Shown here: positions 1 to 64,000 of the stretch, piece after piece
Layout: each line of letters opens with the position of its first letter
Numbering within the stretch: position 1 is the stretch's first letter
Assembly: GCF_004364345.1 (NCBI RefSeq)
Contig: NZ_SOCA01000003.1
Span: forward strand, 434,001 to 498,000
Reading direction: 5' to 3'
Source: Prosthecobacter fusiformis
GTDB taxonomy: Bacteria; Verrucomicrobiota; Verrucomicrobiia; Verrucomicrobiales; Verrucomicrobiaceae
Length of the DNA: 64,000 nt
Program-made: the position numbers and the translations under genes
Notes under the pieces: generated by a model
What the model saw: only the letters and a program-made list of their open reading frames with translations
Database searches by the model: none
What the model was told of the DNA's origin: nothing

Positions 1-118
1 GGTGGGGCGTAACGAACCTTTTGAATGAGAAATCGAGGACAAGGTCCATCACAGCACGTACTTCGGACCAGAGGGAGGTGGTGCCCTGGGAGAGTTTTTC
101 AGGTGGGGGCGCGCTCAT
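1..118 (-). CDS. DUF4282-like protein, N-terminal part only (cut by window edge)
   Basis: An ATG at 118 on the minus strand opens a frame that runs off the window. The 39 visible residues begin MSAPPPEKLSQGTTSLWSEV and continue to LVLDFSFKRFVTPH. The F-x-x-F-V-T-P pattern after a hydrophilic leader resembles the first conserved block of DUF4282 membrane proteins. No clear Shine-Dalgarno site is seen. It diverges from mfd, so 119-291 should hold both promoters. Family assignment is from this short stretch only. Confidence 0.5.
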   Translation of the reverse strand, partial: MSAPPPEKLSQGTTSLWSEVRAVMDLVLDFSFKRFVTPH

Positions 119-291
119 AGGGAGGTAACGTGGCGGGGGGTGGAGTTTGTGCAAGAGATGGGAGCTGGATTCCGCATGTGCGATTGGCCAATGAGCAGGT
201 GGAACGGGAAGGCTCATGCCGCCAGGAGCGGCCGTAGCATTTTGAGGTGTGGCTCGGGTTGCGAGGGCAGGGTTTGTGCGCCTTCGTGAGG

Positions 292-3200
292 ATGAGGGGC
301 GTTTATACCCTGCTATTTGTGTCTGATCCTGTCCCGGTGAAAAAGGCGGCGCGTAAAGCCGCCCCTACGAAACGCAAACACTCCCCTCCTGCTGCGAAGC
401 GGGAGAGGGTGGAAATGCATGGCTTAGTGGCCGCAGTGCTGGAAACGGAGGTGTTTGCTACAAAGCTGAAGGGACTGGGTGGAAAAAAGGAGATCGTGCT
501 GGACCATGTGACAAGAGAGGCCCGGGCCTTTGCTGTGGCAGTGGTGATGGGGCATGTCGCGAAGGCAATCCCGGGACGAAGGCTGTGGGTGCTGTGCCCG
601 GATGTGAAGACACAGGATGCGCTGCACGCTGAGCTGATGGTATGGGGATGCCCTGCACTTTATTTTCCGAGGCAGAGCGCGCTGGATCTGGAGGCACTGC
701 AAGACCCGGAAAGCCTAGCGGAGCGGGTGTCTGTGTTGAGCCGCTGGCGGGAGCATGCTCCAGACTGTCCGCTGGCGCTGGTGGTCTGTGCGGAGAGTCT
801 GGGAGAGACCGTGCCGGCTGCGAGGGAGATCGAGAACCAGCGGCGGACGTTGGAGGTGGGTGCCAAGCTGGACGTGGAGGCTTTCCTGGAGGAACTAGAC
901 GGGGCGGGTTATGAAAGGGTGCCGGTGGTGATGGAGCGTGGCCAGTTTGCACGACGCGGGGGCATTGTGGACTTTTTTTCCTGGCAGGCTGAGGAGCCGT
1001 TGAGGCTGGAGTTTTTCGATGATGAGCTGGAGTCCATTCGGGCTTTTGACATTCATCATCAGGCGTCTATTCGGCGGATGGAGAGGGCAGGGATTCTCTT
1101 GCAGATCAGCGAGGCGGCGGCGGATGAGGGAAAGGTGGAGGACTATCTGCTGCCGGAGGATATAGTGCTGATGGTGGGCGGGGATGAATCGAGGCCGTGC
1201 CAGGTGCGGATCGTGGAAGATGCGGCACCTGGTGAAATGGTGGAGGACTATGGGACGGCGATTCATGAGAATCCGCTGGGGGTCTTTGATGCATCGGACT
1301 TTGTGCTGCATGAGGCGCGGCGGAAGCAGTTTCAAATGCAGGTGAAGGAGTGGCAGGGAATGGGGTGGCGGACGGTGGTTTTTTTCCACAATGAGGCAGA
1401 GAAAGAGCGTTTTGCGGAGCTGTCCGAAACACTGGAGATGAAGCCTCTGGAAAGTTTGTTAGGCCTGCTTTACCGGGGCTTCACAGTGCCTGCGGCAAAG
1501 CTGGCGGTACTAACCGGTGCGGAAATCTTTGGCCGACACCAGCACACGCGACGGGTTCGGGGGTCGAAGCTGGATGACCCGGAGACTTTGAGGAAGGCGC
1601 GGGATGTTTTGCGCGAACTGCGGGACGGGGATCTAGTGGTGCATGCGGACCATGGGGTGGCGCGGTATGGCGGGGTGAGCACACGCATTGCGCCTGGGGG
1701 GCGGCGTGAGGAGGTGCTGGTGCTGCACTATGCGGATGAGGCGAAGTTTTTTGTACCTGTGGCCCAGGCGCACATGGTGACGCGGTATGTAGGCGTAGGT
1801 GGGAAAGCCCCGGCCCTCAGCAAGCTGGGGGGCGCGTCATGGCAGAAGACACGGAAGAGCGCGGAGAAAAGTGTGGAGGAATTTGCCGCGAAGATGCTGA
1901 CGATCAGTGCAGAAAGGCAGAGCGTGACGGGCTATGCCTTTTCCCACGATACGAAGTGGCAGGTGGAGTTTGAGAACTCGTTCCTTTATCGGGAAACACC
2001 GGACCAACTCCGCTGTGTGGAGGACATCAAGGCGGACATGGAATCGCCCAAGGCGATGGACCGACTACTGTGCGCGGATGTGGGTTTTGGCAAGACAGAA
2101 GTAGCGATCCGGGCGGCGTTCAAAGCAGTCATGGGCGGCAAGCAGGTGGCTATCCTGGTGCCAACGACCGTGCTGGCGAGGCAGCACTGGGTCAATATTC
2201 GCGAGCGCATGAGCGAGTTTCCCGTGACGGTGGAGATGCTGTGCCGACTGACGCCGAAAAAGAATGAGAAGAAGATCATCCAGGGGGTGCGGGAGGGGAA
2301 TGTGGACATCGTGGTGGGGACGCACCGGGTGATCTCCAAGGATGTGCGATTCAAGGATTTGGGGCTGGTGGTGATCGACGAGGAGCAGCGTTTTGGGGTG
2401 AAACACAAGGAGCGGTTCAAGGAGATGTTCCGTTTTGTGGATGTGCTGACGCTGAGCGCGACGCCGATCCCGAGGACGCTGTACCTCGCGCTGATGGGCA
2501 TGCGGGACATGAGCACCATTGAGACTCCGCCGCCTAACAAACAGGCTGTCCAGACGATGATCTGTCCATATGATGAGCGTGTCATCAAGCAGGCAGTGGA
2601 CATGGAGCTGGACCGTGGCGGGCAGATTTTCTTTTTGCACAATCGAGTGATGACGATCGAAAAGGTGGCGCAGCGCATCCGCGAACTTTGTCCGAGGGCC
2701 AAGGTAATCATCGGCCACGGGCAGATGGATGAGGAACTGCTGGAGGATGTGATGCATACCTTTGTGGACGGTCGCGCAGATGTGCTGGTGTGCACGACGA
2801 TCATTGAGAGCGGCGTGGACATCCCGAATGCGAACACGATCATCATTGACCGGGCGGACCGATTCGGCCTAGCGGACCTGTATCAGTTGCGCGGACGTGT
2901 AGGACGCGGTGGACAACAGGCGCATGCGTACCTGCTGCTGCCGCGCGATGCGGTGACGGCGGGAGATGCTCGCAAACGTGTGAACGCGATCAAGCAATAC
3001 GCGGGCCTAGGCAGCGGGTTCAAGATTGCATTGAGGGATCTGGAGATTCGCGGTGCAGGTAACCTGCTGGGGACGGAGCAGAGCGGGCACATCGCAGCAG
3101 TGGGTTTTGACATGTACTGCCAGATGCTGAAGCAGGCAGTGAACAAGATGCAGGGTCGGCGTGTGGCGCGACCCATCGAGGTGGCGCTGCGGGCGGATTT

Positions 3201-3597
3201 CCTGGTTCAGACGGAGGCGCTGATGGTGCAAGCGGCTGCGGGAGCAACGCCGGCGTTTCTGCCTAGCACATTCATCGAGGACACGCGGATGCGCATCACG
3301 GCATACCGCCAGCTTGGGGAAGTGATGACGCGGAAGGAACTGGATGAGCTGGAAAGCCAGTGGCGCGACCAGTTCGGCGACAAGCTGCCCCATGCGGTGA
3401 CCAATCTGCTGACATGCGCTTCCATCCGTCTGGCAGCGGCTCATGCGGGGATCAGCGATGTGGAGATTAAGGACCGCAAGCTGATGCTGACACGCAATGG
3501 CAAACTGGTGATGATCGAGGGTAGGTTCCCAAGGCTGATGGAGAAGGCGGGGCACAAGCAACTGGCGGAGACGCTGGTGATGCTGAGGAGTTTGTGA
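292..3597 (+). CDS. mfd: Transcription-repair coupling factor Mfd
   Basis: Mfd is a DNA translocase that removes RNA polymerase stalled at lesions and recruits UvrA. Numbering from the ATG at 292 (1,101 aa), the order is: UvrB-like N-terminal region, CarD-like RNA-polymerase-interacting domain near residue 445 (DGDLVVHADHGVARY), Walker A near 593 (CADVGFGKTE), DEEQ box near 697 (VVIDEEQRFGV), helicase motif VI region (QLRGRVGRG) and the C-terminal TRCF domain. Length is near the usual 1,100-1,170 aa. The start is uncertain: the frame is open from 247, GTG 319 would give SDPVPVKK, and ATG 415 has the best purine-rich leader (GGGAGAGGGTGG). The leader upstream of 415 is basic and low in complexity. 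Confidence 0.95.
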   Translation: MRGVYTLLFVSDPVPVKKAARKAAPTKRKHSPPAAKRERVEMHGLVAAVLETEVFATKLKGLGGKKEIVLDHVTREARAFAVAVVMGHVAKAIPGRRLWVLCPDVKTQDALHAELMVWGCPALYFPRQSALDLEALQDPESLAERVSVLSRWREHAPDCPLALVVCAESLGETVPAAREIENQRRTLEVGAKLDVEAFLEELDGAGYERVPVVMERGQFARRGGIVDFFSWQAEEPLRLEFFDDELESIRAFDIHHQASIRRMERAGILLQISEAAADEGKVEDYLLPEDIVLMVGGDESRPCQVRIVEDAAPGEMVEDYGTAIHENPLGVFDASDFVLHEARRKQFQMQVKEWQGMGWRTVVFFHNEAEKERFAELSETLEMKPLESLLGLLYRGFTVPAAKLAVLTGAEIFGRHQHTRRVRGSKLDDPETLRKARDVLRELRDGDLVVHADHGVARYGGVSTRIAPGGRREEVLVLHYADEAKFFVPVAQAHMVTRYVGVGGKAPALSKLGGASWQKTRKSAEKSVEEFAAKMLTISAERQSVTGYAFSHDTKWQVEFENSFLYRETPDQLRCVEDIKADMESPKAMDRLLCADVGFGKTEVAIRAAFKAVMGGKQVAILVPTTVLARQHWVNIRERMSEFPVTVEMLCRLTPKKNEKKIIQGVREGNVDIVVGTHRVISKDVRFKDLGLVVIDEEQRFGVKHKERFKEMFRFVDVLTLSATPIPRTLYLALMGMRDMSTIETPPPNKQAVQTMICPYDERVIKQAVDMELDRGGQIFFLHNRVMTIEKVAQRIRELCPRAKVIIGHGQMDEELLEDVMHTFVDGRADVLVCTTIIESGVDIPNANTIIIDRADRFGLADLYQLRGRVGRGGQQAHAYLLLPRDAVTAGDARKRVNAIKQYAGLGSGFKIALRDLEIRGAGNLLGTEQSGHIAAVGFDMYCQMLKQAVNKMQGRRVARPIEVALRADFLVQTEALMVQAAAGATPAFLPSTFIEDTRMRITAYRQLGEVMTRKELDELESQWRDQFGDKLPHAVTNLLTCASIRLAAAHAGISDVEIKDRKLMLTRNGKLVMIEGRFPRLMEKAGHKQLAETLVMLRSL

Positions 3598-3690
3598 GGA
3601 GCCCCCTTTTGTGCATCTGAAAAATAAAGTTTTATGAGGTGATTATAGTTGTTCGCCACCTATGTGGATGAGAAATTTGGCTCGTTAACA

Positions 3691-4137
3691 ATGATCACCC
3701 TTGGAAGTATTTCACGGCAGCAGGCGGCATTATGGTTTCCATTTCTTGAAGAAGGATTTAAAGGCCGACGTACTGCTATCAGAGATCTGACACATGGTGT
3801 GCCAGAGTTTGTTTTTTGGATTTATCCAGATGGCAGGCTTCACAATGCAGGGAGAAGCCATCGCTCAAATCCTCCTCCTGGCTACGAGCATATTCTGAAT
3901 GATGAGCCTGACTATGGTGGCTTTCTGCGAGGCCGGGTGGTCAGAATCGTCGATCATCAATTGATTGCCGTGTACTGTCGTGAGGACTCTTTGGCATCGA
4001 ACACAACTCAACTGAAGCAATTTCTGGCGGGAGTTGATCAAATGCCGTTTCCAATTGATGACGCCGCATTGGTGATCAGTGATAATGCAGACATTTATGG
4101 AACCATGTCCGATCTTTGGGAGCGTCGTTATACCTAG
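3691..4137 (+). CDS. Conserved-looking hypothetical protein
   Basis: Encodes 148 aa from ATG 3691 (a TTG at 3649 would add 14 residues). I do not recognise the family. It has no signal peptide or membrane segment and looks like a soluble alpha/beta protein, with a motif FVFWIYPDGRLHNAG followed by a proline-rich loop and an acidic C-terminal half. The last bases overlap the 3' end of the convergent TauE-like gene by 4 bp. It is lower in GC than mfd, so it may be a later arrival. Function unknown. Confidence 0.6.
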   Translation: MITLGSISRQQAALWFPFLEEGFKGRRTAIRDLTHGVPEFVFWIYPDGRLHNAGRSHRSNPPPGYEHILNDEPDYGGFLRGRVVRIVDHQLIAVYCREDSLASNTTQLKQFLAGVDQMPFPIDDAALVISDNADIYGTMSDLWERRYT

Positions 4138-4832
4138 AGCATCGCATGGCAGCAACTTGGAACGGCGTCGCTGGTGAAATCCAGAGTGCCACGGAGGCGC
4201 CAGGCCATGATGAGGGCGGCGCTGAGGGCGAGGCCGCGCTGGACGCGGCGCAGAGTGACGGGCTGGAGGCGTCCGCCTAACCAATGAAGCTGCGTCTGCG
4301 CCAGCCAGAGAAGAGGCAGCGTGCCAAGGCCAAAGGCGATGGCAAATTCAGCCCCTTTGAAGGAGCTGCCATTGGCCATGGCGAGGGCAAACATCACGTA
4401 AAGAGGGCCGCAGGGGAGCAAAGGTGTGGCGAGGCCTAACAAACTGGCGCGCCAGGCGCTTTTCATGCGGAAGGCGGCGGTCTGGATCTTGCGCAGGTTG
4501 TGGCTGAGGACCTGAGGTTTCGGCAGATATCTGTCCAGCCCCATGCCGACGAGGGCAAAGGCGATGACCATAAGCCAGGGCAGGACGATGCCTGCACCAT
4601 GCTGGAACCAGCTCAGGGGTATGAAACCTGCGGCACCGGCGACGGCTCCGATGAGGCCGTAGGAGATGAGGCGCCCACCATGATAAAGGGCGGTATTGCG
4701 CATAAAGCCAGAGGTTCCAGATTTAGAGGAAACCGCCCACGAACATGAAAGGGGACCGCACATGCCGACGCAGTGTACACTTGTGACCAATCCGGCGAGG
4801 AAGGCGGCGGCGCTGGTATCGATGGCGGGCAT
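4134..4832 (-). CDS. TauE/SafE (UreH-like) family membrane protein
   Basis: Encodes 232 aa with about six hydrophobic helices, starting with an N-terminal helix containing VTSVHCVGMCGPLSC. The H-C-x-G-M-C-G-P signature marks the cytochrome-oxidase-associated sulfite exporter TauE/SafE group (UreH_2-like), often encoded beside ccoG/ccoI and thought to act in metal handling or maturation of cbb3 oxidase. The Cys/His residues in helix 1 could bind metal. It lies 23 bp downstream of the small membrane protein gene and in line with ccoG, so the three probably share one transcript. The substrate is not shown by the sequence. Confidence 0.8.
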   Translation of the reverse strand: MPAIDTSAAAFLAGLVTSVHCVGMCGPLSCSWAVSSKSGTSGFMRNTALYHGGRLISYGLIGAVAGAAGFIPLSWFQHGAGIVLPWLMVIAFALVGMGLDRYLPKPQVLSHNLRKIQTAAFRMKSAWRASLLGLATPLLPCGPLYVMFALAMANGSSFKGAEFAIAFGLGTLPLLWLAQTQLHWLGGRLQPVTLRRVQRGLALSAALIMAWRLRGTLDFTSDAVPSCCHAML

Positions 4833-4855
4833 AGGACGGCAGTTTTCGGCTTGGT

Positions 4856-5011
4856 CTAGGGGAGGAGCATCAGGATGCGTTCGACCTCCTGGGGGCGGTG
4901 CTGGATAGCAAAGACGATGAAGGCGATCCAGCTGGCGACAAAGGTGAGAAAAAAGAGCACGGGCAGGAGCCAGGGCTTATTGAATATAATCTTTCGGATT
5001 GAGAGGTGCAT
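4856..5011 (-). CDS. Small single-span membrane protein between ccoG and the TauE-like gene
   Basis: A 51-aa frame starting MHLSIRKIIFNKPWLLPVLF, with one strong transmembrane helix followed by a short polar tail. The ATG lies inside the last 35 bp of ccoG, so it is probably translated by coupling. No Shine-Dalgarno site is visible. Size and place fit a small accessory subunit in the cbb3-oxidase maturation operon, in the position where FixH or CcoS is often found, but the sequence is too short to assign to either. Confidence 0.6.
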   Translation of the reverse strand: MHLSIRKIIFNKPWLLPVLFFLTFVASWIAFIVFAIQHRPQEVERILMLLP

Positions 5012-6398
5012 TGGTTTTGAGGCGGGTATCGGGGCCGAGGAATTCCATGACGCGGGTGGTGACGGCATCGCCACGCACAGCGTCTATGACTTTGACCTGG
5101 AGCTTGAAAGGCTGGTTGAAAGCGGCTTCGGGGAGGGACAGTACCAGGGTTTTTTGTTCTTCGCCCAATGGGTCCAGGTTGAGTGTTTCATTGAGTCCGC
5201 TAATGCTGAGCTGAGCAGGAAAATCGCCTGTAAGCTCTAGCCGGTAGGTGGAGGGGCTATTGCGTTTGTTGATGACGCGGACCAGGAATTGATTTCGCAA
5301 GGTGCCATCGGCCACATAAAAGGGTGCACCGACCATGCGCACGACACTGGCGCGGACAGGCGACAGTTGCAGGGCAGAGAAAGCAAAGGCACCGATGCCT
5401 AACAATAAGAGCCCGGTATAAAGAATGATACGCGGGCGGATGAAGCGCGTCCTGCCGCCATGCAGGCCGACATGGGAATCATAACGCACCAGGCCGGTGG
5501 GGCGCTTCAGCTTGAGCATGATGTCATCGCAAGCATCCACGCAGGCGGCACAGCCGATGCAGTCCAGTTGCAGGCCGTTGCGGATGTCGATGCCGGTGGG
5601 GCACACCTGCACGCAGCGTCGGCAGTCCACACAGGCACCGCTGGTGCTGCCGACCTTGCCACGGGGTTCTCCACGCCTTTTGTCATATCCGATGACGACG
5701 CTGTGGTCATCGGTGAGAGCGGACTGAAGGCGGCCATAGGGGCAAAGGATGACGCAGAACTGTTCGCGAAACCAACTGAAGGCAAAATAAAGTCCGCCAG
5801 TGAGGAAAAGCATGATGCCGAAGGCCATCAGGTGCTGGCTGGGTGGCCCCAGCATCATTTGGTACAGGGTTTTTAAAGATACATAGTAGCTCAAAAAAAT
5901 ATGGGCAATGACGGCAGAGACGAAAAGGAAGATGGTGTGCTTCAGCCCTCGGCGGATGGCTTTGCTGAAGGACCAGGGTGCTGCGTCCAGTTTGCGGCGT
6001 GCTGTGGCATCACCATCAATCCAGCGTTCGATACGCCGGTAAACGTGCTCCAGAAAAACAGTATAAGGGCAGGTCCATCCGCACCAGACACGGCCAAAAA
6101 GCGCGGTAACGTAAAAGAGTGAAAAGGCCAGCCCCGTGATGAGGAAGAAGCCCACCCATAAATCCTGCGTGGCCAGGGTGAGCCCCATGAAGTGAAAGCG
6201 CCGCTCCTGCACATCCAGAAACACAGCCGGGTAGCCATTGATGGGGATCCAGGGTAGGGAAATATAGATTCCCAGGAGCAACAAGGCGGATCCGCGTCGC
6301 CAGGCAGTAAAGCGGCCTCGCACATCCGCTGGATGAATCGTGCGGTGTGATCCATCTGCACGAATGGATGACAACGATTCCAGGGTGGGGGATTTCAT
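4977..6398 (-). CDS. ccoG: Cytochrome c oxidase accessory protein CcoG (FixG/RdxA)
   Basis: CcoG is a membrane iron-sulfur protein needed for cbb3 oxidase assembly, where it is linked to copper reduction. The 473 aa show several membrane helices in the first 220 residues, a CxxxC-type motif in FGRVWCGWTCPYTVF, two ferredoxin-like clusters near 254-295 (CVDCRRCVQVC and CIGCAACVDAC), another helix near 340, and an Ig-like periplasmic C-terminal domain, all as expected for the family. It leads a minus-strand operon with the 51-aa membrane protein and the TauE-like protein. The oxidase genes ccoNOP are not in the window. Confidence 0.95.
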   Translation of the reverse strand: MKSPTLESLSSIRADGSHRTIHPADVRGRFTAWRRGSALLLLGIYISLPWIPINGYPAVFLDVQERRFHFMGLTLATQDLWVGFFLITGLAFSLFYVTALFGRVWCGWTCPYTVFLEHVYRRIERWIDGDATARRKLDAAPWSFSKAIRRGLKHTIFLFVSAVIAHIFLSYYVSLKTLYQMMLGPPSQHLMAFGIMLFLTGGLYFAFSWFREQFCVILCPYGRLQSALTDDHSVVIGYDKRRGEPRGKVGSTSGACVDCRRCVQVCPTGIDIRNGLQLDCIGCAACVDACDDIMLKLKRPTGLVRYDSHVGLHGGRTRFIRPRIILYTGLLLLGIGAFAFSALQLSPVRASVVRMVGAPFYVADGTLRNQFLVRVINKRNSPSTYRLELTGDFPAQLSISGLNETLNLDPLGEEQKTLVLSLPEAAFNQPFKLQVKVIDAVRGDAVTTRVMEFLGPDTRLKTNAPLNPKDYIQ

Positions 6399-6780
6399 GG
6401 GGGTATTTGCACCCTCGGTGCCCCGCTTTTTTTTGCTTCTCGCCGATTGCGGATGGAGGGGCCGATCTTGTTTTTTAAATAACGGAATGGGTAATTTTCA
6501 AAAAAGATGAAACCTCAAGATTAAATAAGAAATACCTTTAGATCGTAAAGGATGTAAAAGTTTTCACAGCCGAATCATCATCGGAAACGGTTGATTATGA
6601 AGCAGTCATAAAAAAGTTTTTCACAGGAATGGCTCTTTTGATACTCGATCTCAATTTCCAGTCCTGTGTAGCCAATGGTATTTACCATGTATTTGAATTG
6701 ACGGTACATAGGCCAACAAGGTATTCTGAACAAATAACCGGAAATAGCAGTCCCATCCACCAGCCGGAGACCTCCCTCTC
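6399..6780. other. Intergenic region between ccoG and the Verru_Chthon cassette
   Basis: 382 bp without a convincing gene. It is clearly richer in A and T than its flanks, separates divergent genes and should carry both promoters. A plausible sigma70-like promoter for the rightward cassette is listed separately. I saw no FNR-type palindrome for ccoG. The minus-strand frames here have atypical composition and I leave them out. Confidence 0.6.
6698..6727 (+). promoter_or_regulatory. Putative sigma70-type promoter of the Verru_Chthon cassette
   Basis: TTGACG at 6698-6703 and TATTCT at 6722-6727, separated by 18 bp, about 55 bp upstream of the cassette B start codon. Both boxes are close to consensus and the surroundings are AT-rich. 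Transcription has not been shown. Confidence 0.45.
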
Positions 6781-7311
6781 ATGAAACCATCACTCTCGTA
6801 TCTTCGTCGCCAGACCTCGCGTTGTGGCTTTTCCCTTGTGGAAGTCGTCCTTGCGACTGGCATTATGGCGCTCGGAGTCGTCACCATTCTCGGATTGCTG
6901 CCTCACGGGCTGGAATTATCTAGAAAAACAGCCAATGAGCAGTCTGAGACCCGCATTGTGGACCAGATCGTAGGGGAATTGCAGACCATCAATTGGGCAA
7001 ACCTTGAAGCAGGCGTGCAGGAAAATCGTTTCTTCGACGATCAAGGCTTGGAACTGGTTGAAGGGCAGACCGGGGGGGCGGATATCAATTCCCTCCTCAG
7101 TTACGTTGTGCAGGTAAATCTGCCCCCGCTGGATGTGCGGCTCCCTAGCAACGATACCAACGCCAATCGGCAGGTTAATCAAAATTTAAGGAGAGTGATT
7201 GTTAAAATCATCGCTGCACCGATCGCCAACTTCAACTTCGACGCACCTGCATCAGGGGTGCCGATCAAGACAGTGACACAGCTAGTGGCCAATACAGGTC
7301 TGGAGCTTTGA
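6781..7311 (+). CDS. Verru_Chthon cassette protein B (type IV pilin-like)
   Basis: A 176-aa prepilin-like protein. A short basic leader ends in the peptidase site C-G-F-S-L-V-E (cut expected between G and F), followed by a hydrophobic helix with the conserved Glu at mature position 5. The C-terminal part is a small globular domain. This architecture and its place directly before a giant repeat protein match the Verru_Chthon cassette described from Verrucomicrobium and Chthoniobacter, whose A-D proteins resemble minor pseudopilins of a type II or type IV pilus system. It is 73 bp upstream of the giant gene. Its job in export or surface assembly is inferred. Confidence 0.8.
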   Translation: MKPSLSYLRRQTSRCGFSLVEVVLATGIMALGVVTILGLLPHGLELSRKTANEQSETRIVDQIVGELQTINWANLEAGVQENRFFDDQGLELVEGQTGGADINSLLSYVVQVNLPPLDVRLPSNDTNANRQVNQNLRRVIVKIIAAPIANFNFDAPASGVPIKTVTQLVANTGLEL

Positions 7312-7384
7312 GCTCACTTCAGCCACTCCCCAGCTCCGGGGCTAGGAGCGATGTTAATTTCCAACCCCCTCAGTTTTACCGACC

Positions 7385-10300
7385 ATGAAATCCAACCTTG
7401 AATCTAAAGGTGCCATTCGCTCAGCCTTCCGGCTCACAGCGGGCCTGGGCCTGGCCCTTTTGGCGCATGCCCCAGCGGGTGCGCAAGCGCCTGTTTTGAC
7501 CAAGGTGGATGCCTCATCCATCGCCAACAGCAGCGGCTCCTGGCAGGCGGGTCCCGGCAGTTATTCGCAGACAACGATGATTACCGCTACGGCGAGTAAC
7601 GCGACACGTGTTGGCACCTCAATTTCAACGACTATTGTCATCTCTAATCCAGGCGCGGGATATCTTCCTCCGCCCGCAGCACCTCCTGCGGTGACTATCA
7701 GTGCTCCCTCTTCAGGAGGGACTCGGGCTACCGCTCATGCGGTTGTTTCTCCAGAAGGTCGAGTGACTTCAATCGTCGTGGACAATGTGGGCTCAAATTA
7801 CCCGAGTTCACCTTCGATTACCGTCACCATTGCCCCTCCGGCTCCTGGGGGCATAGGCTCTTCGGTACGCTTCACCAATGATATTAGCTCTGACCGTACC
7901 ATTACACTTGATGGTGCCAGGACTGTCGGGAAACTGTTGATTGGGGATCTCTCCAGTTCGCAGATCTACACATTGGCTGAGGGAGATGGTGGGGTGTTGA
8001 CTTTTGACAATGCTGGCTTGGGTGGCGGTGCCTACATTAATAAAACCACCGGTGGTTCAGATGTGATTAGTGCCCCCATCGTGTTAGATGATCAGCTCAA
8101 TGTGCGCGTGGCGACATCCAGGCTGACTCTCAGCAATACCATCACCGGCAATGGCAACACGCTGACCTCCTACGGAAATGGCGTTCTTTCCCTGACGGGA
8201 GACAATACAGGTTCAGATTTTACCCTTTGGCTTTGGAATCGAGGCGGGACAGGCACGGGTGTCCAGGTGGAGCTGGGTGCCACTACAGGAAATGCAGCAG
8301 GTGGTGACATCATCATTGGCAATGCTACCCGCGGCACATCTGGGCATGCCGTTTTGCAGTTGCTAACGGGACGCACAAATTTGGACCAGATCAGTGACAC
8401 TGCCACACTGACCTTTGACAGCTTTAGCGGCAGCGGCCGAAATACCTACTTCAAGCTGATGGGTGGAAGTGAAACAGTGGGTCGCATCCTCGATTTGGGT
8501 TCCCTCGCAGTCATTCAAAATCGTGACACTGAAACCACCGTTACAACAGGAGCCACGCTAACCGTTGCCGGCGATGAAGATTCCTATGTCTCTGGCTACA
8601 TTCGTGACAATGGGGGCAGTGGGAGCACCAACCTGCTCCAGAGTGATTCTGCAGGTACACCCGGTACGCGTGCTTTGTCTGTGGTTAAAGATGGAGCTGG
8701 CACCTTCACCATGCGGGGAACAAATATTTACTTTACAGGTGGTTTGAACATTACTGAGGGTACTGTTCACCTGAATCAGACCACGAATTTTCGAAGTGAT
8801 GTGACGAACAATGGCACACTGATTCTGGAAAACACCGGCACTTGGAATTTTCAGAAATCTTTCACAGATATCTCAAAACCCGAATACTTGCGAATCACCG
8901 GCAGCGGTAGTGTTGTCAAACAGGGGACGGGCACCCTTAACCTCCTGGCTAAATGGAATGCCACCACCAATTCAGCTGAAAATCACCAAATTGGCAACAC
9001 GCTGACGGTCCGAAACGGAGTTTTAAATTTGACCGGTATCGGAACTGGAACAGTCATCGGGAATTCGGAAGTTGGAGACGGACTAGTAATAGCCGGTGAC
9101 TCAGGCTCAACGATAACTCGTAATGTCAATCTGCTGGGACGCACTACCATCAATGGAAATATTGATGCCACGGGCCGTTTTAATGTTGCCGGCAGCGCGT
9201 TGACTGTCCGAGGCGCGACGTATGAAACCAACAGCGGTACCGCTTTTGAAGCGGGACGCCTCACTGTGAATGGTAGTATCAAGCTTACCTACATGGATCT
9301 GCGTCTAGGCAGCAACAATGCAGTGAGCGGTAACGCAAGTAACCTTGACGGAGTGATTGATGGCAACATCAGCAGTCTCACCCTTGTCGGGCGGCCTGGG
9401 ATATTGGGATCCACCAAAAATGGTGGCGGCTTGTTCATTAGCAACAACGTCAGTTCCAACAATACCAACCGTTTTGCCGACGGAGCTGCCATCAACATGA
9501 AAGGCGGCGTCATTCATCTGACCAATGATGCCGCTGCTGGTGTTAATTTTTCAGAAACGCTCGGTGCGCTGAATCTGTTGCAGGGCAGTTCCCAAATTGC
9601 CAATACCCAGGCAGCTACAGGGCGGACATCCACACTGACATTCGGCACCCTGACCCGTAACGCTGGAGCCACAGTCGAATTTGGTGGCCTGCTGACAAAT
9701 GGTACGGCGGACAATACAACTCTGGGCACGACCCGAAACAAAATCCTCATTACAGGTGCTACGAATACCGGGTTTATGGGAGCATGGGCCACCTCCGGCA
9801 ATGAGTTTGTTAAATACAACACGGTCAATGGCGTGACGCAGTTCACTGCGGGCGATTACATGATCTCAACCGGAGCTGCGACAGGTACCAACGGCCAAAC
9901 CTCCTGGACACCGGCAACTAACCTGAAATTGACATCCTCAGCCACCTTGGCGACAAGCACTTCGGGTGGAGCAATCCCAGGACATCGCGCGATTAATTCT
10001 TTAAATCTTCAGTCCGTCACAACTGCGGCAGCAGCAAATCGCACTATTGCTTTAAGTAGTAGAATTCTTTCGATAGAATCTGGTGGTTTACTTTCCAATC
10101 ATGGAAATCACACGATCTCTGCAACAACAGGTTATTTGACCGTAGGCACAGCAGCCGGAACAGTCGGCGAGCTTATCACCACCGTGGGAACTGCTACTAG
10201 TACTACTGGCACCATCACGACAAGTTCACTGACCATTTCAGCGCCCATACGCGATTTCAGCCTTACCTTGGGTGGTACCACGACATACATGGATTCGGGT

Positions 10301-13300
10301 TCAAATAAGTTGAATATTCCTGCTAACAATGCCCAGGTACTAAAGGTGGGCATGGCGGTAACGCATCCTAATTTGCCTCCAGGCACCGTTATTACGGAGG
10401 TTGTTCAGACTGATACCACCACTCAAATTACTCTGAGCAATGCGCCGATCTCGGGGGGATTAGTGGCGTCGTCTCAGTCAGTGGTCATCTCCGGCGGAAG
10501 CGTCGGTTTGACGAAGGCTGGACCTGGAACGCTGGTTTTGTCTTCTACCACAGGCAATACTTACAGTGGACCTACCATTGTGAATAACGGCATTTTAAGT
10601 CTGCGGCATCAGGACAGTCTGGGCACAGCACCTAGCAGCTTTGTTTCGAATCAGGTTCAGATTAATGGCGGGACTCTGCAATTTACACGGGCAGCTGCAG
10701 TTGGGGAAACGAAGTATGATTTCAATTATGGTGGCAGTCAGGACTCTAATTTAAACGGAGCAAATCGTGGATTTTACTTCGGCGAATCTGGCGGACGGCT
10801 GGAAGTGGGAACAGCAACCACCAATCCTGGAGAATCCAATAACCCGCTGATCAATGTCACCATTGCTAACCCTATCGATGCCTATGGCCTGGTAGAACTA
10901 GCTGTAAAGTCTAATACTTCACCCAACTCCAGTTTCACAAATACCCTGACGTTAGGAACTCAGTCCTCAACGAATCAGTTTAGAGGAGGTATCAAAACTG
11001 AGGGTAGCTACAACGGTACTATTTTAGTGAATGGCAATAATTACATCAATGGGTTCTTGATGGAAGGTTCTAATTTTACTTTGGAGCATGACAATGACTT
11101 TAGTGGTCCAATTCGTATTTTCGGCGGTACACTTACTTTGAATGGCTCCAATACTTACAACGGCAGTAACCTATTTACTGAAACAATCATTGTCGGCGGT
11201 AGGTTAGTGATGGGTAGCAGCACCGCCTTAGGGACGGAAGGTTTCAAAATTAACTTGTCAGAGACCGCAGAATTTCGACTCAATGGCACAAATCAAACAT
11301 TGAGAGGATTAACTGGCGTCACAAACTCTAGAATCAGCAATGGAAGTGTGATTGAAGCAAACCTTACTATCAATATTGATGCAAACGAGACCTTTAGCGG
11401 TGAAATTGTAGACGGAGGCTTTGAAAGCTTAAATTTGCACAAAACGGGTCCAGGCCGCTTGACTCTGACTAATGAAAAAAACGATTTCAGCAGGTTAACC
11501 ATCTCTGAAGGGGTATTGGATGTCACTACGGTTTCGCGCAGTGGCAGAAATTCAGCAATTGGCCGTGGTATCGATGGCAGTGCATCTGAAATTGTCATCA
11601 ATGGAGGTGCACTTTCCTTTACCTTGTCCAATGAGCAATACACTGACCGCTCCTTCACTATGGGGGCGGGTATAAATGGGGCCACTCTTGTGGCCAATGG
11701 CGTTGATCAAGCCGCCCGAATAATATTGGGTGAGAATACCATTTCTGGAGCAGGCACCATCAATGAAGAGCGGACAAACAGTGCAGCCGTAGCTTTTATA
11801 GGAAGTGGGTCACGCACCTTGACCCTCAGTGGTTCGAATTTGGGGGACAACGAATTTCAACTACAACTCTCAGACAAATCCATTACGGAAACCACGTCAC
11901 TGCTGAAAACTGGGGCAGGCACCTGGGTTCTCGGCACGGCAGGAGATTTCACCGGCCAAGTAACGGTGCACGATGGAGCACTGGCCATCGCTGCTAATAA
12001 CGTTTTAGGCACGACTGGAATCCATACGACGGTTGATCTCGCCGCCAATACCTTTACCGGTAACTTACCTAATGGAGTGGAGGTGTCTTTCCTTTATTTG
12101 ATTGGCAAGCGTCTGCCGCTCGGTATTCTTCCAAACCAAAGGTATTATGTTATTGAATCGGATAGCATAGCTCTGACATTTAAACTGGCGACCACGAGGT
12201 CCTCAACAACTGCAATTGATATCGAAAGTCCGACTCAAAATGCTGATCTGAGTGACATCCGATTTATTCCGAATATTCAGGCAATGGCTACTACAGTCGC
12301 AACGATGGAACCTGCGAGCACTTTTACAGGTAACCTGCCGAATGGCACAGCAGTAGTTTTCGCTACGCAGATTGGTGCTAAACTGACAGGTAAATCTGAT
12401 AATGTTCTTTCTTCACTGCCCAACGGCATTGTGGCTTATGAAACCTATTATGTCATGAATGCGACAGGAAATACTTTTCAAGTCTCCAAGACTTTAAGTC
12501 CGCTCACTAAAGTGACTTTAACCAGTAATTCTACCGGTAATATTTATTATAAGGCGGAAGTCCCTGGCAATACCTCAGAGGGGATAGCTGTTTTGGGTGG
12601 ACGTTTGGAGTTGCGTAACGTGGACTATATCACTCCTGAAACCGTCACTTTCCAAGGTGGTGCATTGACAGTAGGAGCCAATACGGAGGCACGCTGGAGC
12701 GGTAATTTCGATATTCAGTCAGCAACTAATTTTACTGTCGCATCCGATTCAGAATTGACTCTGGATGGAAATCTATTGGGAAACCGAGCCATCACTCAGT
12801 TAGGAGAAGGCACAGTCAGGCTGCGTGGTGAAACACTGATGCCTACGCAGCCAAACGCTCCTGGTGCAACTGGTACCTCCACGGCCGGTCAAATGGACAA
12901 CTCTCGTCGGAGTTATACCGTTCAATCGGGAACATTAATCCTTGATTATAGCCTCAATAACAATTCCAAGTTGGTGGACCTCGCAGCCCTGGTCTTGGGG
13001 GGAAGTCGGCGTGGCGGTGAATTGAGACTTCAGGGAGGAAACCACGAAGAAATCATCTCGGGCCTGACTCTGAGCGGTGGTGCCAACCGAATTTATCGGG
13101 ATAGTGGCACTAGCAGCATCAGACTGAATACGATCACACGTGGAGAAGGTTCTACGCTATACTTTGATCTGGCAAGGATTGCCTCGGTGGACAATCTGAA
13201 TACAAACAACATACTTGGAGGATGGGCAGTCATTCGAGACGCAGTGGCCCCAGCACGTTGGGTGATCCCGGGGACGGTGAGCAAAAACTTTTCAGCGAAT

Positions 13301-16300
13301 GCGGTGACTAATGTTTTATCGCTGCCCTTGGCCCAAGGCAGTCACTTTTTGAGTGATGGTACAGCGGTAAGGTTGACGACTGTGGGTACCCTGCCTGCCC
13401 CTTTACAAACTGGGGTGACTTATTATGTGACCAACGCGGGAACACGCACTTTTAAACTCTCTGAGGTGCCATTCGGTCTTCCAATTGACATCTTGGACAC
13501 TGGTACTGCTGGTGCCACTCAACATACAGTAGCTACTTATTTGGCAGGTGGGGAAATCGCTCGCTTGGGGGCGGGTTCTCTTATTTTTACAGCTAACCAA
13601 GACAATTATCCCGGGGTGCTGGGCAATAATGTCTTCCAAATTGAAATTGATAATGTTGCGACTACAGGGCCAATCACTTCTGTTCTCTCAGGCGGATTTC
13701 CAAACAACTTGCCAATTGTTTACAAGATTACTACCACCTCGGATAACAGCAGCACGAAAGCAATCGTAGAGCATGTTAATAGCAATCCGACAGTTACCAC
13801 TTACTTTACCGCAAGTGCATCAACTTTAGACACCACTGCGGATCCACAAGATTATCCCCCCACATACCTTAATGGAGGCAGTGATGATACAGGTAGTGAC
13901 AATATGGGGTGGGCGCGCAACGGCTCCAATTCTGCCGATGGTCTCGTCCAGGTGAATACAAACTACAGCAACAATGCGTGGGGCCGGAATCTCAACACGA
14001 CGGTCAACCCCAATTTATTGAGCGATCCATCGCTTTCGATATCCCCACTGGAAAATGAAACTTTTACCCTTCGATTTGCCGCCAGTGCACCTTCGACAAT
14101 CAATCTGAGTAGGGATGAGTTATATACGCTACAGACGGGATCCATTTTGATCTCGCCCAGCGTCGGGGCCAATGATTCTACCATCAACGGAGTGGGGAAC
14201 TTGACCACTGAGAATTCTGGCAATCTTCGCAATTTCCTGATCCACCAATACAATGAACTCGGGGATTTGGTGATCGGTGCCGATATCGTTAATCGTGAGC
14301 CTTTCACAAGATTAGGCAGCCTGACCCGCGGGGACCTGACGATTCTTAGTGGTCTTAGCAGAACAGATGACCTTTTAAATGTCCCAGTGAGTGGATCTGT
14401 GATCCCTGAAGGAGCAACAGTCACCGAGATTATTGATGCCTATACAGTGAGAATTAGCGAACCCGTCACAAGTACCACAGCAGTCCGTGAGGGATTCATC
14501 TTTACTATTGATGCTGTACCGGTTGAACGCCAAGCCACGACGCAGAATGCGACGACCCAAAATCGCATCAATGGCATCGTTGATAGCCAAGGAAGAATCT
14601 CGACTGCCGACCTTTATATTGGTATCCAAGTTTCCGGGCCAGGCATACCTGCGGGTGCCACAGTAACTGCTATTTTGAATGATGCAGATATTCAGATTAG
14701 TACGAACCATTTCTTCAACGGCCTGCTGACACAACTTACCTTCACACCGACAAATGGACTTGAAAAACTGGGTAAAGGAACTTTGATCCTCAATGGCAAC
14801 AACACTTACGATGGTGTGACTTTCTTGGCTGACGGCATGCTACGGGCGCTCAAGCTGACAGATGGCGGTGTGGCAGGAAGCCTTGGCATATCTTCGGCAC
14901 TTGAAGATAATCTTAATTTCAATGGCGGCACATTACAGTATGTAGGAGAAAATTCCTCTACTAATCGTGGTTTTACCATCACGGATTATGCTGTGCTTAA
15001 CATTGGACATGAGAAGACCACCTCCCTGTTTACGGGCAATATTAAAGTGACCGGACAATTGGGGGCCAGTGACAGGCTCGAAAAAACTGGTTCAGGCACG
15101 CTAGAAATGCGTGGTTCAGGCAGTCTAAATGCGATCAAGGTGGATGAGGGCAAATTGCGTGTTCAAGTGGTGGATCTCAACCCCTCGGCTGCAACCACTA
15201 CAGCATCAAATCTTGGAGGAAATCTGCTTACCAGCCTGCATGTCTCAGGGGGGGCGTTTGAACTTCGTGGTCTGGCAGAGGCAAATGCAACACAAACGTA
15301 CGGCGGGTCCTTTTATGTGGGTGAAGGCAGTTCTGAAGTTCGGGCCATCAGCGTGGTGGGATTTAATCCTGCCAATCTAAGCAGCGGTGAAGTTCAGCGC
15401 AGCACCACTCTGACATTGATGGGTGGAGATGACATGGCAAGCCTTGTGCGTATGTCAGGTGGGACAGTACGTTTTGTCGAATCGCCTGAAGGTGACGCAC
15501 TCGGTGCAAATATTGTATTAAATGCAGCCGATCAATTTAAAAGTGTGATCCTGCCTTGGGCAGTTTACGAGAATACGACCAATGTGGCCAATCCCGGGGT
15601 GAACGATTTTGCCTCAATCGAAGCTGGACCTACGGCTAATATTATATCGGCCGATGTGGCCTTCCTGTATAAATTGGGGCCTGATAGTGTCAAAGCTAGC
15701 ACTTGGGGTCTTACGGGTGCTAAGATCAATGCTTCTGAAGGGGGCACAGAAACAGTAGAGTTCTTGAGTGGTGTTACCGTGGTAGAAGGTAGCACAACAG
15801 TCAGCATAAGTTCGAACCAGTCTGTCAGATTTAACCGTCTGATGACAACCATGAGTGTTTTTGGTCCTGGTATTGTTGCTGGAACAAGAGTTCTTGCCAT
15901 TGATAAGGTAAACCGCACGGTGACTCTCAATAATGCAGCTACGCTGAGCTCGACTTCGGGGGTTTATACTTTTGAGATGGTGAATACCATCAATGGGTAT
16001 GTGGGAGTGGATTCTTCTAACCCGTCTGCTGGTGCTGACCGCGAAGTTAACAGCCTTCGTTATTACAGTAATTTGGACAGCCTGGTAACGATTAACGATG
16101 GCAGCACCCTTAAGATCACTTCAGGTGCGATTTTGGTGGGAGCCAATGTGCGCGGTGGAAACAAAAGTATCCTGGGCGAAGGTGACATCACAGGTGGCGG
16201 CTCAGGTGATTTCAGTAACATCATTATCCACAATTATAATGCGGGGGGGACATTAACCATCGGTGCAAATGTTGTTCAGAACATTATCAAAACCCAAAGA

Positions 16301-19300
16301 ATAGTGGGTGGAGTCGCTGTCGGATATGGCTCAGTAACCAGTGGAGAGACCTTGCTAGATGTTCCTTATGAGGAATACATCATGTACACACAAGTTTCTG
16401 CCGGTATGAAAGTGACCGGGGAAGGTATAGCTACAGACACTTATGTGACAAGCGTGGTGGACGGGAAAATTTACCTCTCCAAGCCAGCCATAAGCACGGA
16501 GGAAAATGAGATTTACAGCTTCCATTCAGTGACAAGTTTTGTGCAGGCAGGGATCGGCACCACTATCCTTTCGGGCGACAATACATATACAGGCAATACC
16601 TTTGTCCACGGTGGAGTGCTGCGATTGGATTCTGCCAATGCAGTGCCAGGTGGCATTACCGCTTCGGCTGACGAAGACACATCGAGTCATATCATTGTCA
16701 AAGATGGAGTAGTTGGCCTGGGCCTGGAAGATTTTACCCGTAATTTGGGGACTGCTAACAATCAGATTGAATTTAAAGGCAGTGGTGGTTTTGCTGCCTA
16801 CGGTGCCGACCGTGTGGTGGACTTTGGTGGAGCTGGTTTGACAAAGCGGCTGCGTTTTGGCAATGAGGGTTTTGTGGCAGATGGTTCCTCGCTGATTCTG
16901 GGGGCGGCCGATGCCACCCATAAAGTGATCATGGCCAATCCGATTGATCTGGGCAGCTTTAGCCAAGCAGTAAGAGTAAACAATGGCCCAGCGGATATCG
17001 AAGGTGAATTGGCCGGGCCGCTGTCAGGTATTGGCAAGCTTATCAAATTTGGACTTGGTTCTCTACGTCTGAATGCGGCAAACACGCATACTGGCGGGAT
17101 TGAAATCTCGGAAGGACGTCTTGTCGCTGCGAATGTAGCCAATGTTTTTGGAACTTCTACGGGCATTGTCTCGATGGGCACCAGCACGACTAACACCTCT
17201 AAAAATGGGGCTATTGAACTGACCCTTGAAGGTGGAGTAATCAGCAACAGCCTCAAAATTGGCAGTGTTAATTCAAAGGGGTCGGACTGGGTCACACGAG
17301 GCACGGTAGCAAATGTGGCTTCTCATTCCTCCATGATGGTGGTGAATGGTTACCCAGCGATCGCTTATTATGATACGACGAGCAAAGACTTAAAGTTTGT
17401 TCGTGCCGCCGACGCGAGGGGTAATTCCTGGCTGGCACCGGTGACTTTGGCCTCCCGTGGGGACGTAGGTCAGTATCCCTCTTTGTCCATCATCAATGGC
17501 AATCCTGCGGTGAGTTATTACAATGCCACCAATGGAACCCTCTCTTACATCCGCTCCAATGATGCGAGCGGTGTGACTTGGGCCATCCCAGTGCTCTTAG
17601 ATACCAATCCGGTGAATGTTGTCGCCGCGCAGCCGGATGGGAAAGTGGTCGTGGGCGGTACCTTTGTGGAGTTTGACGGTGTGGTCAAATCTCGGCTTGT
17701 GAGGTTGCTTGAAGACGGAGGCCTGGATCCTGATTTTAACGTCACTGTAAATGGTGAAGTCCGCGCGATCGTCATTGAGACAAGCAATAACAACAACATC
17801 ATCATCGCGGGTGCATTTACCCAAGTAAACGGTGTCACATGTGGTAACATCGCACGTTTGAGCAGTGCTGGTGTTCTGGACGTGACATATACTGCAAATG
17901 CTTCGGGCGGTGCTGTTCGTGCCTTGCTGTTGCAACCAGATGGCAAGCTGCTGGTAGGGGGCGCATTTACCAGCATCGGCGGGAGTTCGCGCAACCGCCT
18001 GGCACGCCTCGAAACGACGGGGCTTGCAGATAACACCTTTGCTCCAGATGTGAACAATGAAGTGTTTGCATTGGCACGTCAGACAGATGGTGCTGTCGTC
18101 TTCGGCGGCACATTTACTCAAGTGAATAGCATTACTCGCAACCGCGTTGCGAGAGTGAGTTCACTTGGTGTTTTGGAAGACTTCAATCCGAATGCGAGTG
18201 CCCAGGTTAGTGCTGTTGCCGTAGCTGCTGATAACAAGATTTACATTGGCGGAACATTCGCAACAGTCACTGGAACTGGCTCTACGGTAACTAAAACCCG
18301 TAACCGTCTCGCCCGTTTGAATTCGGATGGCACAGTGGACACAAATTATGCTGTCGAGGTGAATGCTGAGGTGCGTGGACTCCGTCGTCTGTCTACGGAC
18401 AAGATTGCTCTTTATGGCATCTTCACGGGTGTGGGACAGACTCCGGCCAATTATCTTGCCCGCCTCAATTCTAATGGTGAGGTGGATGAAACTTTCCTGC
18501 CAGATCCTGATTATGAGGTTCGTGGCTTGGATGAGCATAATGGCAAGCTGGTTATCGGCGGCCTTTTCAGCAATGTTGGCGGTGCTACTCAACAGTTTGT
18601 AGGACGTCTGTTAATGACTGGCGTTGCTGACACTGCTTTCAATAAGCGTCGCGTGAATGACCGTGGACAATACAGCTCACTCTGCCAAGTGACGACCGCC
18701 CCCGCCATCTCTTACTATGATGTGGCCACAGGTGATCTGCGCTTCGTTCGTGGCCTGGATGTGAACGGGGCCGCCTGGGGTGCTGCACTGACGCTGGCCT
18801 CAGAGGGTGATGTCGGCAAGGCCACCTCCATGAAGATCGTCAACATCGGCGGTGATCTGGTCAGCCAATATACTCAAACGGGTAGTGCAGGCATTTCAGG
18901 TGTTGCCATCCTGGGCACTCCTGCCATTGCCTACCATGATGAGACGAATGGTGATTTGAAATATATCCTTTCAAATAATGCCGACGGCTCATTTTGGGGC
19001 AAGCCCGTGACCGTGGTGGCGACCTCGGATCATGTAGGCGATTACCTTTCTCTGGCGATGGTGGACGGGGCCCCTGCGATCGCATACTATAACACGACTG
19101 ATGGAGATTTGGAGTATGTCTATTCCGTCAATACGAACGGCACGAAAAATGTTGCTGGTGTGAAGACTAACCTGACGAGCGTTGGCGGCAGTCCCGTCAC
19201 CATCCCGGAAGGCAATGTGACTTATACCCCAACCTGGAGCACACCAAGGAAGCTTGATGAATCTGGGGACGTGGGGCTACATCCAAGTCTGGCTGTTGTG

Positions 19301-22300
19301 AATGGCCAGCCGACATCCGCCACAGGGTTCCCTGCGGTGGCTTACTATGATGCCACAAATATGGATCTGAAGTATATCAGAGCTGGAACATCCAATGGCT
19401 TGGCTTCGCCAAATCCGGCTATCCCCGCCTGGGGAACGCCAATCAAGGTGCAGACAGCCGGAAATGTAGGCCAGTATGCCAACTTGGCCATGACGGACGG
19501 GGTTGCTGGGATCAGCTATCAGGATGGAACCACTGTTAAATTTCTCCATCTGTCCGATGCAACAGGGTACTCCAAAATTGATGTTGAGGGGAATACAACG
19601 CTGGCAGGTGGCATCAACCTGGATGGCAGCGTATTGTTCGCCCCAGATCTTGGGCAGACTCTCACGATTACAGGTGCCCTGACGGGAGCAGGCGGCATCC
19701 GCCTTATTTCTGAGGGAAGTCTGTTAATTAGCGGCACGAGCAACAATTTCGGCACCGGCCTGGGGGCTGATCAAGAGGCTCCTGTAGTCATTCGCACGGG
19801 AGATCTGCTGTTGGGTTCAAGCAATGCTCTTGGCACCAATCGAGTGGATCTTGGAGATTCCTCCCCAGGGTTGATCACAAAGCGCGATGTAAATGGAAAT
19901 GTGGTCCAAACGAATCCGCAAGTGATCACGGTGGAGCGCGCCACAACCGGCTTCAGCCTCATTCGCTCAGGCGGTCGCTTCGATGCTCAACATAACGGAA
20001 GATTCGGCAACGTTGCTGAAGGCCCGGGTGCCTTTGTAGAAGTAAGCACCACCATTGATGGGCACACTTATACCCAGGCAGATGAGGGAACACTCATCCT
20101 GGTAAAAGATGAAATTGACAATCCAGCCTGGAACGGTGTTTACAGCATTCAGTATGCCTCAGGCATCCAACTGGATGGCACTATGAATCTTGTGCGTGCT
20201 CCTGCGATGGATGAACTGGCCGAATTTGGTTACGGTATTCAGGTGCGCATCACGGACGGCACATTTGCTGGAAAAGCCTATTTCCTGGCCAGCAAGGTCG
20301 TGGAATTTAATGCCTCGCCAGTCCACTGGGTAAATGATGCCCCAGATGCTGCGCTAGCCCTGCGTGCGAATGTCAGCGGATTGACCATTGCCAACGACAT
20401 TGACGTTAACAGCAGGCTCGGTGCCGGGGCGATGAGCCTGGGCGCTGCACAAACGGTTACTACCGGCAATGTCACATTTACGGGCGCCATCACCCTTCAA
20501 GACAATCAGCCTGCAACGGCTGAGCTGCAGACATTGAGGCTCGATTCCTCCATCGCCAGCGGCTACGGCGTCAGCGTGAACGGCTTGATATCTGAAAGCC
20601 ACGGCACTTCTGCTTCGGGCGCTCCGGCTGATGTCCTTACCTTGAGCAAAACTGGGACTGGGGTGGTTACCTTGCGGAATAATTCCAATAGCTTCCATGG
20701 GGGAGTGACCGTGGACCAGGGTACATTGCTGATCATGAATACAGATGTATTGGCCGGTTCCGCAACAGGCAGCGGCACGGTCACTGTGAATGCTGCAGCC
20801 GTGCTGGGTGGTACAGGGCGCATTGGTGGGGCCGTCAATCTCATCGGCACAGGTACGGATCTGGCTACACGGGCGATTCTGCGTCCCGGAGACCCAACAC
20901 TAGTCGCCGTCGGCGAGGAAAAGCTGACCATTGGCGGAGCGCTGACGGTAGGTGCGAATTCGGTAGTTGAGTTCGCTCTTGGTTCCACCAACTGGACCAA
21001 ACTGGCGGCTGAAACTGTCAGTATGACCCCTACGGGTCGCCTGGTGGTGACTCTGACTGACCTTCCTGCCTATGGAACGGTGTTTGACCTTATGGATCTG
21101 ACCACCACCCTGACCTTCACAGCCCCTGGTGCAATCTCCCTGAGAGATTATTTGAAGCTGCCTGGAGAGTATGAATGGAATACGGATACATTCCTCACCG
21201 ACGGCAAAATCACCTTGGTCAAACAAACAGAGCAAGTATCCATTGTTAGCATCACGCGGACACCGGATAGTGCCGTCAATCCTGGTCAGTCCATGGCATT
21301 CACCGTTACTGTCACCGGTAGCCCAGTCTTTAAATATCAGTGGCAGAGGAGTATCAATGCTGGGCCATTTGAAAACTACGGCCCTGCGAGAGAGTCCCAA
21401 GGTCCGATTCATACGACTAATGTGCTTACGCTGCCTTCCGTGGTTGAGGCCGATCAAGGCTCATATAGGGTGGTGGTGAGCAATGGTGATGGTGTTTATA
21501 CGCAGACTAGCTCAGCGGTGGAACTCATCGTAAATGATCCGCCATCACTCACAGTGTTGGGGTCTCACGTTAAGAATCCAGGTGAGACAGCAACATTCAC
21601 CATCACTGCATCCGGCCCAAATCCCTACACCAGTTTTGTCTGGAAAAAGGGTGCTACGGTCATCAATTCAGGTGGTCGCTTCACGATCACTTCGGATTCC
21701 ACGACGGGCGTGTCCACTTTGGTGATCACGGACGTTTCAGACGTGGATACATCGAACAACTACAACGTAACCGTGGGCAACGCAGTCGGGAACACCGTCA
21801 GCAATTCCGCTTCTCTCACAGTAAATAAAGCCATCGTCATCACTCAACAGCCGATTAACTCGGTCATCGCTGAAGGTGAAACGGCCAACTTTAATGTGGT
21901 CGTGTCTGCGACATCTACTGCCCCAATCAACTACCAATGGCAGTGGGACAAGGACCGTGCTGAGGGCGACTATGTGGCCATTAACGACATCGGCATTGTG
22001 TCTAACACAAATCAATTGAGCCTTGCTGGTCTTACGAATGAAGATTCCGGCTTCCGTGTGCGGGTCCGGGTATGGAATGTGGTGGGTGAGGAAATAAGCA
22101 CTGCAGCTTCAATCATGGTTCAAGGCAATACTGGCGTTCCTGTTTTCCTTGATCACCCTGCTTCGCAAACCGTGCTTGCCGGCACCATCATGTATCCCGG
22201 GGATACCGTCCAACTTGTCGCCCGTGTTGGCGGATCAGCTACAGGCCGCAAACTACAGTGGAGAAAAGGGACGGCGAATGTTCGTCTCGGGGAGATCATC

Positions 22301-24427
22301 GCTAGCGGTATCAAGTCCACCGTTACAGTCACCGAGGAGGTCGTCGGTGACACCCTGCGCTCCACACTGACCATCACGAACATCACACCCGCACTGATGG
22401 GCGAATACAACTGCCTTGCGACCAACAGTTCAGTTTTGATTGCCAAGAACGCACCTGTTAGCAAATCAGCTTTGGTGGCTGTGGTTAGCAACAATCCAGA
22501 CCTTGTCATTGCAGCCCAAGATACCGGCAAGGAAAAAGCCACTATGACCGTCACGGTCTCCTCCCCTAAACTGCCCGTAGGAACGGTCATCCAGTATCTT
22601 TGGAAGAAAAATGGTGCCGATATTGAACCAAATACTCCTTTAGACCCACTTCGCATCACCGGTGTGACTGCCAAAACATTGGTTATTAACAGGGTGACCG
22701 CTGCAGACCGTGGTATTTATACCTGCATCGTTACCGGCCCAGGGGATTTGGATCATCGCACTGCCGAAGGTGGACGCCATGACCTGCGAGTCTATGATTC
22801 AGCCCCTGTGCTGGGTGAAATCGTCTTCCCTCCGGCCATGGTAGGAGCAGATTTCGAATATCGCATCCCTGTGGAATTGGGTGAGGACGGATCACAAGCA
22901 CCCGTGAGTTACAAGGCTGTCGGCCTGCCCGCTGGATTGAAACTCGACGTCAAGACAGGTTGGATCACCGGACGTCCGACGACCTACAAAGCTGGTGGCT
23001 ACATGGTCACCCTGACGGCTATTAACAAGATCAAGCCTGATCCCCTGAATAACCTGAGCACCAAAGGCCCTCTCTTGTTGAACGTGCAGGATGTGCCGAC
23101 TGGTGTAGTTGGCATATATGCTGGCTGGCTGCCACGGCATGAGCTCAACGGGAATGTCGGTGGACGGTTTGATCTGACCACAACTTCCAAAGGGGCGTTC
23201 TCTGGCAAGGTCACCCTTGGCTCTGGCAGAGTCTTTGTGGGCGGAGTTGAGACCGATGGTACTTCGATTGTCTATTCCTTCAAAGGAACACTGACTTTGG
23301 ACCCCACCCTGGTCAATCCGCAGATGCCAACGGCTACGGTATCCATCCTGCGTAAGGCCCCTCTGTCGCCACTGACGCTGACCTTCACCTTGAATCCGAC
23401 GACGGATCTTATAGCCTCCGCCTCTTTGAGCAACGGAAGCGCGACCATGCCCTTCACAGGTTGGAGGAGCAAGTGGACGACCACCGCGCCAGCCACAGCC
23501 TATGTTGGTTACCATACGTTTGCCATGATGCCTCCGACGACGCCTCCTGAGGATGCCGATGAGGCTGATGAGGCTCCACAAGGAGACAGCTACGCCTACT
23601 TCACGGTGAAGCCAGATGGCAAACTGTCCATGGTGGGTAAAACGGCCGATGGACAGACCATCAGTGGTGCCCAGTTTGTGGGTCCTTCCGGGCAGATCCT
23701 GATCTACCAGATCCTTTATAAAACCACGGTGAAAGGCTCCTTGGTTGGCCAGGTCTCCCTTAATCCCGGAGTGACATCTACATTCGCAGATAACACCATT
23801 ACAGTAACTTCTGGCCTTCCATCCTCAGCCCCTAGCTGGAGTTGCCCGCCCAATTTGATTGCCACCAATTACGTTTATCCACAGGGTTTCAACATGACCC
23901 TTGGTGTCACGGGTGGCGCATATGAAGACCCAACTCGGGCCAATCCTAACCCTTCCACTCCGTATCCGCTGATTCTGGGGCTGACGGCTGGCACAAACAA
24001 CGCGGATCTAAAATTCTACCTGGATCAGCTCGATGTGCCCCCAAGTGCAGATCCTAGCCTGCCATATCCTGGAGCTCCCTCCACGGACACTATAGACGTG
24101 ATTGCTGGCAACAAAGTACTCGTTCCAGTTCAGATCACCGATGGTCCTCTAGTCAATCCCTCCAAAACAACGCTCTCGGTGGTTGCCAAGACCGGCCTGT
24201 TCAGCGGCAAGGTCAATCTGATCCAGATTCATTCCGTGGTTGAAGGAAAACCCATCTACATCACCCGTTCCTCCACCTTCCAGGGCATCATTGTCAAAGA
24301 AGGCAGTGGCTTGCGGGGTGTGGGCTATTACCTGATGCCGATGCTGCCTACTTTTGGGACTGGACAGACTGTAGCGAAGATGCAGAAGGTCTCCAATCAG
24401 GTCGAATTCGCTCCCGCAGATCAGTAA
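7385..24427 (+). CDS. Giant exported protein with autotransporter-associated beta-strand repeats, nested propeller-like repeats and Ig-like domains
   Basis: 5,680 aa. A signal peptide is visible (GLGLALLAHAPAGAQA). Residues ~60-3300 and ~4090-4560 are beta-rich and contain at least nine autotransporter-associated repeats of the form K-x-G-x-G-T-L-x-L...Y-x-G-x-T-x-V-x-x-G-x-L (examples near nt 8684, 10506, 11441, 14755, 16538, 20640). Residues ~3305-4060 hold two interleaved repeat families (listed separately). From ~4616 there are Ig-like domains (PGQSMAFTVTVTGSPVFKYQ), then near 5139 a putative Ig domain with GLPAGLKLDVKTGWITGRP, and a C-terminal beta domain with paired GAFSGKV / GLFSGKV motifs. 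No autotransporter barrel is seen at the C-terminus, so secretion must use other parts, plausibly the pilin-like cassette proteins around it. Asn, Thr, Ser and Gly dominate and Cys is rare. An adhesin or surface-layer role is inferred. Confidence 0.85.
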   Translation: MKSNLESKGAIRSAFRLTAGLGLALLAHAPAGAQAPVLTKVDASSIANSSGSWQAGPGSYSQTTMITATASNATRVGTSISTTIVISNPGAGYLPPPAAPPAVTISAPSSGGTRATAHAVVSPEGRVTSIVVDNVGSNYPSSPSITVTIAPPAPGGIGSSVRFTNDISSDRTITLDGARTVGKLLIGDLSSSQIYTLAEGDGGVLTFDNAGLGGGAYINKTTGGSDVISAPIVLDDQLNVRVATSRLTLSNTITGNGNTLTSYGNGVLSLTGDNTGSDFTLWLWNRGGTGTGVQVELGATTGNAAGGDIIIGNATRGTSGHAVLQLLTGRTNLDQISDTATLTFDSFSGSGRNTYFKLMGGSETVGRILDLGSLAVIQNRDTETTVTTGATLTVAGDEDSYVSGYIRDNGGSGSTNLLQSDSAGTPGTRALSVVKDGAGTFTMRGTNIYFTGGLNITEGTVHLNQTTNFRSDVTNNGTLILENTGTWNFQKSFTDISKPEYLRITGSGSVVKQGTGTLNLLAKWNATTNSAENHQIGNTLTVRNGVLNLTGIGTGTVIGNSEVGDGLVIAGDSGSTITRNVNLLGRTTINGNIDATGRFNVAGSALTVRGATYETNSGTAFEAGRLTVNGSIKLTYMDLRLGSNNAVSGNASNLDGVIDGNISSLTLVGRPGILGSTKNGGGLFISNNVSSNNTNRFADGAAINMKGGVIHLTNDAAAGVNFSETLGALNLLQGSSQIANTQAATGRTSTLTFGTLTRNAGATVEFGGLLTNGTADNTTLGTTRNKILITGATNTGFMGAWATSGNEFVKYNTVNGVTQFTAGDYMISTGAATGTNGQTSWTPATNLKLTSSATLATSTSGGAIPGHRAINSLNLQSVTTAAAANRTIALSSRILSIESGGLLSNHGNHTISATTGYLTVGTAAGTVGELITTVGTATSTTGTITTSSLTISAPIRDFSLTLGGTTTYMDSGSNKLNIPANNAQVLKVGMAVTHPNLPPGTVITEVVQTDTTTQITLSNAPISGGLVASSQSVVISGGSVGLTKAGPGTLVLSSTTGNTYSGPTIVNNGILSLRHQDSLGTAPSSFVSNQVQINGGTLQFTRAAAVGETKYDFNYGGSQDSNLNGANRGFYFGESGGRLEVGTATTNPGESNNPLINVTIANPIDAYGLVELAVKSNTSPNSSFTNTLTLGTQSSTNQFRGGIKTEGSYNGTILVNGNNYINGFLMEGSNFTLEHDNDFSGPIRIFGGTLTLNGSNTYNGSNLFTETIIVGGRLVMGSSTALGTEGFKINLSETAEFRLNGTNQTLRGLTGVTNSRISNGSVIEANLTINIDANETFSGEIVDGGFESLNLHKTGPGRLTLTNEKNDFSRLTISEGVLDVTTVSRSGRNSAIGRGIDGSASEIVINGGALSFTLSNEQYTDRSFTMGAGINGATLVANGVDQAARIILGENTISGAGTINEERTNSAAVAFIGSGSRTLTLSGSNLGDNEFQLQLSDKSITETTSLLKTGAGTWVLGTAGDFTGQVTVHDGALAIAANNVLGTTGIHTTVDLAANTFTGNLPNGVEVSFLYLIGKRLPLGILPNQRYYVIESDSIALTFKLATTRSSTTAIDIESPTQNADLSDIRFIPNIQAMATTVATMEPASTFTGNLPNGTAVVFATQIGAKLTGKSDNVLSSLPNGIVAYETYYVMNATGNTFQVSKTLSPLTKVTLTSNSTGNIYYKAEVPGNTSEGIAVLGGRLELRNVDYITPETVTFQGGALTVGANTEARWSGNFDIQSATNFTVASDSELTLDGNLLGNRAITQLGEGTVRLRGETLMPTQPNAPGATGTSTAGQMDNSRRSYTVQSGTLILDYSLNNNSKLVDLAALVLGGSRRGGELRLQGGNHEEIISGLTLSGGANRIYRDSGTSSIRLNTITRGEGSTLYFDLARIASVDNLNTNNILGGWAVIRDAVAPARWVIPGTVSKNFSANAVTNVLSLPLAQGSHFLSDGTAVRLTTVGTLPAPLQTGVTYYVTNAGTRTFKLSEVPFGLPIDILDTGTAGATQHTVATYLAGGEIARLGAGSLIFTANQDNYPGVLGNNVFQIEIDNVATTGPITSVLSGGFPNNLPIVYKITTTSDNSSTKAIVEHVNSNPTVTTYFTASASTLDTTADPQDYPPTYLNGGSDDTGSDNMGWARNGSNSADGLVQVNTNYSNNAWGRNLNTTVNPNLLSDPSLSISPLENETFTLRFAASAPSTINLSRDELYTLQTGSILISPSVGANDSTINGVGNLTTENSGNLRNFLIHQYNELGDLVIGADIVNREPFTRLGSLTRGDLTILSGLSRTDDLLNVPVSGSVIPEGATVTEIIDAYTVRISEPVTSTTAVREGFIFTIDAVPVERQATTQNATTQNRINGIVDSQGRISTADLYIGIQVSGPGIPAGATVTAILNDADIQISTNHFFNGLLTQLTFTPTNGLEKLGKGTLILNGNNTYDGVTFLADGMLRALKLTDGGVAGSLGISSALEDNLNFNGGTLQYVGENSSTNRGFTITDYAVLNIGHEKTTSLFTGNIKVTGQLGASDRLEKTGSGTLEMRGSGSLNAIKVDEGKLRVQVVDLNPSAATTTASNLGGNLLTSLHVSGGAFELRGLAEANATQTYGGSFYVGEGSSEVRAISVVGFNPANLSSGEVQRSTTLTLMGGDDMASLVRMSGGTVRFVESPEGDALGANIVLNAADQFKSVILPWAVYENTTNVANPGVNDFASIEAGPTANIISADVAFLYKLGPDSVKASTWGLTGAKINASEGGTETVEFLSGVTVVEGSTTVSISSNQSVRFNRLMTTMSVFGPGIVAGTRVLAIDKVNRTVTLNNAATLSSTSGVYTFEMVNTINGYVGVDSSNPSAGADREVNSLRYYSNLDSLVTINDGSTLKITSGAILVGANVRGGNKSILGEGDITGGGSGDFSNIIIHNYNAGGTLTIGANVVQNIIKTQRIVGGVAVGYGSVTSGETLLDVPYEEYIMYTQVSAGMKVTGEGIATDTYVTSVVDGKIYLSKPAISTEENEIYSFHSVTSFVQAGIGTTILSGDNTYTGNTFVHGGVLRLDSANAVPGGITASADEDTSSHIIVKDGVVGLGLEDFTRNLGTANNQIEFKGSGGFAAYGADRVVDFGGAGLTKRLRFGNEGFVADGSSLILGAADATHKVIMANPIDLGSFSQAVRVNNGPADIEGELAGPLSGIGKLIKFGLGSLRLNAANTHTGGIEISEGRLVAANVANVFGTSTGIVSMGTSTTNTSKNGAIELTLEGGVISNSLKIGSVNSKGSDWVTRGTVANVASHSSMMVVNGYPAIAYYDTTSKDLKFVRAADARGNSWLAPVTLASRGDVGQYPSLSIINGNPAVSYYNATNGTLSYIRSNDASGVTWAIPVLLDTNPVNVVAAQPDGKVVVGGTFVEFDGVVKSRLVRLLEDGGLDPDFNVTVNGEVRAIVIETSNNNNIIIAGAFTQVNGVTCGNIARLSSAGVLDVTYTANASGGAVRALLLQPDGKLLVGGAFTSIGGSSRNRLARLETTGLADNTFAPDVNNEVFALARQTDGAVVFGGTFTQVNSITRNRVARVSSLGVLEDFNPNASAQVSAVAVAADNKIYIGGTFATVTGTGSTVTKTRNRLARLNSDGTVDTNYAVEVNAEVRGLRRLSTDKIALYGIFTGVGQTPANYLARLNSNGEVDETFLPDPDYEVRGLDEHNGKLVIGGLFSNVGGATQQFVGRLLMTGVADTAFNKRRVNDRGQYSSLCQVTTAPAISYYDVATGDLRFVRGLDVNGAAWGAALTLASEGDVGKATSMKIVNIGGDLVSQYTQTGSAGISGVAILGTPAIAYHDETNGDLKYILSNNADGSFWGKPVTVVATSDHVGDYLSLAMVDGAPAIAYYNTTDGDLEYVYSVNTNGTKNVAGVKTNLTSVGGSPVTIPEGNVTYTPTWSTPRKLDESGDVGLHPSLAVVNGQPTSATGFPAVAYYDATNMDLKYIRAGTSNGLASPNPAIPAWGTPIKVQTAGNVGQYANLAMTDGVAGISYQDGTTVKFLHLSDATGYSKIDVEGNTTLAGGINLDGSVLFAPDLGQTLTITGALTGAGGIRLISEGSLLISGTSNNFGTGLGADQEAPVVIRTGDLLLGSSNALGTNRVDLGDSSPGLITKRDVNGNVVQTNPQVITVERATTGFSLIRSGGRFDAQHNGRFGNVAEGPGAFVEVSTTIDGHTYTQADEGTLILVKDEIDNPAWNGVYSIQYASGIQLDGTMNLVRAPAMDELAEFGYGIQVRITDGTFAGKAYFLASKVVEFNASPVHWVNDAPDAALALRANVSGLTIANDIDVNSRLGAGAMSLGAAQTVTTGNVTFTGAITLQDNQPATAELQTLRLDSSIASGYGVSVNGLISESHGTSASGAPADVLTLSKTGTGVVTLRNNSNSFHGGVTVDQGTLLIMNTDVLAGSATGSGTVTVNAAAVLGGTGRIGGAVNLIGTGTDLATRAILRPGDPTLVAVGEEKLTIGGALTVGANSVVEFALGSTNWTKLAAETVSMTPTGRLVVTLTDLPAYGTVFDLMDLTTTLTFTAPGAISLRDYLKLPGEYEWNTDTFLTDGKITLVKQTEQVSIVSITRTPDSAVNPGQSMAFTVTVTGSPVFKYQWQRSINAGPFENYGPARESQGPIHTTNVLTLPSVVEADQGSYRVVVSNGDGVYTQTSSAVELIVNDPPSLTVLGSHVKNPGETATFTITASGPNPYTSFVWKKGATVINSGGRFTITSDSTTGVSTLVITDVSDVDTSNNYNVTVGNAVGNTVSNSASLTVNKAIVITQQPINSVIAEGETANFNVVVSATSTAPINYQWQWDKDRAEGDYVAINDIGIVSNTNQLSLAGLTNEDSGFRVRVRVWNVVGEEISTAASIMVQGNTGVPVFLDHPASQTVLAGTIMYPGDTVQLVARVGGSATGRKLQWRKGTANVRLGEIIASGIKSTVTVTEEVVGDTLRSTLTITNITPALMGEYNCLATNSSVLIAKNAPVSKSALVAVVSNNPDLVIAAQDTGKEKATMTVTVSSPKLPVGTVIQYLWKKNGADIEPNTPLDPLRITGVTAKTLVINRVTAADRGIYTCIVTGPGDLDHRTAEGGRHDLRVYDSAPVLGEIVFPPAMVGADFEYRIPVELGEDGSQAPVSYKAVGLPAGLKLDVKTGWITGRPTTYKAGGYMVTLTAINKIKPDPLNNLSTKGPLLLNVQDVPTGVVGIYAGWLPRHELNGNVGGRFDLTTTSKGAFSGKVTLGSGRVFVGGVETDGTSIVYSFKGTLTLDPTLVNPQMPTATVSILRKAPLSPLTLTFTLNPTTDLIASASLSNGSATMPFTGWRSKWTTTAPATAYVGYHTFAMMPPTTPPEDADEADEAPQGDSYAYFTVKPDGKLSMVGKTADGQTISGAQFVGPSGQILIYQILYKTTVKGSLVGQVSLNPGVTSTFADNTITVTSGLPSSAPSWSCPPNLIATNYVYPQGFNMTLGVTGGAYEDPTRANPNPSTPYPLILGLTAGTNNADLKFYLDQLDVPPSADPSLPYPGAPSTDTIDVIAGNKVLVPVQITDGPLVNPSKTTLSVVAKTGLFSGKVNLIQIHSVVEGKPIYITRSSTFQGIIVKEGSGLRGVGYYLMPMLPTFGTGQTVAKMQKVSNQVEFAPADQ
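10298..16500 (+). repeat. Five dispersed G-x-G-I-x-x-G-T-x-V modules in the giant protein
   Basis: Short modules recur between the long beta repeats at about nt 10298-10465, 14320-14480, 14570-14715, 15775-15955 and 16325-16495. Each reads roughly hydrophobic-V-x-G-x-G-I-(P/A)-x-G-(T/A)-x-V-(T/L)-x-(I/V), then a short turn and an I-x-L-S or V-x-L-N strand. Examples are VSGPGIPAGATVTAIL and VFGPGIVAGTRVLAID. They are too diverged for recent duplication and look like a small reused beta-hairpin domain. Confidence 0.6.
12040..13535 (+). repeat. Three YYV modules in the giant protein
   Basis: Segments at about nt 12040-12215, 12320-12530 and 13300-13500 share the order L-x-x-G-x-x-V-x-F/L, then L-P-x-G/P/L, then Y-Y-V with a following T-F-K/Q-L/V-S/A. 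Examples are PNQRYYVIESD, AYETYYVMNATG and GVTYYVTNAGT. They form one repeat family unlike the surrounding autotransporter-type repeats. Confidence 0.6.
17300..19560 (+). repeat. Seven propeller-like P-A-I-x-Y-Y-D units in the giant protein, split by an insertion
   Basis: Seven units carry the pattern V-N-G-x-P-A-(I/V)-(A/S)-Y-Y-(D/N)-x-x-x-x-x-L-x-(Y/F)-(V/I)-R/Y. Two lie at 17325-17600 (GYPAIAYYDTTSKDLKF, NPAVSYYNATNGTLSYI) and five at 18651-19560 (including APAISYYDVATGDLRF and APAIAYYNTTDGDLEY). Linkers contain D-V-G-x-Y-x-S-L. The count of seven and the blade-like pattern suggest a seven-bladed beta-propeller. It is interrupted after unit two by the delta-60-type block. Confidence 0.65.
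17605..18650 (+). repeat. Seven delta-60-type repeats inserted inside the propeller-like domain
   Basis: Seven ~50-residue units carry the delta-60 signature D-G-K-(V/L)-x-V-G-G-x-F-T-x-(V/I)-x-G followed by R-(L/I)-A-R-L-x-x-x-G-x-x-D-x-x-F. Examples are QPDGKVVVGGTF, QPDGKLLVGGAFTSIGG and HNGKLVIGGLFSNVGG. The block starts just after PVLLDT and ends just before RVNDRGQYSSL. These two flanks together would rebuild the linker seen in the surrounding repeat family. Confidence 0.75.
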
Positions 24428-24434
24428 AACCTTT

Positions 24435-24470
24435 GCCCTGAAGGGGGTATAACCCTTTCAGGGCTTTTTC
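24435..24470 (+). terminator. Intrinsic terminator after the giant gene
   Basis: Inverted repeat GCCCTGAA (24435-24442) / TTCAGGGC (24457-24464), with an inner GGG/CCC pair, followed by TTTTTC. It starts 8 bp after the stop codon and would at least weaken read-through into the downstream cassette genes. Confidence 0.75.
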
Positions 24471-24576
24471 TTGTCAAAAATCGTCTGTAATAACGAAGTA
24501 CATACTGAGCAATGACTTGAAAAGAATTCAGCTTTCCGATTTAATCGCAAAAAAGAAATCAATTTCCCCCTCCGTC

Positions 24577-27500
24577 ATGAAACACATACGCCTCTTTCTT
24601 GCTGACGCACGCCGTCACCAGGGGTTAGCCCTGATCATCGTGCTCTCGATGCTCGCCCTAGCCACGATCGTCATCCTGGCCTTTCTCAGCGTCGCTGACA
24701 CAGAAAATAAGGCAACCAACGTCTATTCCGCCTCGCAGTCCTCGCGCCGGTTTGCGGATACAGCGGTGAACATGGTCATCTCACAGATTCGAGCTGGTTC
24801 GGCTCGTGAGACGCCTGGGACACCGGTTATCCACGCCACACAGCCAGGTGCTGTAAGGAAGTATGCCGCCAGCGGAGACTTCCTCGCAGGATATAAACTG
24901 TTTTCTGACAAGGACATGGTTTACCGGGCCACAGGCAACTCTGGCCAGGTTAATCAGGCTGAATTCGATTTTGTGCGAAATTCAGAACCTCCTGCAGATT
25001 GGAATCAGGGAAACAACTTGGCACGCTATGTGGATCTTAACGACCCAGTCATCAAGGGTGTAGCAACAGGAGCGGAAAATAATAAAGCACAGCCCCAAAT
25101 TTATTTCCCGATCATTGACCCGCGCGCAGGGCAGGACATCGATCCCACAGGCCAGGAAACGCCGGTTGAAGGCTTTTCCTATGAGACAAAAACAGCATTA
25201 ACCTCAGCTACCTTAAGTGGAGTCGCCGTCGGCCAGGATACTGCACCCATTGTTAAGCCAGCGGCAGATACCCTGGCCAATAATATCAATACTCTCCGTT
25301 TAGCCATGCCGGTCCAGTGGCTGTATGTGTTGAAAGACGGCACCGTGGGGTATTTAAATGATGGATTAAATTTCATGGTTTTAGACAACCAAGAAGGCGG
25401 GCTGCCAGGAGGACCTTCGGTGTCTCCTGATGAAGACTACGGCGTTCCTTCGGAAGTGAATCCCATTGTAGGCCGCGTCGCTTTCTGGACAGACGACGAG
25501 ACTTGCAAAGTCAACATCAATACGGCTTCAGAGCCTACCTATGTCGGTCAGCCCATCTATTATCATGAGCGTGATCACCAGTGGGGAGATTATCCTCCTG
25601 CGACCCGTGAATACCAGCGTTATCCTGGTCATCCCGCCACAGTTGCCCTCAGTAGTATCCTTTACCCGAATCCCCTGCAAAGTGCCAACCGCAGCTTAGA
25701 CACCTATGGACGTGCGGGGCCAGTGGCCAACAAAGCCCGAGCTCTTGCTGTTAAAGAGCGAATCTATGACTTGATCCCACGCATCCACACTGGGGGCAGC
25801 ATCGCAGGCACACGCACTTTTGAGGCAGATGATTTTGACAGCAATGACACGGAAGTAGGTTCCATGGTGGCCATTGAAGATGCAATGAACGAAAGGCTTT
25901 ATTCTAGTGTGGACGAACTCCTATTCGACCAGACAAATGATAATACCAGCCGCATTCTTAACAATGCTCAAGCCAATGCTGAGGTGACTCTATTCAATAA
26001 AACGACTTTAGAGCGCGCTTCTGCATTCTTAACAGCCAGCAGCCGGGCCAGTGAAATCAACCTGTTTGGCATCCCCAGGATCGCCATGTGGCCTTTGCCC
26101 GATGCCTCCTCTTCACCGGCTGTGCCCGGCACCGGATATGACAGCCTGATTCGGTTTTGCTCCCGTCTTGGATCAGCATCCAATCTTTATGCTTTCCAGC
26201 GTAAACTTTCCCGGACCATTCCAGGTGTTGGAAATGGAGCGTTTGGTGACATTAGCATTCAGCGGAATTTAGATTTGTTAAACATGCTGGATAAAATGCT
26301 GGGTAACTTGCCTGAGGGTAGCCAACAGCCATTTCCAACGAAAAGCATCATTGGCGAAACTGCCAGCACTTTTGAAGCAAAGCTTACAGAGGACAATACT
26401 CATCAATTGATCGTTTCGATGTTTGATTACATCCGCTCCATCAATCTCTATGATAGTTTCTTAGTACCTTCGAGCCGCGAAGACTGGCCTGAAGCGAGTT
26501 CCAGTGCTAATATATATGATGTGCGCGAAGATACAGAGCAGTTTAAAACTTACACGCCGGGTGTGTATAGAAATTCCTCAACGACTGTCGATTCAAATAC
26601 TGGCATCAGTTACAAGGAGGATCCCAGGAGAGACAGATTTTTCCCAGGTCATGGACAGGTAACTCCTTCGTTGCATCCAAGTTGGAAGGTTACTAATGGC
26701 GGCTCAGTCAAAGGATTCGGACGATTCATTTCTATCAGTGAAATCGGAATCCAGTTCATCTGCACGGCTGATGGGCAAAACGACATGTACAGCTGGAGAA
26801 TTCCTGAAAAGGATAATTCTGCGCCTGAGTCAAACGTAGAAAAGCCTCGCCAGTTTAAAATCCCGGAAATTGCTTTGGAAGCCCTGGATGCCGATCCCAG
26901 GGTTAGTGGCGGACGCACTGCTTTGGTAGTGGACGGTACGGAATATGACGCTACTTCCCAGACTAAAATATTTGATGTTGAGCAGAATAATGTTCCTGGG
27001 TTTGCACCTACCGGGCGGTACCTTACTAATTTAGAAGCAATACACTGGAGCAAGACAGGGGCGGGAGCTAACACTAAATTATTTAAAAATAGATTTTATT
27101 CCAATTACCCCCCCTTGTCAAATCCCGATACTTATGTTGACTACGGCATTGCTTCTGGCAGTTCTAAGCCTCTAAGTATAGAAGATCCAAATCACGGTAA
27201 ATATAGAGAAAATCACCCTGGCTTTCAGCGCGAAAATTGGAACTATACATTGGATTTCGATACACCTTTAGAGACAAATCAAAAGCGTATTCAGGCCATG
27301 TTGCAGTTGGAATTCTTCACTCCTTCGGTTGGATATACGGAAATCAATCCAGAATATACGATTGTTTTGTCAGGCTCTGACGTTAGTAATCTACGGGTTG
27401 GTAATAATGTACTATTTAGTACTACAACTGATCTTGTTCTGAAAAGTGGAAATAGTCTTTACCTTCAAGGAAGCTCTCCTGAAATAGGCGGATTTGTGTC

Positions 27501-29832
27501 TTTTAGATCGGTTTTGTTAGATCGTCCGGTCGCAACACGGCCTCCGATGCCTTCAGACACTGGTTACGAATCCAGTGCGACTGGTTCAACTCACTCCCAA
27601 GTGCTCAATTTGAATTTAGTATCGAACTTCTTTACCTGGGAGCATGGCCAACCCCTTGAATTTCAAGGAGGGAACATTGAAATTAAAATCTATGACCACC
27701 ATGTGAATGCTGGCACTACAGACGATCCCGTCCAGATTATACAATTCAACATGCTAGATGGTCAGTTTCCTGCACCGGATTTGGTGGTGGTGGGCACGTC
27801 CGGGATGGACTTGGTCGACAAAAGTGGAAAACAGTATACTCATCCCGTGATCCAAGCACCTCATTGGTGGGCATTTCATAAGGATGGAGTTTTCCGCACC
27901 AAAGACGGTGAACTCCGTGGTAAAGAACTTCGAGGGCGTTTATTTAAATATACATCGCCTGACCCCAATGGTGGAAGTGTGGCGAAAGTGCCAGACATTG
28001 ATAAATTTGACATATATCATCAATGCATGCCAGGAGCGCATGCTTTAATTTATTCCGGTGACTTAGATAATTTTAAAGACGTTGTGATACAGCCCAAGGA
28101 AAAGCTTTACGAGGACAAAATGCTACGTATTGCCTACGGGCCAAATGAGACATTGGTGCCTGCACGTGCTACAGTTGATGACCAAAGTTGGAACCGCCCT
28201 TGGCATTTTGGTACTGATACAGTTCGTGCTTTGCAACCCCCTTATGGTGATGCTCGTCTAATTGCTGGCAAGTACAAGGTGGAACCTTCAGATTGGCGTC
28301 CTCATCGTTTTTGGAACGACCAAAATGAGTACATGGCTCATAACTTTTCTGGATACAATGCGGGTGGTGAACCTGGGTTTGACCGAGGAATATCTAATAT
28401 GGCTCTGGTATCTACAGCGAACAATCAATCGCGCGGCCTGCCTGTGAATGTTACGGCTAAGCCTGAACGCACTCCAGATGCTCCTCATGGTACCAGCAAT
28501 CCAAACTCAGGGCATCTTAAAATGCAGAGATATTACGATTTTGACGATTCGAATCCCGGGGGGCGGGTTGGACCCTTCATCAATAAAGTGGATGAGGGCA
28601 ATTACGCCGTATATACAGAGAAGTTATCAACATGGACGCAAGCGATGAAATGGCGGTTCACGTACTTTAAAGGTGCGGATACAAATGCAGCTTATGCCAA
28701 CTCGACAGGAAGCTATTTCAGTCCGAACCGTATGGTCTCTTCCCCCGTTGTGATGGGTTCACTTCCTTCTCGTCTTTGGGATGCCAATGGGGAGGGGGCA
28801 TGGACGAATCTTTTGTTCCGGCCTTATGTCCCTGTTGATGCTGGGGAGTCAGGAAGTCTCGTAACGCCCGCTACCTCTCACCCTGGACAGGCATCTCCGC
28901 CTGATCATTACCTGCTGGATCTCTTCTGGATGCCCGTGGTAGAACCCTATGCCATCAGCGAGCCTTTATCCACAGCGGGCAAGATTAATCTAAATTATCA
29001 AATCATGCCGTTTACTCACATTCGTCGCGCTACCGCAGTGCATGCGGCGATGAAAGGCGAACTGATGGCAGCATTGCCCAATGCAAGTTATGAGATGTCG
29101 AAAGATGTTTCGAACAGTTGGAGTAGGGATGGCCAGACTGAACCTAGATTCCGTAGTGAGACAAACGGCAACCATTACTGGCACCGGGAGATCGTAATCG
29201 ACCGCTTTTATCCTGAAACACAATTATGGTGGGAACAGGGCCTAGCGGAACGCGTGCAGGGGACTCTGCGCCAGTTCGAAGAGCGCTTTAACTTCGGGCG
29301 GGGTGAAATGCTGGGTGCCACCGGAAACACGACTGCTGATGCCAGCTTCAGAGGTGGGCTGTTCCGTACGACCTCCCAACTTTGTGAAATGCACCTCATC
29401 CCAGGCAAAGTAGATACAGGTGCAAATGTGACTGCTACAGAAATGAGCGGTACCAAATCAACCAGAGATAATGCGTTGAGTAAATTCTGGGGTAAACATG
29501 CAGCGACTGGAGACAACACGCGCGAAAGGCCCTACTCAAATCTTTACGCCAAGTTCACGACTCGGTCGAATACCTTCAAGGTCCATGTAAGGTCTCAGGC
29601 GATACGCAAAGCGTTGCGCTCTGTGGACCACGATAAGTTTGACCCGGATAAAGACTTGGTGAGCGGAGAATTCCGCGGGTCCTTCCTGCTGGAGCGCTAC
29701 ATTGATCAGGCGGATCTCTCGAATCCACAAAACAATGTGGATTATGCCGCTGCTTCAAACCCTTTCGCGCTAAAACCTCTGGAAAGCTACTATCGCTTCC
29801 GTGTTCTTGAATCGAAGCGCTTCGCCCCGTAA
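24577..29832 (+). CDS. Verru_Chthon cassette protein A (GspK-like large pseudopilin)
   Basis: 1,751 aa from ATG 24577 (a TTG at 24517 would add 20 residues). A short basic leader precedes the hydrophobic helix RHQGLALIIVLSMLALATIV. This resembles the N-terminus of type II secretion GspK, which lacks the usual F-T-L-x-E site. A huge soluble region follows, with N-I-N-T-A-S (VNINTASEP) near residue 310, also reminiscent of GspK. It is by far the largest of the A-D pilins. It follows the giant gene after a terminator, and B-giant-A-C-D lie in one direction. It may form the tip complex with C and D; this is inference from the pseudopilin analogy. Confidence 0.75.
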   Translation: MKHIRLFLADARRHQGLALIIVLSMLALATIVILAFLSVADTENKATNVYSASQSSRRFADTAVNMVISQIRAGSARETPGTPVIHATQPGAVRKYAASGDFLAGYKLFSDKDMVYRATGNSGQVNQAEFDFVRNSEPPADWNQGNNLARYVDLNDPVIKGVATGAENNKAQPQIYFPIIDPRAGQDIDPTGQETPVEGFSYETKTALTSATLSGVAVGQDTAPIVKPAADTLANNINTLRLAMPVQWLYVLKDGTVGYLNDGLNFMVLDNQEGGLPGGPSVSPDEDYGVPSEVNPIVGRVAFWTDDETCKVNINTASEPTYVGQPIYYHERDHQWGDYPPATREYQRYPGHPATVALSSILYPNPLQSANRSLDTYGRAGPVANKARALAVKERIYDLIPRIHTGGSIAGTRTFEADDFDSNDTEVGSMVAIEDAMNERLYSSVDELLFDQTNDNTSRILNNAQANAEVTLFNKTTLERASAFLTASSRASEINLFGIPRIAMWPLPDASSSPAVPGTGYDSLIRFCSRLGSASNLYAFQRKLSRTIPGVGNGAFGDISIQRNLDLLNMLDKMLGNLPEGSQQPFPTKSIIGETASTFEAKLTEDNTHQLIVSMFDYIRSINLYDSFLVPSSREDWPEASSSANIYDVREDTEQFKTYTPGVYRNSSTTVDSNTGISYKEDPRRDRFFPGHGQVTPSLHPSWKVTNGGSVKGFGRFISISEIGIQFICTADGQNDMYSWRIPEKDNSAPESNVEKPRQFKIPEIALEALDADPRVSGGRTALVVDGTEYDATSQTKIFDVEQNNVPGFAPTGRYLTNLEAIHWSKTGAGANTKLFKNRFYSNYPPLSNPDTYVDYGIASGSSKPLSIEDPNHGKYRENHPGFQRENWNYTLDFDTPLETNQKRIQAMLQLEFFTPSVGYTEINPEYTIVLSGSDVSNLRVGNNVLFSTTTDLVLKSGNSLYLQGSSPEIGGFVSFRSVLLDRPVATRPPMPSDTGYESSATGSTHSQVLNLNLVSNFFTWEHGQPLEFQGGNIEIKIYDHHVNAGTTDDPVQIIQFNMLDGQFPAPDLVVVGTSGMDLVDKSGKQYTHPVIQAPHWWAFHKDGVFRTKDGELRGKELRGRLFKYTSPDPNGGSVAKVPDIDKFDIYHQCMPGAHALIYSGDLDNFKDVVIQPKEKLYEDKMLRIAYGPNETLVPARATVDDQSWNRPWHFGTDTVRALQPPYGDARLIAGKYKVEPSDWRPHRFWNDQNEYMAHNFSGYNAGGEPGFDRGISNMALVSTANNQSRGLPVNVTAKPERTPDAPHGTSNPNSGHLKMQRYYDFDDSNPGGRVGPFINKVDEGNYAVYTEKLSTWTQAMKWRFTYFKGADTNAAYANSTGSYFSPNRMVSSPVVMGSLPSRLWDANGEGAWTNLLFRPYVPVDAGESGSLVTPATSHPGQASPPDHYLLDLFWMPVVEPYAISEPLSTAGKINLNYQIMPFTHIRRATAVHAAMKGELMAALPNASYEMSKDVSNSWSRDGQTEPRFRSETNGNHYWHREIVIDRFYPETQLWWEQGLAERVQGTLRQFEERFNFGRGEMLGATGNTTADASFRGGLFRTTSQLCEMHLIPGKVDTGANVTATEMSGTKSTRDNALSKFWGKHAATGDNTRERPYSNLYAKFTTRSNTFKVHVRSQAIRKALRSVDHDKFDPDKDLVSGEFRGSFLLERYIDQADLSNPQNNVDYAAASNPFALKPLESYYRFRVLESKRFAP

Positions 29833-29853
29833 CGCTAAATTTCTCAGACGACC

Positions 29854-30972
29854 ATGATGAGTCCTCAACATTCTTTTGCCCCTGGGCGCAAAGCTTTCAC
29901 GCTAGTGGAAGTGCTGGTTTCTATGACGGTCTTGCTCATCCTGCTGCTCATCAGCGCCCAGGTGATCGGGACTGTACAGAGCACATGGACCTCCTCCAAT
30001 GCACGGGTTAGCCAATTCCGAGAGGCGCGAACGGCTTTTGACATCATCACCCGTAATCTCAGCCAAGCCACGCTGAATACTTATGTGGATTATGATGACA
30101 GCTATTTGAAGGACGGTGTCTCTAATGCAAACATCAGCACAAGAGCTCCCACTAAATATCTACGTAAATCGGATCTGCGCTTTATTTGCGGACCTTCCGT
30201 CGCGGCTGAAGGTTCGCCGATGGATGGGCTGCTGGCCCAGGCGGGTGGGCGCGCTTATTCACCCGGGCATGCAGTGTTCTTTCAAGCTCCGTTGGGTGTG
30301 TCCCATGATCCGGCTTATGTCGGACTGGACCGGCTGCTTTGCGGCAGGGGCTATTTTGTCCAATACACCTCGGATGAATTCTTCCGTCCAGATGTGCTGC
30401 CAGTTGGGGTGCCAAATTATCGTTATCGTTTGATGGAGTTTTCGCCTCCGGCGGAGAAAAATCTCATCTATGATGAAAACGACAAGTTGAAATGGTTTCA
30501 ACAGGCTGGAGCGCCCATTCCAAATGAAGAGACACCTATTGAACGTGGCTTTACCCGGCCCATCGCGGACAATATTGTGGCGTTGATTATTTCTCCTCAG
30601 GTTGAGACTGCTGCTGCCCTTGCGGGCACGGCGGACGGTACGGCCGCTGCTACATATCAGTCTGTTTACAGCTATGACTCTGCCGGGGAACTGATCCCCT
30701 TGCCTGAAGATGATCGCCATCGCCTTCCGCCCTTGGTCAAAGTGGTGCTTGTGGCCATTGATGAGCGGACTGCGGACCGGCTCAGCCAGGAAGGCACCCC
30801 AGGTACACCCCCTTTTGGCAATGACATCGCTGACCTGATTGGTGGCGATGACAATGAAGTAGATGTAAACGAAACTGTGGAAGCGATCGCCGCTAAACTT
30901 CGGGAACGGCGCATCAATTACCGCATTTTTTCATCTACCGTGTCACTCCGTGGTGCCAAATGGAGTCGTTAG
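29854..30972 (+). CDS. Verru_Chthon cassette protein C (pilin-like)
   Basis: 372 aa with a classical prepilin site: a basic leader, K-A-F-T-L-V-E at residues 13-19 and a hydrophobic helix (VLVSMTVLLILLLISAQVIG). The rest is a soluble domain. The resemblance is to GspJ-type minor pseudopilins. It starts 21 bp after cassette A and ends 21 bp before cassette D, so A, C and D are very likely one operon. Confidence 0.8.
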   Translation: MMSPQHSFAPGRKAFTLVEVLVSMTVLLILLLISAQVIGTVQSTWTSSNARVSQFREARTAFDIITRNLSQATLNTYVDYDDSYLKDGVSNANISTRAPTKYLRKSDLRFICGPSVAAEGSPMDGLLAQAGGRAYSPGHAVFFQAPLGVSHDPAYVGLDRLLCGRGYFVQYTSDEFFRPDVLPVGVPNYRYRLMEFSPPAEKNLIYDENDKLKWFQQAGAPIPNEETPIERGFTRPIADNIVALIISPQVETAAALAGTADGTAAATYQSVYSYDSAGELIPLPEDDRHRLPPLVKVVLVAIDERTADRLSQEGTPGTPPFGNDIADLIGGDDNEVDVNETVEAIAAKLRERRINYRIFSSTVSLRGAKWSR

Positions 30973-30993
30973 TTCACCCTATAGTTTTGTGCC

Positions 30994-31698
30994 ATGAGAA
31001 CTTCGTTTTCTAACCGCCGCTCAGCCGCAGCCTTCACTTTGGTGGAGATGCTCACCGTGGTGGGTATTATCTCCCTTTTAATTGCCTTAGTGACGCCCAC
31101 TTTGCTGGATGTGGTGCGCTCCACCCGGCTCAGTTCTGCGGGGGATGCTCTGGTAAACCGGATTAGCCTTGCCCAGCAGAGTGCCGTCTCCATGAGTGCG
31201 GAAGTGGAAATGCGTTTTTATCGCTATGCAGACACCACGGCTGATCGTCCAGAAGACAGGTCCTTCTATGCATATCAAGTCGTGCAGACATTGCCCAACG
31301 GGCTAGAAAAACCCCTTTCAGACCCTTATTTTATGGAGTCTGGGGTGATCGTTTCTGCTCAGGAACAGCTTTCTCCTCTTCTCCAAACCACAGTGCCGCA
31401 GGCGGAAACTGTGAATGGGAATTACCTTTTTACACCCCCAGGAAGTGCCAGCGGTGGAGATGTGGAATATGCATCGCTGAGATTTTATCCAGATGGGGGC
31501 ATGCGTGTGCTCACCGAGGCGGCAGTCGATAATCAGGATGCAGAAGAAGTGGCCAATGCATTCACTATTCCTGCATTTGATCTTAGCTTCCTCATCATTG
31601 TGGAATCCAGTGAGTCCCAGAAGACCGAGCCGCCAAAGAATTATTACTGCATTCAGATTGACTCGTACACAGGCAGAACCCGTGTTTACCGGCCATGA
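30994..31698 (+). CDS. Verru_Chthon cassette protein D (pilin-like)
   Basis: 234 aa. The prepilin motif A-A-F-T-L-V-E lies at residues 12-18, followed by MLTVVGIISLLIALVTPTLL. The first helix continues into an amphipathic stretch, as in GspH-type pseudopilins. Last gene of the cassette, 58 bp before guaB on the same strand, with no obvious terminator between them. Confidence 0.8.
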   Translation: MRTSFSNRRSAAAFTLVEMLTVVGIISLLIALVTPTLLDVVRSTRLSSAGDALVNRISLAQQSAVSMSAEVEMRFYRYADTTADRPEDRSFYAYQVVQTLPNGLEKPLSDPYFMESGVIVSAQEQLSPLLQTTVPQAETVNGNYLFTPPGSASGGDVEYASLRFYPDGGMRVLTEAAVDNQDAEEVANAFTIPAFDLSFLIIVESSESQKTEPPKNYYCIQIDSYTGRTRVYRP

Positions 31699-31756
31699 TT
31701 TGTGTGCTGGCGTCACTTTCCGCGTGACACTTGTCTGAGTGCCGCTTAGATGGCAC

Positions 31757-33217
31757 ATGGGCGATATTCCTTCCCTTGCATTGAGTTTTGATGACGTATT
31801 GGTCCTGCCAGGACTGAGCCAGGTGCTGCCTGGTGAGGTAAATCTGGGCACGGTTTTCGGCAACAGCATCCAGCTGAACATTCCTGTGCTGTCTTCAGCC
31901 ATGGATACCGTCACGGAGGCAGAACTGGCCATTGCGCTGGCTCGCGAAGGTGGCCTTGGGGTGATCCACAGAAACATCCCGATTGATTATCAGGCGGAGC
32001 AGGTGGCCAAGGTGAAGCGGTCTGAAAACACCGTTATTCAGAATCCCCACTGTGTGCGCCTGGAGACTACCCTGGGTGAGCTCCAGCGCCTCATGCATGA
32101 AAAAGGTGTCAGCGGTTTCCCTGTCGTAGATCCAGATGGCAAGCTCGTCGGCATGGTGACCAGCCGTGATATGTGGTATACCGAAGACGAAAACACCCCC
32201 GTCTCTGCCATCATGACCCCCCGTGAGCGTCTGGCTGTGGGCACCCCGCAGACCAGTTTTGATGAGGCCCTTAAAATCCTCTACACTCATCGCATTGAAA
32301 AACTCCCCTTGGTGGATTCCAATGGCAAGCTGGCTGGCCTCATCACCAAGCAGGATGTGGTGAAGCGCCAGATGTTTACCAGTGCCGCCAAAGATGCCAA
32401 TGGCCAGCTCCGCGTGGGCGCTGCCGTAGGTGTGGGCGATGATTGTGCAGACCGTGGGGCAGCCCTCGTCGCCGCAGGCGCGGATGCTCTCTTCATTGAT
32501 GCCGCTACCGGGCATACCACCCGTGTCGCCGATGTCATTGCCAAACTGCGCGCCCGTCTTGGCGGCAGCATCCCCATCGTGGCGGGGAATGTCGTCACAC
32601 AGGATGGCGCTCTGCATTTGGTGGAGGCAGGAGCCTCGGCCATCAAGGTGGGCGTGGGTCCAGGTTCCATTTGCACCACCCGCATCATTTCCGGGGTCGG
32701 TATGGCCCAGTTTACGGCGGTTCAGGAGGTCGCGGAAGTCTGCCGCCCACGTGGCGTCACCGTCATTGCGGATGGCGGCATCCGTTATTCAGGAGACATT
32801 GTCAAAGCCCTCGCTGGCGGTGCCGATTGTGTCATGCTGGGTTCTCTTCTCGCTGGCACGGCAGAAAGCCCAGGCAATATGGTCAAATGGCAGGGACGCA
32901 CCTTTAAAGAATACCGTGGCATGGGCAGCCTGAAAGCCATGCGCAAAGGGGCAGGGGACCGTTATGGCCAGAATAGCTCGGGCAAACTGGTGCCTGAGGG
33001 CGTCGAAGCCCGTGTTCCCTTCAAAGGCCCCCTTGCCGATGTCGTCTTCCAGCTTATGGGCGGCCTCCGTTCCGGTATGGGATACGTCGGGGCAGACAAT
33101 CTCGACGAACTCCGCGCCAAGGCCCGATTCGTTCGCATCACCGCCGGCGGCCTCAAAGAAAGCCATCCCCACGATGTCGTCATTACTGAGGAACCCGTGA
33201 ACTACGAGCCGTCTTAA
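31757..33217 (+). CDS. guaB: IMP dehydrogenase
   Basis: Oxidises IMP to XMP with NAD+, the first committed step of GMP synthesis, in the cytoplasm. The 486 aa contain an (alpha/beta)8 barrel opening with [11 protein letters not shown], two CBS domains at ~90-205 ([16 protein letters not shown] and [16 protein letters not shown]), the catalytic loop near 300 ([10 protein letters not shown], nucleophile Cys), and the flap with MGSLKAM. Length is typical (~487 aa). ATG 31757 is preferred; a GTG at 31739 would add six residues. guaA follows 65 bp downstream, so the two GMP-branch enzymes are likely co-transcribed. Confidence 0.97.
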
Positions 33218-33282
33218 GCCACTCCTTAATTGGGAAGTGACCGTCGCTTTCCCTCGCCTTCATTTCTTTCGTCTTACATTCC

Positions 33283-34803
33283 ATGACCGACCACGAAGTT
33301 GCCGTACTCGATTACGGTTCCCAGTACAGCCAGCTCATCGTCCGCCGCGTCCGCGAGCTGGGCTTTGTCTCCCATCTTTATCCGCCGGCTGAGCTGTCTA
33401 ACCTGAAGAACCCAGGGGCCATCATCCTTTCTGGCGGTCCTCGCAGCACTTCTGAGGTGGATGCCCCCGATGTGGATTTTGAAAAGCTTCTTGCCTTTGG
33501 TGTGCCGGTGCTCGGCGTCTGCTACGGCATGCAGCTTCTCAATATCAAACACGGAGGCACAGTGAAACCCGGTGTCACCCGTGAATACGGTCCGGCCAAG
33601 CTCGTCGTCACCAGCCATACCGATCTCTTCAAAGGCATCTCCCATGAGTCCCAGGTCTGGATGAGCCACAGCGATACCTGCGCAAACCTGGCCACCACCA
33701 CCCAGGTCATCGCCACCAATGAAGACGCCGTGCCCGTCGCCCTGAAATGGAGCGACCGCTGCTGGGGGATCCAGTTTCACCCTGAGGTCACTCATTCTCA
33801 TGAGGGCACCGCTATCCTCAAAAACTTTCTCACTGAAAGCGGAGCTACTCTGGCCAAATTCGACATCCTCGAATTCAAGGATCAGATGATCGCCCGGATC
33901 AAGGAAGAGGTCGGTAATCGTGAGGTCATCTGCGGTGTCTCCGGCGGTGTGGATAGCACCGTACTCGCCGTCCTGCTCGCTCGCGCCGGTGTGAAAGTGC
34001 GCTGCATCTTTATTGATACCGGGCTCATGCGCCTGAATGAATCCGCTGAGGTGAAAGTGCTGTTTGAGGAAGTCGGCGTGCCGATTGAGCAGATTGATGC
34101 CAGCGAAACCTTCCTCGGGGCCCTCAAAGGCATCACCGATCCCGAACAGAAACGCCGCATCATTGGCACCCTCTTTGTCGAAGAATTCTGGAAATTGGCC
34201 GACGACGTTGAGCTCCTCGCCCAAGGTACCCTCTATCCCGACGTCATCGAAAGCGCCACCAGCGGCTCCATCGCCAGCAAGATCAAGACTCACCACAACC
34301 GTGTGGACCGAATCATGGAGCTCAAAGCCCAGGGCAAAGTGCTTGAGCCCCTCGCGGAGCTCTTCAAGGACGAAGTCCGCGCCCTCGGTGCCAGCCTCGG
34401 CATTCCTCACCGCGCCCTCTGGCGTCACCCGTTCCCAGGCCCCGGTCTGGCCGTACGCATTCCAGGAGAGATCACCCCAGAGCGTATCCTCTCTACCCAG
34501 CAGGCAGATGCCATTTTCATCGCCGAGCTTCACCGCTCCGGCTGGTATCAGCACGTCTGGCAGGCCTACGCCGCCCTTCTGCCGGTGAAAACCGTCGGTG
34601 TTAAAGGCGATGAACGCAGCTACGAGCAGGCCATCTCCCTCCGCGCCGTCATCAGCGAGGACGCCATGACCGCCGACTGGGTTGAGCTGCCTTACGAGGT
34701 CCTGCGCAACACGTCTAACAAGATTTTAAACAGCGTCAAAGGCGTCAACCGCGTCCTTTACGACATCAGCACCAAGCCCCCCGCGAGCATCGAATGGGAA
34801 TGA
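33283..34803 (+). CDS. guaA: GMP synthase (glutamine-hydrolysing)
   Basis: Aminates XMP to GMP using ATP and glutamine-derived ammonia. 506 aa in the normal order: class I amidotransferase domain with the nucleophile in GVCYGMQLL (~Cys79) and HPEVTHS, then the ATP pyrophosphatase domain with the P-loop SGGVDSTV (~221), then the C-terminal dimerisation domain with HPFPGPGLAVR and an end of the expected I-E-W-E type. It follows guaB on the same strand. No frame disruption is seen. Confidence 0.97.
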   Translation: MTDHEVAVLDYGSQYSQLIVRRVRELGFVSHLYPPAELSNLKNPGAIILSGGPRSTSEVDAPDVDFEKLLAFGVPVLGVCYGMQLLNIKHGGTVKPGVTREYGPAKLVVTSHTDLFKGISHESQVWMSHSDTCANLATTTQVIATNEDAVPVALKWSDRCWGIQFHPEVTHSHEGTAILKNFLTESGATLAKFDILEFKDQMIARIKEEVGNREVICGVSGGVDSTVLAVLLARAGVKVRCIFIDTGLMRLNESAEVKVLFEEVGVPIEQIDASETFLGALKGITDPEQKRRIIGTLFVEEFWKLADDVELLAQGTLYPDVIESATSGSIASKIKTHHNRVDRIMELKAQGKVLEPLAELFKDEVRALGASLGIPHRALWRHPFPGPGLAVRIPGEITPERILSTQQADAIFIAELHRSGWYQHVWQAYAALLPVKTVGVKGDERSYEQAISLRAVISEDAMTADWVELPYEVLRNTSNKILNSVKGVNRVLYDISTKPPASIEWE

Positions 34804-34950
34804 TGCCCCCCGTTGGGGACATCTTCCGGACTCCCTGAAGGCACCTGAGGCCTTTGGGGACTTTCTCACTGGATCTTGAAACAGCTTTCGCTTCCGGATT
34901 CATCCGTGTAAAAGCTGCATGACCTCCTGACTGCGCAGCCTGTCATATCC

Positions 34951-37002
34951 ATGTCTGCTGTCTCCATAGAGCAAGAAGCTGCCATTGCCGAAATGCGGCA
35001 AGTGGTGGCGGGTCTTGTTTATCTGGGGGTCGGAGCCCGCACTCAGGAATATGACACCGCCCTGCATTTTGTCGCATTCCGCCACAACCTCAGTGCGGAT
35101 GAATTGCGCAGGCTGTTGCAGGGGTTTGCCACTCAGGCACTTGACGATCCGGCACTGAACCTCCGGGAAAAACTCAGTGCTTTGCGTGAGGCTGGACAGT
35201 TCATTGCCGCGCGTGATTTTGCTCTGGAGGCAGCCACACGCTTAGCCCTGGAGTTTCAGGATTCCTCTTCACGCCATGATGAGATGGAAATGCTGCTGGA
35301 GGCCGCAAAGGCCGCATACTCTCTGCACGACTTTGATCAGGCCCGTGCCCTGGCAGAAAAGGCCGCGTCTCTGGCCGATCAGGGAAAAAACTTCGCCCTA
35401 TGGGCCAGTGCTCGGCATGAGGCAGGCCTCGCCATGTCGAGCATGGAGGGCGAAGAAGAAGCGGCCCTCTCCATCTATGAGGAACTGGTGACCCGAAGTA
35501 TAGAGACACTGGGCGCAGAGCATCGTGATACTCTCGCCCGGCGCCATGCTCTGGCACTGGTTTTAAAAGACCAATACCAGATCGATGATGCAGTAAAGGA
35601 ACACCGGGCGGTCGCGGCCATTCAGGAACGTGTGCTGGGCATGGAGCATCCAGATACCTTGAAAAGCAGAGTGAGCCTGGGCATCGCTTTGAAAGAGCAA
35701 GGCCAATACTCACTGGCAGAGCAAGAGCATAGGGCCATACTTGCCATCCAGGAGAAGGTTCTCGGTCCGGCGCACCCTGACACCCTGGCCAGCCGGTACA
35801 ATCTAGCTGCTGCCTTGCAAGAACAAGGACGGCACATCACCGCACACGACGAGTATGAAACAATCCTAGCCTTGCGTCTGCAGGTGCTGGGAGAGGAGCA
35901 CCCGGATACGTTAAACAGCCGGCTCCAATGGGTGCACCGGCTCAGGGACCAGGGCAGATACCTGGAGGCAGAGGCACAGATCCGTGTCATGCTGGCCACT
36001 TACGAGCGTGTGCTGGGCGCGGATCACCAGGAGACCTTAAACTATCGCTCCTTGCTTGCTCTACTGCTCGACGACCAAGGAAAGGATGAGGAAGCCAACA
36101 AGGAGCATCGGACGATCCTGGCCGCTAGGGAGCAGGAACTTGGTGCGGAGCATCCCACCGTTTTAAACAGCCGTAGCCGTCTGGCCTTTGCCCTTGTTGC
36201 GACCTCTCAACAGGAGGCGGCCGAGGAGGGCGAGGCTGAATTGCGGACAGTGCTGGCTGTTCAGGAACGTGTCCTCGGCCGGGAGCATGCGGAGACTGTG
36301 TTTAGCCGTTACAATCTCGGACTTGCCCTGCTATCCCGGCAAAAATACGCCGAGGCGGAGGCCGAACTCCGGGCCACGGTGGTTATTAAACAGCGGGTAC
36401 AGGGTACCACGCATCCTGATACCCTGAACAGCAGGGCGCGCGTGGCCCTCGCCCTCGTGTGCCAGCAGAAGTTCGCAGAGGCTGAGGCCGAATATCGCGC
36501 CATATGGACCCTCCAGGAACGCTCGCAGGGTGCGGAGCATCCAGACACCCTGCATACCCGGTTGATGCTGGCTTTGATGCTCAAATGCCTGCTTCGGTAC
36601 CAGGAATCTGAGGCAGAGTATGAGGCACTGTTGGGCATTTGGGAACGCCTGCTGGAGCCCGACCATCCAGATATCCTGAAAGGCCGCTACCAGCTGGCTC
36701 ATCTTCTCGAAGATCAAGACAGGCATGCCGAGGCCGAGGCGGTCCACCGTGGGCTGCTCGCCAGCAGGGAGCGCACTCAGGGAACTGAGCATCCGGAGGT
36801 ACTTCAGAGCTGCTTCGATCTGGCTTTAGTCTTAGAAAAACAGGGTCGGCTGGATGAAGCATTACTTTTCATGCGGCGCTCAGCGAACGGGCGTTCAGAC
36901 TTCTTGGGAGCAGACCACCCGGACACCGTTTCAGCCGTCGGCGGCTGCCAGCATCTCCAGCGGAAGCTGGAATGGGAGCGAGAACAGGCCTCCGCGTTAT
37001 AA
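34951..37002 (+). CDS. Tetratricopeptide-repeat protein (kinesin-light-chain type)
   Basis: 683 aa. After an N-terminal helical region of ~190 residues there are about eleven 42-residue TPR units with the signature (R/V)-L-G-x-x-H-P-D-T-L-x-S-R-x-x-L-A-x-x-L-x-x-Q-x-x-x-x-E-A-E (examples LGMEHPDTLKSR and GTTHPDTLNSRARVALAL). This is the TPR_10/TPR_12 pattern of kinesin light chains and bacterial NB-ARC/TPR sensors. There is no signal peptide, membrane helix or NTPase domain, so it is a stand-alone cytoplasmic scaffold. The ATG is followed by SAVSIEQEAAIAEMRQ. Partner unknown; the repeats are similar enough that copy number may vary between strains. Confidence 0.8.
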   Translation: MSAVSIEQEAAIAEMRQVVAGLVYLGVGARTQEYDTALHFVAFRHNLSADELRRLLQGFATQALDDPALNLREKLSALREAGQFIAARDFALEAATRLALEFQDSSSRHDEMEMLLEAAKAAYSLHDFDQARALAEKAASLADQGKNFALWASARHEAGLAMSSMEGEEEAALSIYEELVTRSIETLGAEHRDTLARRHALALVLKDQYQIDDAVKEHRAVAAIQERVLGMEHPDTLKSRVSLGIALKEQGQYSLAEQEHRAILAIQEKVLGPAHPDTLASRYNLAAALQEQGRHITAHDEYETILALRLQVLGEEHPDTLNSRLQWVHRLRDQGRYLEAEAQIRVMLATYERVLGADHQETLNYRSLLALLLDDQGKDEEANKEHRTILAAREQELGAEHPTVLNSRSRLAFALVATSQQEAAEEGEAELRTVLAVQERVLGREHAETVFSRYNLGLALLSRQKYAEAEAELRATVVIKQRVQGTTHPDTLNSRARVALALVCQQKFAEAEAEYRAIWTLQERSQGAEHPDTLHTRLMLALMLKCLLRYQESEAEYEALLGIWERLLEPDHPDILKGRYQLAHLLEDQDRHAEAEAVHRGLLASRERTQGTEHPEVLQSCFDLALVLEKQGRLDEALLFMRRSANGRSDFLGADHPDTVSAVGGCQHLQRKLEWEREQASAL

Positions 37003-37096
37003 TCTTCGAATACGGGAGTGCGTAAGCTACACATTAGAGCTTATCCAGATCTTGCTCGGATTCCAAGCGGCTTGATTTGACGGAGTCCAGAACCTC

Positions 37097-38323
37097 TCAA
37101 AACTTCTTCATGTTGGCCTCCACGCCTTCCATGCTTTTTTGGCGGATTTCGCTTTGGCGTTGGATGCCACGGTCCAGCTCATCCATGAGCTGGTTGAAGC
37201 GGTCCACATCCGCCTGTTCTTGAAACATGTACTGTCCATTTTGAAGCGTCCAGCTTTTACGCTTGGCATGCAGATGATCAAGAATATCGCTCATAAGCTC
37301 CACGCTGCTGACTTCGATGTCCCAAGTTTCCCGGAACAGAGGCATGGATTTGGCCAAGCCCTGCTGGTATCCTCTCACCATTCCAGCTTTGGTTTTTTGA
37401 TCAAAATCTGAGGATTCGATCTTTTGGGGAAAATTGACCATCAGAGCATCGGCCTTCGCTTTGTAATCCTGCACAATGGCACGAATTTGGACCAGCATGG
37501 TGGGTGTCTGCTTAAAATCCGCGTCGCTGACCACCCGGTCAGGAGCCAGCAGGGTGGAGATGCCAGCTTCCTCCAGCTCTTTTAGATAGCTGTTTTGCAG
37601 TGTGACCATGTCCGCGAAAAAGGACTGCATGAAGACACGCAGCTTTTCTGCCTCGTTGGTAGGAGGCGGGCCGACTGGAAACTGGACATCCACATGTTGA
37701 GGCAGCCCATTTTCATCCACCATGGAGGAAAGCAGCTTGCGGGCATCCTCCTTCATGCCTGCAGTAGCGGCTTCGACTTCAGCTCGAGTAGGTTCCGGTT
37801 TGGGCAGCAGGGGCCGGATGGTCTTGTTAAAGTAGCCGTTCACTCGTTGCTGGATACCCTGGGTCTTATCCTGCAAGACCTGTGTCATCTGAAGCATTTT
37901 CACACGGCTCTGTCCTGGGATCAGCAGCACTAGTAGAGTAAGGGGCAGCAAAAGCACTGAATAAGTGAGTCCGGCGCTGCGCCCAAAAGACCGGCGGATG
38001 AGAAGTGCCCCACTTCCTACCAGAAGTGCAAGAAGCAGCGCGGGAACTGCTGCGATGATGAAGGGACTCAGAGTGCCCGCTACAATATCTCCCCCTGCTG
38101 CCTCTGCGGGAGGGCGCATCATGTGCGCAGCGGCGGCCACCGCCAGTGCAAGAAGCGTGACCAGGAAAACCCATGGCCAAGTGCGGCCCCCTGATTTTGG
38201 AGCAACGGGTATGCCTGGGACCAGGGTGGACCGGGCACAGCCAGGGCAACTCACGGCTCTGCCTGCTGACTGGTCGGGGGCGCTCATGGGCTGGCCGCAA
38301 TGGGTACAGTAAAAAGAAGGCAT
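37097..38323 (-). CDS. Zinc-ribbon membrane protein of unknown function
   Basis: 408 aa. The N-terminus is a short zinc ribbon (YCTHCGQPMSAPDQSAGRAV, then CPGCARSTLVP): two CxxC knuckles, common in Verrucomicrobia and Planctomycetes membrane proteins. Three hydrophobic segments follow at ~48-70, 82-105 and 112-135. The remaining ~270 residues are largely helical and charged. There is no enzyme signature. It lies convergent to the TPR gene. A sensing or envelope role is possible but unsupported. Confidence 0.65.
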   Translation of the reverse strand: MPSFYCTHCGQPMSAPDQSAGRAVSCPGCARSTLVPGIPVAPKSGGRTWPWVFLVTLLALAVAAAAHMMRPPAEAAGGDIVAGTLSPFIIAAVPALLLALLVGSGALLIRRSFGRSAGLTYSVLLLPLTLLVLLIPGQSRVKMLQMTQVLQDKTQGIQQRVNGYFNKTIRPLLPKPEPTRAEVEAATAGMKEDARKLLSSMVDENGLPQHVDVQFPVGPPPTNEAEKLRVFMQSFFADMVTLQNSYLKELEEAGISTLLAPDRVVSDADFKQTPTMLVQIRAIVQDYKAKADALMVNFPQKIESSDFDQKTKAGMVRGYQQGLAKSMPLFRETWDIEVSSVELMSDILDHLHAKRKSWTLQNGQYMFQEQADVDRFNQLMDELDRGIQRQSEIRQKSMEGVEANMKKF

Positions 38324-38410
38324 GGTGAGAGGGATTTGGTTAAGTGTAGCACTTATGGGGCCAGGGGCACCACTGCGTCAATGGTGGAATCCACTGCGCG
38401 ATGCGTGCTG

Positions 38411-39196
38411 CTATAGCTTTCGTTTGTACCCGTCACAGCGGTTGTGCCAGCCAGCCAGCCAGCGCTGCTCTTTGCGTGCAGCAGGGGCGTTTTGCACCCG
38501 GCGGGAAAGGACAGCTTTCGCGGCATCGGCAAAAGCGGCAGGGGTAGGCTGCTTCATGCCTTCCAGCACTTGGAGCAAGCCCCAGCCCTGGCCATTGTAG
38601 CGCTCCGTGGGGGCGGTACCTTCACCCTTGAAATTCACATAATCAATAAGGCAGAAAGCGCCCTCAGGGGTGGCTAGAAGCATATCAAAATGGGCTTGCA
38701 CCAGACTGGGTTTCTTTGAGCTGGCTTTCATCTTCGGCAGTGCACGCTGGAGCCGGGCGATGATGAATTCTGTCTGCAAGGCAACGGTTTTTGATAAAGT
38801 GGTGCGCAGTGCAGTCTGGCGCGGACCATTTTTATCCCCCTCAAAAGAAGCCTTGCTTCCCCAGGGGCAGGGTCCCTTTGCCCAAGCTGGCATTTTGACC
38901 CCTCGTGCCTCCATGAAGGAGACGAGTGGAGGGAAACTTTCCTCAAACGGTCCTTTCTTGCCTGTAGAATACCAGATAAAATGGCCGATTCCCAAGGATG
39001 CAAAATCTTCTCCAGTATTCCAGCTCGTCAGACCCGCCACTGTGCCTGCGCATTCGTTTTGCCAGATGCGCTGTCCCACACGCTGAAGTTGTGAAGGGCT
39101 GAGCTGAGGGCTGGCGCTGGGGGCAGATCCAGGCACGGTGCAGGCTGCAAGAAGCGAGCTGGACACCAAAAGTTTTAAAATTCCGCGTAAACTCAT
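38411..39196 (-). CDS. Putative lipoprotein, possibly lysozyme-like
   Basis: 261 aa with a lipoprotein signal (LVSSSLLAAC, Cys ~19). The soluble domain has a conserved-looking block R-I-W-Q-N-E-C-A-G-T and W-N-T-G-E-D-F-A-S-L-G-I-G-H-F-I-W-Y, then E-E-S-F-P, and near the C-terminus YNGQGWGLLQVLEGM. A Glu early in a helix followed by a G-x-G-H motif recalls lysozyme-fold muramidases, but this is a weak structural analogy. Two Cys pairs suggest a periplasmic disulfide. Next upstream of the zinc-ribbon gene on the same strand. Confidence 0.55.
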   Translation of the reverse strand: MSLRGILKLLVSSSLLAACTVPGSAPSASPQLSPSQLQRVGQRIWQNECAGTVAGLTSWNTGEDFASLGIGHFIWYSTGKKGPFEESFPPLVSFMEARGVKMPAWAKGPCPWGSKASFEGDKNGPRQTALRTTLSKTVALQTEFIIARLQRALPKMKASSKKPSLVQAHFDMLLATPEGAFCLIDYVNFKGEGTAPTERYNGQGWGLLQVLEGMKQPTPAAFADAAKAVLSRRVQNAPAARKEQRWLAGWHNRCDGYKRKL

Positions 39197-39263
39197 ATTT
39201 TGGTTAGGTTAAATTTGTCTGGCAGTTCTGGAAGGCTGCTAAAATGATGGCTCCAGGGCACTG

Positions 39264-39292
39264 TTGAACATGCCATCTTATTTTATTAAGAT
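39264..39292 (+). promoter_or_regulatory. Putative promoter of the FHA/GrpE-like/Hsp70 operon
   Basis: TTGAAC (39264-39269), a 17-bp spacer and TAAGAT (39287-39292) lie 56 bp upstream of the FHA gene start, in an AT-rich gap between divergent genes. Confidence 0.45.
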
Positions 39293-39347
39293 TGATTCAG
39301 TGATTTTCCAAAATTAATCTCCACTCTCGACCCGCGACGCCCCATTC

Positions 39348-42300
39348 ATGCCTTATTTGGCCTTCAACCTCAATGACGGAAACGAATTCGTCTTCGATAT
39401 CCTCGAAGAGCGTCTCTCCATCGGCAGAGACGCAAAAAACGATATCGTCATTGATAATACCTACATCTCTGGCTTCCACGCGGAGTTCATCCGTCAGGCT
39501 GACGGTGGGTATGAGTTGATGGACTTGAAGTCCTCCAATGGCACTTTTCTGAATGGCAAACGCATTGAGCGCGCCCAGGTAAAGGGAGGGGACAAGATCC
39601 GCTTCGGACAGTTGGATTCAAGATTTCGCGAGCGTACGCCCAAGGGCACCGCTCCTTCGGCAGAGACCAAACCTCCCGCTGTGGGAAAAGGCCAGCCTGC
39701 CAGATCTGACGGACGACGTGGTGATACGGAATCTGTGCCCGTGCGCGAAAGCGCTGAGAAGCCCCTAACGAACCTGCTCGAGCCGACCAAAGCCCCGCTA
39801 GCACGTCCGGACATGGGCAGCAAGGGACCTTCTTTTGCTCCTCCGCAAAACACTCCGATCCAACGTCCGCAAGCACTCGATGCCGCTCTTCAAAAACAGG
39901 CAGAGGAACTACGTGAGGAAGTGGCCAAGCTGAAGCAGGAACGTGATCTGCTACGGCAGGAAAACGAAAAGGAATCCCTTCGCCGCAACGAAATGCGGGC
40001 TTTGGAAAAGCAGATTGAGGAACGCCAGAAAGCCGCCTCTGAAGCTGAGACAAAATTAAATTCTCTCAAAGCCACACTGGCGACATCCGAAGCGGACGTT
40101 TCTAAATGGGAGGCCAAAAGGCGCGAGACGGCCAATCTGGACAGCCAGCTAGAGTCCACCCGCAGCGAGCTGGTGAAGGTGCAGGAAGACGTGACCATGG
40201 CCCGCAAAAGCCTGCAATCCGTGCATGACGAGGCCGAAAAAGCGAGCGCCGCACGAAACTCTCTGCTCAAGGACAAAGACTTGGCCGTCGAGGAGCTGGC
40301 CATTCTGCGGAAGCAGATCAGCGAAGCAGGTGCCGCGTCTGTCGAGACTGCCCAACTCCAGGAAACCTCCCTCAAATCCGAAGCCGAAATCCAGTCGCTA
40401 ACTGAGCAAATATCCGCTCGCACCAACGATCTGGGGCAACTTCAGCAAAAGGTCGAAGCTCTGCGCCAGGAAGAATCCCAGCTCAGTACCAAGGTCCAGT
40501 CGCTGACCAGTCAGCAGAGCGCCCTGGCCTCCATCGACGAGAAAGTCCGTACCAAGTCGGAAGAACTCAAAATCCTGGAGAGCCGCGCCGCAGATCTCAC
40601 CAACAAACTGGATGACCTCGCCGCCACCGATACCCATCTGAGTAGCGCCACCGAATCGCTGAAAGCGGTCGAATCCCACAAATCTGAACTCACCGCTGCC
40701 ATCTCCGCCATGGGCCAGGAGAGGGATAGCCTGACTCGGGATCTCCTGGCCGTGACGGAAAAGGGCAAGGCCCAGCACACACTCACGCTGGCTTTGACCA
40801 CCCGCCGCCAGACTCTGGAAAAAGAGATCCATGAGGCAGAGGAACAAAAAAGTTCCCTCACCGCTGAGCTAGCGAAGGTGAGAGAAGACCTCAGCCGAGC
40901 AAAAACGGCACTGTCGGAGCACCAGCAAGAGGCTGAGGCCGCTGAAGCAAAAAGCCAGGAATTCACAACACGAGCGGCTGAGCAGGATAGGCAGCATGCA
41001 AGTGTGCAGAAAGACCTGGCTGCCCTCCAGAGCCAGATCAGCACTGCAAAAACGGAGCTGGAAAAAATCACCGCAGAAACGACGGCTCAAAAGCAGGCAT
41101 GTGAAACCGCTGCCTCCGCAGAAAAATCACATCGTGCCCAGGCCAGCGAGCTTCAGGGGAAAATCACCACCCTTGAGGCCCTTTTGGCCACCCTTGTCGC
41201 GACCCAGACAGAGCGTCAGCACGGGGTTTCCACCGCTGAGCAAAAAGCCTCCGCCCTACAGACCCAGACCACGGAGGTGACCCGCCGACTAGCGACCTTG
41301 GAAACGGAACTGACCCAGAAACGCCAGGAACTGGCGACTCAGGAAGCGCGTCTCGGGGAGCTGACCCAGACAGAAAAAAAACTCGCGGAGGCTCAGTCCG
41401 CCCTGACCGCCGCCACTCAAAATCTGGAAAAAGCCCAGAGCGACACGGCCCATCTCAAGTCGGAGCAGGCCGATCTTGAAAAACGCCTTATCCCTCTCCG
41501 CACGGATGCCGCGAGTCTGCAAACCGAGCTGACCGCCAAACTCAAAGAGCTCTCCGAAAGCGAAGCCCGCGTGGCTGCCCTCACCCAGAAGGCCGCAGAC
41601 TTGGAAGCCAAGACCAAGGATCTCACATCCACTCAAGAGCAATTGGCCAAAGCCCGCGCCGCCCTGGCTCAAACCATGGGTGAGCAGGAGAAAGTGACGG
41701 CCCTCCTTCTGCCTTTAACCGCCCAGCGGGAAGATCACGAAAAAGTCCTGCCTGGGCTCAAGTCAGAAATTGAGAGCTTGCGCGCTGAGCTGGGTAACCT
41801 CATGCGTGACAAGCAGACCACCGCTGCCGCTTTGGAAAAAAACCAGACCGACCGCAAAGCTGCCTTCGACCAGGTCGAAATCCTGCGTGCCGAATCCGCC
41901 AATCTGGAAAAACTGCTCAATGATAAACGCAGTAATCTGGAAGTCGAAACCCAGGCCAAACTCGCTGAAGCAAGTGCCGCCGAGACTCGCTTGCGTGAAT
42001 TGCAGACGCAAATCACCGCTGCCGAAAAACGCACCGAAGGCCTCGCTGAAGCGGAGCAAAAGCTCACCCATGCCCTGGCAGGTCTGAAGGAGGCGGAGAA
42101 ACAGCGCCTTATCGAAGAGAAGCAGCTCGCTGAACTCGCCGGGCAGCAAGAGTCCATGCGCAAGGACATTGCGAAATCTGAGGCCGAATCAAAGAATCTC
42201 ACCGCGCAGATAGCAGACCTCGCCAAAAAAGCCAAGGTGGAAGAAGCCCGCGCAACAGAGACCGAAAGCCGCCTTCAAAAAGCCAGCGCTGCCGCGCAAG

Positions 42301-43736
42301 TCGCCGAGACCAAACGCATTGAGGCCGAAGCCGCCATTGCCAAAGCTCGGGACGAGGAGAAGGCCCTGCGCAAGCAAATCCCCACGCTGAATACAGAGCT
42401 GGCCGGTCTTCAGGCCATGCTTGTGAGCCTGACAAAGGAGCGGGAAGAGGCCTCCCAGTTCGTGACCCGTTTGAACGTCACCACAGAAAACTCCAACAAG
42501 AGGCTCTCCGAGGTTCAGCAGCAAATTTCCCAGCTCGAAGATGCGCATAAAGTCCGCGAAGAGCGCCTGATGAAAGCCCAGGAGGAAGTGGACAAAGAGG
42601 CCGCCCGTCTCAAAGCCGCTCAGGAAGCCTCCCGCGCCGCTGAGCAAACTCTCCAAGACCTGGAAAAAGAAGTCCGGGAATCCCGCCAAAGGACCGATGC
42701 CGCCCGCACCCAGGCCACCGGTTTGGAAACCGAGCTCAACACCCGCATGGACCGCGTGGAAAAATTAAAGCTCGAAGAAACCCGCCTCATCAAAGAGGTG
42801 GAGGCTCAAAAGCTGGAAGTCCAGGGTACCGGAGCCGTCCTGGCCGAGCTTCACGATAAAATCCGCCACGAAGAAAGCCGCCTGGGCGAATTCACAAATA
42901 CGGGAGGCAAGATCATTACACTCGGAGCCGCCCTGGCTGGCCTAGAGGCCCGTCAGAATGAGGCCGGGAAATCCCTGCGCGATGCGGCTGAGCGGGAGCT
43001 CTCCCTCCAGGTCAAAATCAACGCACTCCAGGAATCACTCAACCGGGAAGCCGCCCGTGTCGAGCACGTCAAAAAAGAACGCGCCTCCGTAGAGGCGGAT
43101 CTCGTCAGCTTCACGGAGCTTGCGGAAAAACAAGCCGCCTCCATCAGGGCCCAGGAGATCGAGCAGCGTCGGCAGCTTACCGACCTGGAAAGCCAGATCC
43201 GCGATCAAGCCGCCATGGTGGACCGCATCAAGACAGAGCTCAGCACCCTCAATGACCGCCGGGCCGAATTTGCCCAGGCTGAGGCCCAGCTCCACCATTG
43301 GAAAGAAATCGAAGCCCGTCTTCGCGGCCAGCTTCTGGAGCTGGAGGAAAAGCACGAAATCCTGCGCCGTGGCCTCCCCACCGAGGAATCTACCGTCGTC
43401 ATGTTCGCCAATGACATCATCAAGCGCGTTGACCTCATTGATGCCCTCAGCTCCCGCTACGCCGGGCACAATGGGGGAGATGTCGTGGCCCAGCTCCGCA
43501 CTCTGCGCCATTCCTTTGAGGACATCCTGCTTCAGCACGGCATCAGCGAGTTCGATATCGGCTCCGGCACAGAGGTGGATGTGGAACTGCGCAAACGCAT
43601 CACCGTGGTCGAGTCCGTCCCTGGTAAAAATAAACCACGCGTGGTGGAAACCTGCCGTTCCGGGTTTATCTACTCCCGTGAGGAAGGCCATGAGCTCATC
43701 CTCCGCAAGGTGGAGGTCAAAACCTCCAGCCAGTAG
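39348..43736 (+). CDS. FHA-domain, long coiled-coil protein with a GrpE-like C-terminal domain
   Basis: 1,462 aa. Residues ~15-90 form a forkhead-associated domain (LSIGRDAKNDIVIDN, then H-A-E-F, L-K-S-S-N-G-T-F-L-N-G), which in other proteins binds phosphothreonine. A Pro-rich linker leads into ~1,150 residues of almost unbroken heptad coiled coil rich in Glu, Lys, Ala and Gln. The last ~115 residues resemble the GrpE exchange-factor head: FEDILLQHGISEFDIGSG, then V-D-V-E-L-R-K-R-I-T-V-V-E, then SGFIYSREEGHELILRKVEV. The gene for an Hsp70-like ATPase lies 235 bp downstream. I infer a phosphorylation-controlled, filament-like partner of that Hsp70. No signal peptide. The GrpE call rests on motif resemblance only. 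Confidence 0.7.
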   Translation: MPYLAFNLNDGNEFVFDILEERLSIGRDAKNDIVIDNTYISGFHAEFIRQADGGYELMDLKSSNGTFLNGKRIERAQVKGGDKIRFGQLDSRFRERTPKGTAPSAETKPPAVGKGQPARSDGRRGDTESVPVRESAEKPLTNLLEPTKAPLARPDMGSKGPSFAPPQNTPIQRPQALDAALQKQAEELREEVAKLKQERDLLRQENEKESLRRNEMRALEKQIEERQKAASEAETKLNSLKATLATSEADVSKWEAKRRETANLDSQLESTRSELVKVQEDVTMARKSLQSVHDEAEKASAARNSLLKDKDLAVEELAILRKQISEAGAASVETAQLQETSLKSEAEIQSLTEQISARTNDLGQLQQKVEALRQEESQLSTKVQSLTSQQSALASIDEKVRTKSEELKILESRAADLTNKLDDLAATDTHLSSATESLKAVESHKSELTAAISAMGQERDSLTRDLLAVTEKGKAQHTLTLALTTRRQTLEKEIHEAEEQKSSLTAELAKVREDLSRAKTALSEHQQEAEAAEAKSQEFTTRAAEQDRQHASVQKDLAALQSQISTAKTELEKITAETTAQKQACETAASAEKSHRAQASELQGKITTLEALLATLVATQTERQHGVSTAEQKASALQTQTTEVTRRLATLETELTQKRQELATQEARLGELTQTEKKLAEAQSALTAATQNLEKAQSDTAHLKSEQADLEKRLIPLRTDAASLQTELTAKLKELSESEARVAALTQKAADLEAKTKDLTSTQEQLAKARAALAQTMGEQEKVTALLLPLTAQREDHEKVLPGLKSEIESLRAELGNLMRDKQTTAAALEKNQTDRKAAFDQVEILRAESANLEKLLNDKRSNLEVETQAKLAEASAAETRLRELQTQITAAEKRTEGLAEAEQKLTHALAGLKEAEKQRLIEEKQLAELAGQQESMRKDIAKSEAESKNLTAQIADLAKKAKVEEARATETESRLQKASAAAQVAETKRIEAEAAIAKARDEEKALRKQIPTLNTELAGLQAMLVSLTKEREEASQFVTRLNVTTENSNKRLSEVQQQISQLEDAHKVREERLMKAQEEVDKEAARLKAAQEASRAAEQTLQDLEKEVRESRQRTDAARTQATGLETELNTRMDRVEKLKLEETRLIKEVEAQKLEVQGTGAVLAELHDKIRHEESRLGEFTNTGGKIITLGAALAGLEARQNEAGKSLRDAAERELSLQVKINALQESLNREAARVEHVKKERASVEADLVSFTELAEKQAASIRAQEIEQRRQLTDLESQIRDQAAMVDRIKTELSTLNDRRAEFAQAEAQLHHWKEIEARLRGQLLELEEKHEILRRGLPTEESTVVMFANDIIKRVDLIDALSSRYAGHNGGDVVAQLRTLRHSFEDILLQHGISEFDIGSGTEVDVELRKRITVVESVPGKNKPRVVETCRSGFIYSREEGHELILRKVEVKTSSQ

Positions 43737-43758
43737 TTTAAAGTTCTTGTTTCAGAAC

Positions 43759-43953
43759 ATGCAACCTGTCGCCCAGCAAATTTTCAGGACTATCGCCTTT
43801 TTGATGGTGGTCATGTCCCTGCCAATGCTTCTGGTCTCCCCAGGATTTGTGAGTGGGCTCACCCTGCTGGCCGGGGTGATGCTTTTTGGCGTCGCTCATC
43901 AAATTGGTCCTTCATCCGTTCTCAAAAGCGTCCGCGCCCCTAACCTCATTTGA
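43759..43953 (+). CDS. Small two-helix membrane protein
   Basis: 64 aa from ATG 43759, 22 bp after the coiled-coil gene and 18 bp before the Hsp70-like gene. Two hydrophobic segments (IFRTIAFLMVVMSLPMLLV and LTLLAGVMLFGVAHQI) are joined by a short turn. It is in the right place to be an operon member and may tether the complex to the membrane. Family unknown. Confidence 0.6.
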   Translation: MQPVAQQIFRTIAFLMVVMSLPMLLVSPGFVSGLTLLAGVMLFGVAHQIGPSSVLKSVRAPNLI

Positions 43954-43971
43954 TTTTTCCACTCACCGATT

Positions 43972-45462
43972 ATGGCAGAATACGTTGGCATTGATCTTGG
44001 CACCACGCTCTCGGGCCTGGCTTATTTGAAACCTGATGGCAATCCGGAGATCGTCCCCAATTCCGATGGCGAGCGCCTCACTCCCTCCGTTGTCTTTTTT
44101 GAAGGGCATGAGGATGTGAAACTCGTCGGCAGTCCCGCCCGCGACGGGGGAGATCCAGACCGCACCATCTTTCAGATCAAGCGCCACATGGACGATCCCG
44201 AGTACCTCGTCGAGATCGATGGCAAAAAATGGACCCCCGCTGAGATTTCCGCCCTTATCCTCTCCAAGCTGAAACGGGACTGCTCCAAGATCATCGGAGA
44301 CATCGAAGAGGTGGTCATCACCGTCCCGGCTAACTTTAACGAACTCGCCCGCAAAAGCACCATCGCCGCTGCTGAGATGGCTGGCATGAAGGTCAAGCGC
44401 CTTGTCAATGAACCGACCGCCGCCGCTGTTTATTATGCCCACAATCAGGGCGTGCAGGGACGTATCCTCGTCTATGACCTTGGTGGGGGCACGCTGGATG
44501 TCACCATCCTGAATGTGGAAAAGGACACCATCCGCATCCTCACCAGCGAAGGCGCCCGCCACCTGGGCGGCAGCAATTTTGACGACATGCTCCTGGCCGC
44601 CTATGCAGAGCAATACACCAAGCAGACTGGCGCCCCGCTCTACAGTGACGAGCGCCACCGCCGCCGCGTCCTCCTGGCTACGGAAGACGCCAAGAAAATG
44701 CTCTCCAAACTCCAGCGTGTGAATGATACCGTCGCTAATGACAAAAACGACGGCCTCGCTCGCATTGACCTCACTCGCGAAACTTTTGAGAAACTCATCC
44801 GCCACATGCTCACCCGCACCGTCATGCTGGTGGAGCAGGCACTCGATTCTGCCAATCTCAAGGTTGCGGATATCGACCACGTCGTCCTCGTCGGTGGCTC
44901 CACCCGCATCCCCAAGGTGAAAACCGTACTGGAAAAGATGTTTTCCAAAACGCCCAAATCCTGTGGAAATGTGGATGAATGCGTCGCCCTCGGAGCCGCT
45001 CTTTTCGCCAAAAAATCCTCTCGCATCCAGGAAGTGTGCAACGCCAGCTACGGCACCGTCGCCATGGTTTACAATGCCAAGACCGGTGAGGAGAAGCTGA
45101 TGAACTCCGTCGTCATTCCCAAAAACACCCCCATCCCATGTTCCCGCACCCAGGTTTACCAAACCAGTGAGGACAACGAGCGGGTCATCGAGGTGGACAT
45201 CACCCAGGGGGAGGATGAAGACGCCAAGTTTGTGGACATCATAGGTCGCATCACCCTGGAGGTGCCACCAAACCGGCCCAAAGGCTGTGAGGTGGCCGTC
45301 ACCTTCAGTTATGATGAAAACCAGCGTGTGCGCGCACTCGTTGTGGATAAGCAATCAGGCCGCAGCCGCGAAGTCGCCGTCAGCTATAAAGGTGCCGGCG
45401 TACTTTCCGATGAAGACCTCAAGCGTAAAAGCGCCCACCTGCGCACCATGCGCATCGAATAG
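43972..45462 (+). CDS. Hsp70-family ATPase (DnaK-like, short substrate domain)
   Basis: 496 aa. The nucleotide-binding domain is intact: phosphate-1 loop VGIDLGTTLSGLAYL near residue 5, phosphate-2 VYDLGGGTLDVTIL near 165, adenosine motif VVLVGGSTRIPKV near 304. The beta substrate-binding part is present but the alpha-helical lid of DnaK (~640 aa total) is missing, so this is a specialised short Hsp70. Its operon partner carries a GrpE-like head, so the pair could form a dedicated chaperone cycle. No DnaJ is seen nearby. Not the housekeeping dnaK by context. Confidence 0.9.
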   Translation: MAEYVGIDLGTTLSGLAYLKPDGNPEIVPNSDGERLTPSVVFFEGHEDVKLVGSPARDGGDPDRTIFQIKRHMDDPEYLVEIDGKKWTPAEISALILSKLKRDCSKIIGDIEEVVITVPANFNELARKSTIAAAEMAGMKVKRLVNEPTAAAVYYAHNQGVQGRILVYDLGGGTLDVTILNVEKDTIRILTSEGARHLGGSNFDDMLLAAYAEQYTKQTGAPLYSDERHRRRVLLATEDAKKMLSKLQRVNDTVANDKNDGLARIDLTRETFEKLIRHMLTRTVMLVEQALDSANLKVADIDHVVLVGGSTRIPKVKTVLEKMFSKTPKSCGNVDECVALGAALFAKKSSRIQEVCNASYGTVAMVYNAKTGEEKLMNSVVIPKNTPIPCSRTQVYQTSEDNERVIEVDITQGEDEDAKFVDIIGRITLEVPPNRPKGCEVAVTFSYDENQRVRALVVDKQSGRSREVAVSYKGAGVLSDEDLKRKSAHLRTMRIE

Positions 45463-45525
45463 CAGCCTTCTGGAATCGCCATCGTCACCCTCCGGCAGAT
45501 CACCCACCCGCCCCTTTCATCCGCC

Positions 45526-45870
45526 ATGTTTAAAAAGATCCTCCAATCGCTCTCCAAGTCCCAGGCTGCCAAACCGGCTGCTGCTGCTGCACCTGTGAGC
45601 AAGCCCGCCGAAACCGCCAAGCCTGCAGGGCCGGTGCCGAAGGCTGGCAAGGCCGCAGCTATCGCGACCCCAGCCGTGGCTAAGACGCCTGAGGAGCTGT
45701 GTGAAATCGGTCCCAAGATGCCCAAGGACCAGATTCATTCCCGGCTGAAGCTACTGTATCGCCGTTACAACCGCAGTGCTTCCAGCCTGGATCCAAAGAT
45801 CCGGGGTGAAGCCGATTCCATGTTGGACGCCATCGTCCGCGTTCGCGAAAAACACTTCGGCGAAATCTAA
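45526..45870 (+). CDS. Small basic Ala/Pro-rich protein at the end of the Hsp70 operon
   Basis: 114 aa. Residues 10-55 are a flexible Ala/Pro/Lys-rich segment, followed by a compact helical domain (EELCEIGPKMPKDQIHSRLK to the C-terminus). It starts 63 bp after the Hsp70-like gene on the same strand and ends just before the tandem palindromic repeats. I do not recognise it; a small adaptor is possible. Confidence 0.6.
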   Translation: MFKKILQSLSKSQAAKPAAAAAPVSKPAETAKPAGPVPKAGKAAAIATPAVAKTPEELCEIGPKMPKDQIHSRLKLLYRRYNRSASSLDPKIRGEADSMLDAIVRVREKHFGEI

Positions 45871-45884
45871 GCACGCCCATACCC

Positions 45885-46050
45885 GCGCCCGCCAGGGCGT
45901 GGGGGTTTGCGCCCCGTAGCTGCGCCCGCCAGGGCGTTGGGCTTTGCGTCCCGTGGCTGCGCCCGCCAGGGCGTGGGGGTTTCGCCCCGTAGCTGCGCCC
46001 GCCAGGGCGTGGGGGGATTGCGTCTCGTAGCTGCGCCCGCCAGGGCGTGG
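45885..46050. repeat. Five ~37-bp tandem repeats with palindromic core
   Basis: The core GCGCCCGCCAGGGCGT begins at 45885, 45922, 45959, 45995 and 46033, spaced 36-38 bp, with linkers like GGGGGTTTGCGCCCCGTAGC. Each core is an imperfect hairpin (GCGCCC / GGGCGT around GCCA). The array lies between convergent genes, which fits a REP-type element or transcription barrier. Copy sequences differ by 1-4 bases. Confidence 0.85.
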
Positions 46051-46110
46051 GGGTCGGAGGCCTCGAAACCAAAGCCACCTCCCTCCACCCATAGGCGGCT
46101 AGGCCAACCC

Positions 46111-46728
46111 TCAGCTCACCGCGCGGTCCGTCTGGAAAATGCCCGCATTGGCCAGGAACATTTCCCAATCACGCACCTGGTAAGTATTGCGGATGAGCTG
46201 GGTCACCGGGATTTCACGCGGGGCCGCAGGGCGGCGCAGAAGCTTCAGGCCAGCTTCCTCAGGCAGCTTGCTACCCTTCTTGCTGTTCACCTTTTTATCA
46301 GCCAGCACACAGTTGTCCCACGTGCTTTTGCCCCCTCGGGACACCGGCACAATATGGTCGATGTTTCCTTCGTTAGGCTTCAGCTTGCGGCCAGTGTACT
46401 GGCACACGCCTCCGTCACGTTCCCAGATGGCCTTGGCGCAGAATTTCGGACGACGCTTCGGCACCCGGTCAAAGCGGGCCAGCACCAGCACCGTCGGCAC
46501 CCGCACAGGACCGTGCACCGTGCCGATGGAGTTGTCCCCTTCGTTCACAGGTAGCTTCATCCAGTCCTCCCAGGTCACCGGCGTCATGTCATCATCGGCT
46601 GAAATCTTCAGCGCTGTGGCATTCCCCGCAGCCATCATGCTGAAGGCATCCGCAGGGGACTTCACTCCGATGGCCTGCCAGTTTCGATTGAGAACCAGGA
46701 CCGTAGTTTTGTTCAACACATCATTCAT
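46111..46728 (-). CDS. HNH endonuclease family protein
   Basis: 205 aa. The C-terminal half has an HNH fold: FCAKAIWERDGGVCQYTG, then D124-H125 in NIDHIVPVSRGG, Asn139 in TWDNCVLADKKVN and Asn148. The Cys pair spacing (C109, C140) is not the full zinc-binding quartet. The N-terminal ~90 residues (VLVLNRNWQAIGVKSPADAF) occur in many bacterial stand-alone HNH proteins of unknown target. A good Shine-Dalgarno AAGGAGA lies 7 nt before the ATG. It is the first protein gene downstream of the tRNA array on the same strand, separated by hairpins. Whether it cuts DNA or RNA cannot be seen. Confidence 0.8.
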   Translation of the reverse strand: MNDVLNKTTVLVLNRNWQAIGVKSPADAFSMMAAGNATALKISADDDMTPVTWEDWMKLPVNEGDNSIGTVHGPVRVPTVLVLARFDRVPKRRPKFCAKAIWERDGGVCQYTGRKLKPNEGNIDHIVPVSRGGKSTWDNCVLADKKVNSKKGSKLPEEAGLKLLRRPAAPREIPVTQLIRNTYQVRDWEMFLANAGIFQTDRAVS

Positions 46729-46793
46729 GCTTTGTCTCCTTAAAAACGGGAATTGACGGCACGAAGGAACGGACGCGGTGTTCGTTCCTCTAT

Positions 46794-46817
46794 GTTGGGC
46801 ACTAATCGTGCCTCAAC
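46794..46817. other. Hairpin between tRNA array and HNH gene
   Basis: GTTGGGCAC and GTGCCTCAAC pair with one bulged base around TAATC. A second short hairpin TTGCCA/TGGCAA follows at about 46835. These may end transcripts or mark processing sites between the array and the HNH gene. Confidence 0.5.
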
Positions 46818-46881
46818 ATCTGGCTTTGCCAAGTGGCAATTTTGTCAGCTTTCTGGTTACGCCTGAGGAGGAGTCCAGGTT

Positions 46882-46901
46882 AAAAGACCTTTTGATAAAG
46901 G
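46882..46901 (-). terminator. Weak intrinsic terminator at the 3' end of the tRNA array
   Basis: On the minus strand CCTTT-ATCA-AAAGG is followed by TCTTTTA, 16 bp after the 3' end of tRNA-Lys. The stem is only 5 bp, so termination may be partial and allow read-through into the HNH gene. Confidence 0.4.
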
Positions 46902-46916
46902 ATTCTCATCGTTGGG

Positions 46917-46988
46917 TCGGTCCACAGGGACATGCACCCTGCTATGCCGGTTAAAAGCCGACTGCTTCGCTGTCTAAGCTTTGGACCG
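46917..46988 (-). tRNA. tRNA-Lys(TTT), non-canonical elbow
   Basis: Full cloverleaf: acceptor CGGTCCA/TGGACCG, D stem GCTT/AAGC, anticodon stem GTCGG/CCGGC with loop CTTTTAA (TTT), four-base variable loop, T stem CAGGG/CCCTG. The T loop is TGCATGT, with G at position 55 where nearly all tRNAs have T. The D loop AGACAGCG has A-G where G18-G19 is expected. Discriminator A, no encoded CCA. Lies 12 bp from tRNA-Glu. Confidence 0.85.
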
Positions 46989-47000
46989 CTGAATGAAAAA

Positions 47001-47076
47001 TGGCCACCCTGACGGGAATCGAACCCGTATTATCCGATAGAAAGTCGGATGTCCTGAGCCGTTAGACGACAGGGTG
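47001..47076 (-). tRNA. tRNA-Glu(TTC), canonical
   Basis: Acceptor CACCCTG/CAGGGTG, anticodon stem TCCGA/TCGGA with loop CTTTCTA (TTC), T stem ACGGG/CCCGT with a classical TTCGATT loop, G73 and encoded CCA. The D loop contains the normal GG. This is the only member of the array with a standard D-loop/T-loop elbow. Confidence 0.95.
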
Positions 47077-47087
47077 TTTTGAAAAAG

Positions 47088-47171
47088 TGGGGCGATGCAG
47101 AGTGCATGTACAGTACTCCTCACTCTCCGAGTGAGGCATTCCGAAGTACCATAGACACCTTGGCCCATCGC
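47088..47171 (-). tRNA. Degenerate tRNA-like sequence (possible anticodon GGA)
   Basis: Ends GCATCGC plus C73 plus CCA and begins GCGATGG, giving a six-pair acceptor. A strong hairpin CTCAC-TCGGAGA-GTGAG looks like an anticodon arm (GGA, serine) but has C at position 33. The D region is about 10 nt too long, there is no variable loop, and the T arm (AGTAC/GCACT, loop TGTACAT) is imperfect. Probably a decaying or highly divergent tRNA. Confidence 0.4.
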
Positions 47172-47191
47172 TCCCGCAGTCTATGAAAGGG

Positions 47192-47264
47192 TCGGATACC
47201 CCGGTGCTGCCCCGGGCTTTTCTTGTTCCCAAAACAAGTGAGTACGCTGGCTCTCTCGTATCCG
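47192..47264 (-). tRNA. tRNA-Pro(TGG), non-canonical elbow
   Basis: Acceptor CGGATAC/GTATCCG with C1-G72 and A73, as expected for tRNA-Pro. D stem GAG/CTC with loop AGCCAGCGTA, anticodon stem CTTGT/ACAAG with loop TTTGGGA (TGG), T stem CCCGG/CCGGG with loop GGCAGCA. Position 55 is G and the D loop has A-G in place of G18-G19. CCA is not encoded (ACCC follows). Confidence 0.8.
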
Positions 47265-47272
47265 AATGAAAA

Positions 47273-47347
47273 TGGACGCGTGCCCCAGACTCGCACTGGG
47301 TAACGCGGCTTTGCAGACCGCTGACTCGTCTCTTTGCCTTGCACGCG
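47273..47347 (-). tRNA. tRNA-Cys(GCA), non-canonical elbow
   Basis: Acceptor CGCGTGC/GCACGCG, anticodon stem GCGGT/GCCGC with loop CTGCAAA (GCA), T stem CCCAG/CTGGG with loop TGCGAGT. Discriminator T73, the known cysteine identity base, is followed by an encoded CCA. The D loop AAAGAGACGA lacks GG and T-loop position 55 is G. Confidence 0.85.
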
Positions 47348-47361
47348 TAAAATTAAAGAAA

Positions 47362-47435
47362 GTTCCCTCAGCCGGACCTGCCCCGGCACCGTCTCCGTCA
47401 CAGGGAGGAATGCTGCTGTTACACCATGAAGGGAA
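47362..47435 (-). tRNA. tRNA-His(GTG), non-canonical elbow
   Basis: Acceptor TTCCCTT/GAGGGAA, anticodon stem CTCC/GGAG with loop CTGTGAC (GTG), T stem GCCGG/CCGGC with loop GGCAGGT. The D loop contains TAACAGCAG, with A-G instead of GG. The acceptor can be read as eight pairs with a 5' extra base, as in histidine tRNAs, though that base is not G. No encoded CCA. Confidence 0.7.
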
Positions 47436-47436
47436 T

Positions 47437-47521
47437 GAAATAAGAAAGGACATCCCCCGGTGAGATAGACACTCTACACGGCCGGTGTTTTTCTCAGGCG
47501 GCCACGGGGGAGGAAAGGAGT
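47437..47521 (-). other. Structured spacer between RNA ligase gene and tRNA-His
   Basis: On the minus strand, TCCCCCG and CGGGGGA (perfect 7-bp pair) enclose about 45 nt containing GGCCG/CGGCC. The outer pair looks like a tRNA acceptor, but the interior is too short for a cloverleaf. It may be a tRNA remnant, or a processing or termination hairpin after the ligase gene. Confidence 0.4.
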
Positions 47522-48550
47522 TTAGTCTCCGCCTTTCAGGAGGAAGCGATTGCTGATGACTTTGAATGACAGTCTGCCGCCTAGTGTCGGGCTTTGGTAC
47601 TCCGTCTTGGGGCGGATGACCAAACCTTCACGTTCGTTTTGCGTTCCAGGGTAATATCCTTCAGCCAGCGCCAGGAGGGATTCCATGTCATGATCAAAAG
47701 AGAGGCCTTCCTCAATGACATCCACCATCGGAACTTTGATTTCGTTGAGAAAGGCAACAGCTTCATCATGGCCGAGAAAACAGCACGTCTGCTGGTCATA
47801 GACATTGAAGACCCGAAATTGAGGACAGTTCAGCCCCAGGCGGTTCTTCTGGATGCCGGGTCCCACCAGTTCTCCCTGAATCGCCAAGTGAGGATGAGCC
47901 TGGAGGGACTTTTCAAGATGGTAAGTCTCGGCGACCCTCCAATAAGTGTTGCTGCCCCGTTTGATACTCCAGTTTCGACCGCAGGCAGTAAACTCACCTG
48001 TGTCCTGATGGATGCCGAAGGTGGCCGATGTTCCATCGCATTTCAGGGTCATGACATAAGCCCGTCCAGCGAGCTCATCCAGAACACTCGGCACGCTCTG
48101 CACCCGCATTTCGTCTGTTTTCGGTACTCCTGGCAAAAAGGGCCCTGCGATATCTTCCATCTCAGGGAGGGGTGGTTCCCATTTCGTCACGCCCAGGATT
48201 TCTGTGACGTCTGTCCCAGTGACGAAAGGACGGATGAGCTCAGGAAACTGCTGAATTGGCAGCAGAAGCCCTTGAGACAGCATCCCTCGTAGGCGGACGG
48301 TTTTAAGCCGGAACGCGGCGGGCCGTTCAGTCGATTCAACATCCTTTTTGTTATGCCAAAGGAAGGTAAACCTTGGGTCGTCGGGCGGGATGGAGTCAAT
48401 TTCCAGGAAAACGCCCAGATCACCGGCTCGCAATTCACCTTTTTTGATGACGCACTGCCAGCCCTGAATGCGGGCCAGTTCGATGGCGTCTGCATTCGGG
48501 ATGGGTTCAATAGCGATGACAGATTGAATGGAGGCCAGTTTACGTTTCAT
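47522..48550 (-). CDS. RNA ligase, DRB0094 (Deinococcus Rnl5-like) family
   Basis: ATP-dependent RNA ligases join 3'-OH and 5'-phosphate RNA ends through an enzyme-AMP intermediate. 342 aa. An N-terminal OB-like domain (~1-110) holds WQCVIKKGELRAGDLGVFLE. The nucleotidyltransferase domain has motif I K-C-D-G-T (Lys170 as predicted AMP acceptor), Glu227 in QGELVG, RVFNVY (~246), motif IV EGLVIRP (~308) and motif V SFKVISNRFLLK (~328). Putting the OB-like domain before the catalytic domain matches the Deinococcus radiodurans ligase group. The gene sits inside the tRNA array, in the same direction, with tRNA-Gly 35 bp upstream and tRNA-His downstream, so it is probably expressed with these tRNAs. 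tRNA is the obvious candidate substrate, but that is inference. Confidence 0.88.
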   Translation of the reverse strand: MKRKLASIQSVIAIEPIPNADAIELARIQGWQCVIKKGELRAGDLGVFLEIDSIPPDDPRFTFLWHNKKDVESTERPAAFRLKTVRLRGMLSQGLLLPIQQFPELIRPFVTGTDVTEILGVTKWEPPLPEMEDIAGPFLPGVPKTDEMRVQSVPSVLDELAGRAYVMTLKCDGTSATFGIHQDTGEFTACGRNWSIKRGSNTYWRVAETYHLEKSLQAHPHLAIQGELVGPGIQKNRLGLNCPQFRVFNVYDQQTCCFLGHDEAVAFLNEIKVPMVDVIEEGLSFDHDMESLLALAEGYYPGTQNEREGLVIRPKTEYQSPTLGGRLSFKVISNRFLLKGGD

Positions 48551-48584
48551 AAGACAGTGCAGGGTTTGGAATAAATGGAAAGAG

Positions 48585-48656
48585 TGCGGCCTGCCGGTGC
48601 TGCCCCGGCGCGCTCTGTTTGGAAGACAGACATGCTGGCTGTTACATCAAGGCCGC
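48585..48656 (-). tRNA. tRNA-Gly(TCC), non-canonical elbow
   Basis: A perfect cloverleaf: acceptor GCGGCCT/AGGCCGC, D stem ATG/CAT with loop TAACAGCCAG, anticodon stem TCTGT/ACAGA with loop CTTCCAA (TCC), four-base variable loop, T stem GCCGG/CCGGC with loop GGCAGCA. Position 55 is G and the D loop has A-G for GG. Discriminator A, no CCA. Confidence 0.85.
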
Positions 48657-48667
48657 GTGAAATAAGG

Positions 48668-48739
48668 TCGCTGGAGTTGGTAGCGCGCCAACCTGTGCGG
48701 AGCTTCAGTCCGCCGCTCATCTGTCTGAGCCATCCAGCG
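48668..48739 (-). tRNA. tRNA-Phe(GAA), non-canonical elbow
   Basis: Acceptor CGCTGGA/TCCAGCG, D stem GCTC/GAGC with loop AGACAGAT, anticodon stem GCGGA/TCCGC with loop CTGAAGC (GAA), variable ACAG, T stem GTTGG/CCAAC with loop CGCGCTA. A73. G55 replaces T55 and the D loop has A-G-A. Confidence 0.85.
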
Positions 48740-48753
48740 TGGAGTGATTAAAG

Positions 48754-48824
48754 TCCCTCTGCGTGGTGACGCTCCACGGTCTTCCGGTTATCAACCGGGT
48801 GCTCTGCTGTTGAGCTACAGAGGG
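48754..48824 (-). tRNA. tRNA-Ile(GAT), non-canonical elbow
   Basis: Acceptor CCCTCTG/CAGAGGG, D stem GCTC/GAGC with loop AACAGCA, anticodon stem with four pairs plus C-A mismatch and loop TTGATAA (GAT), T stem CGTGG/CCACG with loop AGCGTCA. A73, no CCA. G55 and the A-G D loop are both present. Confidence 0.85.
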
Positions 48825-48866
48825 TAAAAGTGAGGCAGGCACTCCAGCCTGCAAATTCTGGGAAAA

Positions 48867-48889
48867 GCACGTCAGGCCGCTGATCGTGC
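48867..48889. terminator. Hairpin between tRNA-Arg and tRNA-Ile, terminator-like on both strands
   Basis: GCACG-TCAG / CTGA-CGTGC pair (one bulged A) around a four-base loop, with AAAA before and TTTT after, so it could end transcripts from either side. It would divide the array into two transcription segments, the ligase being in the downstream one. Confidence 0.55.
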
Positions 48890-48902
48890 GTTTTGAGAAA
48901 AG

Positions 48903-48977
48903 AGCCCGCACCAGGATTTGCACCTGGAACCTCAGCCGTTAGAAGCGGCGCATGCAAGTCTGTTACACCTTGTGGGC
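48903..48977 (-). tRNA. tRNA-Arg(TCT), non-canonical elbow
   Basis: Acceptor GCCCACA/TGCGGGC (one A-C mismatch), anticodon stem CGCCG/CGGCT (one mismatch) with loop CTTCTAA (TCT), six-base variable loop, T stem CCAGG/CCTGG with loop TGCAAAT. The T loop is canonical except for G instead of T at 55. D loop TAACAGACTTG with A-G-A. Confidence 0.8.
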
Positions 48978-48989
48978 ATGGGTAAAGGG

Positions 48990-49072
48990 TGCGGCGTCAC
49001 GGTAATGCTCCGTGCCGGTCAGGGAGCTCCTGGGTTACAGCCAGGTTCGTGTCTTTAACGAGCTACCGCCGC
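48990..49072 (-). tRNA. tRNA-Tyr(GTA), non-canonical elbow, class II variable arm
   Basis: Acceptor GCGGCGG/ACGCCGC (six pairs), anticodon stem CCTGG/CCAGG with loop CTGTAAC (GTA), a 14-nt variable region as expected for bacterial tyrosine tRNA, T stem CACGG/CCGTG with loop AGCATTA. D loop TTAAAGACA. G55 with A-G in the D loop. A73. Confidence 0.82.
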
Positions 49073-49078
49073 GTGAAC

Positions 49079-49151
49079 TGGATGCAGGGACCGTAGTTGC
49101 ACCGGCCGGGCCAGGCTTATGAGACCTGGCGGAGCACTGGCTCGCCCTGCG
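49079..49151 (-). tRNA. tRNA-Met(CAT), non-canonical elbow, initiator-like C1-A72
   Basis: Acceptor CGCAGGG/CCCTGCA has six pairs and a C1-A72 mismatch, the hallmark of bacterial initiator tRNA. Anticodon stem CAGGT/GCCTG with loop CTCATAA (CAT). It lacks the three G-C pairs typical of initiators. T arm GCCGG/ACGGT with loop TGCAACT (G55). Short D arm GAG/CTC with loop CCAGTG. T73 plus encoded CCA. Confidence 0.7.
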
Positions 49152-49421
49152 TTTGGAAAGGGTGGACTTGGACGGTAACGCTCCGTCACTTGCTGGGTGC
49201 AGCGCTATCCGCGAAAGCGGATGATCATTGTGGCGCGGAGCCGTGACTGCCCAGCCGCCGGAGCGGCAATCCAGCCGTGCAATCTTCTACACTACGAGCC
49301 CAGAGGCCATGGTGCGCGGGGAGGGACAGCCTACCCGGGCCTAGCTTCCCGGTGGCAATCCTGTGTCCTCGGGAGAGTGGCGGGTGCTCCTCTGCTGCGA
49401 GGCCCCGCGCTCCATGATGAA
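49152..49421 (-). other. Unresolved tRNA-like arms between tRNA-Met and tRNA-Trp
   Basis: Several arms look tRNA-derived but I could not close full cloverleaves: T arm GACGG-AGCGTTA-CCGTC (49171-49187, with the array-type loop), hairpins GCTG/CAGC and ATCCG-CTTTCG-CGGAT just beyond it, CGGC-TGGATT-GCCG near 49270, a D-arm-like CCTC-GCAGCA-GAGG near 49395, and the acceptor-like pair GCGCGGG/CCCGCGC (~49313-49410). Two or three more tRNAs or remnants probably lie here. Confidence 0.5.
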
Positions 49422-49497
49422 TGGCACGGCGGGTGGGTACTGCCACCACATCACCAGGATTTGGAATCCTGTGCATGGCGCAGTCTGCCACCGCCGT
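49422..49497 (-). tRNA. tRNA-Trp(CCA), non-canonical T loop
   Basis: Acceptor ACGGCGG/CCGCCGT with A1-T72 and G73 as in bacterial tryptophan tRNAs, then encoded CCA. Anticodon stem CAGGA/TCCTG with loop TTCCAAA (CCA), variable GTGAT, T stem GTGGT/CCCAC (innermost pair mismatched) with loop GGCAGTA, thus G55. D loop has T-G-C rather than A-G. First resolved tRNA after the presumed promoter. Confidence 0.85.
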
Positions 49498-49508
49498 TTC
49501 TTGATTTA

Positions 49509-49592
49509 GAATGGCCGCAGAAGTCCACTGTGAATGAACTTGTGCGGCCATTCATGCGTGACGTAAATGCGCATCGGCGCATTCTACGTCAC
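49509..49592. other. Two strong hairpins upstream of the tRNA array
   Basis: GAATGGCCGCA (49509-49519) pairs perfectly with TGCGGCCATTC (49543-49553), spacer 23 nt. Directly next to it GTGACGTA-AATGCGC (49558-49572) pairs with GCGCATT-TACGTCAC (49577-49592) around ATCG, with one bulged base, giving 15 bp. They lie in the presumed leader of the array transcript and may be regulatory RNA, processing sites or mobile-element ends. Confidence 0.7.
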
Positions 49593-49597
49593 GTATA

Positions 49598-49770
49598 AAT
49601 AGAACGAACACCGCTGCCACGCACGGGATGGGGGTTAGCCCATCGCTGGCGTCGCACCCGCAGGGTATTTCACGGCGGATGTTTCGGTGTTTATGGCACA
49701 CCTTCCGGAAAGCCTCTTCGTGATGTCAAAAAATGGGCGCGATTCTTCTATACTCTCGCATCTATGCTTA
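49598..49770. other. Leader between array promoter and hairpins
   Basis: No gene is seen. On the minus strand, GATGGG-CTAACC-CCCATC near 49626-49645, flanked by partly complementary GCCA/TGGC arms, forms another hairpin, possibly a tRNA remnant without a normal seven-base loop. Confidence 0.4.
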
Positions 49771-49799
49771 GGAATACTTACGCGCTTAAGGTTTGCCAA
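49771..49799 (-). promoter_or_regulatory. Putative promoter of the tRNA/RNA-ligase array
   Basis: On the minus strand TTGGCA (49799-49794), 17 bp, TATTCC (49776-49771). A second -10-like TATAGA occurs nearer the array at about 49755. No other promoter-like pair was found closer to tRNA-Trp. Confidence 0.4.
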
Positions 49800-49891
49800 A
49801 AATGGCATTCATTAGGCAGAAAAGTTGCTGCTGCTAGGCCGCGTCGGCGCAGTCAGCAGCGACCCGAAAGGGGACCTTTTTCAGGACCTCG

Positions 49892-49920
49892 CTCCAGCGT
49901 CCTTGTGGAGGACGCTGGAG
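49892..49920. repeat. Perfect 11-bp inverted repeat
   Basis: CTCCAGCGTCC and GGACGCTGGAG around TTGTGGA. A further CCCCGT/ACGGGG hairpin lies just to the right (~49945-49965). The segment 49800-50030 has no convincing gene; these look like REP-type intergenic palindromes. Confidence 0.6.
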
Positions 49921-50034
49921 CCCTGCCTAGTGTCGGGACCCCGTCCCAATGACGGGGGCACGTATGTGTGGGTCTGTGTGGAAAAATTAGGGGTGAAACC
50001 TCCTGGGTTCGGGTTGGTTGAAATCTTGAAAACG

Positions 50035-50072
50035 AAAAAGCCCTGCTGCCTTTCAGAGGGCGAGCAGGGCTT
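50035..50072 (-). terminator. Intrinsic terminator (minus strand)
   Basis: AGCCCTGCT and AGCAGGGCT pair, and on the minus strand the stem is followed by TTTTT. It would have served the decayed gene to its right. Confidence 0.7.
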
Positions 50073-50105
50073 GAAAATGCCTGGTTCTGTAAAAACCTGC
50101 GGTGA

Positions 50106-50334
50106 TTATCCGCGCTGCTCGTTGACCTCCTCGGCTGGAATGCCCAGATCCTTCTCCTCATGGCCCAGGGCCGCAAAGTCTGCGCCGGGTCTGGCACAAT
50201 AACTCCCCAACTGACACCCGGTGAGGGGCCAAAAGTTTGAAGAGGTTATAGATGTCCGTTTCATGGAAGGTCGTGATGAATGTGGAGAGATTCTGCCACA
50301 CCTCGTGGAAGGCGTCAAATCTAAATAATAACTT
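50106..50334 (-). pseudogene. Frameshifted C-terminal remnant of an unknown gene
   Basis: Two overlapping minus-strand frames join into one protein-like tail: FDAFHEVWQNLSTFITTFHE ... LLAPHRVSVGELL in the first, then ADFAALGHEEKDLGIPAEEV up to a stop at 50106. A stop just upstream (TAA before KKLLFRF) and no start codon show the 5' part is lost. A good terminator follows. Family not recognised. Confidence 0.5.
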
Positions 50335-50387
50335 TTTTTATCAAGCAAATGCCAGAAGTCACATTTCCCTCCTAGGCTTACCTATCC

Positions 50388-51314
50388 TTATGGAAATGCC
50401 TTTTCCAGAGCCTCAATATTGGTCTTCATGACACTGATGAAATCACCATTTTCAGGCACATTCCCACAGGGATCCACGACCACACTCTTCAGGCCGATGG
50501 CAGCCAGCTTTTCTACGCTTTGCGCAGTCGGTTCACCTTCCCAGATCATCCATTGTGCAGGATGCTTCGATAGAACATTCTGTAGCTCAGTCATCGCCTT
50601 TTCATCCGGAACGGTCTCCGGCTCCCATAGCACGGCTTCGAGATTCAAGTCGTACCGCCGTGCCATGTAATGATAGACCGGATGCGAAGCCACCAAAGGT
50701 GCCCTGGCGATTTTTTTACCCACGTCTAACAAACGTTGATCCAAAGACTCGAGTTCCTTCTTCAGTTCTTCAAAGTGCTTTTTGACACCCTCCTTCTCCT
50801 CCGCCGGAACCAGCCCTTCAAGGGCGGTGGAGACTTCCTTCGCCTGGAGAATAGCCTGCTGAAAATCCATCCAGGTGGTGAAGGCCGTGCCGCTATGGCT
50901 GTGCTCTCCCCCAGGACCATGACTGTGAGTCGTGGCATCTTTGATTTCGATGAAGTCCTTGGAAAAGGCGCTGGAGGTGTTGACGACTTTGTCATCAGGC
51001 AGCGTGGTGTTGTCCACCCATTTGGAATAGCTGGCCCCATTCATGAGAATGAGATCGGCGGCTTGATAACTGGCGATGCTGTCATCATCCGGGCTCCAGA
51101 AAGCAGGGTCTTCATCAGCCGGGGCCGGGAAGTGCACATCCACCGCACTGCCCCCCAGGCGCTGGGCGAAGTACTTCAGCGGATAGTTGGCCACATAGAT
51201 CTGCGGCTTGCCTTTTTCTTCAGCACTCACTGCCGTGCTTTTATCAGAGGGCAGGCAACCGGAGAGCAAAACAAAGAGAGGGAGGGCAAGAATGGGTTTC
51301 AGAGTGAAGTGCAT
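50388..51314 (-). CDS. Zinc/manganese-type ABC transporter substrate-binding lipoprotein (ZnuA/TroA-like)
   Basis: 308 aa with a lipobox L-L-S-G-C at ~16-20. The cluster-9 fold is suggested by IYVANYPLKYFAQRLGGSAV, a buried helix with LILMNGASYSKWVD, a His-rich acidic loop (THSHGPGGEHSHSG, ~128-141) typical of zinc binders, an amphipathic helix of ~35 residues, and ASHPVYHYMARRYDL in the second lobe. It delivers metal to an ABC permease in the family. No permease or ATPase gene is adjacent, so it is an orphan here. The permease genes may lie elsewhere, or it may act as a periplasmic metal store. Confidence 0.8.
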   Translation of the reverse strand: MHFTLKPILALPLFVLLSGCLPSDKSTAVSAEEKGKPQIYVANYPLKYFAQRLGGSAVDVHFPAPADEDPAFWSPDDDSIASYQAADLILMNGASYSKWVDNTTLPDDKVVNTSSAFSKDFIEIKDATTHSHGPGGEHSHSGTAFTTWMDFQQAILQAKEVSTALEGLVPAEEKEGVKKHFEELKKELESLDQRLLDVGKKIARAPLVASHPVYHYMARRYDLNLEAVLWEPETVPDEKAMTELQNVLSKHPAQWMIWEGEPTAQSVEKLAAIGLKSVVVDPCGNVPENGDFISVMKTNIEALEKAFP

Positions 51315-51376
51315 AAAATAGGATGGTGATTTGAATGAGGGATATACGGACTGGCAGCAGGGGGTTTACATTCTCT

Positions 51377-52483
51377 TCAATGTTGCCAGATCACTTCACG
51401 CTGGATCTCGGCCACAGTCGCACATCCTGTTAGGCCCATGGCTACCTCAAATTCCGCTTTTAGAATGTTCAGCACATGAGCCACCCCGACTGCTCCGGCG
51501 ACCGAAAGACCAAAGATATACGGCCTGCCCACAAGCACAGCGCTGGCGCCCAGCGCGATCGCCTTGAGCACATCCGTGCCACGCCGGATGCCTCCGTCCA
51601 CAAGCACCGGCACCCGTCCTGCAACGACGGCGGTAATCTGCGGCAGTACATCAATACTCGCAGGCACCGTATCTAAAATGCGTCCGCCATGGTTGGAAAC
51701 AATGAGTCCGGCAAAGCCAAGTTGGATAGCCAGCTCTGCATCCTCAGGTGATAGGATGCCTTTGAGGATCACGGGTAGCCGTGTTTGTGACAGCAACCAC
51801 TCAATGTCCTTCCAAGTAGGCGCATCATCCAGCAGAGCCCCAAAGGCCACCTTTTCACCTGCCAGACGTGGCCGGGTGTCAGGCTGTGCCATCCCTCGCA
51901 GATTCACCGCTTCTACTCCGGGCGGAAGGCGAAACTGTACCCGTTGCAGCCCGTTACGAATGCCATTTAAAGGCGCATCCACCGTCAGGACCAATGCTTG
52001 GTAGCCCGCCTCTTCGGCACGGCGCACAAGATCGCGGGTGAACTCGCGGTCCGGCTGCATGTATAGCTGGAACCACAGGCGCGTCTGGGCGGCAGCAGCG
52101 ATGTCTTCGATCCTGACTGAGGCCCGTGTACTAACCACCACGCCTGCCTTCATCGCGGATGCACCGAGAACAGTGGCCAGTTCGCCATCCTTGTGGGCCA
52201 TGCGTTGATAGGCGATGGGTGCCAGCATAATGGGGTACTCCAGCGTTTCCCCCAGCAGGGTAACCTGGGTGTTCCCCCCTTTCATATCCCGCAGCACTCT
52301 CGGCAGCAGTTTCAGGCGGTCATAAGCTTCGCGATTGTCCCTCAGTGTGACTTCATCGGCCGCACCACTTGTGAAGTAAGCCCATGCCTGCTCTCCTAAA
52401 TGCTCCCGCGCCAGCGGCTCATAATCGGTCAGTGCGACAATCTCAGGCGGAATGCGGGGCAGCGAGGGCAGGGGATAAGACAT
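51377..52483 (-). CDS. FMN-dependent alpha-hydroxy-acid oxidase/dehydrogenase
   Basis: 368 aa from ATG 52483 (MSYPLPSLPRIP); an upstream ATG at 52570 would add 29 residues with no family resemblance. TIM-barrel flavoenzyme motifs are present: YFTSGAADEVTLRDN, LAPIAYQRMAH, a QLYMQPDR strand, LTVDAPLNG, the active-site strand LIVSNHGGRILDT and the FMN phosphate site VDGGIRRGTDVLKA with GRPYIFGL. Oxidises a 2-hydroxy acid such as lactate or glycolate; the precise substrate cannot be told. Probably stands alone between znuA-like and lectin-like genes. Confidence 0.9.
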   Translation of the reverse strand: MSYPLPSLPRIPPEIVALTDYEPLAREHLGEQAWAYFTSGAADEVTLRDNREAYDRLKLLPRVLRDMKGGNTQVTLLGETLEYPIMLAPIAYQRMAHKDGELATVLGASAMKAGVVVSTRASVRIEDIAAAAQTRLWFQLYMQPDREFTRDLVRRAEEAGYQALVLTVDAPLNGIRNGLQRVQFRLPPGVEAVNLRGMAQPDTRPRLAGEKVAFGALLDDAPTWKDIEWLLSQTRLPVILKGILSPEDAELAIQLGFAGLIVSNHGGRILDTVPASIDVLPQITAVVAGRVPVLVDGGIRRGTDVLKAIALGASAVLVGRPYIFGLSVAGAVGVAHVLNILKAEFEVAMGLTGCATVAEIQREVIWQH

Positions 52484-52604
52484 GGTCAGGGAACGGCCTT
52501 GTGAAAACCGGGCTGTGTGGCCCTGGACGATGTCAAGCTGTTGAGGCAACCCGGCAAGTGGGATGTTCACCTCACTTTGCCCTGCCTTGGACGCCCCTAG
52601 TTAT

Positions 52605-52643
52605 AAAAGACCCGCACCAGAAACTTCCGGCGCGGGTCCTTTT
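52605..52643 (-). terminator. Bidirectional intrinsic terminator
   Basis: GACCCGC (52609-52615) and GCGGGTC (52632-52638) form a stem flanked by AAAA on the left and TTTTAATTTTT on the right. On the minus strand it ends transcription of the secreted lectin-like gene before the oxidase gene. Confidence 0.75.
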
Positions 52644-52660
52644 AATTTTTAGTCGGCGAT

Positions 52661-53395
52661 CTATTCAGCCTTCTTCTTTTTGGCTTCGCCCTTTTTGCCC
52701 TTCCCTTTTCCTTTGCCTTTCGGGGTTGCGGCAGGTGCCACTTTTTCACCCGGCTTCGGCAGGGTTGCTTTCACGGTTTCCCACTCTGGACTCAGCGTCG
52801 CGGCACGGATGGTCAGGTTACGGAAGTCCACGGACTGCCCGCTGACGGTGAAGCCTGGACTCATCTTGTCGGTCTTGAAGAGAGCATCACTGCCCCAGGC
52901 GGTAAGGTCGCCCACCTTCCCCAGCATGGTATCTCCCACCATTTCCAGGCGCACTTTGTGCCAGGTGCCAGCGGTCAGTTCCGCAGGAAAACGGGCGAAG
53001 ATGACGGACTTGTCTGGCCCCTCATGATCGTTGTCGTCCTTCTGGATGGTCACGCTTTTCGGCGTGATGTTGATGCGCGCCATGTGGTCTTTGACTGCGT
53101 TGATGGAAAGGCTCGTCGTGCGGGCACCTTCAAACTTAAATTCATATTCGATGATGAAATCATTCAATTTGTTAGGCAGGCGGGTGACCGCACCATGTTT
53201 GTCCGCCTCCAGCTCAGATCCCCGCATGACGCCGTCCTTGAGCTCCCACTGGCCTTTGGCCGCCTTCCATGGGGCGGCGGGTGCCGTGTCCAGCTTGCTT
53301 TCATAAATGACCTCACCGGGAATGGCGAGCAGGGGTTTGTCGGCAGCACTGGCTAGGGAGGCCAAGGCGAGAAAAAGAAGGGTTGTGACTTTCAT
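52661..53395 (-). CDS. Secreted DUF1080-like (LamG-fold) protein with basic tail
   Basis: 244 aa from ATG 53395 (MKVTTLLFLALASLASA, a clear signal peptide). The body is beta-rich: WKAAKGQWELKDGVMRGSEL, IIEYEFKFEGARTTSLSIN, GTWHKVRLEMVGDTMLGKVG. This is the pattern of the concanavalin-like domain DUF1080/3-keto-disaccharide hydrolase, abundant in Verrucomicrobia and Planctomycetes. The C-terminus is a Lys/Gly tract (KGKGKGKGKKGEAKKKKAE), perhaps for binding acidic surface polymers. A carbohydrate-related role is inferred. Confidence 0.75.
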   Translation of the reverse strand: MKVTTLLFLALASLASAADKPLLAIPGEVIYESKLDTAPAAPWKAAKGQWELKDGVMRGSELEADKHGAVTRLPNKLNDFIIEYEFKFEGARTTSLSINAVKDHMARINITPKSVTIQKDDNDHEGPDKSVIFARFPAELTAGTWHKVRLEMVGDTMLGKVGDLTAWGSDALFKTDKMSPGFTVSGQSVDFRNLTIRAATLSPEWETVKATLPKPGEKVAPAATPKGKGKGKGKKGEAKKKKAE

Positions 53396-53466
53396 GGGCC
53401 GCTGAAAACGTGAATCGGCACACCATATTGCTTTGATTTGCATCTCTTGCGCCCAAGGCCAGTCCG

Positions 53467-55065
53467 ATGCAGCTTATCACGATGAGATATTTCGTCCGTA
53501 TGCTGTCCTCTGCGGCTTTTCTGTTTTGCCTCGGTGCCTGCGCACCGGAGCGGGAACGTGCTGACCTGGTCTTCATTCAGAGCGCCGAACCCGAAACACT
53601 GGATCCCGTCCTGGCAACAGACCAAGTTTCCATGCGCATCGCCACTTCCCTGTTTGAAGGTCTCTGCCGCATCAATCAGCAGGGGCGCGCTGAGCCGGGG
53701 ATGGCTGAACGCTGGGACATCTCCGAAGACCGCAAAACCTATACTTTCCACCTTCGTGCCGGGACCTTCTGGACGGACGGTATGCCTGTCATCGCCCAAA
53801 ATTTTGTCGAGTCCTGGAGACGTGCCCTGGATCCTGCAACCGGGGCGGACTATGCCAGCTTGCTGCATGTGATACGTAACGCCAAAGCCTATTCGGAGGG
53901 CACGGAAAAAGACTTTTTCAAAGTGGGTGTCCGCGCTTCCGGTGAAAAAACACTCATTGTCGAACTGGAAAATCCCACCCCTTATTTCGTGGATCTCTCT
54001 TCTTTCGTTACCCTGGCCCCGGTGCCTCTCGCCACCATCAACAAGCATGGCACGAGCTGGATCAAGCCTGCAAACATTATTAACAACGGGGCCTATCTCT
54101 TGGAGGAATGGCTTCTCGATGACCGTATCCGCCTGCGAAAGAATCCTCGCTACTGGGATGCCGCCAATGTCAAAATGACGACTATCGAAGTCAAGCCGGT
54201 GCAGGATGCTAATACTGCGCTCAGCTACTTTCATACTGGCCAGTGTGATCTGATGATGGACAAAGGTATGGTCCCTCCCACGCTGACCCAAAAGCTGAAG
54301 CAGCAGCCCTGGTTTCACACCGGACCCTTTCTGGGCACTTGGTTCATCCGCACGAATGTCACCCGACCTCCCTTCAACGATCCGCGTGTGCGGCAGGCGT
54401 TTGCCTTGGCGGTGGATAAAAAGCGCATCGTGGAAAAGATCACTCAGCTTGGTGAGACCCCCGCCTGGGGCATCACCCCTCCGGGCACCGGGCAGGATTA
54501 TCAGGCACCACCGGGTCTTGATCTGAATGTGGCAGAGGCCCGTCGCCTGCTCGCCGAAGCTGGCTTTCCAGATGGCAAAGGCTTCCCTCGGGTCGAGTAT
54601 CTTTACATCCCGCTGCCGGTGGAGCGGAACATCGCCATCGAACTCCAGGCCATGTGGCAGGACACTTTGGGCGTGACGGTTAACCTGACCAAGCAAGAAC
54701 AAAAGGTATGGCTGAAATCCATGCGCGAGCTGGATTACCACCTCTGCCGCTCCAGTTGGGTGGGTGATTACAATGATCCCAGCACCTTTCTGGACATGTT
54801 CACCACGGGCAATGGCAATAACCGAACCGGCTGGGCTAACAAAAAGTATGACGGACTGATTGCGGATGCGGCGAGGGAGCCTGACATCGCCAGACGGAAC
54901 ATGGTCTTCCAAGAGGCCGAGCAGACCTTGATCCGTGATGAGGCTGCGGTGATCCCGGTTTATTATTATGTGGGCGTGCAGTTCTACCATGGAGAGCGCT
55001 TGAAGGGAGTGCAGGCGAACCTCATAGATGACCATCCATTCCGCTGCATGAGCTGGTCCAGATGA
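53467..55065 (+). CDS. Oligopeptide ABC transporter substrate-binding lipoprotein (OppA-like)
   Basis: 532 aa with a lipobox ending in LFCLGAC (Cys ~25; an alternative start at ATG 53482 is equally good). Family 5 solute-binding motifs: SAEPETLDPVLATDQVSM, SLFEGLCRI, LAERWDIS-type segment MAERWDISEDRKTYTFHLR, FVESWRRALDP, and a C-terminal hinge region. It captures peptides in the periplasm for an Opp/Dpp permease. No permease genes are adjacent. A terminator-bearing gap follows. Confidence 0.9.
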   Translation: MQLITMRYFVRMLSSAAFLFCLGACAPERERADLVFIQSAEPETLDPVLATDQVSMRIATSLFEGLCRINQQGRAEPGMAERWDISEDRKTYTFHLRAGTFWTDGMPVIAQNFVESWRRALDPATGADYASLLHVIRNAKAYSEGTEKDFFKVGVRASGEKTLIVELENPTPYFVDLSSFVTLAPVPLATINKHGTSWIKPANIINNGAYLLEEWLLDDRIRLRKNPRYWDAANVKMTTIEVKPVQDANTALSYFHTGQCDLMMDKGMVPPTLTQKLKQQPWFHTGPFLGTWFIRTNVTRPPFNDPRVRQAFALAVDKKRIVEKITQLGETPAWGITPPGTGQDYQAPPGLDLNVAEARRLLAEAGFPDGKGFPRVEYLYIPLPVERNIAIELQAMWQDTLGVTVNLTKQEQKVWLKSMRELDYHLCRSSWVGDYNDPSTFLDMFTTGNGNNRTGWANKKYDGLIADAAREPDIARRNMVFQEAEQTLIRDEAAVIPVYYYVGVQFYHGERLKGVQANLIDDHPFRCMSWSR

Positions 55066-55077
55066 TGGCTGCCTAAC

Positions 55078-55113
55078 AAAAAAGCCCTGCTGAGCGGAAA
55101 GCGTCAGCAGGGC
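55078..55113 (-). terminator. Intrinsic terminator of the EF-hand gene (minus strand)
   Basis: GCCCTGCTGA (55084-55093) pairs with TCAGCAGGGC (55104-55113), 10 bp. On the minus strand it is followed by TTTTTTG. It may also act for the convergent OppA-like gene. Confidence 0.8.
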
Positions 55114-55133
55114 CATGGTTCAGTGCAGATTAA

Positions 55134-55721
55134 TTACTGGGGGCGGTTGCCGGTGCCGGAGGTAGCACTGCCGCTAGGGCCGCTGCCGCTGGCACTGCTG
55201 CCTGTGGCGCCGGTTGTTCCCGTGGTGCCGGTTGCAGGTGCGCCGGAGGTGCCCGCAGGATCCTTGATTTCGGTGCCTGTGCGGTTGGTGTCAGAACGGC
55301 TGCCACTGGAGCTGGCGTCCTTCGCGGCATCGCCATCTGTCGTGCTGCGATTGGCATCCGTGGCCTTCTGTTCTTCACGGTTTTTGTTGTTGCGGTTCGC
55401 ATCGGTAGCATTCCGTTCTTCACGGTCCTTCCGGTTCCGCATCGCTTCGTCGCGGTTTCTCTGGACACCTGCTTTGGCGAATTCTTCACGGCTGATGCTG
55501 CCGTTGGAATCTGCGTCGAGTTTGGTGAACCAGTCCTTGTTGGCGCGGGTTCCCTTGTCCTTGGTGGATTCGTCATTGGCTTCACCGAGCTTGCCGCCAG
55601 GCTGTGGCTGGCCGGCGACGCCGGGGACGGTTTCTGTGGAGCCTTTCCCCTGAGCGGAAAGCATCATGGGGCTAAGGGTAATTCCGGCGATAACGATAGT
55701 TTTAACAAATGAATTTTTCAT
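55134..55721 (-). CDS. Exported EF-hand protein with low-complexity tail
   Basis: 195 aa. Signal peptide MKNSFVKTIVIAGITLSPMM then L-S-A-Q. One canon-like EF-hand loop near residue 70 (LDADSNGSISREEF) with Asp/Asn/Ser/Glu ligands. It is followed by an Arg/Asn/Asp/Glu-rich helix and a collagen-like Gly-Thr-Ser-Ala tail. Calcium binding is likely from the loop. It is divergent from a second gene of the same design at 55994. Confidence 0.7.
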   Translation of the reverse strand: MKNSFVKTIVIAGITLSPMMLSAQGKGSTETVPGVAGQPQPGGKLGEANDESTKDKGTRANKDWFTKLDADSNGSISREEFAKAGVQRNRDEAMRNRKDREERNATDANRNNKNREEQKATDANRSTTDGDAAKDASSSGSRSDTNRTGTEIKDPAGTSGAPATGTTGTTGATGSSASGSGPSGSATSGTGNRPQ

Positions 55722-55993
55722 GTGAATATTACAATAGTGGTTAGGTGGTCCCTTCCTGGCATGGTTGTGGTTATACCGTGGGGACAGTCAAAGTTCGCAA
55801 GCCTCTGAAAAAGCGGATGTATTTGCCGAGTAAAAATGAATCGAGGCGTGAGGCCATGAGGCCTGGGCTGGGTTCAGACCGTTTGTTGATTGGCCAAAAG
55901 GGAACCATCTCCGCTCCTCCGTGCGAATGATTTTGAAACCGTGCTGCGGTGAGCTTGCCGCAGCCATTCCCATTCCACACCCCTTTTACAGCT

Positions 55994-56581
55994 ATGAAAC
56001 TTTCCTTCCCCGGCCAAACCTGTGCCCTCGCTCTGCTGGCGATGCCCCTTTCTGTCATCGCCCAAGACCGTGAACCAGAGACCAATAAGACAGACTCCAA
56101 CCGCCCCCTGGCTGAGGGCGAGCGTGGGAATGATACTGCGCTCAAGGTGGGCATCAATCAGGCGATCACGGATCTCCTCCACAATCCAGAAGGTCTTTTT
56201 AAGCGTCTGGATACTGACAATAACAGTACTCTGAGCCTGGATGAGTTTAAACGGATGTCCTCCGTGGGTTCGCAAGGAACCGCCAGCAACACAGGCACGG
56301 TTGGCGTCACCGGGGCTGCGGGAGCGACAGGTACCACAGGCCAGACCACCGTCACTGGCATCGCTGGAGATCCCGCGACTGCTCCTGCCACCCCCAGTGC
56401 AACGGGCAGTTCCGGTAGTCCCAATACGCCCGGGGAAACCACCGCGCCGACCAATCCTACCAAACCCGCAACTCCGGCCAATCCCAACAATCCTTCCTCT
56501 CCCGATACCCCAAAACTGCCTGCCAGCCCTACCAACCCTGCCAATCAACTGCCTGAGGGTGCCCCGGTTCCAAAGAATTGA
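55994..56581 (+). CDS. Exported EF-hand protein with Gly/Thr/Pro-rich tail
   Basis: 195 aa from ATG 55994 (MKLSFPGQTCALALLAMPLS, signal peptide). One EF-hand loop near residue 77 (LDTDNNSTLSLDEF) with the expected acidic ligands. The C-terminal 100 residues are G-x-T/A-G-type and then Pro/Asn/Thr-rich repeats. Sister of the divergent gene at 55134-55721; together they look like an old inverted duplication. Function unknown; calcium-responsive surface proteins are possible. Confidence 0.7.
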   Translation: MKLSFPGQTCALALLAMPLSVIAQDREPETNKTDSNRPLAEGERGNDTALKVGINQAITDLLHNPEGLFKRLDTDNNSTLSLDEFKRMSSVGSQGTASNTGTVGVTGAAGATGTTGQTTVTGIAGDPATAPATPSATGSSGSPNTPGETTAPTNPTKPATPANPNNPSSPDTPKLPASPTNPANQLPEGAPVPKN

Positions 56582-56615
56582 GTTAACACCCGGCAATCTT
56601 AAACTTTTCATCCTT

Positions 56616-56864
56616 ATGTCTCCCATCGTTCTTATCCCTCCCACTCATGAGCAATCCATCTTCGCCTTTCACGTCGAAGAACCCCTGGTGCGCCGTTTTC
56701 TCGAATACTTGGAACAAAAAGGTCTCACCCCTTGGCGTCCACCCGCCCCCCTGGAAAAAACGGCTGAAGATGGTGCTGACATGATCCAGATCGAAGTCGA
56801 AACCAAATCCACCGAGGGCATGCTGCAGGACCTCATCAATGAGTTCCTCCATGAGGAAGAATAG
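56616..56864 (+). CDS. Small soluble acidic protein
   Basis: 82 aa (MSPIVLIPPTHEQSIFAFHV ...), starting 34 bp after the EF-hand gene. It reads like a compact alpha/beta protein, with a helix VRRFLEYLEQKGLTPW and an acidic C-terminal helix ending HEEE. No family recognised. Confidence 0.6.
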   Translation: MSPIVLIPPTHEQSIFAFHVEEPLVRRFLEYLEQKGLTPWRPPAPLEKTAEDGADMIQIEVETKSTEGMLQDLINEFLHEEE

Positions 56865-57298
56865 CGGCAAGGCGAAAAATGCGTCATGGGGAAAGTTTTC
56901 ATTTTTTCCCCATCTGGGGAAATTTCCCCCTAAATCATTGATAACCAATGTTTTAGGATGGGGATTTTCTTCCCCATGGAATCCCCACACGGGGACCCAT
57001 GGGGAAATTTTGGGAAGATTCTTGAGCCTTGGGAAGCGCATCCCGACAATATCCACGAACCCCTCCCTACCGTGCAAGAGACTAGCATGCCGACTTGGGA
57101 GAAGTCGGCAATAATTTCCAATGGGTAGTCCCCTCGGTGTTGTAATAACAGACCGGCCTTCCTGGGACTGGCCGCATCTAAGTTCCAGGTCCAAACGGCA
57201 TTAGTGACGTCGCCCCTCGGCTTGCGACCGCAACAAAGCTGGCACTTATTTTATGGAAAGGCACCCGTGACTCAGCAATGGATCGCTAAAATCTGGCG
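56865..57298. promoter_or_regulatory. Gene-free region rich in TGGGGAA / TTCCCCA palindromes
   Basis: 434 bp without a convincing gene. The left half (56883-57019) holds at least seven TGGGGA or TCCCCA blocks, including the perfect palindrome TTCCCCATCTGGGGAA at 56906-56921 and CCATGGGG-type junctions near 57000. They could be operator sites or stacked hairpins. The right half has a CCGACTT/AAGTCGG hairpin near 57090. Confidence 0.5.
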
Positions 57299-57706
57299 AT
57301 GAAGATGGTAGCTAATCTCAGCCAGCAATTGAGACGACTGGATGAAAAGAAAACGCTGGAGAAACTGCCCGCCAGATTGCAGGAGTTTATAAAAAGAGAA
57401 ATGAGCGCTCAATATTTTGTCAATTATTTGCACCCTTACCCCAATTTCCTCTGGCAGAGGCAATACCAGCGCTGTCATTCGCTGCAGGCAGTAATCCAAT
57501 TGCGGGTTTTTGTAGGAAGAAATAGAGACTTAATGGAATTGCAGGATGAATGGCCGTCAACACGACCGGAAATGGGTGAAGGTGATACAAGAAGGAGATG
57601 GCATCATAGCGATACAAAGGATGTTGCTTTCCGATATAATCACCGTCTTTTCGAAGACTGGATAGCGCAAGGACAACTTAAAGGAGACACTAATGAAAAT
57701 AATTAA
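57299..57706 (+). CDS. Chimeric hypothetical protein spanning a REP-like sequence
   Basis: 135 aa. The first ~45 residues (SQQLRRLDEKKTLEKLPARL ...) also occur, frameshifted, at 60073. Residues ~41-50 (YFVNYLHPYPNF) are encoded by a copy of the inverted REP-like sequence at 57419-57447. The remainder (DLMELQDEWPSTRPEM ... FEDWIAQGQLKGDTNENN) seems unrelated. The stop codon overlaps the next gene start by 14 bp. It may be a tail of a toxin-type protein joined to a mobile-element sequence. Confidence 0.45.
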   Translation: MKMVANLSQQLRRLDEKKTLEKLPARLQEFIKREMSAQYFVNYLHPYPNFLWQRQYQRCHSLQAVIQLRVFVGRNRDLMELQDEWPSTRPEMGEGDTRRRWHHSDTKDVAFRYNHRLFEDWIAQGQLKGDTNENN

Positions 57707-58700
57707 AATTATCGTATCCATCTTTATATGTGGCATTACTTGCGCCTCTTGTCAGGACCGATCAGCACTCAAAATTACTCTGGAAGTTGCCGATGACGTG
57801 GGCATACCAGTTGATGTAGCGACTATTGAGACAGATTTGTTTGACCGGTGGCAACCGGGTGAGGGTTTTGGGAAAGACCTCTACAAGAAACTTCAAGCGA
57901 TCACAGCCGACTCTGGATTGGCTGTTTTAGAAGCCGAATCCAGTCGCTGTGCGTTGGTCCTTCGCGCCAAAAAATCAGGTTATTATTGGGCAGGAGCGGA
58001 ATTTAAAAGCATCAATACTAGCAAGGGGCAATGGCAGCCTTGGAATCCCACAATAAAGATGGAATTAAAGCGGGTATTAAATCCTATTCCACTCATTGCT
58101 AAAAAAGTCATCCGAAATTATGCTGATTATGTTCAGCTTCCTGGGACTGGAATAGACGTGGGATTTGATCTTGAACGGGGTGACTGGGTGACTCCACATG
58201 GAGCTGGAACCACGGCAGACATTTTATTTCGGATGGAGGGTAAAACTGAAGATGCTTTTGCTCTCTATGATACGCGACTACACATCACTTTTAGCCATCC
58301 ACAGGACGGCTTGGTCCTCCACGAAACAAAACCCGTCAAGGGCAGTGGTCTGCGTCTACCTTACTTGGCCCCAGAAGCCGGATATGCGTCGGAGTGGCTT
58401 CAACGTAAGGCGCGTGTCCCAGGAGCTACAACGGGAGTTCTGGCCGGCATTCCCCAGGTCATTGATGAAGCAAAACCCACCGAGAATTATTTCCTCCGAC
58501 TGCGCACGAAAGTGGATGGAGATGGAAAAGTCATCTCGGCTCATTACGCCAAGGTGCAAGGCGGGTTTTTGTGGTACCCCAGTGGCCTTGTGAAATTCCA
58601 ATATTGCTTTAACCCAACAGCCAACGATCGTAATCTCGAATTCGACACCACTCGGAATCTTCTTCGGGTCCTGCCAGGCCAGGAAGTCAAAGATCCTTGA
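57693..58700 (+). CDS. Hypothetical lipoprotein
   Basis: 335 aa. Lipobox in IFICGITCASC (Cys ~20). The mature part opens with a beta-sandwich-like region (LKITLEVADDVGIPVDVATI, then LVLRAKKSGYYWAG) as in carboxypeptidase-regulatory-type domains, then a globular region with VGFDLERGDWVTPHG and a C-terminal part with NYFLRLRTKVDGDGKVISAH. No enzyme motif. The start overlaps the preceding frame, suggesting coupling. A strong hairpin follows. Confidence 0.65.
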   Translation: MKIIKIIVSIFICGITCASCQDRSALKITLEVADDVGIPVDVATIETDLFDRWQPGEGFGKDLYKKLQAITADSGLAVLEAESSRCALVLRAKKSGYYWAGAEFKSINTSKGQWQPWNPTIKMELKRVLNPIPLIAKKVIRNYADYVQLPGTGIDVGFDLERGDWVTPHGAGTTADILFRMEGKTEDAFALYDTRLHITFSHPQDGLVLHETKPVKGSGLRLPYLAPEAGYASEWLQRKARVPGATTGVLAGIPQVIDEAKPTENYFLRLRTKVDGDGKVISAHYAKVQGGFLWYPSGLVKFQYCFNPTANDRNLEFDTTRNLLRVLPGQEVKDP

Positions 58701-58709
58701 TATAGAAAA

Positions 58710-58749
58710 GGAAACAGGGCAGGATTTCATGTCGCCTGCCCCCGTTTCC
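58710..58749. terminator. Long hairpin after the lipoprotein gene
   Basis: GGAAAC-GGGCAGG pairs with CCTGCCC-GTTTCC with small bulges. There is no long T run, so termination is likely but not certain. Confidence 0.5.
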
Positions 58750-58801
58750 CACGAGTGCAAAACCAAGAAATGGAAAAACACCTATTCGAGAGGATCAACC
58801 G

Positions 58802-59317
58802 ATGCCTAAAATATTTTATCTTATTACTCTAATTGCACTTGTCTTCACGTCACTTGCGCGAGGACAATCGGCGCAAGAATCAGATGAAGGCGCATTAGTG
58901 ACCGCAGTGGAGCATTACCCTCTCTACACCAGCAATGAATCTGCCCAGCGTGAAAACGCTTCAGATACCCATGAAGTCGAAATTTTAGTTGTGTTCTTGC
59001 GTCATATTGATGGAGCAAAGTCCATGAAACTAAAGTCCGCGCCAGACTTGCAGCGTATCTTTAAAAAAGCCAGGCAGATGAGTGAGTCAGGTCAATCGCA
59101 GCCGTTCACTGGGCCTGGACGTTGGTATGTCTGCACCCAGAAGGGAGAGCATTTTCTTCTGTTCATTGATGATCATAAAATGTCGGCTCGTATCGTGCCT
59201 GCCAACGCTGTTTCAGAAAAAGTATTTCTGCCAAGGTGGATGATAGAAACCACAGAGGATAAAGAACTAATAGACTGGTGTGAGAGTGAGCTAAAAAAGT
59301 CAGCTTTCAAAGCGTAG
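58802..59317 (+). CDS. Hypothetical secreted protein
   Basis: 171 aa with signal peptide (FYLITLIALVFTSLARGQ). The mature domain is mixed alpha/beta: EILVVFLRHIDGAKSMKLKS, GPGRWYVCTQKGEHFLLFID, and ends WCESELKKSAFKA. No known family. Lower GC than the core genes. Confidence 0.6.
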   Translation: MPKIFYLITLIALVFTSLARGQSAQESDEGALVTAVEHYPLYTSNESAQRENASDTHEVEILVVFLRHIDGAKSMKLKSAPDLQRIFKKARQMSESGQSQPFTGPGRWYVCTQKGEHFLLFIDDHKMSARIVPANAVSEKVFLPRWMIETTEDKELIDWCESELKKSAFKA

Positions 59318-59454
59318 CTTTGTGCGGAGTTTTCGTATCCGTCAAACATAGCACCATTGCGGGGACCTTGACAAGGTGGAGTGCTACAGTGAGGCCACGC
59401 AGTTCTTTGCCTGCGCTTGGTGTAGAGATTTTTGTTCGGCTGCCCAAGCTTTCG

Positions 59455-59483
59455 GGGAAACGGGGTCAGGGTGCAAATAATTG
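59455..59483 (+). repeat. REP-like sequence, copy a
   Basis: AAACGGGGTCAGGGTGCAAATAATTG. Nearly identical to copy b at 59638-59664. Inverted versions lie at 57419-57447 and 60191-60219, and weaker ones (CCTGACCCC...) near 60608 and 61208. It precedes a RAYT reading frame by ~35 bp, as REP-associated elements do. Confidence 0.75.
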
Positions 59484-59514
59484 GCAGAATGGGCGGAGGC
59501 TTTAGATTGGGGTG

Positions 59515-59661
59515 ATGGCTCGGAGCTTACGCATTCAATATCCCGGTGCTTATTACCATGTGATGGCGCGAGGTAACCGGAGGGAGGTCACCTTTCATGA
59601 TGAGGATGACCGGCGCTTCTTCCTCCAGGCGCTCAGAAAAACGGGGTCAGGATGCAAATAA
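59515..59661 (+). pseudogene. Truncated REP-associated tyrosine transposase (RAYT), copy 1
   Basis: Encodes 48 aa starting MARSLRIQYPGAYYHVMARG then NRREVTFHDEDDRRFFLQAL, the diagnostic N-terminus of Y1 transposases with the HUH region downstream lost. It runs into REP copy b and stops (TGSGCK). The catalytic Tyr and His pair are absent, so it is inactive. Confidence 0.85.
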
Positions 59662-59695
59662 TTGACTGAATGGGCGGAGGCTTTAGATTGAGAGC

Positions 59696-59794
59696 ATGGC
59701 GCGGAGCTTACGCATTCAATATCCGGGGGCTTATTACCATGTGATGGCTCGGGGTAACCGTAGGGAGGTAATCTTTCTTTTCCCATCGAAATGA
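59696..59794 (+). pseudogene. Truncated RAYT transposase, copy 2
   Basis: A second 32-aa N-terminal fragment (MARSLRIQYPGAYYHVMARG NRREVIF) after REP copy b, ending with a TGA that overlaps the next ATG (ATGA at 59791). Repeated loss of everything but the 5' end suggests serial abortive insertions or recombination at the REP sequence. Confidence 0.8.
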
Positions 59795-60063
59795 AAAACC
59801 TATTTTATTTCTCAACTTTCGTTGTTGGTGCTGCACAGTCGTTATTGGGATTCTATGTTAAAAGGCTCGTAATATACGGGATGGAAATACCTTTTGCCAA
59901 TGCTCTAGACCTTAGTATCGACCAGACTAACTTGATGTTTCGATACAGTAAGAAAATAAAAGATGAATTTACCATTTTTGGATGGCTGGGCATTCTTATC
60001 TGACTGCTATCTGCAGGAGCTTATTTGTATTCACGTCATTACCCCGAGATTAGCAAAGAGTAA
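59791..60063 (+). pseudogene. Small two-helix membrane protein interrupted by in-frame TGA
   Basis: Begins MKNLFYFSTFVVGAAQSLLG (helix 1). A TGA at 60001-60003 interrupts helix 2 (FGWLGILI-stop-LLSAGAYLYS), after which the same frame continues for 19 codons to TAA at 60061-60063. A single nonsense change explains this. An immunity-type or small integral membrane protein by context. Confidence 0.6.
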
Positions 60064-60064
60064 T

Positions 60065-60384
60065 ATCTGGCGATGAAGACAGTAGCCAACGTGAGCCAGC
60101 AATTGAGACGACTGGATGAAAAGAAACCCTGGATAAACTGCCCGCCAGAATGAAGGAGTTTATAAAGGAGAAATTAACGCTCAATATTTTGTCAATTATT
60201 TTCACCCTGACCTCGTTTTCCTGATTCTCAATGCCCGAGGTATCAATCAGGCAACTCATCAATCGGAATACATGTCTCGGGCCCGAGAACACTTGTTCAT
60301 GAACGGGGTGCGCCCTGATGCTGCGGCCAGAGCGCAAATCCGAATTGAGGTTGGCCGCTTGTATTTTGATCTGCCTAAACGATA
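60065..60384 (+). pseudogene. Frameshifted copy of the 57.3-kb gene 5' end fused to a toxin-like tail
   Basis: 60065-60215 repeats 57291-57440 with about 85% identity by eye but has lost one base (AAACCCTGGAT versus AAAACGCTGGAG). After the inverted REP-like sequence (60191-60219) a different open frame follows, FLILNARGINQATHQSEYMS ... RAQIRIEVGRLYFDLPKR, ending at 60384. That tail has the compact look of a polymorphic-toxin C-terminus, but I cannot name its family. Confidence 0.55.
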
Positions 60385-60392
60385 AATCTGCT

Positions 60393-60815
60393 ATGCTTGA
60401 ACTCGATTATCAGTCTGGAACTGCTTTCCTGAAACGGGTTTGGAACCTTGATGAAGCCGAGGTTCTGATTCGCTGCCCAATCTGTAAAGCCAAGGTTATC
60501 TTCGCACCCTCTTGGGAAACTGCCCACAAATACAAGGTGCATCCTGGAGCTTATTGCTCGGTGGATCGAAAGCACCTCACAGTGATGTTCGAACTCACTC
60601 CCCCCCCCCTGACCCCAGTTCCCCCCAGAAACGATACTAGCATTTTCGGAAACAATGAGGGGCTTCTTCCGGCTAAGCCAAGAGGCTATTATCGAGAATA
60701 TGTAGTTCCGACTCCAGGAATTAACCACGCCGGGAAGCGAAGGATCGTTGAAGGGCTGGATGGCGAATTGTATTACAGCCACCAACATTATGCAGATTTT
60801 GTATTGCTCAATTAG
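60393..60815 (+). CDS. Chimera: CxxC-type N-terminal part joined to a barnase/RNase Sa-family catalytic tail
   Basis: 140 aa from ATG 60393. Residues 1-68 are an unknown small domain with CPICKAKV and a third Cys (HPGAYCS). Residues ~69-80 (TPPPLTPVPP) are encoded by a C-rich REP-like stretch. From ~82 the sequence follows guanyl-specific RNases (PF00545): IFGNNEGLLPAKPRGYYREY, then RRIVEG and YYSHQHYADF. By alignment in mind with RNase Sa, Glu (in YREY), Arg (RRI) and His (QHY) keep the catalytic places. The first helix of the RNase is missing, so activity is doubtful. A barstar-like gene follows immediately. Confidence 0.65.
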   Translation: MLELDYQSGTAFLKRVWNLDEAEVLIRCPICKAKVIFAPSWETAHKYKVHPGAYCSVDRKHLTVMFELTPPPLTPVPPRNDTSIFGNNEGLLPAKPRGYYREYVVPTPGINHAGKRRIVEGLDGELYYSHQHYADFVLLN

Positions 60816-60816
60816 T

Positions 60817-61220
60817 ATGACTGAACCCAAGAAACATCATTTCATCTTCTGCATAACCCAGACCCCGCTAAGACACGAGTACTTCCAATAGGCGAAGACG
60901 TCCGCGGAAAGTCCGAATTAATTCAGCTAGTAACACACGCGCTTGATTTTCCTTACAGATCGCCCATTCCAAATTGGGATTCTTTCTCCGACGCGATGCG
61001 TGATTTGGCCTGGATCAAGACCCCAAAGATTCATATCCACCACTTCTCAATGCCCATGAGTGAAGCGCCTGGAGATCAACAAATTTATCTCGAAATCTTA
61101 AATGACGCAATCGTAGCAAGCCTCGAACACCGCTCTCCAGTGCTAACCGTTTCATTTAATCCTGAGCTCCGACAAAACATCGAAGCACTGCTAGGAGAGC
61201 ATGTTAATGACCCCTCCTGA
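60817..61220 (+). pseudogene. Barstar-like immunity protein, apparently frameshifted
   Basis: ATG 60817 opens MTEPKKHHFIFCITQTPLRH and stops at 60889. A second frame, open from about 60850 to 61220, carries the barstar-type block SELIQLVTHALDFPYRSP then N-W-D-S-F-S-D-A-M-R-D-L-A-W-I, a strand of Ile/His, and a C-terminal helix YLEILNDAIVAS. An intact gene would need a shift near 60870. Position directly after an RNase tail fits the barnase/barstar toxin-inhibitor pair. Translation from ATG 60996 would give only 74 aa without the key helix start. Confidence 0.6.
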
Positions 61221-61299
61221 CCCCGTTTTCGACGAGCTTCAAAAGATAGCTTCTGACATTGTTGAAGGTAATTTCACGCCAAATTCAACATTAACATGA
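61201..61299 (+). CDS. Short ORF with ATGA coupling
   Basis: 32 aa (MLMTPPDPVFDELQKIASDI ...) that begins inside the barstar-like frame, spans a REP-like CCTGACCCCGTTTTC, and ends with TGA overlapping the next ATG. It is probably a remnant formed at the REP junction rather than a selected gene. Confidence 0.25.
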   Translation: MLMTPPDPVFDELQKIASDIVEGNFTPNSTLT

Positions 61300-61814
61300 A
61301 ACGCCTATTTCGTATCCAAGTCAACGATGATGCTCCAAAGCTGGAAGTCAATCCAGTCGCCCTCTACTCCTCGGAATTTACAGCGCTCGACGGCTCACCG
61401 TAATCTCAACTTTCCCCTGACAAAGCATTTGCTGCGAGGCCGGATTCGATCTGCCCATGGCAGCAAATCTACGCAGTAGCTCCCGGCTGCTTTGCCCTCT
61501 CCGAGAGTGCTTGGAAAGAGTGTGAAGACATGTATTATGTTCTGAGCATGGGGAATGAGTTGCTTGCCGCAGGAGACTCGGAATTTTACTTTCGGATCAT
61601 CAATCCTTTAGACTTTGCTCCGGCGTCAGATGATCCAAATCACTCTTTTGATTTAGACACTTTTAATTCACCGATCTTCCGCCTGAGAGATCGCGAATCG
61701 ACTGATCTTTTTTGCCTGTCTGGAACGGAGGTTCCAGGTGATGAGTTCAAACACAATTACGAGCAATTCGGCTTTACCGGATTGAGCTTCGAAGAAGTTT
61801 GGAGCAGTGAATAA
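61296..61814 (+). pseudogene. Immunity-like protein with one in-frame TAA
   Basis: ATG 61296 starts MKRLFRIQVNDDAPKLEVNP. TAA at 61401-61403 interrupts, and the same frame continues (SQLSPDKAFAARPDSICPWQ ... CEDMYYVLSMGNELLAAGDS) to the stop at 61814. Without that stop the protein is 172 aa. The only in-frame restart, ATG 61530, gives 94 aa. The aromatic, acidic composition (GFTGLSFEEVWSSE end) resembles immunity proteins of the Imm/DUF1629-like type; the family is uncertain. Confidence 0.6.
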
Positions 61815-61843
61815 TCGTTTTTGTGTGAGGCTTGTTGGTGTAG

Positions 61844-62005
61844 TTAGAAGCTAGCTGGATCGTGCCGCAATCAGTCGTTTCAAGCAGGATTTTAAATGTT
61901 TGCAAAGGGCCGCACACGATAGAAGTACAAACAGGACTTCTTGGGGCACCTCGCTTGCTCCGATCTTTAGGTGAATTAACTTCTGGTGGCATTCCAGACG
62001 ACTGA
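61844..62005 (+). pseudogene. C-terminal toxin-like remnant
   Basis: An open frame without start codon (after TAG at 61841) encodes EASWIVPQSVVSSRILNVCK, then GPHTIEVQTGLLGAPRLL and RSLGELTSGGIPDD, stopping 5 bp before the next gene. The end of a larger protein, plausibly a polymorphic-toxin tip that was the partner of the downstream gene. Confidence 0.4.
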
Positions 62006-62010
62006 ATAGC

Positions 62011-62406
62011 ATGAGTACAGAAATCATAGTGGCGTGGGAAAATTCACATGAAACGGCGTTCCCGACTTCAAAGAGCGTGTTTAATTTGGTTTGCGACAGC
62101 GTCGGAGAATCTGCAGACCGACTCGGACATCAAGAGGTTGGGAAGCTTTGCAAGTGGGCAAAGCAAGATGGAAATTTGTTGCTTGTAGATGCTACATCAG
62201 AGGCCAAGGCAGTTTTTAGAGATTTATTGAGAGAAGCGCTCAATGATGGGACGATCATCAAAGAAATACTCTCATGGCCGACGCCGCATTTTGATGCATC
62301 AACGCTCTTGCCGGAGAATAGAACACCTGAAGTGATTTCCTTTATCTGTAATGCTGCCGCAATCGGAACCTTGCGGCGTCTAACTTTTTATTTAGATCGT
62401 GTATAA
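62011..62406 (+). CDS. Hypothetical soluble protein (immunity candidate)
   Basis: 131 aa. Mostly helical: SKSVFNLVCDSVGESADRLG, FRDLLREALNDGTIIKEIL, then a Pro-rich loop and a final helix IGTLRRLTFYLDRV. No signal peptide. Immediately follows a toxin-like tail, the common toxin-immunity order. Family unknown. Confidence 0.55.
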   Translation: MSTEIIVAWENSHETAFPTSKSVFNLVCDSVGESADRLGHQEVGKLCKWAKQDGNLLLVDATSEAKAVFRDLLREALNDGTIIKEILSWPTPHFDASTLLPENRTPEVISFICNAAAIGTLRRLTFYLDRV

Positions 62407-62428
62407 ACTTATTGGGACTTAAAATAGA

Positions 62429-62551
62429 ATGGCCTGTGGTCCGGCCTGGATTAGTAATAGTCCAGAAACTCCGAGTTGGATACTGACAGGTTGGCCCCGA
62501 AGACTCTGGAAATATTGCCGTCGATTGGCTAGAAAGGCAGCTTTAAAATGA
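62429..62551 (+). CDS. Short ORF, probable toxin C-terminal tail, ATGA-coupled
   Basis: 40 aa: MACGPAWISNSPETPSWILT then GWPRRLWKYCRRLARKAALK. Strongly basic and Trp-rich, ending in a TGA that overlaps the ATG of the next gene. It may be the last part of a toxin gene whose 5' end has gone, keeping coupling to its immunity gene. Confidence 0.35.
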   Translation: MACGPAWISNSPETPSWILTGWPRRLWKYCRRLARKAALK

Positions 62552-62838
62552 TTGATCCTGATGCAGTTGAAGAAGCAGACATCGAACTATGCGCGTCTGG
62601 GTTCGATACTCTGCTCATGGAAGAAGGGCAGGAAGAGCTTCGCTCTTATCAAAAAATGCTCGTCGAAATGCGTGCCACAAAGTGTGCACAGGTCGTGAAG
62701 GACCTTTTAGACTGGATCGACACAACACCGGATGCATATGCACTCGATGTGGTCGGACAAGATAAGGGTCGTTACAACGATCTTTGGCGGAAATATGATG
62801 CAGCTTCATGTGAAGAGCTGGCCAAATCCATTCGCTGA
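62548..62838 (+). CDS. Small acidic protein (immunity candidate)
   Basis: 96 aa, acidic and helical (LLMEEGQEELRSYQKMLVEM, then CAQVVKDLLDWIDTTPDAYA). The start overlaps the preceding basic ORF by 4 bp. An acidic partner after a basic tail is typical for toxin-immunity pairs, but neither family is recognised. Confidence 0.55.
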   Translation: MIDPDAVEEADIELCASGFDTLLMEEGQEELRSYQKMLVEMRATKCAQVVKDLLDWIDTTPDAYALDVVGQDKGRYNDLWRKYDAASCEELAKSIR

Positions 62839-62915
62839 TCCTGGGGTGGGCTCTCCAATGTATTGAAAATTTATAGAATAGTTCGCGATCCCAATGCGTC
62901 CGGGGCAGCTAGCTC

Positions 62916-63401
62916 TTGATCGAAGGCGGTGACGACACAAAAATTGAAATATGGAATGGTTCTGCTTGGATAGATGGGCCATTTCTTTCTCGAATAATAT
63001 TCGATATGAATTTGCTAGAAGAAACTGCCAGCCAGATTGTTTTAACATTTAATTTGTTATTTGGAGGTTATCGTCATTCAGGGATGGGCGATGTGGAGTT
63101 CAAGGCACGAATGTTGTATGAACGCCGCCGTGCTAATGGGATTCCATATTTGATTGAAGATCGTACAGAGGAAGAGGTGGTTGCAGTCATTGAAGCTGTG
63201 GATCGGGTGAACCAGCGATGGCCGGGTTCATTTATTCCAGTTCATCCCCCCAGACCGAGACCTGCGGACCGTAATCAGGTGATATGGATCATGGATTTTC
63301 GTGCCTTCTGGCCGGGGCGGCTCGACAATCCATTGCACCCTTCTTCTGGCGATATTACCCGAGTTGCGTTAGGGGGCGCATGGGAAACTGACGGTAAATG
63401 A
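62916..63401 (+). CDS. Hypothetical protein, start uncertain, possibly truncated
   Basis: 161 aa from a TTG at 62916 placed right after an in-frame TAG; an internal ATG lies at 63006. Contains LTFNLLFGGYRHSGMGDVEF and a Pro-rich segment PVHPPRPRPADRNQ, then VIWIMDFRAFWPGRLDN. No family recognised. Lack of a good start suggests the 5' part has been lost. Confidence 0.45.
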   Translation: MIEGGDDTKIEIWNGSAWIDGPFLSRIIFDMNLLEETASQIVLTFNLLFGGYRHSGMGDVEFKARMLYERRRANGIPYLIEDRTEEEVVAVIEAVDRVNQRWPGSFIPVHPPRPRPADRNQVIWIMDFRAFWPGRLDNPLHPSSGDITRVALGGAWETDGK

Positions 63402-63479
63402 TAATCACATTGAGAATTCAGCCTCAACGCCGCGATCTGGATCACTCTCAATTTTCCACACCTTAGAGATTAACTACTT

Positions 63480-63983
63480 ATGACACAAATCATCATTTTA
63501 ATGGCGGCTCTATTTCTCATGATAGAGCCATGTCAATCATGGTCGATTGAACCTGTGAAAAATCCATATCAAGTTCGTTTTGGTACTTTGGAATTAACTT
63601 CCGATATCAAGCGTCGGTATGTATTCAAATATGGATCCATGGAAGAGGCGTTTGATTTAACAGATATCGTCGCCAGATCAGGACGAGATTTTCCTGGATT
63701 GCCAAATCTCAAGGAAATAGGGTTTAGGACAGAGGGGGGCGAAGTTTATAAATACGGAAACCTCTCCAAACAATTATACTTGGAAAAGTTCATCAAGGAC
63801 AATCCCGGAGGAAATAATAAACCTAAATCATGGATTTTTTCAGGCCTTCTGGATGAAGACTTGGAAATCCGACTTGAAGGTCAAACCCCTGTGTGTCGTG
63901 TAGATATACAGAATGGTGGCGGAATAATTACCCTGTGGGAAAATTTGCCTAACCAGCCAGTGGTGCCTCAAAAAGCGAAATGA
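63480..63983 (+). CDS. Hypothetical secreted protein
   Basis: 167 aa with a signal peptide (IIILMAALFLMIEPCQSWS). The mature part is beta-rich: VRFGTLELTSDIKRRYVFKY, then KEIGFRTEGGEVYKYGNLSK and a C-terminal strand pair GGGIITLWENL. No known family. Last gene in the window; the stop at 63981-63983 is complete. Confidence 0.6.
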   Translation: MTQIIILMAALFLMIEPCQSWSIEPVKNPYQVRFGTLELTSDIKRRYVFKYGSMEEAFDLTDIVARSGRDFPGLPNLKEIGFRTEGGEVYKYGNLSKQLYLEKFIKDNPGGNNKPKSWIFSGLLDEDLEIRLEGQTPVCRVDIQNGGGIITLWENLPNQPVVPQKAK

Positions 63984-64000
63984 ATATAAGGTGACAAGCC

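What the first reader, a model, noticed from the sequence alone, without database searches (positions are those of the whole stretch)
39348..45462. FHA/coiled-coil protein with GrpE-like head beside a lidless Hsp70
GrpE is normally a ~200-aa nucleotide exchange factor. Here a GrpE-like C-terminal domain ends a 1,462-aa protein with a phosphopeptide-binding FHA domain and ~1,150 residues of coiled coil, followed by a small membrane protein and a 496-aa Hsp70 lacking the lid. This suggests a dedicated, possibly kinase-controlled chaperone machine at the membrane.
Basis: partly seen in the sequence, partly recalled or inferred. Interest (0 to 1): 0.68.

Follow-up and report, generated by a model that had tools for sequence, protein, structure and literature searches.

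The report
Phosphopeptide-reading GrpE with lidless Hsp70 operon
One family of bacteria carries its own dedicated Hsp70 chaperone set in which the part that reloads the chaperone is built onto a very long rod with a phosphoprotein-reading head, which suggests a chaperone that is sent to particular places by protein phosphorylation.

Summary
The 1,462-aa ORF has a conserved FHA domain, about 1,100 residues of heptad coiled coil and a C-terminal GrpE domain: Pfam GrpE above cut-off on the last 185 aa, and all seven PDB fold matches at E<=0.001 are GrpE. The Hsp70 ends without a lid in 40 of 40 complete orthologues and lacks DnaK's VLLLD linker. The 64-aa membrane ORF is not shared by relatives, so a membrane location is unsupported. 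The GrpE-like domain is in 63 of 68 genomes of the family (Verrucomicrobiaceae) and, by profile, in 0 of 282 sampled genomes of the phylum outside it. Most likely this is a dedicated Hsp70 machine whose exchange factor is tethered by a long rod to a phospho-Thr reader. Exchange activity and direct binding are untested. Two genomes keep the FHA-GrpE protein without this Hsp70, which counts against an obligate partnership.

The parts
39348..43736 (+). FHA / long coiled coil / GrpE-like protein, 1,462 aa
39417..39608 (+). FHA domain, residues 24-87
   Evidence: Pfam FHA E 2.1e-19; phosphopeptide-binding positions kept in 42-44 of 44
39888..43247 (+). coiled-coil rod, about residues 181-1300
   Evidence: heptad periodicity in 12 of 13 blocks, 4 prolines; 0 of 500 shuffles
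43251..43721 (+). GrpE-like domain, residues 1302-1458
   Evidence: Pfam GrpE; AlphaFold2 model; Foldseek and VIA-align matches to GrpE
43972..45462 (+). lidless Hsp70, 496 aa: NBD about residues 1-345, altered linker about 346-362, SBD-beta about 363-478
   Evidence: Pfam HSP70 E 4.9e-103; alignments; no residues beyond 496 in 40 of 40
45526..45870 (+). third conserved gene, 114 aa, follows the Hsp70
   Evidence: conserved in order and alignment
45526..45561 (+). N-terminal amphipathic segment (MFKKILQSLSKS) of the third protein
   Evidence: alignment; Eisenberg moment 0.66; helix 3-10 in the model at low confidence
45688..45858 (+). candidate J-like helical domain without HPD, residues about 55-111
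   Evidence: model; J domains frequent among non-significant fold matches; profile comparison and shuffles

Best explanation
The three genes encode a dedicated Hsp70 machine of Verrucomicrobiaceae. The first protein dimerises through a long parallel coiled coil. Its N-terminal FHA heads dock on a phosphorylated target, and its C-terminal GrpE head, at the other end of a rod of roughly 165 nm, holds the dedicated Hsp70 and speeds its ADP release. The Hsp70 keeps an ATPase domain and a beta-type substrate domain but has no lid and no VLLLD linker, so it should bind clients weakly and turn over fast. The small third protein, perhaps an HPD-less J-like protein with an amphipathic N-terminus, positions the Hsp70 rather than triggering ATP hydrolysis in the usual way. 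Shown: domain content, fold of the GrpE head (predicted), conserved absence of lid and linker, conserved order, Hsp70 and third gene staying together. Inferred: dimerisation, binding between the proteins, exchange activity, phospho-dependence, role of the third protein.
For: GrpE: 28.2 bits against cut-off 25.8 on the isolated region, 18 of 19 members; model pLDDT 88.2; all 7 PDB matches at E<=0.001, and the top 12 rows, are GrpE entries; VIA-align Z 12.6 to 9.9 for the six top rows, all GrpE entries, next unrelated row 7.2. Lid: absent in 40 of 40; VLLLD in 0 of 44 orthologous frames. Order: 40 of 46; all three genes together in 32 of 40 unnamed-genome loci, largely the same species. In six genomes where FHA gene and Hsp70 are apart (G006, G007, G008, G012, G028, G031) the third gene lies directly behind the Hsp70. 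Among 47 good genomes: both genes 43, FHA-GrpE only 2, Hsp70 only 0, neither 2 (by hand 6/1081 = 0.0056, not corrected for relatedness). FHA residues conserved.
Against: G058 and the single-contig genome G067 keep the FHA-GrpE protein but have neither the lidless Hsp70 nor a detectable third gene. In G067 the GrpE-like domain shows no decay (89% to L128, FHA 96%). In G058 it has drifted (57% to the window, against 72%, 73% and 81% for L108, L111, L087), but its FHA domain is at 74%, as in L111, which has the Hsp70. In six genomes the two genes are not neighbours. The upstream lipoprotein gene stays with the FHA gene where the Hsp70 does not. Identity to GrpE of known structure is 9-21%, a PDB sequence-profile search found no GrpE, pTM is 0.56, the five models differ in mean pLDDT from 88.2 to 61.6, Foldseek TM-scores are 0.32-0.50 over the query, and the VIA tool warns that Z under about 13 can be common among long helices. 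No contact or activity was tested.
Confidence: 0.5

Rival explanations
1. The GrpE-like head is only a docking and dimerisation module: it ties the lidless Hsp70 to a long FHA scaffold but no longer exchanges nucleotide, so the protein is a scaffold or cytoskeletal-type rod with the Hsp70 as passenger or building block.
For: The rod length varies widely between orthologues (821-2,388 aa from the matched start; two frames of 665 and 901 aa that break before the end are left out) while both ends are conserved. The NBD IIB loop that in DnaK faces GrpE (recalled) is four residues shorter than in the main DnaK of the same genome, though the second DnaK-type protein, L004, has the same gap.
Against: The C-terminal region stays under strong constraint: 32 invariant columns in 19 sequences of 185 residues, 28 of them in residues 72-180, 14 of these in the beta head that contacts Hsp70 in known complexes (contact recalled).
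Confidence: 0.22
2. The FHA-GrpE protein works with the general DnaK proteins, and the lidless Hsp70 with its small partner is a separate device that merely shares the operon.
For: G058 and G067 keep the FHA-GrpE protein without the lidless Hsp70; in six genomes the Hsp70 pair sits elsewhere.
Against: Neighbours in 40 of 46 loci; 0 of 47 good genomes have the Hsp70 without the FHA-GrpE protein, although G032 (81% complete) shows an Hsp70 fragment and the third gene at a contig end and no FHA-GrpE end; the genome already has a canonical GrpE next to DnaJ.
Confidence: 0.15
3. The third protein is not J-like but supplies the missing lid in trans: its helical hairpin covers the substrate domain of the lidless Hsp70.
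For: It is encoded directly behind the lidless Hsp70 and stayed with it in six of six relocations; its conserved part is a helical hairpin.
Against: The fold matches that come up repeatedly are J domains (13 of 50 Foldseek rows by title, 14 with 9dyv, whose title names Hsp70 and Hsp40; 15 of 50 VIA rows), though none is significant; the profile aligns with J domains in register.
Confidence: 0.1

Closest known systems
GrpE nucleotide exchange factors (E. coli GrpE in 1dkg, Geobacillus 4ani, GrpEL1 in 9bls)
   Same: Fold of the head and long helix; Pfam GrpE match; closest folds found.
   Different: Ends a protein of 1,462 aa with FHA and a rod; 9-21% identity in structural alignments; a canonical GrpE (198-aa frame) exists in the same genome.
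DnaK/HscA-type Hsp70
   Same: 33% identity over the alignment to the genome's own DnaK; ATPase motifs aligned.
   Different: No lid, no VLLLD linker (E.CN.SYGT.A instead), a four-residue insertion in the first substrate-domain loop, a shorter IIB loop than the main DnaK.
J domains and HPD-less J-like proteins such as Pam16 (recalled; search listing only)
   Same: Possible helix II / helix III hairpin with the same spacing of core positions (J-domain positions recalled).
   Different: No HPD, no Pfam DnaJ match in any of 16 members, fold matches not significant.
GAP1-N2 GTPase neighbourhoods with Hsp70 and GrpE (eLife 2020, PMC7159879; passages seen)
   Same: Hsp70 with GrpE in a conserved neighbourhood, in a subset with a second Hsp70 without its peptide-binding domain.
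   Different: In the passages seen GrpE is not described as fused to FHA; in our locus no GTPase was found among the ORFs scanned, and SBD-beta is kept.
GrpS, one of two GrpE proteins of Myxococcus xanthus (PMC10313047; passages seen)
   Same: An extra GrpE in a bacterium with many Hsp70s.
   Different: Described in the passages as a GrpE-domain protein, with no FHA rod mentioned; its partner Hsp70 was left open there.

Membership tests
GrpE | Profile match above the curated cut-off | tested here: met
   28.2 bits vs 25.8 on the last 185 aa; but 21.6 in the whole protein and 24.5 in the genome search
GrpE | Fold: long helix, helix bundle, beta head | tested here: met
   relative placing of helix and head uncertain (pTM 0.56)
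GrpE | Binds Hsp70 NBD and releases ADP | not testable with these tools
   no complex prediction, no bench
GrpE | Homodimer | not testable with these tools
   a long heptad rod fits a dimer, not shown
FHA | Profile match and phosphothreonine-binding residues | tested here: met
   assignment of the residues recalled
Hsp70 | Profile match, ATPase domain and SBD-beta present | tested here: met
DnaK (equivalog) | Score above the NCBIfam DnaK cut-off; lid and VLLLD linker | tested here: not met
   366.5 bits vs 648 and 353.2 vs 822.55; lid absent in 40 of 40, VLLLD in 0 of 44
J domain | Pfam DnaJ match | tested here: not met
   0 of 16 members at E<=10
J domain | HPD motif | tested here: not met
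   N in 16 of 16 at the corresponding place
J domain | J fold | tested here: inconclusive
   Foldseek best E 1.1; VIA Z 4.3-5.5 tied with unrelated rows; hhalign probability 10.4, P 0.003; 0 of 300 column shuffles reach 19.1 but the best reach 18.8 and 18.4

The most novel reading that the evidence does not exclude
A complete but rewired Hsp70 system in which all three parts are unorthodox: the exchange factor is fused to a phosphopeptide reader through a rod of more than 100 nm, the Hsp70 has given up both lid and allosteric linker, and the J partner has given up HPD. It would be a chaperone whose place of action is set by phosphorylation and whose cycle is not switched on by the usual J-domain trigger.
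Probability: 0.3. Interest if true: 0.8.

Novelty: new variant of a known kind. Interest (0 to 1): 0.55.

Why it matters
Exchange factors are usually treated as small diffusing proteins, and lid and linker as the core of the Hsp70 cycle. A conserved natural Hsp70 without lid and linker, paired with a GrpE fused to a phosphopeptide reader, would make it testable whether exchange alone can drive a useful Hsp70 cycle and whether phosphorylation can position a bacterial chaperone. Six full-text searches of the open-access library listed no paper that by title, abstract or passages seen describes this arrangement; of their hits only PMC7159879 was opened (passages), and subscription papers are not covered.

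Tried and rejected
Small membrane ORF as part of the machine: rejected, not shared by relatives. Defence system: PADLOC matches of the first protein lie in its coiled coil, and the Hsp70 and third protein have none, so not supported. Third protein as a phycobilisome-linker relative: a PDB match at E 4.9e-5 to Glr2806 is the sum of three repeats of 6-9 bits each (own E-values 23, 47 and 150), taken as chance. Third protein as a Pfam J domain: no match. Third protein as a lid: no row titled as an Hsp70 lid is among the 50 Foldseek and 50 VIA rows shown, which excludes nothing. GrpE by PDB sequence profile: hmmsearch with A2 found no GrpE at E<=10, mainly coiled-coil or helical chains; this is a result against easy sequence recognition. 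A GrpE signature pattern recalled from memory failed on the genome's own GrpE too, so it was dropped. A first FHA pattern was too strict (29 of 43) and was replaced by column counts. The Hsp70 alignment was made from frames pre-filtered to 480-520 aa, which would have hidden orthologues with a lid; the unfiltered count replaces it as evidence. The upstream lipoprotein (38411-39196) had no match in Pfam, NCBIfam or PDB.
Full report
What is there. The ORF at 39348-43736 (+) encodes 1,462 aa and the ORF at 43972-45462 (+) 496 aa. Pfam finds FHA at residues 24-87 (E 2.1e-19) and GrpE at 1302-1458 (E 1.9e-4, 21.6 bits, cut-off 25.8, profile positions 14-162 of 165), and HSP70 in the second protein (E 4.9e-103). 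Scored on the last 185 residues alone, the GrpE match rises to 28.2 bits, above the cut-off, and 18 of 19 aligned orthologous ends match GrpE at E<=1, the best at 2e-11. The 19 rows were picked by eye for spread from 35 left after thinning. Of the 13 blocks of 90 residues from 181 to 1350, 12 have their strongest hydrophobic period at 3.44-3.52; block 271-360 peaks at 6.06; there are four prolines between 180 and 1300. In a shuffle control the heptad signal of residues 181-1300 is reached by 0 of 500 shuffles; block by block it is weakest at 271-360 (29 of 500).

Fold of the C-terminal domain. AlphaFold2 on alignment A2 gives mean pLDDT 88.2 but pTM 0.56, and the five models range from 88.2 to 61.6: a long helix, two shorter helices and a six-strand head. 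Foldseek against the PDB returns seven matches at E<=0.001, all GrpE entries; the first 12 rows are all GrpE entries. TM-scores over the query are only 0.32-0.50 with large rmsd, so the local fold matches but the angle between helix and head does not. VIA-align gives Z 12.6, 12.5, 12.0, 11.8, 11.7 and 9.9 for the six top rows, all GrpE entries, then 7.2 for an unrelated chain; the tool warns that Z under about 13 may be common among long helices. Against this, a PDB sequence search with the profile found no GrpE at E<=10. I conclude that it is a true but diverged GrpE domain.

The Hsp70. Aligned with the two DnaK-type proteins of the same genome, it stops after the beta substrate domain, and the VLLLD linker is replaced. 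Of 44 named-record loci with an orthologous frame, four are cut or broken before the C-terminus; in the other 40 the frame ends with no residue beyond position 496, and VLLLD occurs in 0 of 44. In an alignment of 41 complete frames (window included, pre-filtered by length) 240 of 496 columns are invariant and the linker reads E.CN.SYGT.A. So the missing lid is not a truncation of one gene. NCBIfam DnaK models score far below their cut-offs (366.5 vs 648; 353.2 vs 822.55).

The third gene. ORF 45526-45870 (114 aa) follows the Hsp70. Its ends are conserved: an MFKKILQSLSKS-like start in most rows and a 60-residue C-terminus. In six genomes where the Hsp70 is not behind the FHA gene (G006, G007, G008, G012, G028, G031) the third gene sits directly behind the Hsp70; G032 shows the pair at a contig end. 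It was not detected in G058, G067, G027, G043, G029, G044 or G066, none of which has the full Hsp70. The model, from 16 rows picked out of 37, has mean pLDDT 72.6 and is confident only in the C-terminal half, with helices 67-85 and 90-111. The first four Foldseek rows are J domains and 13 of the 50 rows listed are J domains by title (14 with 9dyv, whose title names Hsp70 and Hsp40), but the best E-value is 1.1. VIA gives 15 J-domain rows of 50 with Z 4.3-5.5, tied with unrelated chains, the top row being one. A profile comparison with 21 J domains of relatives (those of 31 loci that fitted a J pattern with HPD) aligns 25 columns in register, score 19.1, P 0.003, probability 10.4%. 0 of 300 column-shuffled profiles reach 19.1, though the best reach 18.8 and 18.4; the reversed profile scores 11.7 and nine slices of the GrpE-like alignment 7.5-10.9. 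Pfam DnaJ matches none of 16 members. The core positions of helices II and III fall at the same spacing (positions 70, 74, 77, 81, 96, 99, 103, 106, hydrophobic in all rows but one of 16 at 81); the J-domain positions compared are recalled. The HPD place holds an invariant N (16 of 16). J-like is therefore a suggestion, which I put at about one half.

The small membrane ORF. ORF 43759-43953 lies in a 235-bp gap. Among 68 family genomes the gap sequence matched only the own genome at full length; one other had a 25-base match. In 78 loci, with many genomes present twice, the gap is 24-204 bp, and no homologue of the ORF was found in 40 and 51 loci at E<=1e-3. It is not part of the conserved set.

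Distribution. The GrpE-like end was found in 63 of 68 family genomes (45 of 47 good ones). In draws from the phylum it was found in 3 of 194 by single sequence and 6 of 288 by profile, all of these in the family, so 0 of 282 outside it by profile. A pattern scan of 84,980 species genomes gave 51 loci, from records titled as Verrucomicrobia or its genera; two carry the title Akkermansia muciniphila (L106, L109) but are 78% and 76% identical to the window and probably mislabelled. That scan used two short conserved patterns and would miss distant forms. The Hsp70 was found at E<=1e-120 in 58 of 68 (43 of 47 good ones). Of the ten without it, G056, G057 and G032 have pieces of it at contig ends, G066 is 76% complete, G027, G029, G043 and G044 lack both (G029 is 68% and G044 88% complete), and G058 and G067 keep only the FHA-GrpE protein. 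G067 is a single contig of 8,220,857 bases, probably Verrucomicrobium spinosum by its size (recalled). Among the 47 good genomes: 43 both, 2 FHA-GrpE only, 0 Hsp70 only, 2 neither; 6/1081 = 0.0056 by hand, without correction for relatedness.

Gene order. In named-record loci with over 2.2 kb downstream, the Hsp70 and third gene follow in 40 of 46; a lipoprotein-like gene lies divergently upstream in 28 of 39 with over 1.3 kb upstream. The upstream gene stays with the FHA gene also in loci without the Hsp70 (L046, L048, L049, L057, L058), so the FHA protein may have an envelope link of its own.

Coevolution. If the GrpE-like head served only this Hsp70, its loss should relax the head. In G058 the head is 57% identical to the window, against 72%, 73% and 81% for L108, L111 and L087, but its FHA domain is at 74%, against 92%, 74% and 91%. 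In G067 head and FHA remain 89% and 96% identical to L128, which has the Hsp70. This test is mixed and does not prove dependence.

Phosphorylation. FHA positions R27, S41, H44 and N64 are kept in 42, 42, 44 and 42 of 44 (roles recalled), and the genome holds 23 Pkinase match rows, 20 marked over the cut-off, one of these a second piece of the same frame. No kinase came up among the 16 window ORFs or stretches scanned.

Mechanism. GrpE dimerises through its long helix (established knowledge); here that helix continues into a rod of about 1,120 residues, which at 0.15 nm per residue is about 165 nm. The simplest reading is a tethered exchange factor: phosphopeptide-reading heads at one end, the Hsp70 at the other. 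A lidless Hsp70 without the usual linker should bind clients loosely and not respond to a J domain in the usual way, which fits a partner without HPD. Binding, exchange and phospho-dependence are inferred.

Comparison with print. Open-access searches for GrpE with FHA domain, coiled coil and Hsp70, with Verrucomicrobia, for Hsp70 that lacks the lid, GrpE domain with FHA domain, the fusion and a Verrucomicrobiaceae Hsp70 operon gave 1, 2, 0, 0, 0 and 0 papers; of these only PMC7159879 was opened. Listings were not opened further. The nearest printed cases are Hsp70 with GrpE in GAP1-N2 neighbourhoods (PMC7159879, passages) and GrpS of Myxococcus (PMC10313047, passages). PMC8265645 (passages) gives the Hsp70 domain layout.

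One search was made at this stage; it replaced a pre-filtered count of Hsp70 lengths and added the coiled-coil control.

Noticed in passing
window 38411-39196 (-): Lipoprotein-like protein (LAAC lipobox by eye) encoded divergently from the FHA gene in 28 of 39 loci and kept in loci where the Hsp70 is elsewhere or lost; no Pfam, NCBIfam or PDB match.
   Followed up: partly
window 7385-24427 (+): A 5,680-aa ORF with passenger-associated transport repeats and several immunoglobulin-type domains, probably a giant surface protein; the part encoded by 12002-18001 was not scanned.
   Followed up: partly
window 24517-31698 (+): A 1,771-aa ORF without a Pfam match at E<=0.001, followed by two ORFs with N-terminal methylation motifs (pseudopilin-like; the second just under its cut-off).
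   Followed up: no
window 34951-37002 (+): 683-aa TPR protein resembling the FxSxx-COOH system TPR protein (E 1.2e-62, 212.5 bits, below that model's cut-off of 300).
   Followed up: no
L057 3465-6434 (G067): Where relatives carry the Hsp70, this genome has repeated sequence (recurring minus-strand readings) and, by eye, a transposase-like ORF at 4682-5314, so the loss may be due to an insertion.
   Followed up: no
window 45680-46170: Short repeated units (ALAGAATGRNPH-like readings, seen by eye) between the third gene and the HNH gene.
   Followed up: no
L050 2798-5302 (G058): Shortened FHA-GrpE protein (835-aa frame) with a drifted GrpE-like end in a genome without the Hsp70.
   Followed up: partly
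L032-type loci: L074 and L097, L054 and L126: In two relatives the FHA gene is split into two overlapping frames, by a frameshift or an assembly error.
   Followed up: no
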